A DNA stretch of 64,000 bases from Branchiostoma floridae. Its lineage: Eukaryota > Chordata > Leptocardii > Amphioxiformes > Branchiostomatidae. The DNA is taken from positions 5,543,258 through 5,607,257 of the forward strand of contig NC_049984.1 of assembly GCF_000003815.2 (NCBI RefSeq), in the 5' to 3' direction. The position numbers and the translations under genes were made by a program. Shown here one piece after another: positions 1 through 64,000 of the stretch. How positions within the stretch are numbered: the first letter of the stretch is position 1; each line of letters starts with the position of its first letter. Under the pieces are notes generated by a model. That model was given only the letters and a program-made list of their open reading frames with translations, was not told where the DNA came from and ran no database searches.

Positions 1-380
1 GATTGTTGATTTTACCGGTGCAGGTATACAAAGAAAAAAAGACATGTTTGTTTGAACCTTTATCTATTCACTTTTCATCGAGGTCATGAGGGAGGTAACA
101 TACTGTTTACATGTACATAGTTTTGATGTAGATATTTTTTGTTTTATGTTCCTGTACTCTACTGTAGAATGGCATGGGAACAGGATTTGATGGAGATGTG
201 AAAAGAGTTAGGCTGTAATGGGTTGGGAGGGGCACTGTTGTTTATTGAGGATCTGTTAATACAAGTTTCCCTCCCATTCAATTAAATCCTCATTCCAGCA
301 AACTGTTTACCATCTGCTTGCAATTGGCTGGTGTATGGGGAACTGCCCACTCAGTAGTGCTTAGGTATAATGCTGTAATA

Positions 381-592
381 TACTGTAAATGCAGAAATGT
401 TCGCGGTGGATTAATGTTCACGGTTTTCGCGGTGGCCACTTCTCCGCGAACTTAAAACCACCGCGAACATTTTTTTATTATGGTATTAGACTGCAGTCTA
501 TGGTGTTACCGCGAACTTAAATCCACCGCGAAAAGTCCCTTTTCCCGCTACCGTGAAATTAAATCCCCGCGAACTTAAATGCATTTACAGTA
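381..592. repeat. TA-flanked MITE, CpG-rich copy
   Basis: The ends are inverted copies of TACTGTAAATGCA, and internal words such as CCGCGAAC recur in both orientations. A second copy lies at 55,385-55,595 with the same order of blocks and length (211 bp against 212 bp). If the outer TA is the target duplication, the element starts CTGTAAATGCA and would fit a Tc1/mariner-type MITE. The family name is unknown to me. Confidence 0.75.
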
Positions 593-764
593 ATGAGTAA
601 TGCTGTAATATACATGTGCATGTGGTACATACTGCCTGATTATACTTTTGAAAAATGGGACTACAAGCTTTTGTTACGACTTACATGAGTAGTCAGAGTA
701 AAAGAATGTCAAGAATTGAACAGTTTTTTTTAGTGTGTGTGGGATACTAATCAGGGCTCAAAAC

Positions 765-1203
765 CAGGGCTGTCTCGAGGACCCGTTCTTCCATCAGAAA
801 TTATGCTAGTTGGGATGGAAAATGACTTTACCCCATCCACCCCGAAAATGACATGAAACTGTTTAATAATATACTTTCATAAGCTTAAAATGACATATCT
901 AATCAGGGGAATCAACAGCATGGGCTTTCATGCATTCATTCACTCACTCATTCATTCATTTATTTTGTTTTGCCAGGGTTACTTCACTCAGGCTCCAGCC
1001 TGCTTTTCAGGACTCCCTGGACACATATAGAAACAGACACCATACAGTACTTGGGAACTACACATACAGTCACATAACTTAGGAATAAGATAACAGTGCC
1101 AACAATATTACCGTATCAGTCCGTTTTTAAAAGCTGCTTCCAAACAATTAGTGGGACTGCAGGACGGGAAAAAAATGTTAAGCTGGAGACATGCACAGCC
1201 CTG
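765..1203. repeat. CAGGGCTGTC...GCCCTG element
   Basis: The element starts CAGGGCTGTCTCGAGGACCCG and ends with a GGAGAC...CAGCCCTG block. A shorter relative at 18,664-18,884 shares the start (GACCCGTYCTTC), a central CTTAAAATG block, the CCAAACAATNAGTGGGAC block and the end. It is probably a non-autonomous DNA element. The middle, with a run of CATTCATTCACTCA words, is an insertion or expansion absent from the other copy. Confidence 0.55.
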
Positions 1204-1384
1204 CTCAGAATGTTTCATGTGCCCTTTTGTGTTCTGAAAATTGGAGCTGCACACCTAATTTCACCATGGGTGCACCTGTGCCCCGAGATATTGCTGTAGC
1301 ACTATTCATGTAAGGGTACTATTTATACACTAGTATGCAGTACAGCTTATTATTATGTCAGAAAATATTATGTAACCTTTGGTG

Positions 1385-3195
1385 AATTCCAAAATACCGG
1401 AACTTAAATGTACTAGCACTGCACTGCACCTGAGCCTTGTGTGTAACTTTTTGACTTGGTTTGTTGCGTGAAACATGTTGTTCCTACCGTAAAGATGAAA
1501 ATTACATGGCCTTACATGTAGGTCAGGGCTTGAATTACTTTTTTCTGCATACCTGCACTGGTGCAGGTGGCATTGAAAATTACCTGCACCAGACAAATTT
1601 TACCTGCACCACTCTGAATTTAGGAAATATGGATCATACCAAAATTGTTCAGGAACCAATTTTATACTTTATAGGTGGTAACTGTCAATGCAGCTAATAA
1701 CAATCCACATGCACCCACACCACAGGATATTTATGTATTAAACCTAGTAGCACATGGACCAGTGCAGGTTGACATCAGAAATACCTGCACAATTATACCT
1801 GCAGTAACCTGCATTTGCAGGTAATATTTCCCTAAGCCCTGATGTAGGTGCACCAGTGCTGCACCTGTTCCTAAAGATGGATTTAGCTCCCTGCATGCTA
1901 ATGACCCCCTTTGCATGTGTCCTTCATGAATCCCCAGACAACAGTTGAACATTACAGTTGACTCTCTACACCCCCGCAGAAACATACCATCTTGGAAGTA
2001 TCCTGGCATTGGGCCTATTTCGGGCCCAAAGTGCTGTCATTGGCCGCCGCCGGCAGCCATATATTTGCATACGACGCCCATTGTCCTGTGGCATTGTTTC
2101 TCCCCCAACTTCTTTTGTTGTGTCTCTTGACCCATTTCGGTCTGTCGAGTCAGACAGGACCGTGGCCCCTAGTGACCTTGTAGCATGCCTGGCTTAACGT
2201 CTCACCAAGGACCCTGCAGCCTGACCTATCTAGTGGGCCAACAACATTAGCGGCACAGTTAATTTGCCCCCGCCGGTGTCCCAGGGACTTCCACTGGAGT
2301 TTGATAGTGTTATCAACTCGCTGCTGCGGGGAGCGTAATCGCCTGTTGACATCCCATTATATACGCTGGTATCAGTGAAGGGAGGAGGACTGGATTGGGA
2401 ACACAAGTGGCAGGTAGTCACTATTACCGTGTGTGGGGGACATGAATGCTGCTGCTACCACCAAGCCTGGGCCACCTTACGCGGCTAGCTAGCTGCCCTA
2501 TGTGCGCGTGTCTGTGCGTGTGTGTATGCGCACACGTATGGGGAAACCTCAGTCCAAGGCATGCGCAGCTGTGGGATACCTGCCACCATCGTACCATGAC
2601 TCAGCCACTACCACCACAATAGTCCAGGTATCACACGCATTTGTTTTGTCTGCCTCGGCACCGATGCTACACTCTTATAAGCCATCTGGCTTGCGTACAA
2701 GGTTGTTCCGTGTACGCTCGGAAAATTGCGAGACTTAAGTCTGGATGTGAAGTCACGTTCAAGAATGCGGAGTTAAAAGTTTATCTTCGTAGACAAATAT
2801 TTAATTTGTGGAGGGTTTGATCAAGTTGCTTTGTCTAGGAATAAGGTTTTTGAGAGTGTGTGCGAGTCCTTGTAACAAAGTTGACATGCCGCATATTTCT
2901 TGTCCAAATCCTTGGTAAGAACACGATCAGTCAGTCTTACTGTCAAGAGTGCTTGGGCATGTATATCTTGTTCAGGTGCATTGGGGTACACTGGGGATGT
3001 GTACTGTTGCCAGGTACAAGCACAGTGCTTGCAAAAATGATTTAGGTACTTGTACATATCCAAAATACCAGACCTTAAATGTACTAGCAGTGCACTACAC
3101 CTGAGACTTACATTGAAGTGTGTAACATTAACTGTTTTACTTATTTTGTTGCTAGAAACATGTTGTTCCTACTGTAAAGATGAAAAATCTAGCAC
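1385..3195. repeat. dispersed duplicate pair (1,385-1,505 and 3,060-3,190)
   Basis: The two segments share long near-identical stretches in the same orientation, including CTTAAATGTACTAGCA and ACATGTTGTTCCTAC. No terminal repeats were recognised, so this may be a local duplication or two fragments of one dispersed repeat. The span also contains the CAGGG element at 1,524-1,841. Confidence 0.45.
1524..1841. repeat. CAGGG fold-back element with ACCTGCAC words
   Basis: Starts CAGGGCTTGAATTAC, ends TAAGCCCTG, and is filled with ACCTGCACC and its complement GGTGCAGGT. It is flanked by an exact 8-bp direct repeat ATGTAGGT (1,516-1,523 and 1,842-1,849), a good target-site duplication of hAT length. 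The copy at 9,296-9,622 is the same sequence in the opposite orientation. Confidence 0.8.
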
Positions 3196-3340
3196 TGGAA
3201 AAAGATTCAAACATTTTATTGGCATTAATATTTGAAATTGGCACCATTTGTGATATGATATCCTCTTGAAAGCTTGGGTTTTAAGCATAAGATACCTTAA
3301 GTCTAAATAAGCATTCAGTGAACTGTTAATTCATGTTTCT

Positions 3341-3683
3341 TAGATCATTGAAAACCACAGGTTACTTTGCCAAATAGTGCAGGTACAGGTACATGTACAA
3401 GTTGAGACCTGTACCTGATGTTACTGTCAATGAGGTGAAGTGAAAGGTGTGCATGATGGGTGTGAATGGTTGGGGGCCCTGTTTCTATTGTTCTCTTTCT
3501 GTTTACTCTTGTGTCCTAGATCATGGAAGACCATAGGTTACTTTGTGAAATATGGACAGATACAGGTACAAGTCAAGACCTGTACCTTCTATATATATAC
3601 CTGATGTTACTGTCCGTGAGGTGAAGTGAAAGGCGTGGTGAGTGATGAATGGTCGGGGGCCCTGTGGCTATTGTTCCCTTTGT
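3341..3683. repeat. tandem duplication, two units of about 170 bp
   Basis: Unit 1 begins at 3,341 and unit 2 at 3,517. Both run TAGATCATNGAA, ACCAYAGGTTACTTTG, ACAGGTACA, GACCTGTACC, CCTGATGTTACTGTC, GAGGTGAAGTGAAAGG and GGGGGCCCTG in the same order. Unit 2 carries a short TATATA insertion. No coding potential is seen. Confidence 0.75.
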
Positions 3684-4817
3684 GGCAGGCCCGTCACGTC
3701 GCGCTGGACTGCTCTGAATGAAGTCTAGACTGAGGGATAAGCACATAAGTGGCAGCATGTTTAACCATGTGCAAACGGGCTAATTATACATAGGAGCTGT
3801 AGGAGGAAGGACGATACTGCTTTAGTAGGGCTGTACATGGAGGTGTGACGTGGCCAAACTGAAACCTTTGGAGGAAGATCTCTACAGCTGACTTGTACAT
3901 GTTGTAACAATGCAGCATGTGGGACAGTTAGTCAGGCGTTAAGTGGACATGCCTTAAATAAGAAGACAGTGACTCATGCCTGTCTGGTGGACGAATCACC
4001 TGACTTCCTTTCTGGGCGCTCTGAGAAGGAAGTGAGGAGCAGTGTGCGGTTTCCTGGAGATATCCGCTTCCGCTGGCTGGAGTTGTAGCGGGACTGATTT
4101 GCATGGGAATTACAAGCTGAGTCAGTTGTATCGGGAGGATTTTCCAGCCGTGGTCAGAAGGGGCTTAGTCATCGGCTGGTACGGCCAGGCTCTAGTCTCT
4201 CTCTCTGAGTCTCTCTCTCTGCCCGATGCTTTCAGAAGGACCAGCGACCATGCCTTCCAAGGTTCACCAGGCCTGTTCAAAGTGGCTGCGTTTTCTCAGG
4301 GTACAACATTATTTTTTCTTTTATCTCTTTCCTTTCACCGTACTCCTATAGAATTCTCTGTACAATTGCGTCTGGCTTGTAGAGCTTTTAAGGAGTTTCT
4401 TTAAAGTTTAATGATCTCTGCCCAATTTTGTGCCATGTTAAGTCTGAGTACATTGTTCTCTTTAGGCAATTGTACTAACTAGCAGATTCTGAGGGTACAG
4501 AATTTCTTTTAAGTTTTATCTTCTTTCATTCAGTATAGAATTCTGTAGAATTGCAGCTGCTTATATAACATAATAGACTGCATTTCTTCAATGAGCTTTG
4601 TCTAGTTTCGTGGTGTTTTATGTTGTTACATTGTTCACTTGAGACATTTGTAACAGTGAACAGGTGTTGTCTAGTCCTGCTTTACGCCAGACATTGTTTG
4701 TGATAGCAGCTAGATAAAACATGGGCCTTTCTGTCACATGGCTTAGAAATTGCGCAATCCAGTCCCTTTCATTCAATCCACGAAAATTGGTACTAAAATG
4801 CTGTCAAGTTCCCGCAC

Positions 4818-5100
4818 GCTTTCACAGCGGTAGTTTCATTGATTTTTTCTTTTGTGTGTATGGCGCAGGCAGTTTTTTTGTGGCAGTAAACTCCGGTTGT
4901 TGTTTGAAGCGAATGTTTGGGCAGGGCTGTAGTTCCTAGTCCAATTCTTGGCATTTGTTGACTTACTTAATATGTAAGTAGTGCTTTCACAGCGGTAGTT
5001 TCATTGATTTTCCCTTTGTGTGCATGTGTGGCGCAGTTTTTTTTGTGGCAGTAAACTCCGGTTGTTGTTTGTAGTGAATATTTGGGCAGGGCTGTAGTTG
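4818..5100. repeat. tandem duplication, two units of about 118 bp
   Basis: Units start at 4,818 and 4,983 with GCTTTCACAGCGGTAG. They share GTGGCAGTAAACTCCGG and end GGGCAGGGCTGTAGTT. They differ by a few substitutions and a poly-T length change, so the duplication is fairly recent. Confidence 0.8.
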
Positions 5101-7439
5101 CGCGGCCTATGAAAGGTCAGTCCCCCCAGCCGTCAGGTTCGCATGTCTAGACAGGGAAAGTGATCCAGTCTGGCAATCGTGTCAGGGATAGTCTACTGAT
5201 TATGCAGGGGGGGAGGTTTATGTTTAACTCAAGAATGTGTCACCTTGTCTAAAATAAGATAAGACGATCGCCACAAAAAAGGGACAGTGCTTTATCTTTA
5301 TATGCTACTTTCAGTTAAAAGCTTCTCGAAAATGAATATATTAAAAGAACAAAATGTTAAAACAGGAGGTGGATAACCTCCCCCTGTCACGACAATGGTC
5401 TGCCCCTCAGACAGAATAGGTAACTCTAGACATAATAGAATTGTTTAATTTGTCTGGTGAACATGATGACGTTGTTAAGGTGTGGTCTAGAACGTGCGAA
5501 ATCATTCATATTAGGGCTGTTAACGTCATTCACATAATGGCAAACCTTTCCAATGATGTTTATTGAAAAGGCTTCGCCATGCATAAGAATAATCGACCGT
5601 GGAAAACACACTTCATTTTCTTCTTGAATATTTCATTCTCTATTAAGTCTTTTTACCTTTGCCTGACTGGCCAAGTTAAATGTTTTTGCCTGGTTTGGTG
5701 TGTGAAAAGGTGTCTTGTTAACTGTATAACTCCATAATGCCTATTGAAATTTAAATAGAACTTTATATTTTGCATCTGGCTAGGTTTAAAAGAGAGTTCG
5801 AATAATTTCAATTCCGGGGCCCCTAGTTTTTAAAGCTGGATGCGACAAAGGGCATGTTTCCGTGTCCAGTATTCTGCTGACTAGGTTTCAGAAAACACAA
5901 ACAGGATGCTGGGTAGACCAGAAGAAATGTTGGCAAAATCTGCAGTTACTGGTGTACATACTCAGTGTACCTAAGTCTCCCAAGAAACTATTTCGGGCTT
6001 CAGATAACATTTGTAGTGTACATCTATCATCTAGCAATTATTAACAGTATGCCGGTAAGTCTGAGGTCTAAGTAAATAGTCATGTTTGCTTGGTACATAC
6101 ACATGTATTTTGCCTGAAGGTTCCATGCCATACATTTTATACAGATAGGGACCAATATCCCCTGCAATGTAGGTTGGTTGAACATTGGAAAATATGAAGT
6201 CCCCATTAGGGCTGTGACAGTGTACTGAATACCTGAATATGTAAAATTGTGCAGGTACCAGCCTGGACCTAAACATAAAGTATACATGTATATCTGTATA
6301 AACTAAAACATGACCTGAAACATCTGACCATTTCCAAAATCATATCCAGTTGCTTGAGGAACTGCCATTTGGTGTATAAAACATAGTTCCAATTTTTTTC
6401 TACTAATGATAGGTAAATATAGTGAAGTTGACAACCTTGATTTGACAATTAAGAGAAGTAGTACTAGTAGATGCTTTTTTTCGGGTTAGATTTTGTAAAT
6501 CCTCATTTGTTACTTAAAAGGACGGTTGGCTATTTGTTTATCATACAGATTATTAGCCGAACATATTTAGGTCCATGTAAACTTGTGTACCTGCACCTGA
6601 AACTTGCAGGTGAACAGACCTATTTTAGCTGACAGAAATCTGCCACCATATGAGGGGGATAGGTTTCAGGGTCATCCTGTCTGGATGGAGGGACGTTCAG
6701 ACACACAAAAATGCAGCGTGCGGTTTCCGTTGCAGGCTGTGCCCAACATACCCTGGGGTCGTTCTCGTCTGGCGTCTGTCACTCTTTGTGTGAGTTACAG
6801 ATTCCGTCATGTCCCGACGAGTTAGCTTTCTACTGTTCACTGCTTAAAATGCATTCCTGTTTTATAAGCAAGTAAGAACTCTGTGTGAAGTGTTGAAATA
6901 TCCACACGGTACTGGCAAGTTCTTATCAAAGCCCTGCTGATTTATTTTGATCTTTTTCTTAATTTTTGTTAAAAGAGGTTAGACAGACAGGAAAATTAAT
7001 CGGCTTGGCCAGAATGGTCCTTAAGTACTAACTTTTTTACCTTACACCATCAAATTTTTTAGTAATACTGCTGTGTCATTATAAGACATGGCGTCATTGT
7101 TTCTGTCACTGTCTGTGACTGTGACTAATTATTTTGAATAGAGTACAACCAGACATACTAGAGATTAGCTGTCTTTTAATGAGAAAGATTTTTGTGCAGG
7201 TGGTTGCTTGAAAAAAAAAAATTTAAAAATCCAAACAGTTAAACATCGGCAAGCTGCCACCTCTACACTTTTTAAGGGTCTCTTACAATTACAATGTAGG
7301 TGATTTTTCCCATTGATACAAGCGTAAAAATCAACTTTATAGTGACCACCTGTCCACATAGACCAGATTTTATCAGTTTGCAGTTTTGTTTTGAATTACT
7401 GTCTGGTTCATTGTCTCCCGTATTGTTTCCCGTAGAGGC

Positions 7440-7775
7440 TTGCACTGTATTTAGCATTGTATTGAGCTTCTAGCATTTAGTATGTAGCATTTAGCACTAT
7501 GTTTAGTATTAAATGTTTAGCACTGTATGGAGCATCTAACATTTACTTAGCATAGCATTTAGAATTTCGCACTATGTTTAGTATTAAATATTTATCACTG
7601 TATTTAGCATTTAGTATTTTACATTTAGCTCTATATTAGTATTTAGCTTTAGCTCTGTATTTAGCATTTGCAATTGCATTTAGCATTTCCATTCAGTTGG
7701 GACCTCCGACCAGCTATACCTCCTTATTTAGTATTAGCATTTAGCTCAGTCTGTATTTAACATTTAGCGTTTGGG
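7440..7775. repeat. degenerate TTTAGCA/TTTAGTA array
   Basis: The heptamer-like words TAGCATTTAG, TTTAGTATT and TTTAGCACT recur about every 10-20 bases for roughly 330 bases, with no fixed period. It looks like a decayed simple-sequence array. The word resembles telomere-type repeats only superficially and I do not call it one. Confidence 0.6.
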
Positions 7776-8366
7776 ACCTCTGACCAGCTGCTAAGCGTCC
7801 TGCACACCAGGTACTGTAGTATCCAAACATGGCCACAAGCACCCCAAACCCAACACACCTGCCAGACCGGCCCCCATTCATCCACATTTGTCTTTCAAAA
7901 CTTTAAAAGCTCAAAGTAGGGCAGTGGCCGCTAATGACCTGCTCCCAGGTCCACTTTGGCTTGGATTGTTTGTTTGAGGAGGATTAACGATGGAAATCCG
8001 TCCATGTTGGTCTGCCACGGGTGCTTAGTTAGGGCTGTCTGACGAAATATAAAGTGTGGGGAAGACTGAAAGAATATAACACACAGGAGGGTTGATATAG
8101 TGAGATATAAAAAAGTGGTTAAAATCACAGACTGATGACAAAGCATGAAGGAATGGAAAATAAATTAAAGTGTAATGATTAATCGACGTTAAATTGGGCA
8201 GAAGGGGTGAACTTTTTGTTCATATCATCAAGCAAATTTCCGGTGCCCGGAGGGACAGGTCCTGCAGACATTCCTGCCTCTGTTCTCTGTTGTACTTTCA
8301 TCCAACATAAAAACAACTCTCCAACAGTACAATAACACTTTTTGTGACATTTTCTGGTATTGCTAG

Positions 8367-8577
8367 TTCACCTTTATTCATGGGATAACCTATATCTGTT
8401 GTTTTCAAAACCATGATAATTCAGCTCGATAATTAGGGAGCGACCGACAGTGTTTTAAACTGCAATATTTTAGAAATACATGTATTGCAAATTAGAGCCA
8501 CAGTCCATTGGCTAATTATCCCTATATATACTGTTTTTTAAACAATGGATATAGGTTACCCCACGGATAAAGGTGAA
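8367..8577. repeat. palindromic MITE, about 36-bp inverted ends
   Basis: TTCACCTTTAT...GGATAACCTATATC at the left end is repeated inverted as GGATATAGGTTACC...ATAAAGGTGAA at the right. The whole 211 bp can fold back, with a second inner pair (GCTCGATAATTAGGGA and TAATTATCCC). No open frame is present. The target duplication is not clear. Confidence 0.7.
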
Positions 8578-9295
8578 GTAACGTTATCAGGTGGTCTTGC
8601 CTATTTATTTCATGACTTTGTTCTCCGAGTTTAAAAAAATGCAACTGACCTGGAATGATGTTGAAAGGTCAGCCTTGTTTTGGTGGTGTGCCGGATTTGA
8701 TACACACTTCATTATACACAGTTCTTTCATGCTCTGTTAATCTTTGTCAAAACAACATCTCAAGAATGTCATTATTTTGTATATGCTGACTAACTTGTTT
8801 CACGGTTTTGAATCTGCAGAATTTCATTGTTTTGCTTTTGTCTTGCCCCCTTTTTGCAATCAAAATCTGCAAAGTTCCAATGTTTCGTTTAATTTACTTT
8901 TGTGCATTTTCCCCCCTTTTTTTCATGTTCTGGCATAGAAATCTATAGAATTTCATTGTACGTGACTTTTGTATCATATATATGACTGTTGTGTTTTGTA
9001 CTTCTCTTTCCATGCTCTTGCATCAGAACTGATCTATCAGTCCAAAGGTGAAATGACTGTGGTCTCCTAGTATGCAGTCATTTGCCCTCCGGCATGCCAT
9101 TCCTGTGGCTTTTCCTCTGTAACTCTTATTTGTCAGTTGGAAATCACTTTGTTGAAAGAAGTGACTCAGTTGAAATATCTACCCAGCCAGGGCATTAGAT
9201 CGGCTAAAGATGATATCTTTGGAGTCATCGTTTCTATCTTACGTAACGAATTCTTGTATCATTAGGATTTAGAGACAGTTTGCATTATACATTCT

Positions 9296-9622
9296 CAGGG
9301 CTCGAAATAGTACCACCTGCATATGCAGGTAAAATTGGAGCTGTGCAGGTATTTCTGGTGTCTACCTGCACCTAACCTGCACTGGTCCATGTACAGGATT
9401 TTATACGTAAATGACCTATGGTGTAGGTGTAGGATTGTTATTAGCTGCATTGACTATTACCATCTTTAAAGTATAAGAGAGCAATGGTTCCTGAACAATT
9501 TTAGTATGATCCATACTTCTTAGTAAATTCATAGTGGTGCAGGTAAAATTTGTCTGGTGCAGGTAATTTCCAATGTTACCTGCACCAGTGCAGGTATGCA
9601 GAAAAAAGTATTTCGAGCCCTG
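9296..9622. repeat. CAGGG fold-back element, inverted copy
   Basis: Starts CAGGGCTCGAAATA and ends TATTTCGAGCCCTG (perfect 14-base inverted ends). Inside, GGTGCAGGT and ACCTGCACC words repeat. It matches 1,524-1,841 over nearly its full length in reverse orientation. A 5-bp ATTCT lies directly on each side (9,291-9,295 and 9,623-9,627). Confidence 0.8.
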
Positions 9623-10450
9623 ATTCTACTAGTATATCATTAACTGTACTGCCATAGGGCTATTCCAAGATATATGTATAACAAGAGGAATTTTCAGGTG
9701 TGATACAATGTAGTTTGGCACCACCCATGGTTACACCCAGAACATAATTATGTCATCAGTGTCTATCTTCTGCTTGCAGAAAAGTTCTTCATCTGTTTTT
9801 TTATGGCCGAGCCACAAAAATCCTTTCTTCATATGGCTGAGCCCCATATAGATATGGGATTATTAGGAGCTGCACATGTGCTAGTTAAAGGAGGCAGTTG
9901 AAATAAAAGTTAAAGATGTTAAACGGATAAAACAATCAATGCGAAATATCATTCTTTTAGTCAACTGACTTTGTGAGTGTATAGGGCAGTACAGGTGAAC
10001 GTATATATATACGCAATAGTGTGTAGTTGGCTGTTCTAGTGAATACATACAAACTGTACTTGTACCATTAAAAGTGGTCACTTGATCAAATTTTAGAGAA
10101 GGTGTTTGCATAAATTTGCATATCAACGAGTCACATCTGCACCAGTACTCAGAAATGGTAGATGATATGATCGTAAAAATGTTCTAACTTCAGAGATCCT
10201 TTAATGTATTACACCAAGTCGCCTTATCGCTGGTAGACATCGGGACTTTTTGGTTAATCCCCGCTTTGTTTTGCACTGTGGGAGGAACTGGCGTAGCCAG
10301 ACGTGGTTACCCAAATTCCACCACTTGTGTTCGGAAATTCCCGCAGATTCAGGTCAAGGATTTCTGGAGATGCCTTTTCAGCTCTGATTTCGACGTCAGT
10401 TCCAACGATTCCTCCCCTTTCTTAAGACCGAAATTAGAGGTAAAGTCCAG

Positions 10451-10468
10451 ATGGCTAGAGAAGATAGG
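10451..10468 (+). CDS. possible alternative first coding exon of the PMEPA1-like gene
   Basis: An ATG at 10,451 opens six codons (M A R E D R) that stop exactly at a strong splice donor, AGG followed by GTAAGT. The phase is 0, which is the phase needed to join the terminal exon at 13,041. Upstream sequence (about 10,200-10,450) is less AT-rich than its surroundings and could be a promoter or 5' UTR. Vertebrate PMEPA1 and LDLRAD4 have isoforms with alternative first exons, so a short form without the membrane segment is plausible. The start context is weak (C at -3). This is inference from splice signals only. Confidence 0.3.
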
Positions 10469-10786
10469 GTAAGTCATGTGTGTTGTATCAAAGGTTCTTA
10501 AAGTCTCTTTGGAAGGGATTAGAGGATGAAGACAGTATGGGTCTGTCTGCTATGATAATGTAGGATGATAATGTAGTGTGCTACTGTGGTTGAGTATGAC
10601 CCAGTTTATACTAATGGGTATGTCTGGGTTACATGCAGGGCAAACAAACAGTGTCTCCAGTGGATAGAAAAAAAGGGGGTAGGGGTAGGGTACAACAAGG
10701 ACAAACTGGATTTATAGCCCAAATCTAGACATGTAGTTTTTGCACCAATATCTGGTTGCCGACAGCTTTTTTGGGTGACTACTCAC

Positions 10787-11218
10787 TAGGGGTGGGTACC
10801 GGTACAGAAAATTCAGGTCCAGGTCCGGTTCAGGTCCAGAGGATCAGGTCCAGGTCCGGACTTGAACCTGGACCTGATTCAGTATGACTCATGCCAATGG
10901 TCCATTTCACTGCAAAGAAATCTGTTTGGTGGAGTAGTAGACTTACACTGGCGTTTTAAAATCCTACAACGGTAACTGCACCTGTACGATTGGCTGTAAA
11001 ACTTGGTAGAAATTACTATAAAACTTCTCTACTTCACTCTTGTTATTTTCTTCCACCTGCAAGCACCAAAACGTGTGAATGCCTGATCAAGTAATCTGCT
11101 AATTTTCTAATAGGTCCAACATCCGGTCCACCTAATTTTTTTAGGTCCGGTTTTTCTGGACCGGTCCAATAAGAAAAACCGGTTTTGTACCGGTACGCTG
11201 TACCGATACCCAGCCCTA
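10787..11218. mobile_element. hAT-type MITE with 8-bp target duplication
   Basis: The left end TAGGGGTGGGTACCGGTAC is repeated inverted at the right as TAGGGCTGGGTATCGGTAC (two mismatches in 19). CTACTCAC occurs directly on both sides (10,779-10,786 and 11,219-11,226), an exact 8-bp duplication as expected for hAT transposition. The interior is made of GGTCCAGGTCCGG-like words and has no transposase, so the element is non-autonomous. Confidence 0.88.
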
Positions 11219-12059
11219 CTACTCACAGTCTAGACTGAAATTTTATTATCATAGTCTGCAAAATTTTCCATTAGAATGTACCTTTTTATGCCTGCTTCAG
11301 TCGTTGTGTTCATACCAATAACATATACTGAATAGTTGCCTTCTAATGTATCATGTTATCATTGAGGGTTACGTTTTTTTTTCTCAAACCCCTAATTCAT
11401 GCTCATTTATAAACTTTTTTTGTATTTCTTAAGCAGTATGTCTCATGTGCTGATTATTTGTTTATTTCATTATTTTTCTGTTTCCAATGTTTATAATTTG
11501 CAAGTAAACAATGGTAGTAAATAGACATATTCCTATCAATTGATTAAGACACTCTGAATTCATGTTCATGTACAGTTGTATAAAGATGCCTTGTAGTCAT
11601 ATAACATGTGTGGAAGAAATAGAAATATTAATAGGGTTGCCTTTTTTGTTAATGTTCTTGATACCTTACAAGCATGACAGACTTTTCAACGCCTTTCCAT
11701 GACTGATTGATAGATAGATGGAAATCTGTTAATACCATTACCATACTATTAATTGAGCAAAAATTAAATCAATCCTTGAGACACTGGACGGCGCTTGTAT
11801 GTTAAAGATAAGTTTAAGTTAGTATTAGTATTCAGGACATGCGGGCTCGCATGCTTAGACCGTTACATATGCACGTAAAGATATGGTCCCAATTTTCGCT
11901 TGCGTGGCACTACATCTGAAGATACTGGTTTTACATGCGGATGCAGACTCTGACCTTCCTGTGCTGGCGGCCAATAAGTCTAGACATGACATCACTAGTA
12001 CTGCAGCTAGCTGGTCCTCTGGAATAGATGACGAGGCCTCTCTGGCAATCTCTCCTCTG

Positions 12060-12600
12060 CTTTGAGGAGGAAAGGCTGATCACAAGTTGTGATGATGATG
12101 ATTCAGAATCATCGTCAAGGATGTGTCTGTAGAGTCTATAGCAAACGCTCCTCCTGTTGTTTTAATGACTTTTCACTAAAGAATTTTCACTCAATCTCTC
12201 GTCTGCTTGGAGGAGAAAATGCTGATCACAAGTTGTGATGATGATTCAGAATCATCCTCTATGCAAGGATGTGTCTGTAGAGTCCATAGCAAAAGCTCAG
12301 TCTGTTGTTTTAATCAATTTATCTAATTTAACAGTCAAAGTTGTGAGTAAAACATCACTCGTCTGTTTTGAGCAAGTTGTGATGATGATTCAGAATCATC
12401 CTCTATACAAGGATGTGTTAGTGTAGAATCCATAGAAAATGCTCTGCCTGTTGTTTTGATCAATTTATTCAATATAGCAGTCAAATTTATGATTAGAGCA
12501 TTTCCACTCAATCACTTGTCTGCTTCAAGGAGGAAAGTTGATCACAAGATCTTGTGATGATGATTCAGAATCATCCTCTTAGTCTACAAGAATGTGGTCA
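12060..12600. repeat. tandem repeat, about four units of 130-170 bp
   Basis: Each unit carries CTGATCACAAGTTGTGATGATGATTCAGAATCATC, CTCTAYRCAAGGATGTGT, GTAGARTCYATAG and CTGTTGTTTTRAT. Units begin near 12,076 and 12,222, with a partial one near 12,371 and one near 12,538. Each contains a small palindrome (ATCACAAG...CTTGTGAT and GATTCAGAATC). It lies in the intron just upstream of the PMEPA1-like terminal exon. Confidence 0.8.
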
Positions 12601-12744
12601 CTTGTACAGGCTTGACTGTGTATACCAACTCTGTGTTACATGACAATCTAGTGGTCCCCTTTAGAAGATTGTTTTGAGCAGCATATCAGGAAGATTTAAT
12701 GTTTAACAATAAGATGAAATTTTGCTGACACGTGCTGTATGCCT

Positions 12745-13060
12745 CTGCAGTACTGTACAGTCCTCAGATCTTTCAACCAGTATATTGCCTGTTAATTAGC
12801 AAGATTAAATGCTAAAGATGAAATTTTGTTGACACATGTTGTATCCCTTGCTTGTACTGTACAGTCCTCAGACTTTAAGCAGCATATTGGCATGATTTAA
12901 TGTTGAGATGATGAAATTTTGTTGACACGTGTTGTATTCTTCTGCAGGTACTGTACAGTCCTCAGACTTTGAGCAGCATATCAGAAAGATTTAATGTTTA
13001 AGATAAGATTTTGTTGACATTTTGTTGTATTCCCCTACAGGTACTGTACAGTCCTCGGAC
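12745..13060 (+). repeat. tandemly repeated splice acceptor and exon start
   Basis: The sequence TACTGTACAGTCCTC occurs at 12,751, 12,855, 12,949 and 13,042, spaced 104, 94 and 93 bp. Only the last copy opens the coding exon. The preceding segments share TTAATG, AGATGAAATTTTG and TTGACACGTGTTGTAT, and the copy at 12,948 even keeps a polypyrimidine tract with CTGCAG before it. The real acceptor is CCCCTACAG at 13,032-13,040. Confidence 0.85.
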
Positions 13061-13502
13061 CAGGAGAGAACGGGAGCGGCTAGCGCGGCAGGAATCATTA
13101 CAACGTCAGACACTAACCATACAGCAGCAGCCGAGATTCCACTTTCCACACTCGGACATCGACCTGCCGCCGGCCATCCAGCTGTCCGATGGGGAGGAGC
13201 ACCCGCCCTACACAGACCAGAGACACTTACAGCTGAGAAACCCCGACCAGCAGCGGGAGTTAGAACGCGAATCTGTGCAACCGCCCCCCAATAGAACTAT
13301 ATTTGATCGGCCCGACTTTCCTCTCTACGACACGGGACAATTCCCGGGCCCTCCGAGCCACCACAGTGGGACTCACACGAGAACACAGTATGGGAGTACA
13401 AATTCGTCGTACGGCGACCCCCCGCCGCGGTATAGTGAGGTCGTTTCCAGTCCTCAGAAGTACGAGGTCAAAAGTGGAGCTGCCGGGTCGGGAAAAGTAT
13501 GA
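13041..13502 (+). CDS. PMEPA1: PMEPA1/LDLRAD4-like protein, terminal exon
   Basis: This is the C-terminal exon of an adaptor that, in vertebrates, sits in endosomal or Golgi membranes, binds R-SMADs and recruits NEDD4-family ubiquitin ligases to dampen TGF-beta and androgen signalling. The 153 residues read from a CCCCTACAG acceptor (phase 0) to TGA at 13,500. Family blocks seen in order are DIDLPPAIQLSDGEE, LQLRNPDQQRELERESV, the SMAD-interacting PPNRTIFD and the WW-binding PPRYSEV. The first PY motif of the family is changed: the frame reads EEHPPYT, so the site is HPPY rather than PPxY. The membrane segment and N-terminus are not in this exon and were not found upstream in the window. The orthology is to the PMEPA1/LDLRAD4 pair; amphioxus would be expected to have a single pre-duplication gene, so the symbol is approximate. 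Confidence 0.88.
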   Translation, partial: VLYSPRTRRERERLARQESLQRQTLTIQQQPRFHFPHSDIDLPPAIQLSDGEEHPPYTDQRHLQLRNPDQQRELERESVQPPPNRTIFDRPDFPLYDTGQFPGPPSHHSGTHTRTQYGSTNSSYGDPPPRYSEVVSSPQKYEVKSGAAGSGKV

Positions 13503-15995
13503 CACGATGCGTCGCGGGCAGTTGATGTCATCCTCTGCTCGGTCTACTCTGTCAGCTTTCCACGCACGTGATGCCAAAATCACGCTAATGACTGTTTACG
13601 TCGAGGCTAAGTGATAGGGGTATACACATACAAATCCTGTCCGTATACCAGCCAGTATTCTCCTTTCGACTGGAAGTGCAGTGCGCTGTCTTTACGTTGG
13701 ACTTACACCGTCATGGAAGTCTCAAAGCCACTCCATGATAAGCCGAGTACAGTAGATTCCATTCTCGTCCTTTCTATACAACAGCGTTCTTCCTTATTAA
13801 GTTCACACACACACACACACATCCACCCTGCCCCTAATATTGCTGCCTCTATTCCTGGTGCTTTTCTTGGGTTATAAGTTGTATTTTTGCTGTTGATGGT
13901 GCTCACAAGGAAGAGTGTTGTACATATGGTGGATATGTACCCAAAGGGTAAAGGCTTTTTTAAGACAACATATCAAGTCCCTTGGGGTAGCAAGTAGGAA
14001 GTGCTCTGTGCCAACCCTAGAGGGGTAACTGCCTCCGTCATCCCACCCCAGCCAAGGAATCACTCTCCCTTGCCCCCGGCCGAGATCCAAGGCGAAAAAA
14101 AAAAGTTTTAAAAAAGAAAAGTCATTTTTCCCTTACTGTGAGGTAGAACTGGGATATTTTGTTGTGCCTGAGAAGTGTGATTAGTGTAATATGGCCAACT
14201 GCATACGTTACATAGAATGCATTTCGTTTTTTCATGAGACCCCCCCCCCCCCCCCTTCCCTCTCCCCCTTCCCCATTTCATTGGAAAACTCTCTCCGACC
14301 ACTTCTTTCAGATTCCATTAGTGTGCTTCGTGAATGATTTGTATCAATGGTTCCTCGTTCTAATCTGCCAACGCACAAATGCTGACAGCAATATACGGTG
14401 TATTTGCTGTTGCCTGGGATGCCTGATTGTTTGATCGTACTGAAGCTGCATAGAATAGGATCTGTAGGATAGGCCCCTCCGGTGTGCTGTAGGGGAAAGC
14501 ATCACTGCCATGTGTATGGTACAGTTTGTGTATGTTCGTACTAAGTAAATCTGGAAGCACCTGTCCTTGTGTGAATCATTTCAAGGCTGCTGAAAAGGTA
14601 TTTACCTTTTACAAAAAGAAAAAAAAAAGCTGAGAATGCTTTTAAAAAAGTTGCACAAGAACAGTACGAAAATTATTTAGCGAGAACAATTATTATAACA
14701 CTGGACATTCAGTTGGAATGGCTGCAGAAATGCTGTTTACTTCACACTGCCAAATGGGAGATTCCACAACTACGATACAGATATGCAGGGGGGAACGCTT
14801 CCCAGGTGGAATGTACCACTCCTGGGAGGGGGGTGTTGGGTGGTGAGGGATAAAGCTTGGCTTGCTCTTTGCAGTTTGATATTGCCATAAAAGATGAAAA
14901 CAGAATGATGTGAATTTTAATGAAAAAAGGAGTGACTGTAAACATCACACTTTTCTATAGGGGGTACTTTCTGTGGTGGGATGAGGGCAGCTCCCCTCAG
15001 GATGTCTGCTAAGGAGCAAAGGTCATGACCTCTGACCTTGAGCCTGTGCCTGATCCTACCCACAGTTGCAATGTGTATCAGCTTATAGATATCTTTATTT
15101 TATTTGGAACGAAACAAGTGAAAAGTCCTGTGCTTACGTCAAACTGAACTTTTTGGCACATTTAATGACATTGAATGTGTACTTATCATTGTTTGGCATC
15201 AAAATTTGACCTAAAAGTTTTTTTCCCCTTTGATTGAAATATGGAAAAAGGGCATTTTTTTAACTAATTCCATTTGTATCTGGAAGAGTCCCACCAACCA
15301 CTGGTCCCAGCATGTCCACCTGTATATTGTATGTCCTTGTGGGTAACATTTGGCACTGTGCAAGCGTGACTGCTCGCCGTTTCCTGCTTTTGTCTGCGGA
15401 CACGTTTCTGGGTCGGAACCAACGACGATAACTGGTGCAAACCGGTTTCAACTGGTGCAAGCCAGTTTCCTCTGACCCAGGAGCAAGAAAAAAAAAAACA
15501 CGAAAACCTGAAACCAGCATAGTTAACATTTAGATCTTGCAATGGTGTTGTGTATGCACAATTGTTCTCGCTGTGAAAAGAAAACGACACGCGGCCGCGC
15601 GTGTCTCTAAGCTTATGACAATCCAAGGGGCCTGTTGATTATAAAGTTGCGAACTTTGCAATACAGCACTGAAACTGAAGAACTCAGCTACTGCTTATCC
15701 TGAAGAACTCGATGTGCAAAGTATGATTTGCCTTACATGTTACTCGAACTGAAAGAAGTGGTATACTGGTACTGGATGGCCAAAATTGTCAGTTTTTACA
15801 AGAGCAACCAAAAAGTCTTTGATACTCCACTTGATCCTAGGTTAGTTTTCATTGAAATGTTGAATATCAATTTTATAATGTTGAATATTTTAAGTGTAGT
15901 TGAATTAGTGGACGCTTTATTCACCAGGAAGCTAGCGGACTCTCAACCCCGAACTGTAAGATAAAATTGTAGCTAAGACCTGACGACTGAGTGAA

Positions 15996-16001
15996 AATAA
16001 A
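15996..16001 (+). terminator. candidate polyadenylation signal
   Basis: AATAAA about 2.5 kb after the PMEPA1-like stop codon, in an A-rich stretch. PMEPA1 transcripts in vertebrates have long 3' UTRs, so the distance is acceptable, but other AATAAA motifs exist further down. Confidence 0.3.
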
Positions 16002-18663
16002 AATCTTAAAATTTTTATGTACACTGATGTAAAATATTTTGCTGAAAGCAAACACGAAGCTTGTATATGTCAATTGTATTTGTAAAATATATCTGAAGTC
16101 TGAAAGGCTTTGTAGCTTAAGTAAGTGGTGTATATTTTTTCCTTTTGTAAAAATGCTTCCATGATATATGTACAATTTTTTGTCAATAGGTGGAACTTGT
16201 GCCTCCTTCTTTCCTTTGAGCAGTTGTGGAGTCACTTCCGCTGCCCTCACTCTCTCTAACTCTCTCTAACTGTCCTGTAACTTCCTTCCCTGACTTCCTG
16301 TTCTCTCGGTGCTCCATGTATTTTATATTCTAATTAGTTCTCTATCAGTACTGTATGGGTGTGTTAGTGGTGAAGTTGTTGAGACCTACAAAAGTAGACC
16401 TATAACGTTTTCACCTATGTAATAGGTTCCGCTTACACTTCGGGGTTTTGAGCTCTTACCGTTGTTTGTTTAACATTGTCTCATAGGTATAAACAAGACG
16501 AAGACAGATGATGATTATTCGAAAATTTTTATTGTATTAATAATATTTGTTCCATTCATTGGCATTGACGGCTCGATAGTGTGACTATGGCTCAATGCCT
16601 GTTCCTTAAACAAAGTCTAGCTCCCACCTCTGGAGGAGTGCAGCCATGTTGACTGTGTTGTCGTAGTAGTCTACTGGGTGACGTTACGAGATGAGTTCAA
16701 GACTGTGTATACACTATTTATCCTTGGAAACCTTGCACTGATGCACTGGTGCCAGACGCAGACAAAACAAAACTGTTACCAACCCATTTACAACAACTTA
16801 CTGCCTTGAAATACCTTTCACAGGCCCCCCTCCTGCAAGTAGTTTTCTGGCCAAGTCTCAATATCTCCATACTTTGCCAGGTGCCAAGTTGACAAGAAAC
16901 ACTAACATCTTGTTGTATTGTCAGTCCAAAACGGCAGGCTGAAGATATATATATACTTTAATCGGTTCGCCACAACACGTTCGCATACGTCCAAAAATCT
17001 TTAAATGCTGCTCGAAAGAATCTTCATGAAGGGGGACCACTGGTGTTTCAGATACCAGCACACAGTTGGTATACACAGTAAGGTGTTTTTGAGGGTTGAA
17101 CACATATTGTATGGCCTTTAAAATGGACTGTATTGAAGTTGGCGGGTGTATGGCAAGTTCCATGGACCTCTTGCACAGCAATATCACACGTTTTTGTCCG
17201 AAATTTATGGACTAAAAATTAGGTAAGGAAAGATTGGGCAGTTTGACACTGGGTGTTGTATGTTATTAGCCAGGATTTCATGTTTCTTTTTCTTTTTTTT
17301 TTACAACAATCCAGGCATATAATATGTAGAAAACAGTTTTGAAACAGATCAGTTCCAGTCACTGAGTCCGTTGTGTAAAACACCCTTTGTTAACTGTGAT
17401 ATTTTTCCTGTGATGTTCTAGCGTAAATGGTGCTTTACTCTGCTGTGGCTGTATGAATGAATGGCAGCACATAGCATAGGCAATAAAAAAAATAACTACC
17501 GACTGTGAGCTACAGTAGAGGCGCTTGGAAACTCGATCTGCTGCCCTCCCCCATTGGTTATCAGACTTTTTGTCGTTGCATATAGACGAACATGAGACAT
17601 TGTGAAAAGCGTGCCTCGCGGACCTAGCATGTATGTTGTCAGGTGCGATCAGCCCCACCTCAGAGCCAGGACTTGGATGTACATGCTGAGTTAATAAAAT
17701 GGTACTAAGTTTTGTAGAGGAGTCTGTCACTGTTGTCATTTGTGTGTACATTCGACAATTAAAGGTAACATGCATTGGCATAATACCGGTAGTAAGACTT
17801 ATACCGGTAGATTAAAAATACTGGAACTTAAAGAGATCTACACATGCAACAATGATTATTTCTGAGCTGTGCACACTTCAGACATCTAGGTGTCCAATGC
17901 ATCATTTACAAAACATCGATAACAATGCATTCGAAGACAACAAGACCAAAAGTTTTCAGTATCTTTATCGGGGTAGGCAGCTCGTCGTGGGACGAACACA
18001 CTGTCACATTCATTGCCAAATTTATAGATCATAATTACACATGCTCACGGCACAAGACGAACATGATTCAACAACAATCTTGAATTTCTGTTGGTGACCT
18101 ACAACTCATGTAAAAGTGTGAAGAACCGTTGCATAATAGCCCAGATCTACGACTGAATGGGCAAAATTGAACGTACGCAGCCATTTTCCCGCCATTTTTA
18201 TATCTACGCTAGCAGTGAAGTGTTACGTCATAGCGGTTGTGACGGACAAAAGTTAAATGAAAATTCTTGGCAGTATACGTCCGTTTTCTCATGATATTTT
18301 GTATGCTCATGCAGGTTTATGTTTTATGCATTTACTGACAGAAAAGGAAGGAACATCAGAGGATGTATAAATGTACATAGCGGCAGTTAATTGTGCCGTG
18401 TTTCTTCCTACCGGTATTTTGTACCCCCTCCCAACCACGCGCCCGTTCGCCGTGTAATTCCGCGGCGTGTTACAATTACAATATTACGCTTTTAGCAGGA
18501 CAAGAGTGGCAGAAAAGTTACACAGAAGAAGTGGCAAGGGTAACCTATAACAGCAACATGTAACTGGAGAAAATGATGTCAAATCAGTATGGCTAGAGAA
18601 ATCGTTGTAAACGTACCGGTATTATGATAATAGATGTTAATACATTGTACTGAATGTTGAGAC

Positions 18664-18884
18664 CAGGGCTGTCCCCAAGACCCGTCCTTCATTCATTCAG
18701 TCCAAAAATTGAACTTCATGACACAAAATTGATAAAAAAAATCATTTTTTCCTTGGCTTAAAATGGCCGATTTAACATGGCAAATTAATAAGATAGTAAT
18801 TAGTAGTTAATTAACAAGAAAGTAGATAGTAAGATGAGCTCCCAAACAATGAGTGGGACGGAAAAAAAGTTGGAGACAGCCCTG
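18664..18884. repeat. CAGGGCTGTC...GACAGCCCTG element, short copy
   Basis: Ends are inverted (CAGGGCTGTCC and GGAGACAGCCCTG). It is related block by block to 765-1,203. The flanks GTTGAGAC and TGTGAGAT agree at five of eight positions, which could be a decayed 8-bp target duplication. Confidence 0.6.
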
Positions 18885-18911
18885 TGTGAGATGCTAAGCT
18901 CAAGGTAGATG

Positions 18912-18991
18912 TACCGGTGGCATAAGATAGTATCTAAGCCGGCTGGCTGACACCTTTTGGGCAGCTTAGATACCATCTTATGCCACCGGTA
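18912..18991. repeat. strong stem-loop, about 26-bp arms
   Basis: ACCGGTGGCATAAGATAGTATCTAAG is followed about 25 bases later by its inverted copy CTTAGATACCATCTTATGCCACCGGT with a single mismatch. It could be a tiny fold-back element or a hairpin transcript. It is next to, but not inside, the element ending at 18,884. Confidence 0.75.
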
Positions 18992-21284
18992 AATCTGCCT
19001 GGGGATTAGTGTGACCCCCTATGGGCAAACCCCCACAACACAGACACAGAGGTACCCAAGAAGATTGATCAATAAATTCTCAACTGCCTCCTCTTCAAAA
19101 TCCTCTAAACATGCAGGAAATGCCATTCCAGGGGGGTTGATTTTCCGGCGGTACATGCCCCCCGAACCCCCTAAAAAGCTTGCAGCTGTGGCAGTTGTCT
19201 TGTGTACTTTGGCACTCGCTAGTCAAATAGATCTGCAGAAGGACCCCCCAACAAAATCCTGGCTACAAGTCTGACTAAATGTGACAAAATCATGCAGGAA
19301 GAATTCCTCCAGTACAACAAATTTTCATTAGCATCAAATTTTCATTTCTTAACTAAAATTCCACCAAATTTTACAATATTTGCTGCTGTGAGAGTTATTC
19401 TGCACTGGATCTTTCAACAGAATCAGTTGAACTTCGAACTGATTGTCATAAAACACGTACCACAGTTCAAACTTAAATTCTTACTGCCTAGATCAAATCT
19501 TTATAGAGTCAAGTGAAGTGAATGTATTTGGCACCCTTCCACATATGCACAAAAACGTGCCTTTATTGTTCACTCTGACATTCACGTTTTAATCAACGTT
19601 TTACTCCCTGACAGTAGTCCAGACATTCAGCCAAAAAGAAGACAAACACATCAGTGATCTTAGACTTTCACCTCTTAATTTCTATCATCGCAACCCAAAT
19701 ACACCCACATCATTTTTGACTGACTTGAAAAAACATAATGTACTAGTTGTTTTCGTACATTTTTTGTTTTCGCAACCGTTTTCATAGTCTGTAACACAAG
19801 CTCTGCTGTCCAGGGCTGTAACTGGCTAGCGGATGTTGGGCGGGCTGCTATAAGCAAGATTTAATCAGGCTACCGTTTTCATATATCTTCATATTTTTTC
19901 ACATATATATTTTTTTTCAAATAAAACTCGATCTGAATAATATTCCATTTCAAGGGAAATCTAAAACAAGGGACAACAAAAAGTGATCACACTGGCCAGG
20001 TGGACACTTGCAGTGGTCACTTGCATAGGTTTGACTGTACATACATGTACAAATCCATTCCATTGTGGAACCAAAAGGGATATCATAAAAAGAGCTAACA
20101 TTTGACCTAGTCCCCAAGGATGGACAGCAAAACCGTTTAACCCACTTCGGCCATAATGAGACAGATGTAGGGCAATGCGGTTACTGGCCTGTTAGCAAAA
20201 AAAACATGTCTAATAGCATAAATGTAATACTCATCATTCCATTAGGCGAAGCACAAATTAGGATATAACACGAGAGGCCAACGACCTGATTACCACAGAA
20301 GTGGGCTTGAAAGGAAATTTGCCTCCTGTCTTGTCCAATTGACTTAGATTTACAATTATTACATTTGGATAATCATTTATTGTCCACTTACAATTTGCTG
20401 ACAGGAAATGGTACTGATACAAATTACACATGTAGGTTAATGCCAAAATGCTTTGCCCTCCTTGCAGAAAAAGCCAAGAGCTTGATTATCAAAGGAAATT
20501 TGCCTGCTTTGTGCAATTTGTCTTGTACTTAAACAATGATTTGGATACAGGTGGCATTGTCCCCTACCTCCCTAACCACTGGGATGGAATGATCCTTGTT
20601 AATACAAGGTTAATGCGAAAATAATATGCCTTCCAGGCTGGAATGAGAGCAGCCTTCCTCACAAAGTGAAAGTAGTCGGTTTAGCTCACTGAAGAGCTAA
20701 GCGTCCACTGGTTGTGACAGAGAGGACAGACATGACATGTACAGAACATGTACAGGTGCTCTCTCACTACACTTACATCATGCTTGCATCACTGCCGGGT
20801 TCGAAAGACACTCAACGAGTTTCAGAGATAAAGAACAAATTTATTTTGGTGTATTTTGTCGTCTTCTAAGTCATACTTTTATGTATTATGCAATATCTAA
20901 ACTGTAAAAAAAATCAGAAAATAACAAAACAGTGAACAAACCCCACAAGCTTGATGCAAGTGCTGTGAGAGTGCACCTTACAGCTCCATTCTACTAGGAA
21001 AATTCACCTAACTCTTTGCGGCAAGTACAATGAACAGTGGACCAAAGTTTAATGTCGTAAGGAGAGCAACACTTTCCAGCCAGTGTGCATGTCAGCTGAG
21101 TGGCAACAGCCAAGAATCAAACTCCCAACCTTCTGGTGCAGAGACTGGGTCGCTAAACATTTGACTATTACAGGTCTTCACTTCAACTGTCTCTCGCTAC
21201 AGTTCAACCATCTAACAGTTAAGTCTGGTTGAAAAGGATAATTTGGATTGGAATGAGGATCATATCTATGTCAAATACAAATGT

Positions 21285-21465
21285 AGCAGTTACTCAAGCA
21301 ACTGGATATGATTTGGGAAATGCACAGACATTTCTGGTAGCAGATCTGTTGAAGAGCAAGTTTTCAACCATTAAGTTCGAATGACATGCAAGAAAGATGA
21401 AGACAAAATCATATCCAGTTGCTTAACTGCTGTTGGGCATTATTACCTGGATGCCTAACCTTCAT
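21285..21465. repeat. dispersed CAACTGGATATGATTT repeat, fold-back copies
   Basis: ACTCAAGCAACTGGATATGATTTGGGAAA at 21,292 is followed by the inverted form AAAATCATATCCAGTTGCTT and ATTACCTGGATGCCTAAC near 21,405-21,462. Other copies of the same family lie near 6,318-6,371, 39,247-39,355 and 58,717-58,800. The family is common in what I remember of amphioxus sequence, but I cannot name it. Confidence 0.6.
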
Positions 21466-21689
21466 CAAAATGCATGGTCACTAAGATCATATCTATGGAG
21501 CAAAATAAGGTTTGAATATAGATTATTGGTAAACAATGAAATGCTTCAGGTGTCAATAATAAACACAAACTTGGAGCCCTGGGTGTTGATGATTCAATAT
21601 TTAATGTCTTTGTTTCAATTAATAATAAGCAAAGCTAAAGATATCACATACCCAAACACGAAATGGTGATATTTTCCTTCTAAATAAGT

Positions 21690-22330
21690 TCTCAGTAGGG
21701 CCAAATTTCAAACTGTATAGTCTGATATATATGCTCCACATATTTTGTATATGTGATCTCTAATAGTTACATGATTTCTACAGTTCCAAGACTGTACATA
21801 TATATGTGCCAAAACCCAGACAATAGTCGATTCTTCTCCATAGTAATTTGTACAATGGATTAATCGTGTTCCTGTACATAGCTGATATGAATGCTACAGT
21901 TACATGACTTCATGTGTCGCACGCCAAAACTCAAAACAATAATCTACTATGGTCCAAAGCAATTTATACAATGGAACATTCTTGTTAACCTTTGTGTATG
22001 TTATTGTTACAGTGATTATGAACTGAACTTACGAATTCAACAGTTTCACGACTGTATGTGCCAAAACTCAAACAATAGTCCAAAGCAATTTGTACAATGG
22101 AATATTCTTGTTCCTCCATATGTGGTCTCTACTAAGGTTATGAATTCTACTGTTATTTGCCAAATTTCTAAAAACAGTTTTAATACGCTCCACAATTTTC
22201 ACAATGGAACATTCATGTTTCTCTATGTGAGGTCTCTTCAATGTCACAGTTGTCTGCCAAGTTCATAATTATGTTTCTTCACAATTCCGTGATGGGATAG
22301 TCTTGTTCCGCTCCACGAAGTGTTTTCTGT
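21690..22330. repeat. degenerate tandem array, units of about 140-150 bp
   Basis: Successive units share TTCWACAGTT, TGCCAAAACYCA, ACAATAGTC, CCAAAGCAATTTRTACAATGGAA and ATTCTTGTT, with heavy divergence between units. About four units are visible. It has the look of an old minisatellite or satellite remnant. Confidence 0.6.
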
Positions 22331-22389
22331 GATTACTGCAAATTTGCAATACTTTCACAGTGGTTTCACACTGTGTTACGCTGGACACA

Positions 22390-22493
22390 GCAAGATACTC
22401 GTACAACATAAGATAGAAAGCCCGATAAAAACGACTAAAAAAACGTCAAAAAACAGTCTGAGCATATTTTAAACCTCTGCTTGGAGAGTAAAT
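22390..22493. repeat. half of a CTCCAAGCAG-family MITE
   Basis: Contains ATAGAAAGCCCGATAAAAACG, TAAAAAAACG and the terminal CCTCTGCTTGGAGAG. These correspond to the right arm of the complete palindromic element at 47,829-48,010. The left arm is missing or very degraded. Confidence 0.6.
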
Positions 22494-22617
22494 AGGAGGG
22501 ACAAGGAGGTTTTTGTGTTGTTTCAGATTCAAAGTTGAAACAAATCTGTAGTACAGTAAGTAGAAACATTAGAAAACTCATATTATGACACAAAGACTAT
22601 TTAAAAGGATACATAAT

Positions 22618-22800
22618 GCTTTCTCTGCATAGGCACTCGGCATACAAGAAATAGTATGGAAGTTGAACACATACAGACCACTACCAGCAGACTTGACCCC
22701 CGCTGTAGTGATTGCACACACACACACAGTTGTGTGGCCCAAGGGCTTTGAAACAGAGATGGGCTCTACCACAGGCAACAAGTATGCTGCAGCAGGACTT
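22618..22800 (+). repeat. 3' part of a SINE (5S-headed family)
   Basis: Shares TTTCTCTGCA, TATGGAAG, AACACA, ACCACTACCAG, GACTTGACCCCCGCTGTAGTGA and GGGCTTTGAAACAGAGATGGG with the body of the full element at 39,585-39,975. The 5S-like head is absent. A (CA)n stretch interrupts it. Confidence 0.65.
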
Positions 22801-22892
22801 CAACTTACAGTAACTCAAATGGATTTGCAGTGGAGGGAAATTAAATCCAACCCAAAAGAGTTGAGATTTTCAGTACATATCTCAGTATGTCT

Positions 22893-25800
22893 CTATGTGC
22901 CAAATCTCTTCTGACTGAGCGTAGGCGGCAGCTTGTCGGTGACAGCCTTGATTGGTCGTTCCACGGCCACGAGTTCCGCCCCGTCCTCCAGGAAACTCAG
23001 GTGGAGAAGTGCCTACAGGAGGAAAGGTCATAGGTTATAGATCATAGGTTATACAAGAGAGTAACTTGTTTAACCTTATATCCACTGAAATAGCAATGCT
23101 CCTCTTGATCATTAGCTTTCACGTTTTAGTGGTTAATAATGTGTGTGAAAACAAGCAGAGTTTTTATGCACAACAAGACACAATTCAACCACTGGCTGCC
23201 AGAAACTTGTTTCAACAAGAAACCATTTTGATTGATTGATAACTTCAAGGCATTGAATATAGACGAGAATTAAGTTATAGCTCTGATTCATTTAAGTCTT
23301 TGTAACATTTTTATATAAAATCTTAGTCTATGTTAAATACATACATGACACACACTGTGTAAGAAAATACTGGACAATGGGTTTTGATTTGGAACAACAC
23401 AAGCCAGAGATTTAATAAATCTATTCTAGTAAAACCTCTTCCCAACTGAAGAAGTCTTTTTGGCACTAAATTTTGATTGGTTTCAGGGTTAGTCAGCAGG
23501 GAGAGGGTACTGGAACAACTGTAAACATAGTAGAAACATAGGTGCTAAATCAAAGAGAAAAATGGGCTCTTTTGTGCAACTTAAATGCCCATCGAACAAA
23601 AAAAACAAAGTTTTTAGAAGTACTCATAAGGCCTATACATGTTGGGTAGATTGCCCAACTTGCAAGAGAGAAAAAATATTTTCAACATTGTAAAGAAGCA
23701 AGCATGTCAAATATCAACAAAGAACTGTCCTATACAAATTTGATGCCAAATGGCTACTTCAGCAGGGAGAAAGTTACGATGGGAGAGCAGCGATGACTTA
23801 CCCGATATCCCCGACAGACAGCGAAGGCGTGTCTGGTCTCCTCCCTCACTGCTGGGTCCAGCTTCATCAGCTTCTCCCTGCTGTAGAAAGTACTCCCCAG
23901 CTTGGGCAGCTTCTGTTCAACACAGGACAAACAAAATACAGATATTTCACCTACTATTGGAAACATTGGAAAAATCATGCTGAGTGACTGATACAAATTC
24001 TGAATCTCTGCATTGGATGGAAAGGAGGTAAAATCATAAGCATTCCAAATGACAACTGGTAGTATCTAGAAAAAACACTTTTGGAAAAACGTCTTACCTA
24101 AGGATACTTATCATTTGAATATAAAATGTATATTGAATGTTTTTTCATGTTAAACCTAGCAGCCTTTTGTTTGAAATATACAAGTACATACCAGACAAAA
24201 GAAGTCACATTTACATGTATGCACATCTTTTTTCTTCTTCTTTTTTTACATCTATTTATTTGTCTAGATCAATAAGAAAGAAAGAATTGCCATGTATGCA
24301 TGTTGTTTGATTTCTTTGTCATATATTACTGTCGTTGCTTAAGCAAAAAACCAAACTTACTTTGCTCTTATCTATTACACAAAACATTCGCTGGTCCTGT
24401 AGAAGGATTTGTGTTGGGTTGGCGGGATTGTACGCGGCCTGTGTCACGACCTCCGACCTCTTCAGCCACTCCTGGTGCAGCCCCTGTCGCTGAACGTTCC
24501 GGCTCCAGTCGGTGTACCGGCTCTCCGAAACATCAAACTCGAAAAACTGAACAGGAGTTAAAGTAGCAGTAATATGTTACCTGGATTGTTAGGTATCTAC
24601 TTTCTCTAAATATTGATAGAAAGTCTCACAAAATCTTCTAATCATAAAATAGGATTCGTAACATAAGAAATACGTATCTCAATAAAGCCTAGATAACTAG
24701 TTAATCATCCACTAGTTGTGAGAGGACAAGTCTGACATTTGCGGTGACAACATCTTCAATGGGTCTACTGCACAAGCCGGGAAGAATTAAACTTTGGATT
24801 TACAAGTTGAAAGAGATGTCGAGAGTGCCAACTCCGCCGGGAGATTATCCCACTCTCTCGCTTACACACATACACATTCACATAAACACACACTCTCACA
24901 TATACACACACTAAAACAAATACACACACACAAATACACACTCAAACATACACTCACACAAATACACACTCACACAAATACACACTCACACAAATACACA
25001 CTCTCACAAATACACACTCATGCAAATACACACTCTCACAAATACACACTCTCACAAACACACACTCATACAAATACACACTCACACAAATACACACACA
25101 AACATATAACAGCAAAACTACGAAAACCTCACCCTCCTTTTTCAGCACTGGAATCCAGTGCTGAAGATGGCTTCTGCACTGGATTTCCAGTGCTGAATGT
25201 TCGTCAGCACTGGTTTACTGGTTTTTCATACAGGAGTCCTGTATGAGAACTACTCACCTGTTGTGAGGAGTGGACCACCATGAGCCATGGCTCTGTGGGG
25301 TGAAAGGTCATGGCAGACACAGGGCTGGGGTGTTTAGGCAGGCTGCACTGATGCTGGGGAGGGAAAAAGGGAGAAAAAAATTTAAAAAAACATTTAGTTT
25401 TCATAATTTTTACAACAAGATACAAGTGTGTCGAGGCTACTAAAAATTTTGGAGAGCCTCTCCAAAGTAAGAAAAAAAATAAATAAATAAAAGTTGACAA
25501 CATTTCATTTTCAGCCTTTTTTTAAACATAGAAATTAGCAAAATGAAAGTCTGTTCAGACAACTGAAAATTTGTGCAAGCCCCCTCATGATCAAACAAAT
25601 TCACAAATACGTAAAGTACAAAATTCAAGCAGCCTATGTCATGTTTACACATGCATTGCAATTAAAAATACATGTAACAGTATACAAGGTGTCTTGTAGG
25701 ACCAATAATCAGTGTAGTTGACTATGTCAAGACTACGAAACTACAAATTGTTTTGCTTTGACTTACTTTTCTTGCCTTGATGTTGTAAACATGAACAGAA

Positions 25801-28800
25801 CAGTCGAGATGAGCTGCTGCTATCCACTGGGAGTCACTACTCACAGCCAGGGCACTGATGGTCGTGGGATGGGCACTGCCTACAGTTGCAGTACACAACA
25901 GACATTTCAAATTGAAATAAAGTCTGCAAAACGAACATGTACAATAAAATGAACAATGCCAAGTACCTCACCTCACCTCATTGGTCCAAGTACAAAGTAA
26001 GGTAAAACATGCAACACAACAAGAATCATAAAAGTCCTCATCATTCATCCATTCTTGGGTTATCATGTTTCATACTATCCAACAAAAATGCCCCTGCAGT
26101 TCCAACAAAAACTGGTAGAAGGCCAAACCTGTGTCACATCTACCACCCATCAAAAATCAAGGGATGTCTAGCTACATAAGATACAAAAACTGTTGCACTG
26201 CAGTACCAAGGAAATCTGACAGGGAGCCCATAATAAGCTAACCACTACTAAATTTGATGACAATCCACCGCAGCTTCTTTGCTATATGCAGTCACAAACA
26301 AAAAACACTACCAAAGACACAACCTTCTAAACAAAGGTGATAAGTTTGACTTACCTTTTGGAGGTAGAAAAGTGTGCACAAGAACAGGGTGAACAGCATC
26401 AACATGGAGCAACTGTACAGCGCCCTGATTGGTCGCTATAACCAGTCCAGAGGCATCATGGGTAAAGACCATGTGATGAGCAGGTTGGAGGTCAATGGGA
26501 AGACATCTCACCTGGAATATAAGCACAGAAAAATTCTACTGATTTCTCCATTGTAAACAGAAAATTTGAGGGAAATGTGATATACTGGTTTGGCTGTTCA
26601 ACATGCACAGCCAGGGCTGCCCAACTAGCCTGTGGCTATCATGATCACAAAGGGCTTGCCCTGCTGACAGAGACAACAAGTAATTAAGGTTTTCACATAA
26701 AAAAAGAGACCATCTATTAAAAAATCATCAAGAACATTTTGAATCAAAAGACATGTATATGTCAGGGTGGAGATAGCAATCTGGCAATCTGGTCATCAAG
26801 TTTCAGACCTCCATATTACATGAAATGTCCACGTTATGTAGGTGCATCAAAGAGAAATAATTTCATTTCAAATACACCTACAAACACATTTCCAAAATGT
26901 AACTTTAAAATTCTGAATTTCTTTACAAAATAAAATTTCCTGAAAAGATTTGTGATACATACCCTCTGTAGGACTTTCACCCCCTCCTCTTTAGGTAAAT
27001 GGAACAGTCGGACATGTTGGACGTCGCCGTACGCAACCCAGGTGCCACACCCGGAGACAGCACTGCACACAATCTGCTTCATGTTCTGATAACGAGATAT
27101 TAATTACGATCATTGATAAGCTGCTGAAAATAATTAGGTGTTGATGGCAGAGTCTAAAGATTTTATCTCTTTCTATGGAATAATGTAAGGACCACCGCAA
27201 CGGCCTAGTGGGTAAATCTCTTGCCTTGCATGCGGTGGGTCACAGGTTTTCTGCGCCATGCTTAAGACTCTTTTAAAAATGGCAATACTTCTGTCTCTGT
27301 TTATCATTTATGAGTCAGAATGAAAATGGTAGCTCACCACACACCACTACCAGTGGACTAGCCTCCTGATGTATTACTATCACATCCGTGTAGCCCATGA
27401 GCTATGGGGACTGGGGACATGGACGCCGCCCTAAATACACCATGCGCTGTGGGAAGGACCCAACTTTCTGACCTACAACCACAACCAACCATTGTTTTGC
27501 TAATAAAAACAACAACCTCTTGAACATCTACCTTTGTCTTCAGATCCAACAGTGACACTGGCTGCTGGGTAATGGGCAGCCTTCCATCAGGTACACCTGT
27601 AAAATAGACACAAGATTTCTTTTTTCCAAAACATTTTGCATCATCTTTTACAAAATAAAAACTGTCTCTGCTGACACCACTGAGTCTAATCTATACGTGT
27701 TAAGCAGTCTTTTAAACTCACAATATTTCTAATGGATTCAAAGCCTAAAAAGATGACATGGCAACATTTTGAGCCTTAAATTACAAAGATAAAATAATAA
27801 AAGAAGACAAAGAATGTAAGATAAAGACAGGCAGTGACATAAACAGAGAGATGGAGACAGAGACAGAAGGGGAGATCCGAGAGAGAGAGGAGATAGAAGA
27901 GAGGAGAGGGATAGAGACAGAAATAGTCAAAGTGAGAGACAGAGAGAGACTGGCAGAAAGAGGGAGACAGGGAGAGATGCAAATAGAGACAAAGGGAGAG
28001 AATGACCTGACACTGCTGTACATAGTGTTTCCTATAAGTTGCCACAGCTCCAGTCTACACAGAGAAAGAGAGGAAGAAAGAGAGAGATGGAGAGAGAGAG
28101 AGAGATGGAGGGAGAGAGAGAGAGGGGGGGAGAAAGAGAGAGAAAGAGAGAGAGAAAGAGACAGAGAGAGAGATACTGACCTGGCACTGCTGTAGTGTTT
28201 CCTAGTTGCCACAGTTCCAGCCTAGTCTGGTACTGGAACAGTAACCTCCGTGCTGTCTGGGCAACGTGTACCAGTTTTCTCTGTACAGCACAAACAAATG
28301 TAAAACACTGAAGAGTTCAATGTCACCTTCACAGAGAAATATTTAGTATATCAAACCAAGAGTATTCCCCTACAAATATCAATGCCTTTAGCTACTGTTT
28401 ATTATTTAATCTGGTCATAAGATGAGCTTACATTTCCACGAGTCACAAAAACTGTATAACAGGGAGGCCATAGAAACGTACTAGTACTTGTAATACAATG
28501 TCATTTCCTCCAACATTGGAACATGTTCGAAGATGCTCGTGACATTTGTGCATGTATCCTAAAAATATTGCTGTTTTGTGACAAAAAGGACTGATGGACC
28601 ATATATTTGCCTGCAATCTGAGCAAGGTTGTTGTACTGCAAACTTGAGAAGACTAAGTACTTACTACACAAGCATCTATGGCGTTTCACAAGACATGTTT
28701 AGCACCACACTTTCGGGGTAAGACGAGAAACACATTGCCTTCTTATCTACAGCAACGAAGTTTGTTACTTTGTTGTGATCAGCTTGTGTAACCACCAAAA

Positions 28801-31800
28801 AGTCATTTGGGCGAACCTGTTTTCAACATCCCGGTGACGAGAGTGTTATACATTCAAGTTTTAATACTGGCATGAGTCCAAGGTTGTTTGACATTTTTCT
28901 ATTCCATTTACACACTGGACAGATGTTTTTGTAGGCTATTTTTAAGTTCATTGTAAAGTTTCATTAACTATTCTGTCCTTTAATGGCTTAAGATACCGTT
29001 AACTTTTTAAATATTTGCAGTGATTTTATATACATGTTTGTGGTTTTGGTGTTGCCCTGTCAGTGTAAACATCATCATGCCAACAAACAGAAGTCCCATA
29101 TTCCACTGTTACTGCTGTTGTTTAAACTGCAAACTCTAAGATACCCCAAGCTCTTCATTTTCACAATACCGGGTGATACAAGTGTCGTGAAATTAAGCAA
29201 ATTTACAGTACCAAGATATGCTTTGCATCAAATGAATGGCTCTTGACACTAAAAATTGCTGGTAGATTTTTAATTCACGACAACAACACTCCTTTCATGT
29301 TGCTGACTTGACCTATACCTAATGTCACACCTATATCAAATTTTTCATTCTCCCTTAATAAAAAAAGGTGCTAGGTAAATTTACCCTCTCCTTCTGACAT
29401 GTACCATTCATCCAAATTCTACCACTTGTGGCCTTGCTATACCCTATTTATAGCGGGCAAAAAATCTGCAGTCATATGTAGGTCAAGGGTAGCAGCATAT
29501 TCCTGATGATACAGACGCGGTTCAGTGATGATCTCTAATTGGTAGAACGGCTATTATCACGGAATGAAGGACATTGGGGCTAGTAATCTCTCTCTAATGA
29601 CTGGGGGTTTGATAAAGTTGCTGAGGGAATGATGATCTATACAGGGCTCCAAAGTCATGGGAATAGCCCATACAAATTTAATTTGTTGGTTCTCTGATTT
29701 TTAAAGAAAATCTTCACAAATATGCTTAACTGGAAAAACATCATGAAAACAAAGCCAGAGAACCAGGTTTATGCCTTGGTACACTCAATTTTAAGGAGTC
29801 AGAATACAGTTGCATTCAAGTTTTCCTCCCTGCCCTATGCTTTTATGATAACCGCTTGCTACATTTTTATTTTTAAAATCTGAGAACCAAGGAAATCACT
29901 TGGCATGGCTTTACAGATGCACCAGAGCACCTGACCAAATATCTAGATGTACAGATAACATTATCAGCAAAATGAGAAGAGAGAACAAAGTACGCTTTAA
30001 AGTTTAAGTTTTCCAGGCAGAATTTAAAAAAACAGACAGAGTTTAATGCACTTCTTGTCGGCATACACAGTGACAACACAGCTTTGACCTAAGAAAAAAA
30101 CGGAATTCTGACTTCTTTTTCAAAACTTTATAGTAATACAATGAAATACCTAAATGCAAGCAAAATGAGATAGAAGAAAGTACATATGTCCAAAGTTCCA
30201 GGCAGAATTTGGAACTAAGAACAAGGCTCTCAATGTTGGCGTGCATGGTGAGAACACAGCTTTGACTTTCAAAAATTGCGATAAGCTTAGATTCTTTAGC
30301 TATGTGTAATTTTGACATATGATTTATGATGTTAATGTTACCTGGGCCTCCTTGAAAATCAGCAAATAAATAAAAAATACATGTAACTAACTTCAAAGGA
30401 TTTATCATTTTTCTGACAATTAAAGTCAGGAACATTGTGTAAAAATCTAATAGTATACATTACCTTAGTACTTTTATGAAAGTAGGCCTATCTATAGCAT
30501 AAGCATATCTACATTTTGTACAATGTAGATGCACCAGCGCACCCACAGTCAAAAATTGGGTGCCTAGCTCCAAATTTTGGTACACAAAGTGTATCTGTAT
30601 CATTATCTGTATAGCCGGTATAACCGCCCATCTCTAACCGCCCTTCGGCGTAACACACCAGCTAAGTGTACATGCACACAGTACACATTTCCAGCCCTGC
30701 TTCGGCTAGCTGAACCTACAAAACTAGGCCAGGGGCACCCATAATTGGTTTTTACCTGACAACCAGACACAGCTGTTGCGCACACGAAAGGGTTGCGATA
30801 ACAAAGTCAATTCCTATTATCAGACTTCCTAATAAAGTAGCTTATCTTGGCATTGTGCACGTTATCGCACCACCCATGGATTGATTCCGTATTCAGAGTT
30901 ATGGGATAGGCAGGAAATGACTCCTCAAAATGGGATTTGGAAAAAGAGAGAGAGATATCGTCATATCATGTCGGTGGATTTTGTGGGAACAGAACATATC
31001 TGTCATGTCTGTCATTCAGATCATTATTTTCTATGGAACTTATCTCTCAAGCGCTTCCACAAGAGCTACAAACTTTATCTGAAGGCAAGGAAGATTGAAG
31101 TGGACTTACATTGTATGTCCTAACTGCTAGCAAAGAAAAAGTTACGAACAGGCAATCACGTCTTGAAACATTTGTGTGTAACATTACCTCATAAAGGAAA
31201 GTTTCCAATTTCTGACTTGAAGATCTGAGAATATGTCAAGTGGCTCAGATCCAAGAACAATGGACAAAAAATGTTGGAATTCAAGTTTTGAAAAATAATC
31301 ATGATTTTCCCTGTGAAAAGAGCCTATTTCTCCTCCCTATTTCTCCTCTGAAATAGTAAGATAGTATAAACCTACAAACTGCAAGAAACATTTCCGTAAC
31401 TTCTCTTGTAACTCTTTCATCTCTTATTTCAGTATCATTCCTACTCTTGTTTCTTCTTTGGTGTCTAGGACTTCTGTAGGTTCCTCCCTCAGCCAATAAT
31501 GACATGAAAAGGTTAACTTTGTATCCGTCATACCTATTAGTATAACACCTTCAATGCCAAATACCATCCAGTTGGTTTCAATTTTGGGATCACCCAGTTT
31601 CCACCATCGTTAAAGCAATTTGGATGTCTCACCACGACCTTGTAACTGTCTGTGTGTGACTATGATCGACCTCTACATCTATCTGTTCCGCGAGCTTGAG
31701 GCAGCTGGTGTTCCCCTTTGCTGCATTCCTATTGGGTCTTTCTAGCAGGACAATGTGTCATCATTATTACTGGGCTGCCAAACTGTATACAGTAGGGCTG

Positions 31801-34800
31801 AAAAGTGGGTCAACTATCATTAGTGGAGTCTTTGAGCGGTGAACTTTGAAAAATTTGTTTTTAATACCTTCACGACAAAATTGGTCTTTTTAGCAGGAGC
31901 GAATTTCATCATTAGTGGGCTGCCACACAGTAAACAGTGGGTTGAAAAGTATGTCAACTGTCATTAGTATTGTCCTTGACCAAATCGTATGGTAAATTTT
32001 CAGTGGTTTTGCCTTCATGGTGACCTTGCACTGAAAAAATAATGACACAAACCCATTTTATCGTCTGCTTTTTGTACCTCAGTGGGACCGCGTGGCACGA
32101 TCGGCAGCGCGTTGGTCTCAGGCCCAAGAGGTTCCGGGTTCGAATCCGCTTGCCGTGTCACCGATCTTGTGCCCTTGGGAAAGGCACTTTACACGACTTC
32201 CCTCACTTAACTCAGGTATGAATGAGTACCTAGCTGCGGCTAGAGGCAGTGACAGGCCTTTATGGTGGTGACAGGCCATAGGGGCATGTTCGGGCATGAC
32301 ACACCCGCCATGACGCTTGAGTCAGGGGTAGCAGGAACCCCTTGCATCCTTGGTCGGAAGTCCTCCTAGGAGACGGAAACTCCAAACAACAAACCTGCAT
32401 CTGCTGGGGCCGTCTTGCATTGCATACCAGGGCTCGAAATTCATTTTTGGGATTAGGTGCACTGGTGCACCCAGCTTAAGAAATTGGGTGCACCAAAAAT
32501 TTTTTGGGTGCACCACTTAAATTGCACCACTTAAAAAAGTAATAACCTAGTAATAAAACTTAGTTACAAGCTATCAAATTCTTAAACAAGTACCATGATA
32601 GACATTTTTATTATCTTTCTAACACTTAGATGTCAAGATTATGATATATTACAAGTATACTTTGATATCTTTACATACACAACCTAAGAAAATAATTGGG
32701 TGCACAGTTCCAATTTTGGATGCACCTGGGTGCACATGCACCCAGTATTTCGAGCCCTGCATACAGTTGCCCCCGTAGGACTGGTGCGCCAGTGGACGAG
32801 AGGGTGGAGAAGGACGTCCTTCACCTTAAAAACCCAAGTGCAGGCCAGGTAGACGGGTCACCTTAAACCCGTCTGCCTACCATTGTCTTCCGAGACAGAC
32901 GGATGCCAACAAATTTGTACCTCAGTATTGCTTCAGCCAAGAACTTGAAAAACCTGCCAAAACCAAGCCTCCACCAGGCCTTCCTACAGTGGTATGGGGA
33001 TTGTAGAATTCTGCCAAAAAAATGGGACATTGGCCAGGATAGTCCACGCTAAGGTTAGCATTCCCCCTCCAGAGCTGCGCGGCCAGCCAACTCCTCTGGT
33101 AGCAAAGCTCCCCAGGCAAATTAGTCGGTCCACCAGTGTTCTAGCCAGCCTGTTTTTCCATCCCCTGGATTTTGAATGGAAATCTTGTCGGAGGTGCAGT
33201 GATCCTAGGGGGCGGGGGTATATACTTTCTGGGAAAATTTTGAAATCTAGACCCCTCATGAAATGCTAATTCCTTTATTTTGCAGGGCAAGTTTTGCTGG
33301 TAGACTCAGCTTTGTTCAAATAGAATCTTTTATTACTCTATAAATCTACATGCCGATTTTTGTCCATCACAGAGGACGGAATGGGCAAAATTTTTGTCCG
33401 TCCCCAGCAGCCAAATTCCCTCAAAGGACAGAAGGACAGATGCTGGCTAGAACCCTGCGGTCCACCAAATAACGATAACAATGCCAACATAGCGCCCGTA
33501 CCTGTGGGAATGGTAGGATGTTCCTGCTTTGTTTCCCCAGCTTTCCGACAGGCATGGCCACCAGAGTCATATCCACTCCTGAAGACATAAGGAGCAAAGA
33601 AACAATGTTACGAGACATTACTAGTATTTAATTTGTTTCTATTTCAATATCAAGATTCACAAAATGAGACCTGAGGTCCGTAAATAGTTTAATCAGGTTG
33701 GTAGATCAATCAAACAAAGTCTTCTTCGTTTCACAACCTTCTTTTAATTCTTCAGTAGACGTTTCGGCGACAATCTGTCTTCTACATCAGTACAGAATGA
33801 AACAAAACATTATCTGTTCGATGTGAACTTGACAGAGACAGTGCAATCCGAACTTGACCTATTGTATTGTAACGTAATTACTTGACATGGAATGTTCTCG
33901 AACGTGATACGTTAATCATCCTTGCCACTTTGTGACGTAGTGGCAAGGATGCGCTCCCAAACAGTTTATACCCCCCTTTGTTTCATGAGATCTGAGGTGT
34001 TTTTCAAACATGACTAGAAAATCCTTTGCAAGACAACACCTATCGAGCACAGTTGTAAATCAGATCTTCCACCTTCAAAAAAGGTTGTACCACATTAGTG
34101 TAACCATCCACTTCTACACTGTACATCACTTTCTTGATACATTAAAGATTGCCTTAAATTGTTATTACAAAAGGTACTGAAACCAACCATTAGCGCTACC
34201 TGATAATAACATGATAATTATTATTTATCTAGTCATGCTAGCCTCTCCTGCTTTGTAAGCAGACTTTTAAGATTTATCTTGTATGTCTGTGTCTTTTTCT
34301 GTCTATTTTTTTCCATGTCGCTGTCCTTTTTGTAGCTTCAACAATACTTCTATATTACTTCTCATTAGTTTTAAACTGGCTGTCCAAAGTTATCCTTCAA
34401 GGAACAGTGAATGGAGCCAGGAAAAGGGGGAGGCAGAAGAAAAAATGGGCTGACGATATCAACATGGAATGGACAGGAAAGAGCATTGCAGCATCTCTCT
34501 TGCTGACGCAGGAGCGAATGGGATGGAGAAAACTGATTCAGAGCACCACCATGCAGTGCCGCCACGACCCGGGAATACTGGGCTAAGGGACCAAAGTACA
34601 AGTTTCAAGGTACAAGGTACGATGCGTGTGAAGAGCCTTGTCTTGAACTTGAAGTTGTGCTGCCTTTTCCCTTTAACCATGACAGTTTTGGCTGCCAGAC
34701 AGTCTGGGCATGCCGGCATCCACAACACAATAAATCAGACGGTGGTTTAACAGTGCAGTGCCTTAAAAAGCATGTTCTGGGCACACAGACAAAGCAGGTT

Positions 34801-37800
34801 CCTGATTCAGACTAATCAACAATACAGACCCGGGATACTCTGAATACTAAATTTTGTTTCACACCCTTCAGTGACAAGTATCATCTGGACAGGACTACTT
34901 GGATATGTTTGAGAATAATGAATACAACAAAATGACTGAAAGTTTGCAAATGCAAGAAACTCTTTTCAGGAAAATAAAGAGCATTTCTGTTTTAAAAAAA
35001 GATGGGGAAGATTGGTATCATAGTCAGCATCCTGGCAGTTGAAAAAAAGTATAAAAGCTGGAAACTGAAAGTTTGCAAATGCAAGAAACTCTTTTCATGA
35101 AAATAAAGAGAATTTCTGTTTTAAAAAAAGATGGGGAAGATTGGTATCATAGTCAGCATCCTGGCAGTTAAAAAAAAGATGTACCCTGTAAGAGCTGGAA
35201 GAGAGGTTAGGGTCAAAAATCAGATCCAAAATACATGTACCATTTCTACAGACTAAAAACAAAATGTATTTGAATCCTTTCTGAAGCCCTTGTCTCACAT
35301 AGCCAACCATGGTATCTCAACCTTTTCCAGACCATGGTTGGTTATTAGTCCGGAGCAGGGTCATCCATGTCAGCCGACTATGAATTTCCATAAAGTTGGG
35401 AATGGCATAATCTGCTTGGATGTGATCAGATAATGAAGGGACTGGACTTAGAATATAATACATGTAGATAGGGCTAGGGCTACGACCGTGGCGCTTTGAT
35501 ACATCCGATCCCTCGATCTTTGAAGTTAAGCAATGTGCTGTTACAGTAGTGCTTGCACATATGTGTGGCCAGGGCTTAGAGGTGAAGATGGGTGCTGGGC
35601 CCGATGAATCTTATGATCAGGGAGATGGTCCCTTGTTCTGATGCATGGGCAACTTAAGCTTTAGCTTAGATACAAGGCTACTCCCAACCCAGCACCAACC
35701 TTACAATGTAGTTGCGGGAAGGTCCTGAATATCTGACGGGGTTTTAAGGAAAAATATCTAAGATTGGTGTCAAAACCACATTTTCCCCCCACCTCCTGAT
35801 AACATGATTCTCCGGTCATCACCAGGGCGCGCACGTCGTGGGTGTGTCTGTTCGCTACGTTGTGCCAAATCCAGCTCCCCCTGCTACCCATGAGTTTAAG
35901 GAAAAACATCTAAGATCGCTGTCAAAAACACATTTTTCCCTCACCTCCCGACACCACGTATTCTCCGGTCATCACCAGGGCGCGCACGTCGTGGGTGTGT
36001 CTGTTCGCTACGTTGTGCCGAATCCAGCTCCCCCTGTACCCAGGAGTTAAGGAAAAACANNNNNNNNNNNNNNNNNNNNNNNNNNNNNNNNNNNNNNNNN
36101 NNNNNNNNNNNNNNNNNNNNNNNNNNNNNNNNNNNNNNNNNNNNNNNNNNNNNNNNNNNGTATGACCATTTGGGTCGACTCCGGCAGTCCACACCAACGT
36201 TTCATCCTGTATCAAATCACAGGTTTGTAATTAGCTTTCTTTCTTCCTTAAGTGCCCACGATCATTATGTTGATTATTATGGCACAGTCTTTATTTAACA
36301 TCCTATCCAAGGGACGTCCCCAGCCAAAGATAGCTACTCACCTGTGTGAAGTGGAAAAAGTGGTGTAAAGTGCCTTTCCCAAGGGCACAAGAATGGGGAC
36401 ATGGCAGGGTACTGCCAACGTACTGCCAATCACACCACACAATTATAACATCTTAAAAATGAAATCATCAATAAGAGAAAATTCACCCCAAAATGAGTAG
36501 CTACATTGTATGAATGTCACTCGCAAAAAATCTATTTCTTACCTTACTAACACACAAGGACAGTACATCGGCTTTGTGGCAATGGTGACTCTGTAAAAGG
36601 TGCAGAAAAAAACATATTTTGACACCATAATTGATAAAATTACATCTTTCTTTGTCTAGCACAAATCTTCTCTCTGTGAACAAATTCATCTTTTAAAGAA
36701 ATCACTACATAAAGTCTTCTCTCAATCTGAGTTGAGGAAAGAAGACTTAGTAATATATTTGAAAATGCTGTGCAGTTTAAAAATGGATCAGTAGATGGGG
36801 TTGTTACACAATGACAACACTGGTATCAAGTTGACAGCGACTAACCTGTATTAGTGTTCCATGTTTGCCATTCCAAAACCTGGTCTTGCCTAAAGAGTCG
36901 CCACTGACTATTGTAAAGTCTCTGCAAAACATCATGAAAATCAATAGCATAAAACATGAAGACAAACCAAAATCATGGAAATCAAACTTTTCATTTAAAG
37001 AATCAATACTAACCGACACTAGTAATTAAACACATTCCAGCAGTTGTATTAACTTAAAACAGTATTTTTACAACTAAAAATTTAAATAATGCTCTACATA
37101 AAAAGACTCACCTTAAGATTGCCACACACCAAACAATGGTTTCTCTGGTTCGGACTAGTCTTTCAACTTTTATTCTTAAGGTAGGAAGACCTGAAGAAAG
37201 AAAAGAAACATTTCCAATTATCTTCAGGAACCTTAAAGTCCTAGCACCTAAGAGAGATTTTACCAAAACTCAAGCACAAGCTCCCACCATGCCAAACATA
37301 AAGAATATTAAGTGCCCCTATCCTGGTGTGAGCAGCTCAAACCTTACAGTCCAGATTTCTGTAGTCTGTAGTTACTGTACAAAACTATAAGAGAAGGTTC
37401 AGGACAGCTGTAGCCCTTCTTACAGCAGGACATACAGATCAAGTTTTAAACTTCACAGTCACATGAGAGCCTGCAGAGGAGGAGAACCTTCCCACTGATC
37501 TTCGCATGCGAAGAACCGGCCATCACAAAACTAGTGTGCTATACATAACAAAGTACAGATAGTACATGATAGGATTCTCACCTGTAGCCACATCCCAGAC
37601 CCTGATGTTGTCACATGAGCCGGTCACCAACACCTCTCCGCTCTCGTGCCAGGATAGGGACAAGATTCTCTCTGAAGAAGGAATGTCATGGTGAGGATGT
37701 TGTTTGCCACCTGAGCTATCCAAAGTGCCCCAATCATTCAATAGGATCCATCATGCAAAGGTATGTGTCTAGGATACATTTTTACATACAAGGTGATACC

Positions 37801-40386
37801 CATCCTTTTAATAATAAAAACTGTAGAGGTCATATTGGAAGTCTTGTGCCAAGAACGGAGTTGCCTGGAGAGAGGTGTCTACAGTCACCATGCATCAGCT
37901 GATGATGTCTGTAGTTGTTTGATAGATTGAGTGATTGATGGATTGATTGATTGATTGGTTTGTTTGTTGGTTGGTTGATATCAAACTGAGTAATGATCCC
38001 TGCAATTCTTGTCAACTTGCTCGAATTGACCTATAACATACTGTGACAATACAGAGGCTAAGGACAAATGTCAAAAAGAAGTGGTAAAACTTCTTTTTGT
38101 CACCAACAACTTTTAAATACAATAATTCACCTTCTTGCTTCTTGAAAGCTCTTGAATAGGACAGCTCTTCCTCTGTGACCTCAAACAGCCGTACACAACC
38201 GTCCTCACTTCCAACCTGAGAAGGTTTACACAGAACACACATGTAGCAAACAACTTGAAGAAAATACGACCAAATATGTTCTTTATTTGATAAAAGCCAA
38301 GATATCAAAGAATCCATTCCAATATGTGGAGTAAAATTATACACTCAAACATACATGACCACCTCTATATATGGACCACCTGGCCAGTGGAACTACATTT
38401 GGTGGTCCTTAACTTACGAATATTTACCTGGCTCTAGTGATCCCCTGTCAACACAGACTAGATTGTGTCTGTGAACACAATTTTCTGATCCCCAAAGAAG
38501 TCCCCTTGGACAGTTTTGACTGCATAAGACTCTGAACCTATATGAGAACCTATTTATATGCACTACAAAATATAGTGTTGAGTCTTTGTTTTGTTGAAGA
38601 GGTTATAGAAGATAAAGCTACACTAGTACTGTAAACATAGTTAAAAGGAGGGAAAATGGCCGACCCACTCCATATGAAACTTACCGCAATAGAAGACTGT
38701 GTGCTGTTGACTGCCATACACCATACTGCACCTCCATAGGAGTCCACTGCATACTGAAACATCACAGTGGAAAATGTGATATAGTCATCCTAAACTGAGA
38801 TGAAGAATGATGCTATCTAAAGTATTATTGCCAGTTTGGGCAGATAGACATTTCCGGACAAAGAAGACAGTAGAAGTGCAATGTAGCTACTATTGTTTCA
38901 ACCCCAAACTCAAAGATACTGGTATGGCACATTCTAGATTTTCACTATGCCCCAAAAATTTCAGCAATGCAGACTTGAGTATATGAAGTAAAAGTGGTAT
39001 CCACACAAACTTTTAAAACACTGCAAGAGAATTGTGTGACCTCTCACCATCAACCCATAACAACTTGGCACGGATATGGACATGATTAAAAAGGACACGA
39101 TTTTATGACATACAATATATGTTGTGCTATGTAAGTATTGTATTGTGTGTATGTGTCGTGTGTGTATCTAGGGAGGCCCCTGAAAAGCAGTGCTAGTCAC
39201 TGATGGCAGCTTACCCTTGTAAAAGAATACAGAAATACGTCAATGAAGATTAGACATCCAGGTAATAAGATATACTGACGAAAACTAGTGGACGCTAGTT
39301 GAAACATCTGACCGTTTCCCAAATCATATCCAGTTGCTTGAGTAACTGCCTTTTGGAATACAGTAATAATATAATTAAACAAGTTGAGTATATTACCTTT
39401 GGTATAAGCTTGGTCATGTTGTACTCAATGATATCTCCATGGAGACCAGCGGAGAAGAGACGATGACCGACCCAGACCATGGCTTCCACCGACCTCCCTG
39501 CATCTCCACATATGATCTACAGCAAGACAAAGGGATGTTGTTAATGTGACACATTCAACGGGGGAGCTCAATCTTTAGCTTAGGTAGAGTGCATTGTCCA
39601 GTGGTTAGCAACCCTGCCTCGGAACCATGAGGTTGGGAGTTGGGAGCTCAGACTCAGAGTTCAAGCCTGGGTAGGGAAACTCCCGGAAGTTAAGCAACGT
39701 GCAGTCCAGACAGTACTTGGATGGGAGACCAACAAGGAAGACTGGATGTTGTAGCCGGGTCATACCAAAGACTCTTAAAAATGGTACATACTTCTTTCTC
39801 TGCAAAGAGGAAGAGTATGGAAGCTAAACACACTTCACTACCAGTGGACTGGCCCCCTGCTGTAGTGACTTATATAAGTGTGACCCCAGGGCTTAAAAAT
39901 GGAGATGGGTGACGGGTCTACACATCGCAAGGTGATGCATGGCAACTTAAGCTTTAGCTTTAGCTTAGGGAAACTCCGTTGGGGCTGCATTCCCAAAGGG
40001 TCATAAAATGTCACAGACATTTTGCTGATTAGGCAATGTTTACATTAGATTATTTCCTTACCTTCTCCTGGTACCAGTTGTCATTGATGCTGTACACTTC
40101 TATGGACCCGTCCGACCTGCAAGAGAAAAACAAACAAAAGATTAAAGACATAACTATAGCGATCCAACAAACATTCGACTTTGGATGGAAAAAGACACTG
40201 TGCAATTTCTGTATTGTCAGATATTGGCTTGAATGAAAAATTTGAAAAAAAAATGAAGAATCATTTTTAAAAAAGCCCCTACCTGGACACAGCCACCCTG
40301 TTGTTTATCTGTTCATGAGCGATACTGTGGATAGCTTTGGGCATGTACCTGAAGAACCGAACATCGTGGAGTCTGAACTCCCCCAT
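22893..40386 (-). CDS. UTP4: UTP4/cirhin, SSU-processome WD40 protein
   Basis: UTP4 belongs to the t-UTP subcomplex of the small-subunit processome in the nucleolus and is needed for pre-18S rRNA processing and rDNA transcription. Twenty-one coding exons read with compatible phases: 40283-40386, 40062-40116, 39397-39516, 38685-38753, 38131-38215, 37582-37671, 37112-37190, 36846-36921, 36543-36590, 36160-36206 (runs into the N gap), 35945-36033, 33502-33578, 28181-28280, 27532-27596, 26963-27085, 26355-26511, 25767-25879, 25258-25353, 24361-24546, 23802-23912, 22893-23012. Visible residues number about 669 against 686 in human. The start MGEF.LH.VRFF.Y and the end VAVERP...LPP...KRFGT match human cirhin at both termini. 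WD signatures include RLFSAGLHGDIIEYN, VGSEDGCVRLFEV, ILSLSWHESGEVLVTGS and HTHDVRALV. The start has a good context (ACCATGG) and an acceptor lies five bases before it, so a non-coding first exon exists upstream. Confidence 0.95.
24830..25120. repeat. CACACAAATA minisatellite
   Basis: About 280 bases of CACACAAATACACACTCA-like units of 10 and 18 bases, with CTCACA variants, inside the UTP4 intron between exons 18 and 19. The long open frame through it is a by-product of the repeat. Confidence 0.9.
25141..25198. repeat. double perfect palindrome TTCAGCACTGGA/TCCAGTGCTGAA
   Basis: 25,141-25,165 is a perfect 12-bp inverted repeat with a single central base. A second, shorter inverted pair with the same word follows at 25,176-25,197. 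It lies between the minisatellite and UTP4 exon 18. No function can be assigned. Confidence 0.8.
27186..27480 (+). repeat. SINE copy with tRNA-like head
   Basis: The head CAACGGCCTAGTGGGTAAATC and CTTGCATGCGGTGGGTCACAGG is tRNA-like. The body shares ACTCTTTTAAAAATGG, ACTTCT, CACCACACACCACTACCAGTGGACT and related words with 39,585-39,975. It lacks the 5S-related block. It sits in the UTP4 intron between exons 14 and 15. Confidence 0.55.
27840..28172. repeat. GA-rich simple sequence
   Basis: Two blocks of GAGAGA/GGGAGA/GACAGA simple repeat flank a duplicated piece of UTP4 exon 13 at 28,006-28,064. The long open frames on both strands here are low-complexity artefacts. Confidence 0.9.
28006..28064 (-). 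pseudogene. duplicated fragment of UTP4 exon 13
   Basis: On the minus strand this reads ACTGGAGCTGTGGCAACT...GGAAACACTA...CAGCAGTGTCAGGTCA. It matches the 3' end and donor of exon 13 (28,181-28,280) with several substitutions and small insertions (a TATA and a TGTA) that break the frame. It lies downstream of the real donor, between two GA-repeat blocks, so the unit of duplication was probably about 170 bp. Confidence 0.8.
32088..32905 (+). repeat. tRNA-derived SINE, interrupted by a nested element
   Basis: The head carries a pol III A-box-like TGGCACGATCGG at 32,093-32,104 and a B box GGTTCGAATCC at 32,137-32,147. The body follows with GTGCCCTTGGGAAAGGCACTTTACACGACTTCCCTCACTT and GAATGAGTACCTAGC, a block typical of long-lived deuterostome SINEs. 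The element is split at 32,428 by a CAGGG element and resumes after 32,760 with AGTTGCCCCCGTAGGACTGG. Pieces of the same body are at 36,330-36,420 (inverted) and 60,110-60,262. Confidence 0.75.
32428..32759. repeat. CAGGG fold-back element with GGGTGCACC words
   Basis: Starts CAGGGCTCGAAATTC and ends TATTTCGAGCCCTG. The interior repeats GGTGCACC and GGGTGCAC in both orientations. An exact 5-bp CATAC is on both sides (32,423-32,427 and 32,760-32,764). Ends are nearly the same as in 9,296-9,622, but the reiterated internal word differs. Confidence 0.8.
33758..33790 (-). other. hammerhead-like motif, probably a retroelement remnant
   Basis: The minus strand reads CTGATGT, a GACA-GAT-TGTC hairpin, then GCCGAAACGTC. 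Hammerhead ribozymes have CUGANGA, a stem II hairpin and GAAAC...GUC. The first core strand ends in T where A is required, so activity is doubtful. Such motifs with a palindromic ACGT after GAA are known from Penelope-like retroelements. No reverse transcriptase is recognised beside it. Confidence 0.3.
34371..34585 (+). pseudogene. 3' tail of a LINE reverse transcriptase, frameshifted
   Basis: A first frame reads KVILQGTVNGARKRG. After a frameshift in an A-rich run a second frame reads KKKWADDINMEWTGKSIAASLLL, continues ERMGWRKLI and ends at TAA near 34,585. The pattern (LQGTV.G.R.RGRQ.K.W.D.I..WTG) is the familiar end of non-LTR reverse transcriptase polyproteins. The rest of the element is absent, which fits 5' truncation. 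It lies in the UTP4 intron between exons 11 and 12. Confidence 0.7.
34934..35178. repeat. recent tandem duplication, 130-bp unit
   Basis: Units start at 34,934 and 35,064 with ACTGAAAGTTTGCAAATG and are almost identical through GGTATCATAGTCAGCATCCTGGCAGTT. Only a few differences are visible (for example CAGG against CATG), so the event is young. Confidence 0.9.
35479..35670 (+). repeat. 5S rRNA-headed SINE fragment
   Basis: GCTACGACCGTGG...ATCCGATCCCTCGATCTTTGAAGTTAAGCAATG follows the order of 5S rRNA from its 5' end through the AAGTTAAGCA A-box region, with many changes. The body has GGGCTTAGAGGTGAAGATGGGTG and the tail GCAACTTAAGCTTTAGCTTAG, shared with 39,585-39,975. Confidence 0.7.
35741..36059 (-). 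repeat. tandem duplication of UTP4 exon 11 with flanks
   Basis: Two units of about 155 bp (35,741-35,895 and 35,896-36,050) each hold the acceptor, exon and donor region. The start of a third unit (TTAAGGAAAAACA) enters the N gap. The exon in the second unit (35,945-36,033, 89 nt) keeps the frame. The one in the first (35,793-35,880, 88 nt) has lost one base and its final codons read differently, so it is dead or mis-assembled. Confidence 0.85.
36060..36159. other. assembly gap of 100 N
   Basis: Exactly 100 N, the usual placeholder for a gap of unknown size. It falls inside UTP4 exon 10 and the tandem exon-11 array, so it removes the end of exon 10 and perhaps more duplicated units. Confidence 0.99.
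36330..36420 (-). repeat. SINE body fragment, inverted
   Basis: Reading the minus strand gives TTGTGCCCTTGGGAAAGGCACTTTACACCAC followed by AGGTGAGTAGCTA. This is the conserved body block of the SINE at 32,088. No head or B box is left. Confidence 0.65.
39247..39355. repeat. dispersed CAACTGGATATGATTT-family copy
   Basis: TTAGACATCCAGGTAATAAGATATAC, GACGCTAGTTGAAACATCTGACCGTTTCCCAAATCATATCCAGTTGCTTGAGTAACTGCC. It is the most complete copy in the window and partly self-complementary with 21,285-21,465. Confidence 0.65.
39585..39975 (+). repeat. composite SINE with tRNA-like and 5S-like parts
   Basis: The head GTCCAGTGGTTAGCAACC and AGTTCAAGCCTGG resembles tRNA A and B boxes. At 39,684-39,756, CGGAAGTTAAGCAACGT...CAGTACTTGGATGGGAGACC...GTTGTAGCC follows 5S rRNA closely. 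A body and a tail of AAGCTTTAGCTTTAGCTTA follow. It lies in the UTP4 intron between exons 2 and 3. It is a 5S-related SINE (SINE3-like), not a functional 5S gene. Confidence 0.8.
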
Positions 40387-41207
40387 GGTTCCTGGTGTGG
40401 GAACAACGGTCAACATAAAGGTGATGATTTAATTTAATTTAATCTTATCTTTTTTTTTTTTGATAAATACAAAGTTAAAGAAGACTTCACATATAACAAG
40501 TAACACTAAGGTGTTTTTTTTACAGCTTTTAATGAATTAACCTTTATCTATATCAATAATCAATCTTGTTTAAACATCATTTGTGTTTTTATCATAGACA
40601 TCTATGTAGCATTTTCTTAGATAAAAAGTTTGTTTGGTTTTCGATTTAGTAGAGTTATCGCATACAATTTTGATCAAAATTACCAAAAACAATGATCTCA
40701 TTAAATCTGATAAAAATAACAGCATTTTAAGCATAAGTTACTCTTCTCACCTTATTAACTGAATCATGGGCGTCATTATTTTAATGGATGGTATAATATA
40801 ATGTGATGTCTAAACACGTGTTTCCTCCCCCCCTCCCCACACCGACATTTTCAAATCCCACAATCTCTTATTTCTCCCCTAAAATAACGTCCAGAAATCT
40901 GTATCAACATCCTGGTTACCTTGATGATGCTCCCTTCTTCTTAAAACGTGCTAAAACCTCGGCTTCTCTTGTTTTTAACTCCGTTTTTGCCAGAAAAAAA
41001 AGTTTGCTGCGTCGCGTGCTTTTTTGGTTAGCGTGTCAAAGTTCATCAGGTGTCAAAGGTTGTGACCTTGAGGTCAACATATTTGTAAAAGCGCGGGAAA
41101 GTACAGTTCAGCACGGTCGCCTTTACGTATACTTTGGCCGTTGGAGGAAAATTGCGCCGTTTTGGCGAGGATTTTGCTTGATTGTTGGTGATAGATAGCT
41201 GTTCAAG
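40387..41207. promoter_or_regulatory. shared divergent promoter region of UTP4 and CHTF8
   Basis: The two start codons lie 821 bp apart on opposite strands. An acceptor at 40,392-40,393 on the minus strand shows that UTP4 has an upstream non-coding exon, so the real promoter gap is smaller. A TTTTGGCG motif at 41,160-41,167, about 40 bp before the CHTF8 ATG, resembles an E2F site and would suit a replication factor. GC content rises in 40,980-41,170. Transcription starts are not determined. Confidence 0.55.
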
Positions 41208-42565
41208 ATGGTCCAGTTCGCCATACGAATGTGAGTATATAATAATATTGTCTAGAATTTTTTTGTGTGTACAATTTACGAGTGACGTTATAATAAAGGT
41301 GGGAGGGGGGCATCCCAGCATAATGTCACCAGTAAAATTACCGGCATCACCATTAGAAAACGAATAATCTCGTTAGGCCGGACTTGTATAGCCCAAGTTC
41401 AGTGTTACGTTTAATTCCTCGTTCCCAGATTTTTGTAGAAAATAATTTTACGGAGCGGGCAGATGTGATGTAAAATTTGTGTAACACCCCCATAAATTAT
41501 ATAACGTTACTCCGACTGTACTGAAAACATGAATAAATTAATAGAACAAAGTTCCAGCACAACAGCTTAAGGTTAAGGTTATTATTAAGGTTAAAGATGA
41601 GTATGAAGACAACTTTCCATTCAAGTAAAAAAAATACTATTATAGGAAACTCGAAGAATTTAAGAACTTATAGAATGACTAAACATGATTAATTTAATAC
41701 ACTAATTTAATTGATGTTTGCTAAAGTCAACTATGTTTTAAATAAGACTGTGAATCTGATAACCTGAAACCCAGGCCCCAGACGGAGGGTGGCTGTCCTG
41801 AGTGGACCATGGTGGAGCTGCAGGGGGAGCTGGAGACCAGGGACAGCAGTGGGCTGCCTGGGAACAGGCTAGGGGAACTGCATTTTACCAAGGGGGTATG
41901 GACAGAACTTTTTCATTTTATTTTTTTCTAGAACATTTGTACATCTAATGAGTCATGGCATATTTAGTTTTACTTTTATATTATATAGTAGTTGAAGCAG
42001 TCCATCATATAGCACCAGAGGTCCTCCCAAACAAACATTCTGATGCCTTTTGATTTACATGTTTTTTCATAGTGGACCCCTTTAGCTGTGTCTTTGGGTG
42101 TCTGAAAAATGTGCCCAAGCCTGAATATTAAGTATGTCTACAACATGCATGTGCATGGTTTCAAATGGAGAATTGCCTCTCAAAATGCAGCAAATGGCAG
42201 TTTAATAAAAGTCATGCAAAACAGGAAAAAAAATGAAACCATTGCCATCTTCCGAAGTTTGTCATAGATTGCTTCTTGACGTGTATTTTTATTTCCAAAT
42301 ACGGCAGGGGCAGCCGATCCTACTGATTGGGCACCATGTGCTACATGGGAAGGTGGTGGAGCTGGAGAAACCGTTCGCTGTGCTGGTGAAGGAGAAGGAG
42401 AAGGACAACAAAGACGACTCCACGGAGAGTATGGACACCAGTGTTTCTGCAGCGGACACGGAGAAATGCTCAGACTACCTGGTGAAGGCAGTCATCAGGA
42501 ACAAGCTGGTATTCAAGAACAGGCCCCGGCCGATCATCAACCTGCCCAACAAGAGGGGACACTGA
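41208..42565 (+). CDS. CHTF8: CHTF8, CTF18-RFC clamp-loader subunit
   Basis: CHTF8 (Ctf8) binds DSCC1 and CHTF18 to form the alternative RFC that loads PCNA and supports sister-chromatid cohesion and fork progression. Three exons, 41208-41230, 41775-41895 and 42308-42565, join with phases 2 and 0 into 133 residues (human 121). The start MVQFAIR matches human MVQ.VI. Family blocks seen are [48 protein letters not shown] and [21 protein letters not shown]. An acidic insert ([17 protein letters not shown]) lengthens the middle relative to human. It is head-to-head with UTP4, as in human. Confidence 0.95.
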
Positions 42566-42795
42566 AGAAAACAAAATGTTGTCATTTGATAGATAACTAT
42601 ATATTATGTTTATGGATTTATTCAGGCATCAATCATGTAATCTGTATCTTAATTGTTGATCAGATGATGATGACAAGATGGTATTTGTTACGTTTTGTCT
42701 CACCCAAACCTCGTTGATTTGAGTTTTTCATAAATAGATAAAAGCTCAAACAAACAAACAACTTGTAATGTTTGTTTGTTTAAAATGAGAAGACT

Positions 42796-42801
42796 AATAA
42801 A
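42796..42801 (+). terminator. polyadenylation signal of CHTF8
   Basis: AATAAA 231 bases after the CHTF8 stop codon, the first canonical signal on this strand. Confidence 0.6.
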
Positions 42802-43388
42802 GATGGCTAATACCCATGAAACAATAAGTAAAGGGTAGCCTGTTTTTACACAATCTCTTGCTGCCTTGGGTTAATGACTTAGGTGTGATATTTTAGTTAG
42901 GCTAAAGAAAAGGAAGGACAAGAGAAATGGTTGAAACACTAATTTGTGAACATGCACTTGTTACAAGATGTCATGTTTGTTTAAGTTTGCAAATTTTGGC
43001 AACAATGTTTCATAAAAACTTGACAATTCAAACATAGCAAGTTTGTCTTGGATGGTGGGTCTTTATGATTGAAAAAAAAGGATATTCTTTGCAGTTCATA
43101 TAAGAACCACATGGTGGCACTTTTAACTTTCAGTAACCCATTTACCTGTAGAAGGGTCAAAACTCAATACCCTCTCCACATGCATGCATTACATATCAAA
43201 GTTCACACACTGAGTCTATAAAAAGAGTGAGACAGTCACGTCTTATGTCTCCTTATAGATTCAAAGGTAACACTTTACAATGCCAAGGTCGGGTGTTTGG
43301 ATCTGTGCCAGACATCTCTGTTGTAATGTTGGTGTGTATGTGTACCGATCATCTCAAAGTACTGCTGCGTACCGTAAAACTGCCGCAT

Positions 43389-43755
43389 AAGGCCACACCA
43401 ATTTTATTTCTTGGTTCACGGATTTTTTCATAAACAATATGGAGCGAGAGGGCGAAATAAAAATAAAAATAAAAATTGTAAAATGGCTGGGGTAAAGGTA
43501 ATGACTAATCCAAAACATAAAGAAAAAAAGTTTTCAGCTTGAAAAAAGTACAAAAACACTATTTTTGTACAGTAACAGCACCTGTACCCACACTTTAAGG
43601 AGCTTATAATATAAAGGCCAATTTGCTACACCAGAAAGTTGGTGAATGGTTTCATTAATGGTGAAAATTTGCTGAGTGGTAATTTTTATTTTTTTTCCAA
43701 AAAAATAGGAGCGAGCGAATCCGTGAACCAAGAAATTAAATCGGTGTGGCCTAAG
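43389..43755. repeat. MITE with about 40-bp inverted ends
   Basis: AAGGCCACACCAATTTTATTTCTTGGTTCACGGATT at the left is matched by the inverted AATCCGTGAACCAAGAAATTAAATCGGTGTGGCCTAA at the right. The interior has AAATAAAAATAAAAA and no open frame of note. Superfamily is uncertain. Confidence 0.8.
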
Positions 43756-44613
43756 AAAACTGTGTTACCAAAACAATCTCAAGAATATCTTGAACACCTG
43801 GTTATTTCATACTTCAGGGAATACTGAGGCTGCAGTAGTGGATCTCTGAATTCACATTTTTGTATGGCAGCCTTGGGTGTCTGTTGGAATTATGAGAGTT
43901 GATGTTACCTGGCTACTATGGCATTACATGTATTTGTCTAAAAGCTAGTAACAATATAGCATAAACAACAGATCAGACTGAGCCTAGCTGAAGCTATGAG
44001 TTGTTTGATAGGAAGGTTTACTTGCAAGTTCATGCCTGGACACTGATTGCAAGTACATGGTAGGAGCATGTATCTAACTTGCCCCCCTAACGACCAGGAT
44101 AGGAGGTCAAGGGACTTGGTAGGTAGGTAGGTGGGAGCATAGGAGAGACACATGTGACAATGAACAGTGATGAACATCATAAGAGCGGCGGAGGGCAGAG
44201 TTAGGTGGTGGAGGATGGTGGATCGACTATCCATGGTGCCCCCAATGACCTACAAAAAGGGCAAAGGATAGATGACGGGAGGTGAACAATAAATGCAGGA
44301 AGAGCAACAACTCAAATTACACACAGCAACATATATGGTGTACTTTGGTACCTTGCGGTTTCGTGGAAAACCACAGGAATCTGTTATCACTTGTAAACAG
44401 CGTTCCAATACCTGAACAAGTGTCACAGGAGCTGGTTGAAACAACATACATGGTATATCTAATAATAAATGGGTTACTATAGGCACAACAAGGTGAACGT
44501 CAACAACATGTTCTTTATTTCAAGGAGCGGTACGAAAACAGGATGTTGCTAGCTGACCCGGTGACCGGAGCTGTGCGCCTTATCTACCATTTGTCTACAG
44601 CTGAGAATGAGTA

Positions 44614-44753
44614 ATCTTCAAGCAGATGTAGGGAGGGTAGATTGGGACGTTTTCTTACCGCATTATCTTACCGATGACGTCACCGTGTCAGTCGCCACGG
44701 CGCAATCGGAGAGGAAATTTTACGGTTCTACCTCCTAACATCTGCTTGGAGGT
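44614..44753. repeat. CTCCAAGCAG-family MITE
   Basis: Left end ATCTTCAAGCAGATG, right end CATCTGCTTGGAGGT, inverted. A TA precedes the left end. It belongs with 47,829-48,010 and 48,866-49,018. Confidence 0.6.
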
Positions 44754-45249
44754 CGTTTATCCTTGTCAACTGTTGTTTCGTCGTGCTTACCATATATGTG
44801 ACTGAAAAGGATTCTAAAGGGACAAGGACAACATGTGATTGAGAAAAGCAGCTGGCTCTATTAACTGCGGGATGCTATTCAGTAAAGGCATTATTGCTGA
44901 TGCACAGTTCTATATAAACCCACAGGGTTGGAATTTGCGAAGTGCTTTTAGTAGTGTCAAGCGTGGGTGAGTCTCCCAGACTAGTGCTCAGTAGTAAGCA
45001 AGCGAAAAGGAGAGCAACTACGGAGGACGGTACCCAGGCCCAGTTGTGTTTGTGCTGTTATTTCAAAATATAATTTGGAAGGCAAAGTCGTCACATTTTC
45101 CCAGCTCTCCATTGCTGTTGAACCGTTGTTTTAGCTCCCTAAGAATTTACATTCCAACATCTGCTTGGAGATTGGGTGCACTGATCTGGCGTTGACTTGT
45201 GTACGAGTACGCGATGTGCATTAAGACTAGTCTCTGCCAGCCTCCCTTA

Positions 45250-45437
45250 TACCCCCCTCACATTAGGCGCGATTCGATCGGACGACGAGTCTGCAAGCTC
45301 TAAATTACGAGGAGGCATGATCCTGACGGGAAGGGGGAACTCTGCCATTTCTTCGTCGGCATCAGGGTCATGCCTCCTCGTAAATTAGAGCTCGCAGACT
45401 CGTGGTCCGATCGAATCGCGCCTAATGTGAGGGGGTA
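45250..45437. repeat. palindromic MITE with about 80-bp arms
   Basis: TACCCCCCTCACATTAGGCGCGATTCGATCGGAC...GAGGAGGCATGA is repeated inverted after a loop of about 20-30 bases as TCATGCCTCCTC...GTCCGATCGAATCGCGCCTAATGTGAGGGGGTA. Only a handful of mismatches occur. TA on both ends suits a TA target site. Unusually CpG-rich for this region, so probably young. Confidence 0.88.
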
Positions 45438-46439
45438 TTACTGGTGGAATAGTGGACTTTGGCAAAGTTAGGAATAAAAACCTAGTTAATTGGCGGAAAC
45501 TGTACTTTCTTGACCACCTAACTGTACTTTCTTGACCACCTAACTCCTCTGGCATGTTTTCTGTCTTATTTGGCCAATTTCTACTACCGGTAGAAGCTAC
45601 ATTCAGACAAGGTCTACCATAAATGTAAGTTAAACAGGTTTTCCCACTAGCAGGTGTAATACAGTCGCTATCTTCTCTAATGAGATAAAGAATGGGGGCG
45701 GTAGGTAGGGTTCTTTTATAAATAACCCCTGTTGTTTGCTTGCATTAACGTTTAAACAAATCTAGCGCACTCTAAGCACTTTTTCTTATCGTCACGTGAA
45801 GCGACCGCAAATGTCAGATCGAAGGACCTTTGACTCCCCCCTGTTTGAACAGTGGAAGATTCCCCCCGCGGCCATTGGTCGGAGAAAACTTTGGACCGTG
45901 ACAAATGAGTCATTGTGGTCGGGACGTCTTGCTTGTCCTAAGCATTTAAATGGCCGGAGAAAATAAACTGCGCGTTTGTCATCACTTTGTGCTTACACAT
46001 GTCCATTTTGTACACATCTGTACAGCTTTTATAGCCTTTCGGTGTGGAAAAAAAATGGAAATCTGAACTTTTGGGACAACAGTCTTTTCTATGATCGTGA
46101 CCTTGAAATGTTCTGTTCAAGCCTAACTTTTTATAGTGGTGCGCATTGATTTTTTATGATCTAGACGGACGATGCTAACCGAATTAAAATCTCTGGTTGA
46201 AGATGACATTTTTATGTCATCGTACTCCAAAGAATCAGATTTCTTCATATCATTGTCATAACTTCAATAGCCACTATGTAACTTTTTTTCCATATTCCTT
46301 GATTTGATATTTTATGAATCTCATATCATCTTTAAGAACGATGAGATAATTATTTCAAACTGCGTGACTGAGAGCAAAACAAGGTGATCCCTTGGTGATT
46401 TGGGATAGCGAAACAATAACTGCTTTTAAAGGGCCCGAC

Positions 46440-46590
46440 CCACGTGATGGGATCAGCTGTTGACAAAGCGTAAACAGAGCCGAAGAGAAGCTGATCTAGC
46501 CGTTTCGTCTTTGTCCACCAGCTTGCGATCCAGGCCGCACCAGTGTTTATCCCGAAGACCGACCGCTAGAACACCCGACTCTCCTCCGCC
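46440..46590 (+). promoter_or_regulatory. likely promoter and 5' UTR of the 307-residue gene
   Basis: A GC-richer stretch with CCCACGTGATGGGATCAGCTG, that is an E-box of CACGTG type, directly precedes the ATG at 46,591. The start context CCGCCATGG is close to ideal. No TATA box is obvious. Confidence 0.45.
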
Positions 46591-49500
46591 ATGGCTTGGC
46601 TTCGTAACACCCTGATCGGTGCCGGAGTGGTGTTCGTGTTCGTGGCACCACTGTACACCTACTTCCACTTCTTCCACCACCCTCCGCCGAAGGACGCGCT
46701 CGAAGCCAACCGGCAAGCCGCGAAAGCCTTCCGGGAGAAGGCCCAGCACGCCGAGCCGCCGGTCGACATTGCGCAAGGCGATCAACCCGCTGCCGACAGT
46801 TCCAGTAGCAGCAAGGAGGCTCTAGATATCATAAACGACGTGCTAGGCGAAGACAAAGACTTCAGAAACCAATTCTCCGAGGAGAAGTCCGATTCCGACA
46901 GGGGTTCCAGCCGCCAAGACAAAAAGGAAGACCGTAAGAAGCCCCTCGGACTGGGTAAGAAGGAACACAAACACGAGAAACCTGCGGAACCGCGTGTCTT
47001 CTACACACAAAGCGACGGGACCAAGATCAGCTTCGACCTGCCGGACGTTTCTGACAGAAGACATCTTCAAGGCGCCAAGTACTGGGACGACTTCATCGTC
47101 AAGAACGACTACGTGGAGATCGGGGAATACTGGGACGACTGCGGTGAGTGTATGTTTGTATGTGTTTTGTGTTGGCCTTGGCCTTGGTTAACCCCCACCA
47201 GCCCTTAATAAAGGGCCCATGGACATATATTTATATATATATCGGCCCAAAAAGAGTTGTGGCCAGAAGAGTCAGTGGTAGGGGTAACATATCTGTCGGA
47301 GGCTAATGAAACTCTACGTTGTCCAAACTTCCCTGGCAAAATATTCTCCTTCATATCGTCAAGCGTACGTAGTTTAGTTTACTTAGTCTGGTAGAGACTA
47401 GGCTTTGGCGACAAACTGTATACAGTTACAATAGGTGAGTTGACTTATGATAATAGTAGGTTAGAAATTGGTGCTTCCTTTAATTTGCGCCTTTAGCAAG
47501 TTGTACCAATTAAGCTCATCGCACTAAATAACGGCCCCATAGGGACAGTGGTAAAGTTATCTACTTACAAAACCTGTTCCTAATTTGTGAAGCTGATCAA
47601 CCGGTGTGTGTTTAAAGGTAAAAACGTTTTTCCCTGGAGTTTTGTGACCAGTTTTTTTATACAAAGTTATAACCCAATCATTGCCACATCGGCCGAAAGT
47701 GTTGACTCGACCAAACGATGATGTCATCTGCAGACGACGTTTGTGAAATGGGGAAGTTGTTTTCTGTGATTGCATCATCGCTTATCTCCAAGCAGTCAGG
47801 GCCAGTTCAGACTAGCCTCCTTTACCTCCTCTCCAAGCAAAGGTTAGGCTCCGGCTGTTTTTGTAACGTTTTTAGTCGTTTTTATCGGTCTTTCAATTTT
47901 GTATTGTATTTTGTATTGTATCTTGCTGTGTCAAAACAAGATATGATACAAAATAGAAAGCCGGATAAAAACGATTAAAAAAACGGCGGGCCTAACCTCT
48001 GCTTGGAGAGTATCCTTTAGTATCCTTTACCGGCCTCTCTTTGGCATGTGTTGGGCAGGGCAGGTTCGCGATTTCAACGGGAAGGTTCTGATGCCACTCT
48101 GATGGAGGCTTGTAGTCTACCCACAGCTGTGGAAAACACACAAGGGAAATTTCAATGTTTAGTACTCTTTTGTTTTAGTTTCATATCTTTCTAAGGTTCC
48201 CTTTTAATGCCTCTTTTAAATCAAAATACTTAGAAGACTACTAAATGAAGTATATTATTACTATATACAGGCGTGAAACACACTTTCATCTGTTTGGAGA
48301 TTACATCATTGCCATCTTGTGGCAAAAGCGTAACCAAACTGAATAAAAACATCTCCATCTTTCCCACCGCAAGCTCTGCTTGGAGAGTAGCCCAAGCGGT
48401 ACCATTGTTTGCTCTATTCCCTTCTTAGGCCCTTCTTAGCTGCCTGACTGAGCGCAACAGCTCGGTATTTTGCACCAACTGTTCTCGGTTTAACAATAGC
48501 CCGAGGGCTACAGATCGTCACGCCAAGAACTTGCTTTTCACCACGATGAACTTGGGCCTGCCTTATTTAGCGTACAGGGAACAAGTTTCGCGCTGAAACG
48601 GCACAGAAACAAAAGCAGCTGTGTGTAGTATTTCGTTTGGGGCTGAAATAAATCGGTTGTAATGTTGATGTCAGACGATCATCGGACGTTTTGTTGCTTT
48701 GGAAAGGCTTTTTCTCAAGGTAGATATCAATCTTTGTTTGACTCCTTTGCATAAACAACACACAAAAGGAGCCATAACAACACGTTGGTACAGAGATTTG
48801 GAAATGCTCAACTCAAATAAGTACCAGTGTTCTGTTTCGTCCGCTGTTGCGATCGTTTCTGCTAATCTCCAAGCAGATCCTACAATGGCATAACGTAGTA
48901 CTAAACTGGCCAAGGAGTGTATACGTAGTTGCCATGTAGCCAAACACACTCCTAGGCCGGCTTCACTCCTCTGGCAGCTTTCCATACCATCTTGTCTGCC
49001 GTATGATCTGCTTGGAGATTACGTGTCTGCTTTCCGTCAACGGTATTCCAAGTACATTGTGATTATGTAAGAATACACACCGAATCTGGCATTAAATATG
49101 TTTTGTTTGAAGTTAACAACTCCCTTGACTCTTGAAATGATGTAGTACATCTGTAAACCGGTGTTTAACAGGGAAAACCTCCATCTATAAAGCGGTGTTT
49201 AACATGGGGAACCTCAATATTGCCCTGTGTACTGTAAAGCGGTGTTTAACAGGGGAAACCTCCATTGTTGCCCTGTACACAGACGAAGGTTATCTGTCCC
49301 GCCGATAAGTCACTTGTCCTGGCATCGCCCTCATCGACCACAGTCGTCGGTTCGTGCTCCGGAGACATGTAGTACGCACGCGCGAACAAACGTTCGAAAT
49401 CGCCCTGTGCAAAGTTGTGTGAGGACATTGACACATCATGTGAACTATAGTAGCGACGAATTTTCAAGTTTGTTCACTCCAACCTTTATTGACTTAATTG

Positions 49501-52087
49501 ATGAGTAACAAATATGAAACACCACGCTGAAAGTACAAGATACATTGTGCACACGTCATCAAAATCACCACCTTCAAATAAAACACCGAAAAACATAAAG
49601 TTGAAAAACTCACATTGAAGAAATTTAAAGACGTTTCAGTGACCAAATTGAGTCAAATGTTTAAAAACTTTAACGCGATATTTGAAAAATCAGTACCCCC
49701 AAGTATAGATATTATTAAACTACGGACTTTCAGTAGCGGAACAGTGTGAAATGAAACCTTACTGTGGTAGGAAAAATTGTTTTTCTTGTCACTTATTTTT
49801 CCTGTATACTTCTGATAGATAAAACTAGTAAAACGACTCCTCAAACGATCAAAACAATACCATTTCCTGTAGGTTTCTTGTGAAGTACTTCCTCTAACAA
49901 CAACATAGACTCTTATAAGTTATTTACATCGGCTTTGTGCCAAGATATAAAGCCACAAAATTGGAGGCACGCGTCGCATTTCTTTGCTGACACGAACGAA
50001 CAAGCAATGGTCGACGCTTTGTGTACTTTGCCCAAGTCATTGCATCAGAAACTCTGGTCAACATGCTTATCAACTCTGCACACAGTAACAACCTACATGG
50101 TAGATATCTCCTGCAACCTTTGTCATCACACATGTGCATGATGATGACACATGTACAGCTAATGCTTCCAACGAACTTTGCCTTTTTTTCGTTTCTACAT
50201 TTTGTACCCCCCCCCCTTTCTCTCGGCGATCATTGTTCTCGAAACATAATTTACATAGACGTTTTGATGAAACTGACACGAATTTGATATTTTGTTCTTG
50301 TAGCTACTAAACTCATAACTTTGGCAACTTCAATCTGTTATGAGTTAAGTTTAGTTAAGTTCTAGTTGGGGTTGACAAACGTAAGATAGGCTTAATTGTG
50401 ATCTTCATTCTCGGTGTTTTACACCCGTTTGTGCAACATTTTGTACTATTTTGTTTTAGTCTTGTATCTTTGTAAGGACTTGTATCTTTGTAAAGTATTG
50501 CGTACAAACATGGAGATTATATGTTTTTTATTAATTTTAAAGGATGCATAAGCGTAGAAAAAATCACAAAATAAAGATGATAAAGCATCCAGTTGTCGGT
50601 CGTTTGTTAAACGTTCGTCTGTACCTTTCAGAAAACCCCACCCGTGTGTTGGGGAAAGCGACGCTACAGGACAACGGGAACGGAGGCATCAAATCTGTCA
50701 TCTTCTTCAACACATCTTGGGGTGAGATAGATTATATGGCTTCCAGGCGCTATTAATAAATAGTTTCTGATGTTAATGGTATATGGCGGTAATGGTTTCG
50801 ATGATAAGGTGCTTAGCGATTGCAACTTTAGAGGCGAGGTGAAACATTATGGTGACGCACCGCGAAACATATCAGTAACTGTTGCGTCTTTTCTGTGTTA
50901 AGCAGACATAGAAAAATATCAATCTTTAGTACAGTACCTTTTTTGCAAACATACGCTAACCATATCGGCGATGTGTGTCTCCCAGACAAATATCAGTAAC
51001 TGTTATGTCCTTTCTGAATGTTTAGTAGACATAAAAAAAATATCAATCTTTAGTACAGTACGTTTTTCACAAACATGCGCTAACCATAGGACATAGGAGT
51101 TTTCTTTTACACAACCAGTTAATCGGCAGTGTATGTCTCCCCAGACTTCCCGCAGGTAGAAGGCCTGTCCTGTCTGCAGTGGGTGAAGTATAACGGCGGA
51201 GACATGTTCGACAACCAGTGGGAGGACGCCTGCGAGCTGGAGCAGGACCCAAGCGGACAGTGCCCGTACAAGGGCCTGGACTGCCCGGTGGAAAGTACGT
51301 AAACTAAAGGAGCCTGTCCTTGGTACTGAAGGCGTTTCCCGGCCGGTCAGGTCAATTAACTCACTCCGGGGAGTTTTATTACGGCTGCCTGAAAGATGGG
51401 CTGTTTAAAAAAGCAAATAAAAAGGCAATGGTTAGCAGGAGTAGGTCACGGTGCGGTCATGTTCCGAAGCTATTCTCTGTCCTGGAAGATTGAGAAACGT
51501 GAGACAATGTATCCCCGTTATTATAACCGTGAAACTAAGAATGTACTGTTCTGGGCATTACTTTAAATCGTAGAGTGCTTCGGTACGTAAATGTATTGAA
51601 TGGAGGCAAATTTAGTACATCGTTTTTTTTTGTCCTTACAGAAGCTGAGGTTGTCCAAAGAGAGATCAGCATTCCGTCGTACACGCCTAGCGTAAGTATT
51701 CAGTAATTTACTGAGCCTAGTGTGACGGTGTGCATGTGTGTGTGTGCGTGCGGGCGTGTATGTGTGACGCTGTATATTTGCGTGTGTGCGTTTGTGTGCA
51801 TGTGCCTGTGAATATTTTATGTGCGTATGCAAATGTACATGTTGTAACGTTACTAAGAAGTGTGTTTGCGATTGCCGTACGAACTGTCGTGCGTGTGCCA
51901 GCGATTTGGCAAAAATGAAAAAAAGAGTATTTTTTTTGCGCATCAAAACATATTTTGATAATAGATTTCAAACATTGAGATATATTCATTTCGTTTTCCT
52001 TCCCAGGGTACCTACACGCAGCGGTCCGCTCTCAAGGATCAAGACGGAAAAGACATCATGTGCACCATCTCACAGTTCACCTACTGA
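46591..52087 (+). CDS. predicted type II membrane protein, family not recognised
   Basis: Five exons join in frame (46591-47143, 50632-50721, 51145-51294, 51642-51691, 52007-52087; phases 1, 1, 1, 0) into 307 residues with a TGA stop. Residues about 8-28 are hydrophobic (LIGAGVVFVFVAPLYTYFHFF) with a short N-terminal tail holding Arg, so a signal anchor is likely. Residues 30-135 are low-complexity and charged (poly-Ser near 70, then a Lys/Glu/Asp/Arg-rich linker). From about 135 a compact domain follows with KISFDLPDVSDRRHLQGAKYW, EIGEYWDDC, GGIKSVIFFNTSW and SCLQWVKYNGGDMF. All six cysteines (184, 224, 244, 254, 261, 300) lie in it, which suggests three disulfides outside the cytosol. NTS at 211-213 is a glycosylation sequon. 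I assign no function. Confidence 0.85.
47829..48010. repeat. complete palindromic CTCCAAGCAG MITE
   Basis: Left arm CTCTCCAAGCAAAGGTTAGG...AACGTTTTTAGTCGTTTTTATCGG, right arm CCGGATAAAAACGATTAAAAAAACG...CCTAACCTCTGCTTGGAGAG. The arms are about 75 bp with a centre of repeated TTGTATTG. It explains the half element at 22,390-22,493. Confidence 0.8.
48866..49018. repeat. CTCCAAGCAG-family MITE, short form
   Basis: ATCTCCAAGCAGATC at the left and GATCTGCTTGGAGAT at the right are perfect inverted ends of 15 bp, flanked by TA on both sides. The interior also has inverted pieces (ACTAAACTGGCCAAGGAGTG and CACTCCTAGGCCGG). Confidence 0.75.
49140..49262. repeat. three-unit tandem repeat of about 40 bp
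   Basis: The words GTAAASCGGTGTTTAACAGGGGAAACCTCCAT and TTGCCCTGTGTACT repeat three times with small changes. No function seen. Confidence 0.75.
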
Positions 52088-52124
52088 ACACTAGATAACT
52101 CTAACTCAGGGCAACCTATAGGTA

Positions 52125-52233
52125 GCGTGGTATCCAGACTTCTTATGGCTGCCAAGTCTCTTCGTCTTCTCTGTACATAGTGAACAGGACGAAAGAGACT
52201 CGGCAGCCATAATAGGCCTGGATACCAGGTAAC
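52125..52233. repeat. palindromic MITE in a 3' UTR
   Basis: GGTATCCAGACTTCTTATGGCTGCCAAGTCTCTTCGTC is mirrored by GACGAAAGAGACTCGGCAGCCATAATAGGCCTGGATACC. It is probably transcribed as part of the 307-residue gene's 3' UTR and would form a long hairpin there. Confidence 0.8.
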
Positions 52234-54008
52234 TTATGGGATATCACATCAGCTAACATTGTAACGGTATGAAGTATTGAAGGGTCACTCAAGCCCTTGC
52301 TCAGACAGAGGTTGAATTTCCCCAAAATGGGCATGGCTTTGTAACTGAAGTTTTTCCTGTGGATGAGAAAATATGTCCGATATTGGACAGGATTTTTTTT
52401 GCAGTTTCAAACACGGTATCACATTTGTGCAACTTTTATACACTTTTTCAATTTTTTTTTCAATCTTAAAAGTTCATATCGACTAAAAAATCATGATACA
52501 AAAGAAGTTGTCAAAGTGTGCTTATTTCCTTTCTATTTCAACGAACATGCAGTTCAGCTCAACCGTTAGTGAATGGGTCCTATTAGAATAGATGTTTTTG
52601 CCAATTTTCAGTTAAAACGCTTCAAACAATTGTTGGACAAAAACCTTTGCGATACCACCCCCAAAACACCCCCACCCCCACCCCGATTGCTTCAAGAAAT
52701 CTTTTGCTCTTTCCAATTAATTGAAGTTTAATGTAGGAAATGCAAGAATTCTATTCATTCACACCTTAAAAACAACAACACACAAGCGATAGCCATGTAC
52801 TTTCCCATTTTGGCAACATTCCAGGGGCGGAGCCTTTTGTTACTGTACCGTGGTGCTGGAGCAATGCCATTTCAATGCAAATATAATTAGGAAGAAGCAT
52901 GGATGTTTCAACACAGCAATGCGTATTCAATGCAACTTGTTCGAAACTAGGTAAGGAATATAGGACTTTCTGATATGTTTTAACGTTTTATTGGTTTTAG
53001 ATTTGGTTTTGTCTAAGGAATGTATACCAGATATCTTAAGAATGGTTAAGACCTTTTGGGGGAAGATTTAAAGAAAGCTTTGGACTTGCCAACTGATGAT
53101 CAGCGGTAAATCTAATGGCAACATCACTTTTCAATGACTTGTAATGAATAAGACATTTTTTTTCTGTGTTTTGAATTGATGTTATGGATCAACATAATAT
53201 GAAGTTAGATTCTATATATCTTGATTTCAGTAAGAATTTATTTGGAAGTCTGATAACAATGAGTGCTGGACACAAAAACTAACGCACGCACATTAGTGAA
53301 AATCTATTGATTTATTTTTCCACAATGTCTTGCCACCTTTTCACAAATATACGTCTGATTTTTGACAATGTTTTAATAAAATTGTCTAACTCACATATTG
53401 TCTCTGTCGTTATGCTTATTGATAAATTTAAATTTAAGTACGGCTACACAAAGTGTAGTAAGACACTAGGTCATTTATCGTTGCATATTCTTTGTAGAAA
53501 ATTCATGGAATGAAATTTTGCTTGACATTAATTTCAAAGCAAAGAAATATCTAAAAGAAATACATACAATGTGAAACTAATTTGGATGAAAACACTATCA
53601 AAATTATCTATGCAAATAGACTACAGCAGCAAAGTGACTTAAAATTTGCCAGTTAGGATCGAGTGGAAAAAGTATCTGGGTGTGTGTTTCATGTCTGTAC
53701 TGGCAGTAAAAATATCAACCCACATTCTTCTCAATTTCATACAAATTGTTGGTAATAAGGAAGTCCTCCAGATGTATGTCTAGATACAAACTTTTAAAGC
53801 ATAAAAAAAAAACATAAACATAACCTCCTTTTTTTTACTACATGTAAATGCAACATTCCGCACAAAATAATTACATTATATGGACTTTGCTTAAATTATG
53901 CTAGGACATGCTTCATACACATACATGTATTGCTCTAGCTACCATCTGAACCTGTTCTATACAATGTATTTCCAGCCACTTTAAATCGTTAAAAAATGGC
54001 AGTATTTG

Positions 54009-54332
54009 CAGGGATAAACAAGTCCACTAGCCCTATTGTCCAGGGCAAGTGAAAGTGCTGTTCGGGCAAGTGCATGTCCTACCCCACTTGTCCGATCGGG
54101 CAAGTAAGATTTTTCCATTGATTTTAGTGCAATTTTGATATACTTGTTACTTTTTACAGTCATAACATCAAGCAATTGTCTACAGAGAATTCCATTGCTG
54201 GAAGTGAAAATGCATATACTAGTAACAGTGACATTTGAATTTTGGGCAAGTGAAAAATTGGTTCAGGCAAGTACATTTTTTATGTGCTTGCCCGATAGGA
54301 CAAGTGGATTTTAGAAAACTTGTTCAACCCTG
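54009..54332. repeat. CAGGG fold-back element with GGGCAAGTG words
   Basis: Starts CAGGGATAAACAAGTCCAC and ends GTGGATTTTAGAAAACTTGTTCAACCCTG. Inside, GGGCAAGTG and CACTTGTCC repeat. ATTTG lies directly on both sides (54,004-54,008 and 54,333-54,337). Same architecture and size as 9,296 and 32,428 but with a third internal word. Confidence 0.78.
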
Positions 54333-54490
54333 ATTTGTAATTCTATGTATTACTGTAGTGTTGTAGACTTTGCATAGGTTTGTAGATTCTGGACAAGTTT
54401 AAAAATCAGTGTAGCATGTTCTATGTGTATACTATTTTGCAGGAGGTTGTAGATATTGGAGAAATTGAGAAGTCAGTGTAGCATAGTCCA

Positions 54491-56306
54491 CTACTTGGCA
54501 GAGGGTTGCTGGTCCAGGTACATGTACAAGAATATGTAGATAACTCCCAGCATGAAGGCAAAGGCTGTTACTATCAAGGCCACATCCTGGAGAAAAAAAG
54601 ATAAGAACCAACGGTGTAATACAAATAATAACAGAGGAACAATTTCTCCACTTATAACATTGCACTGCCAATGATAAGCATCAGGTGTGAAATAGATTTG
54701 GTCATCGAGGTTATTGTACTTTTTCTGCACATATTTTCAACTTTAAGAAACATTTTCCTTTGGTGTCTGCAAAGCTGGTGTGTTTCACAAAGGGCGGTTA
54801 TACCGGGTTTACAGATATTGATAACTGCATCATAAAAATTTACAGAAAATTGTTCAACATATGTAAAACATAAAGAAAGTGCATAACAATATTTCATGTA
54901 TTGTGAGAAGAACAGAGTGAATAAAAAAAAAAAAGAAAAAAAAAAGGAAAAACAAAATAGAATAGAATAGAATAATGAAATAGTGCTGCATAATTGAAAC
55001 ACTGAGAAGGGATACAACATTACTTTACATCCTGTAAATATGAAACTTAAAATTATAGAATAAGAAACTTAATCCACCTTTATGCCCATAGCAGATTCCT
55101 TGATATCCTTCAGCTGTTTTGTTGCTTTCACATCCTTTTTAGATTTCTTCCAGTCCTGCTTTCCTGGAGGAAGAAAGAATTTGAGAAAAAAAAAGGTCAA
55201 CTTGTTTATACAAGACTGACCAAACCACTTGGACAAAGGTCATCTTTTGATATTTACACAGTGAGAAAATTGTTTCCTTGCTATGTGCAGTGTATGCTGT
55301 TTGTGACAAAAGTTGTCACCATACCGCAACAACAAGGTTAGAAATTCCAAATGCCTGTTTGAACCCCATTATCATGCCAACACATACTGTAAATGCAGAA
55401 ATGTTTGTGGTGGATTAATGTTCGCGTTTTTTGAGGTGACCACTTCACCGCAAACTGAAAACCACCACGAACATTTTTCTATTATGGTATTAGACTGTAG
55501 TCAATGGTGTTACCATGAACTTAAAACCACCGCAAAAGTCCTTTTAACCTCTAATGGGAAATTAAATCCCCACAAACTTAAATGCATTTACAGTAGGGCT
55601 GTGCAATTGAAGCCAATCCCAGCTGAGACTCCAATACATTTTAGGCAAGTGTTGAAATGCCAATTGTTTCTCAATGAATGGAAGCTAGACTATTTGACCA
55701 GAGTTGCAAACTGGCGCCAGAACTAGCCGGTTTAAAGTCTGAAGTGTACATGAGGTCAAAGGTCACTTCTTGTCTAGACCAAGCTTGATACATGTCGAGA
55801 TGTCTCAAATGACTTCAACTGTGAAAATTACCCACATACATCACATTGGACGTGTGTACTTTAAACTGTGTACCAGCTTACAGTTTGGACATCAGGCTAC
55901 AATTAATTATGTAAGGGTGAATTGTTTTTGAGCAGGGATGAGAGCAAGGCTGGATATGTGGATGGTAACCTAGAATACAGTCAATCATGGCTTGACCTAC
56001 GTAGCTAGTGCAAGCTCTCTATGGGGCAGATGAAGCTCTCTGCTGCTGAGGCAATCATTTGCACCCGGTAGGATTTTCACGCCGTGGAAGCTTTTCCCAG
56101 TGGGATTTAATTACTCGACATGAAAACGATACCTCAGTGGCAGAGAGCTTCATCTGAACCCGCAGAGAGCTTGCACTAGCTACGTAGGCCAAGCCACGAA
56201 GGACTGGTTACCAGGTTATGTAGATGGAGATTTCCTGACACTTACCAATCTTCTTCCTGTATTGGTCCACATTCAGAGTCCCACTGCTAACTTCTTTCCT
56301 CCCCAT
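54491..56306 (-). CDS. TRIQK: TRIQK family small membrane protein
   Basis: TRIQK is a small ER-membrane protein of unknown role, named for three QxxK/R repeats. Three coding exons, 56246-56306, 55078-55163 and 54491-54586, join with phases 1 and 0 into 80 residues (human 86). The start MGRK and VDQYRKKIGKQDWKKSK match human closely, and GIKDVALIVTAFAFMLGVIYIFLYMYL forms the single C-terminal membrane segment. Here only QYRK and QDWK keep the Q; the middle repeat reads KIGK where human has QIGK, so one of the three motifs is lost. An acceptor 12 bases before the ATG and a donor at 56,879-56,880 show a non-coding first exon above 56,881, facing ACSF3. Confidence 0.93.
55385..55595. repeat. TA-flanked MITE, CpG-depleted copy
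   Basis: Second copy of the element at 381-592, in the same orientation. At most positions where the first copy has CG this one has TG or CA (for example TTTGTGGTGG against TTCGCGGTGG), the mark of old methylated DNA. It lies in the TRIQK intron. Confidence 0.8.
55965..56218. repeat. palindromic MITE with about 95-bp arms
   Basis: TGGCTTGACCTACGTAGCTAGTGCAAGCTCTCT...CAGATGAAGCTCTCTGC is mirrored by GCAGAGAGCTTCATCTG...AGAGAGCTTGCACTAGCTACGTAGGCCAAGCCA. It ends 28 bases from TRIQK exon 1's donor. The centre (about 70 bp) is unrelated single-copy sequence. Confidence 0.82.
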
Positions 56307-56880
56307 GATTTCTTGTTCTGGAAAACTGATGGTGAAAACAAGATACAACTTCATTTTTTATTACAACTTGTCACCAAAAGATGCCTGTTGGATAACTTTC
56401 AAAGGTATTGAAGGCATTGTCGTTTTTTTTTTTTTGTCAAAAAATATTTACGAATGGCAATTAGACAGATAAGAATAGAAGCAAAACATTGCAGTAAATT
56501 GAAGTGAACAACATCAAGAAGTGTTGAACAACAAAACTCAGATTCAAAATTTCATTATTTTCTGACGAACCCTTAAAATTTTATATTCGTATTATGCAAT
56601 GATAAATATAAAAATTTGAGCTCTGTTCGCTATTACAACGAGATCCGTTATATTCCTGTTCCCTTGCAAAACCAGGATACGCAAAAATGTACATGACCAA
56701 TCGATAGATTATTTTGTTCAAGAGACTTCAGCTAAAGCGCCACGTACGTTCAACTTCGCCCCTCCCCCAGACGACTGTTAGCCGCTTTTTCTTCGTTTCA
56801 AAAACTATTTCCTCCTATAAAGTTCCATAAAATCGTTAAACTGGATAAGAGCTCCCAGAAAACATCTAATTTGAGCTAAC

Positions 56881-57232
56881 CTGAGCTGTTTGCGTGAAGA
56901 TTTTTTGTGTCATCCGTGCTGGAAAAGTTTTCTTTGCTCAGTTGCCGTCCATGTTTACGTCTTTGCATCCTGGGAAGTTTAGACAGATCTCACTTTTTTC
57001 TGGGGGCGTTGATGTCAAACAACTTTTGATATTTCCAATCAAATAAAAATATAGATACAACACGGATATTTGATATACTATAATTAATGTTATAGATATA
57101 AAATATTATTGTTCATTCAAATTTTCTTCTTGTATGTACGGACAATTATTTATCTTAAAAAAGAGTCCTCCGTTGTATAATCGTTTGGTCCAACGCACAG
57201 GGTGCAAAGTTCAGGGCCAAGGAGAGGACAAC
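56881..57232. promoter_or_regulatory. shared divergent promoter region of TRIQK and ACSF3
   Basis: Between the TRIQK non-coding exon donor and the ACSF3 start codon there are about 350 bp. The segment holds a GC-richer part (56,930-57,010, with CATCCTGGGAA) and an AT-rich part next to ACSF3. Transcription starts cannot be read directly. Confidence 0.5.
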
Positions 57233-60200
57233 ATGCTGCTTCGAATCTTCACTTCCAGGGTTAGATTTAACCTCCCTACAACTGTTTACCTCAAGAACGC
57301 GGCAGTTTTTACTCAAAATGGCGTCTACTTCTCCTCATCATCAACTCAAGGAACCCCTGTTTTCCTCAGAGCGCAGAAATATGCCGACAGGACGGCTATC
57401 ATCGACCGAAACGGGTCACACTCGTATCTGGACTTGCTCCAACAAGGTTGCCTCCTCTCACAGAAGATATCCTCAGTTCTGGGTACCAGTGACGACGTGA
57501 AGGGGGCGAGGATAGCCTTCCTGTGTCCAAATGATGTGTCTTATGTCATCTCCCAGTGGTCTGCTTGGATAAGTGGCGGCGTGGCCGTTCCTTTATGTAA
57601 AACCCACCCCGTACCGGAGTTAGAATATGTTCTCTCAGATTCTCAAGCTTCCCTCCTCATGTACACAGAAGACTACGCAGATAAAGCTGCCATCATAACG
57701 GAAAACTCGGACATCAAACCTCTCATGTTGAAGAGAGAGAACTACATACAAAGGGAGAATTCAGAGATGAAGACCAAGATGGGAGAATGTGTGGATATCC
57801 TCCTGGACTTGGGAAGTCGTAGCTGGAAGGACAGAGGTGCGATGATAATATACACCAGTGGGACCACGGGTAGACCCAAAGGTGTGCTGACCACTCACAA
57901 AAATCTGCAAGCTCAGGTAAGTTATTTGTTTTGTATGTTTGATATAAACAGTTAACGGCATAAGACAATGAGCTAGCTGAATCAAGTATGAACCAGAAAT
58001 AATGAAGTATGTCAATCTGTTTTTAACCAAGGAGTTTCTTTTGATTATAACCTCCATTAAAACCTCCTTGTCTCCATGAAATAAACATAGTTTGTTTATG
58101 ACTCAGGGGTCTTCACCTTTGATATATTACCCACACTTCCAGATGCTACCCATGTGTAGGTGGAGCCATGAACATAATGCTTATTAATGAACTACAAAGT
58201 AATTAAGAAAAATGTGACACTCTTAGTATTTCACACCTCTAGGTTTGAATTTCACAGATCTTCAAACTCTTGTTCTGATTGTTCTTCTCAGGTAGAGGCG
58301 ATGGTTGAGACCTGGGAGTGGTCTCACACAGACGTTATCCTGCACGTCCTGCCCCTGCACCACGTCCATGGGATCGTCAACTGTCTGATGTGTCCGCTGT
58401 GGTCGGGAGCCATGGTCACCATGATGGAGCAGTTCAGCGCGGAAAACGTCTGTGGACCAGTTTGCATCTAGTAGTAGTATTTCAGATTTTTAGATATTTG
58501 TGGTGTTTTTATGTTTTATGTGAGATGAAGTTTTTGTCATATTTAGGCAGAAATATTTTTGTACAGTGAAACTTGTATAAGCGACCACGTCCATAAAATG
58601 ACCATGTATGTTCATCCTTTAAATATTGCAACCTCCTGGGAAAAGTTTCCAGCCAATGTATTATTGAGATTTTTAACTTCATGTATGTAGAGTGTGCCCA
58701 TGTCCTTTGTGTCGATGGAAGTTAGACAACCAGGTAATAAGATATGCCAAATAGCAATTATGCAAGCAAATGGATATTATCAAGCAACTAGATATGAACA
58801 TGTACTTTAGTAGTGAAAAGAAGACTTTAAAGAAATCTGTATCATTGAGCTTTATTTTGTATGCCACAGACGTGGAAGGCCCTTCTGAGTGCCTCCCTCC
58901 TGTCGCAGTGGTCAGACTCTGTCTCCCAGAGGATGAATGTTTTTATGGCCGTGCCCACCATCTACGCCAAGATGATCGAACACTATGACAAACACTACAC
59001 CAAACCACGTGTCAGGGACTACGTCAAAGCTGTCTGTAGGGAGAAGGTTAGGTGAGTCAACTGTTTGTTTGTATCACATACCAGTAACCGGTAAGCTGTG
59101 TAAACATGACACACCAGTTCTGTACATTTAATAATATCAAGCTATGTAAAACCAGATGGTTTGATTCAATCAAACGGGATGGATACCTACTCTTATTGCC
59201 GAGTCTGTTGCATACTTTGACAAGCTCAAAGGTGTGGCTGTCCTCAAACACAAGACGTCCGCTTTACTTCCCAACCCTATTAAACTGAAGCAAGGTACCC
59301 TAGGAAAAAGGTGCCATTCTTAATACAGCTCAATTCCAAAATGCTCGTTTTGCAGCACCAATAGTTGTAGAAAGTTCTTGTCAGTCTCCATAGAACCTAG
59401 GTTTTTCCATTTACAATGCATTTAGGACTGAAAATGCATAGCTTGATAATTGATTTGATAACCAACCTTGTGTATCCACTTTATATCACCTATGGTGGCA
59501 TTTGGGTTTATTTATTTCTACTTTTATTTTACTTGCCTGTTACATTATCTTCTTGCAAGTACATGTATCCAAGAACCAGGGAAATGAATTAGTATGGCCT
59601 GATCAATTGCGTTCAATGATATTTACCAATGACACGTTTAGAAATGTTGTTGGAGGGTTACGTCAGGACATGTCAACCAGAGTAGTGGTAAGTCAGCACT
59701 TTACTAGGTGACACCCTATTTGTCAAGACGATAATTGCTCCTACTGCCTGATTATGATGTAGATATAGAGTCCGTTTCTAACGTGGATTTCTTCACGTGA
59801 TAAAAGGCAGGTAACCAATCATGTGAAGACAGCCACGTGAAACACCTTAGGGGTCAGTAAATAGGACTTTTGACCCCTATATCTATAGACCAGGCTCTTT
59901 TGTTGGTACAAACAAGTTAGCATTCAGACACGTTTTTGCCTGGATTTTATGGCTACTTTTGGTTTTGATACTATGAATTTTTTTAAGTTTGCAAGTTGAT
60001 CTGAAACTTTGCTGTATAGTGAAAATAAAGAGTTTGCAATATCCTTGAGTTTGCACTTGAAACACTATAGAAGTACAATGGAAAACAAGGCAAGTTGTTC
60101 TTGTTGGTTTGGTTGTTGACTCAGAATCTAAAGGTTCTAGGTTTGAATCCAGAGCAGAATCCAACAATGTGCCCTAGGAAAAGACACTTTCCACCTATGT

Positions 60201-63200
60201 CATCACTGTACTGAGCTAAAAATGAGTGCCTAGCTTTGGTTGTAGGGACATCTTCTCGGATGGGATTTATAACTGGAGGTGCCTCACATATTAAGGAGGC
60301 ACACCTTTTTTGTGCACGCACACCACACTTTATGAAAAAAAGTAGGGGTTGATTCCGGTGGGAGTGGATCAAACATTACAGTCTGTTCTTCAGCATCTTA
60401 TATGTAATGTACAACTTTATATATGTCTATTTTTTTCCTTCTTGGTCAATTACACCATTTTGCCCCAAATATCCGAGAAGTGAAATTGTTATACGGTTTC
60501 CATATTTCAGACTGATGGTGTCGGGTTCCGCTGCCCTGCCGCAGCCAATCATGGAGCGGTGGGAGGAGATCACGGGACACCGGCTGCTGGAGCGATACGG
60601 CATGACGGAGATCGGCATGGCACTGTCCAACCCTCTCCACGGAGACAGGCGCGCTGGTCAGCTCTCGTCACTATCTCATTTTTGTTCCTATATGTATATA
60701 GCTCTGGCCCTGCTTGATTGTGAATGTTGAATTTTGCAGAGAGGACAAAGGAAACTTAGCAGCTACAAATGTATAATAGGTTTGGATAGAAGGCTACCTC
60801 TAATCATAGCTACTGAGTCTCCTTCATGCTCCCTACTATAGGTCTGGCCCTGCTTGATTGGGGACCGTTTGGCATTTGAATATTTCATGGAACGTTGCAG
60901 AGAGGATTAAAGAAACTTGGCAGCTCTGATAGGTTTGGATACATGGCTAGTTACAGCTACTGAGTCTCCTTTGTCTGCTGGAGCGATATGGCATGAAGGA
61001 TTGACAATGCATAACTTGATAATTGTTAATTATGACAGACAGGCGAAAAAAAATCTGGTCCAGGATTGAAACAGAACATGGACACACAAGTAAACTTCTT
61101 CTGCCCTTTGCTTTGTACCTGTACCAGCTTGCTAGATGCCTGATTGTCAAATATAATCTAGCAAGACAACCATGNNNNNNNNNNNNNNNNNNNNNNNNNN
61201 NNNNNNNNNNNNNNNNNNNNNNNNNNNNNNNNNNNNNNNNNNNNNNNNNNNNNNNNNNNNNNNNNNNNNNNNNNTTTTCTGGAGTGGCGACACTGGTTTT
61301 CACGTAGTTTACACGTTTTAATAATCAAACTGTGTGTAAGTTTGACGGCATGGTCGAGCCTGTTACTGTCTGTAAAATATTGAACAGATTTTGTTATTTT
61401 CTGAAGATCTGGTTGTGTTTTCCAGTGATAGAAATCATTGACTGTTGGGTACTGTTTCGGTAGAAAGAATCAAACTGTTTTGTATAGTTTGACGGCAGTA
61501 ACCTTGTCATTTTCTGAAGACCTGGTTCTTTGTTACAGCTATGGAAAGCATTAAACTGTTGGTTACTTTTATGACATTGAGTCTTTGTGTCTTAATCCTC
61601 TCTAATCCCCTTGGCAATTAGCACAGTGTGTGATCCGACCAGTGGTGCAGAAAAAGTGTTGGATTATCCAAAAAGTGTGGTACTATCCAAAAAGTGTGGT
61701 ATTATCTTATGCAAATTTTACATAATCCCACACTTTTTGGATAGTACAACACTATGTGGATATAATCACAGTAATTGAAGGGCTCCCATTGGCTGAGGGG
61801 TAGTGGCCATGTTCTAATTTATTAAATTCAATGAAACCTGTATGTCAATGACTAAGAATACATAGTATGAGAGAGTACAAACACTATATACACTCGGCAC
61901 AAAAAGTTCGGAATATCAACTTTGGTATATCATATTTCCGTTATTTATGCATCAATTTCAATGTATTATATATCAATAGAAAGCTTGTGTCATTTTCTTT
62001 CCTATGGTATCAAACTTATTATGATTGTAAACACATGAAACGAGCACAAGGCCTGCTTACGTGAGTGGGTCAGGAAAAAAAAGTGCCCAAATTCCCCTAC
62101 TTCTGTTCAACACTGTCACTGCATCGTCCTGTTGATATTGGCGCGTGTGTCACTGGTTCAATCAATCCTCTTTCCACCTTACATTTGGTATACGGAACAT
62201 ACAAGGTTTTAGCAAACTTGAGTAGAGTATATCTGCCCTTTCGATAGTTGGATGGCAGAATCAAAGCGTGGATGCGGCAAGGAGAACCGCACGCTGACAC
62301 GGCAAGAGCAAATTTCAGCGTTTGGTGGTGGAGGCAGCGTCATGGTGTGGGGCGGTATAACTACCATAGGGTAAACAAGACTCGTCATCATTCCAGGCAA
62401 ATTAATGTGATGGCATATGGGGACACCATCCTCCATCCAATAGCAACATTCTACCTCTTCAATATTGGACCAAATGCCATTCTGCAAGATTACAACACCA
62501 GTCCACACAGAGCAAAGACCATTGGATGCTGGAGCACAGTCTTAGGGTGGAATAGCCTTCCTACGGCTTATGGCTAGCACTCGATTGATCACCTCTTGCC
62601 ATAGTTCAGATTTTTTGCTTGAATAAAGAGTAATAATAGCTTTGATTGACATGTCCTGTTTATTCGACTTGCCTTCATTCACAAGTCAATACTGACGGAA
62701 GAAAATGAGCAGAATGGAGTGATTGACTTTAGTAGTTATTTTGGCACTTTATCTTAGTTTGTGACCCCCTGTACATAAGCAGGCCAGGTGCTCGTTCCAT
62801 GAATTTACACTCATAAAATACTCTATTCAGATATGCTAAAAATAAACTTGGATGTTCTGTATACCAAACGTTAGGTGATAAAAGGATTGATTGAATCATT
62901 GTCACCCGCGGCCATAACAAAGGTTGAACCGGACGATACAGTTTTGAACAGAAACGGGGGAATTTGGGCACTTTTTTGTCGTGACCCACTCACGTTAGCA
63001 GGCCTAGTGTATGTTCCATGAGTTAACAATGATAATGAGTTTGATGCCATTGGAAAGAAAATCATGCAAGCTTTCTATATATACATAATACATTGAAATT
63101 GATGCAGAAACAACATAAATATGATTGATATTCCAAACTTTTTGTGCTGAGTGTATATAAATGCATTTTGTAGGAAGACACAAATATCAAAATTTCGTAA

Positions 63201-63696
63201 AGGCCCAATTGGAAACCTTGGATAAAGCCATGTGTCAGATTTTTGTGATGCTTTTACCAAAATTGTAATGTTATGGCTGCTCTGTTAATCAGTATGCTTC
63301 TTGAAGGCTTGAACGTGGACATCAGGGATTTTTCTTATCCACTCAGCCTTGTCCCCCATGAGTGAGCAAAGCCCCGCTGTGGTGATGTTACTGCGTTGGG
63401 CATTCCTTTTCAGGTCGTTGATGAAGGTTGTGCGCTTTCTGTTGGCTCCCAGAGGATAAGCTGGCTGGTTATCAGTTCTGTATGTCACACACAGTGTTTG
63501 AGATGTATTCACTATGTCTCAAACATTATGCTTGGAGTTGGACATTTTTTATATCTCCTTACCCTACAGGTGAGCCCAGGTATGGAGGAGCAGGAAGGAG
63601 AACTGCTAGTGAAGGGTCCAGGTGTGTTCAAGCAGTACTGGAACAGGCCAGACGCAACGACAGAGGCCTTCACTCCAGATGGGTGGTTCAAGACAG
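57233..63696 (+). CDS. ACSF3: ACSF3, mitochondrial malonyl-CoA synthetase (partial)
   Basis: ACSF3 activates malonate (and methylmalonate) to CoA esters in the mitochondrial matrix and feeds mitochondrial fatty-acid synthesis. Visible coding exons are 57233-57916, 58292-58447, 58870-59051, 60511-60656 and 63570-63696, with phases 0, 0, 2, 1 at the first four joins. The start chosen ([14 protein letters not shown]) gives an Arg-rich, acid-free leader fitting a mitochondrial signal; an upstream in-frame ATG at 57,134 would add an acidic stretch. ANL motifs seen are [11 protein letters not shown] at residues 207-217, [25 protein letters not shown] and [13 protein letters not shown]. The exon for the region after the latter (human SVGTPLPG...) is missing, probably lost in the gap at 61,175. 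The last visible exon has EGELLVKGP and DGWFKTG, and the C-terminal part lies beyond the window. Confidence 0.93.
58717..58800. repeat. dispersed CAACTGGATATGATTT-family copy
   Basis: GTTAGACAACCAGGTAATAAGATATGCCAAATAGCAATTATGCAAGCAA and CAAGCAACTAGATATGA. A decayed copy of the family at 21,285 and 39,247, in an ACSF3 intron. Confidence 0.55.
60110..60262 (+). repeat. tRNA-derived SINE fragment
   Basis: B-box-like GGTTTGAATCC at 60,140-60,150, then the body GTGCCCTAGGAAAAGACACTTTCCACCTATGTCATCACT and AAATGAGTGCCTAGC, as in 32,088-32,905. More diverged than that copy. It lies in an ACSF3 intron. Confidence 0.7.
60701..61000 (+). repeat. intronic tandem duplication carrying an ACSF3 exon fragment
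   Basis: Units start at 60,701 and 60,841 with GSTCTGGCCCTGCTTGATTG and share GCAGAGAGGA, GGAAACTTAGCAGCT and ACAGCTACTGAGTCTCCTT. At 60,975-61,000 the 26-base CTGCTGGAGCGATATGGCATGAAGGA repeats exon sequence 60,584-60,609 (two differences). It is therefore a copied piece of the LERYGM motif exon. Confidence 0.8.
61175..61274. other. assembly gap of 100 N
   Basis: Exactly 100 N, a placeholder for unknown length. It lies in the ACSF3 gene where at least one exon is expected but not found. Confidence 0.99.
61620..61755. repeat. CCAAAAAGTGTGG inverted repeat
   Basis: ATCCAAAAAGTGTGGTACTATCCAAAAAGTGTGGTATTATC is followed by the inverted CCCACACTTTTTGGATAGTAC. Small fold-back segment, possibly a MITE core. 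Boundaries are uncertain. Confidence 0.55.
61891..63153 (+). mobile_element. Tc1-like transposon with very long inverted ends
   Basis: Starts CACTCGGCACAAAAAGTTCGG and ends CCAAACTTTTTGTGCTGAGTG, inverted with few mismatches, with TATA next to both ends (TA target). Similarity between the arms continues inward for some 350 bases, through GAGTGGGTCA, AAAAGTGCCCAAATTCCCC and TTTGGTATACRGAACAT. In the middle (about 62,250-62,580, + strand) broken frames read [24 protein letters not shown] and GPNAILQ with HTEQRP, the second half of a Tc1 DDE transposase. Stops and frameshifts are present, and the first half of the gene is absent, so the element is dead. Confidence 0.88.
63285..63467 (-). pseudogene. 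protein-like open fragment, origin unknown
   Basis: The minus frame reads [19 protein letters not shown] followed by [38 protein letters not shown] and a stop. Composition and codon use look protein-like rather than random, and it sits just beside the Tc1-like element but outside its ends. It may be the tail of another mobile element or a captured exon. I recognise no family. Confidence 0.3.
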
Positions 63697-64000
63697 GTCA
63701 GCCTCTCAGTTTAACTTTTGTTCAATATTCAAAATACCTCAGGGTATGCTTGAATGACCACAGAAACAGCCTTGTGGATTTCGTTCATTTTATCTTATTT
63801 TACCGGGGTTCATAGCCTGCTTTCTTTGCATTTGGTAGATTCAAGACAGGCAGTTTTAACACCTTGATACCTTTCTGTCACTATCTCTCAGTTTCAGAGG
63901 ATCCTTGCCACAAAACCAGCAGTTCTCGAAAACTAGTTTTCTCTTGCAATGTGTGTGTGTGAGTTCAAAGAAAGTCGTATTCAACATTATTAGAGTCTTT

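Follow-up and report, generated by a model that had tools for sequence, protein, structure and literature searches.

A head-to-head UTP4–CHTF8 pair in amphioxus, probably inherited and served by a common CpG-rich promoter region

Amphioxus is fond of divergent genes. In Branchiostoma lanceolatum, 3,950 of 15,884 neighbouring protein-coding genes (25%) lie in bidirectional promoters, which are enriched for housekeeping genes and have zero to two nucleosomes in between; 372 such promoters were inferred to be putatively ancestral, most of them lost in vertebrates (PMC6292497). The retention of divergent pairs is a general phenomenon that has already been described (PMC6292497). Here we deal with one such pair in Branchiostoma floridae, whose genome has been assembled at chromosome scale, into 19 chromosomes (PMC12373286). 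The pair consists of UTP4 and CHTF8, and it lies in a stretch of 64,000 nucleotides, which we call the window.

Three described systems come closest. Like UTP4–CHTF8, the 372 putatively ancestral pairs are protein-coding housekeeping neighbours, arranged 5' to 5' and adjacent in at least one vertebrate (PMC6292497); ours is a candidate read from the sequence. The mammalian head-to-head pair CDT2–INTS7 also joins an S-phase gene to an RNA-processing gene, and the DNA between them is short and contains an E2F site; that pair has been examined with reporters, in which E2F drives the CDT2 direction only (PMC2194621). The third is the human UTP4–CHTF8 pair itself, on chromosome 16, where both genes are assigned the same CpG-island probe and the same methylation region (PMC13207186), with human CHTF8 tied in addition to DERPC (CHTF8/DERPC, PMC3670891). 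R-loops have been tabulated for human UTP4 and for human CHTF8 (PMC4489302). The orientation of the two human genes and the overlap of their start sites are assumed in this comparison.

The two genes and the interval between them

The rebuilt UTP4 gene occupies the minus strand, with its start codon at 40386, its stop at 22893 and 20 coding exons (Table 1). The splice sites printed for the model comprise 18 acceptors, all AG, and 19 donors, all GT. An assembly gap of 100 N (36060–36159) falls between exons 36590–36543 and 36032–35945, and the reading frame is open within both joined halves, either side of it. One more exon begins on the gap's right-hand side and is cut short by it; for the exon adjoining the gap on the other side, 36032–35945, the upstream end and the acceptor were left unset. 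The protein used as a query has 686 letters: the 20 exons supply 653 of them and the partial exon at the gap's right edge another 13, and the remaining 20 are X, an arbitrary number. Among the best 60 of 347 matches to solved structures, human UTP4 (chain 7mq8_LN) stands alone at E 3e-164 with a match spanning residues 1–686, followed by fungal Utp4 chains (2.9e-43 to 3.5e-37) and then by other WD40 proteins (from 5.1e-17). In the first 200 positions of the alignment the human protein has the same residue 95 times. This end-to-end match, better than that to any other WD40 structure among those 60, identifies the gene as UTP4 (U3 snoRNA-associated protein 4, or cirhin).

Two features of the gene deserve mention in their own right. 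An exon is present in two tandem copies at 35807–36036, beside the gap (77 nt at 99%, spacing 153); the copy at 36032–35945 splices in frame to the next exon, and the other looks unusable by eye. The tandem copy is possibly an artefact of assembly. One UTP4 intron carries a SINE-like element, a repeat of about 280 bp (39681–39963) found in at least 41 places in the genome, its own included, with letters that to us resemble 5S rRNA.

CHTF8 is the smaller gene, with three exons on the plus strand (41208–42565) and an open spliced frame of 133 amino acids. Residues 50–124 match the Pfam domain Ctf8 (PF09696) at 49.1 bits, well over the curated cut-off of 22 (E 9.2e-13), and this locus is the only Ctf8 match that a search of the host genome reported. 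Against solved structures the product had no match at E 0.001; with a loose cut-off a yeast-type Ctf8 ranks first, at a non-significant E of 0.48.

The first-pass annotation had placed UTP4 and CHTF8 on opposite strands with starts 821 bp apart, and the rebuilt models bear this out to the base: the 5' ends face each other, and the start codons enclose 40387–41207, well within 1 kb. Since close divergent pairs make up a quarter of neighbouring genes in an amphioxus (PMC6292497), the arrangement by itself is unremarkable.

Table 1. Features of the UTP4–CHTF8 locus and its surroundings, numbered from the first letter of the window.
Feature	Position	Strand	Basis
UTP4 coding region	22893..40386	-	spliced models, splice sites, end-to-end match to human UTP4
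UTP4 exons, first five	40386-40283, 40116-40062, 39516-39397, 38753-38685, 38215-38131	-	spliced models
UTP4 exons, next four	37671-37582, 37190-37112, 36921-36846, 36590-36543	-	spliced models; followed by the partial exon at the N gap
UTP4 exons after the gap	36032-35945, 33578-33502, 28280-28181, 27596-27532, 27085-26963, 26511-26355	-	spliced models
UTP4 exons, last five	25879-25767, 25353-25258, 24546-24361, 23912-23802, 23012-22893	-	spliced models
Predicted intron in UTP4 5' leader, 359 bp	40392..40750	-	donor 10.7, acceptor 9.3
Interval of 821 bp from one start codon to the other, putative bidirectional promoter region	40387..41207	.	both gene models
Palindromic E-box CACGTG	40815..40820	.	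count reached in 43 of 500 shuffles
CpG-rich block that tapers into CHTF8 intron 1; the core promoter for both genes is likely here	40901..41400	.	CpG observed/expected
ERR-type site TCAAGGTCA	41063..41071	-	at least one in 20 of 500 shuffles
Exact E2F consensus TTTCCCGC	41093..41100	-	at least one in 34 of 500 shuffles
CHTF8 coding exon 1	41208..41230	+	open spliced frame, GT donor; short, with no homology cover
CHTF8 coding exon 2	41775..41895	+	frame, AG and GT
CHTF8 coding exon 3 with stop	42308..42565	+	Pfam Ctf8 match, residues 50-124
Span of ACSF3-like open frames (not gene limits), extending past the window	57074..63815	+	AMP-binding domain, malonyl-CoA ligase relatives

The CpG content of the interval is lopsided. 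In overlapping 200-bp segments (step 100), CpG observed/expected runs 1.02, 1.34, 1.54 and 1.02 across 40901–41400, against 0.53 for the whole window; in the segments that follow, up to 41700 and into CHTF8 intron 1, it is 0.93, 1.11 and 0.80, and near the UTP4 start codon it is 0.35–0.62. We scored splice sites with a matrix whose training set was 21 donors and 20 acceptors, all from UTP4 and CHTF8. On the UTP4 strand the interval's best donor (AAG/gtgaga after 40751) scores 10.7 and its best acceptor (cacaccag before 40391), five bases upstream of the start codon, scores 9.3. On the other strand one does not expect an intron; the best sites there are a donor of 7.8 (40420) and an acceptor of 8.0 (41050), which presumably arise by chance. 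An ordered donor and acceptor scoring at least 10.7 and 9.3 occur in 501 of 18,052 overlapping 821-nt stretches of the window. A pair whose acceptor falls within the final 12 nt is rare, with 27 of the 18,052; both counts include true introns. For a UTP4 leader that begins at 40800, the predicted splicing would remove 11 of 13 upstream ATGs and leave two; longer leaders keep three to six. The CpG block at the CHTF8 end, taken with the CpG-poor start codon of UTP4, fits a spliced leader. UTP4 probably has such a leader, with the intron at 40392–40750, and it is likely that one CpG-type promoter region by the first exon of CHTF8, at about 41.0–41.2 kb, serves both directions.

The pair in vertebrates and its chromosomal surroundings

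The pair is not confined to amphioxus, as had been claimed at the outset and as vertebrate gene lists now corroborate. On chicken chromosome 11, CHTF8 (19157119–19158772) and UTP4 (19158792–19163525) are neighbours whose listed ends are 19 bases apart (PMC6339939). In two regional gene lists from sheep, CHTF8, UTP4 and SNTB2 come in succession, given without coordinates; the order is a hint only, because another gene shifts position between the two lists (PMC8085236). In human, a single CpG-island probe is assigned to UTP4, CHTF8 and DERPC, and so is a single differentially methylated region (chr16 69131682–69134198; PMC13207186). The chicken, sheep and human sources carry no strand information. 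That the human genes are oriented head to head is our assumption, as it was that of the first-pass annotation. For two named genes to be adjacent in chicken as well as in amphioxus is far beyond chance, which we estimate at roughly one in tens of thousands per named pair in a genome of some 20,000 genes. The pairing is probably very old, and we infer inheritance over two independent joinings.

Literature searches by gene name, with most subscription papers outside their scope, returned no title or abstract that treats UTP4 and CHTF8 together. Passages of PMC4489302, PMC6339939, PMC8085236, PMC13207186, PMC7052475 and PMC3670891 contain no such treatment, and the main text of PMC4951197 names neither gene.

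What surrounds the pair differs from one side to the other. On the CHTF8 side, an ACSF3-like gene begins at about 57074: its first piece has an AMP-binding domain (Pfam), and five pieces joined by eye find their best solved relatives in malonyl-CoA ligases (1.3e-38). Its apparent C-terminal part is a frame in the segment C6:5607200-5617100, directly to the right of the window on the same contig (C6). The name ACSF3, for what we take to be a mitochondrial malonyl-CoA synthetase, is our own assignment. Chicken ACSF3 (chr11 18805694–18846630) is likewise to be found on CHTF8's side, at a distance of about 310 kb; the pair's immediate flanks there are HAS3 (19152159–19155850) and SNTB2 (19163629–19168951), TCF25 is near (19064480–19082896), and COG8 and NIP7 lie at most 13 kb from the far end of UTP4 (PMC6339939). 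Three of these chicken neighbours, COG8, NIP7 and TCF25, were covered by family searches of the amphioxus genome. The TCF25 family has four matches, on the window's own contig at 19.1 Mb. The five COG8 matches are on C4, and the single NIP7 match, over 46 of 73 model positions, is on C14. Slow decay of gene content thus marks the CHTF8 side; the UTP4 side is different, and the pair itself is unbroken. Constraint on a promoter predicts this, but in a single case luck may do as much.

The segment to the right of the window has attractions of its own. An MCAT-like frame on the opposite strand, convergent with the ACSF3-like gene, matches mitochondrial malonyl-CoA-acyl carrier protein transacylase in the PDB (E 9.3e-30), and the two neighbours would act at successive steps in the making of mitochondrial fatty acids. 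The MCAT-like gene (at about 5397 of the segment, minus) forms a head-to-head pair of its own with an armadillo-repeat gene (about 6077, plus; Pfam Arm_2, 3.5e-31), after which comes a RAE1-like frame that runs from 9900 down on the minus strand, is cut by the segment's edge and matches an mRNA export factor in the PDB (4.8e-128). The open frame 13002–13502 gave no match in a Pfam search; we take it to resemble PMEPA1/LDLRAD4, and together with the MCAT-, armadillo- and RAE1-like group it recalls human 20q13. The amphioxus contig may thus have its counterparts on several vertebrate chromosomes. An open frame of 212 amino acids (46570–47208) lies between the ACSF3-like gene and CHTF8, the start of which frame looks like a membrane anchor by eye and for which Pfam gives OAD_gamma at 19.4 bits, under its cut-off of 27. 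Rfam (at gathering scores) and ARAGORN (with the bacterial code) found no match in the whole window.

What might have kept the two genes together

We put at about three in four the probability that UTP4 and CHTF8 are an inherited divergent pair with one common CpG-rich promoter region next to the first exon of CHTF8. RNA polymerase II would initiate both ways from the open CpG-rich stretch. CHTF8 transcription would start directly upstream of 41208, and UTP4 transcription, which runs the other way, probably at some point from 40752 to about 41150, with the 359-bp leader intron then spliced out; the true distance between start sites would thus be well under 821 bp. Retention of the pair would go back beyond the divergence of amphioxus from vertebrates, with the vertebrate genes facing away from each other as they do here. 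We propose that it was retained because a break in the interval would harm the promoter of two housekeeping genes, and not because their proteins cooperate.

Another reason for retention was offered by the first-pass annotation, which read the arrangement as pointing to shared regulation of growth and S phase. Ribosome production, through UTP4, and replication and cohesion, through CHTF8, would rise together by way of E2F and MYC sites in the interval. We scanned the interval with twelve motif patterns, the E2F consensus behind TTTCCCGC and the ERR consensus behind TCAAGGTCA among them, using 500 dinucleotide shuffles as a control. Sites of the right kind are there: the exact E2F match at 41093, a second E2F site at 41162 under a relaxed pattern, and the E-box at 40815. 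None of the three is unusual, with 34, 29 and 43 of the 500 shuffles, respectively, reaching the observed count, and twelve motifs were tried; the interval thus has no excess of E2F or MYC sites over the shuffles, and eight of the twelve patterns (YY1, CCAAT, TATA, ETS, NRF1, ZNF143, DRE and GC box) are absent from it. Nor need a shared promoter mean shared control, because in the comparable CDT2–INTS7 pair E2F acts in one direction and raises one gene only (PMC2194621). UTP4 and CHTF8 appear in separate tables of one expression study, which carries little weight either way (PMC7052475). The idea of joint growth and S-phase control thus finds no support in the motifs, which are near chance, or in the closest parallel, and we regard it as highly improbable that it is what kept the pair together.

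A plainer possibility is that nothing kept it together: in a slowly rearranging region the two genes, each with its own promoter, would have stayed adjacent by chance. Chicken and amphioxus agree in the side of the pair on which ACSF3 is found, and TCF25, near the pair in chicken, shares its contig in amphioxus, so gene content decays slowly across the wider region, and part of the linkage is the ordinary slow decay of a chromosome, which calls for no promoter constraint. Against this, inspection by eye of the open frames in the window turned up neither HAS3 nor SNTB2, the nearest genes to the pair in chicken, and COG8 and NIP7 sit on other contigs while UTP4–CHTF8 is unbroken, as constraint on a promoter would have it. 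In a comparison among vertebrates, moreover, chicken had retained head-to-head pairs within 1000 bp more often than tail-to-tail pairs (PMC2423431). Chance survival therefore seems to us unlikely, if worth keeping in view. A stronger version of the common promoter is more of a long shot: the promoter would have remained unbroken since before the chordate split while the chromosome beside it was rebuilt, and its two directions would act as one unit, so that losing either lowers the other and ribosome production is coupled to replication.

The common promoter region, without such coupling, is the reading we prefer. With its two genes adjacent on the vertebrate side too, UTP4–CHTF8 fits the known class of putatively ancestral bidirectional promoters, and it looks like a further example of a well-known shared-promoter kind, not like a novel connection of DNA replication with growth. 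If its orientation were confirmed in vertebrates and in an outgroup, the pair would offer a compact case, with 821 bp between start codons and one Ctf8 match in the genome, in which to set promoter integrity against co-regulation; otherwise it is an ordinary, well-formed member of a class already described.
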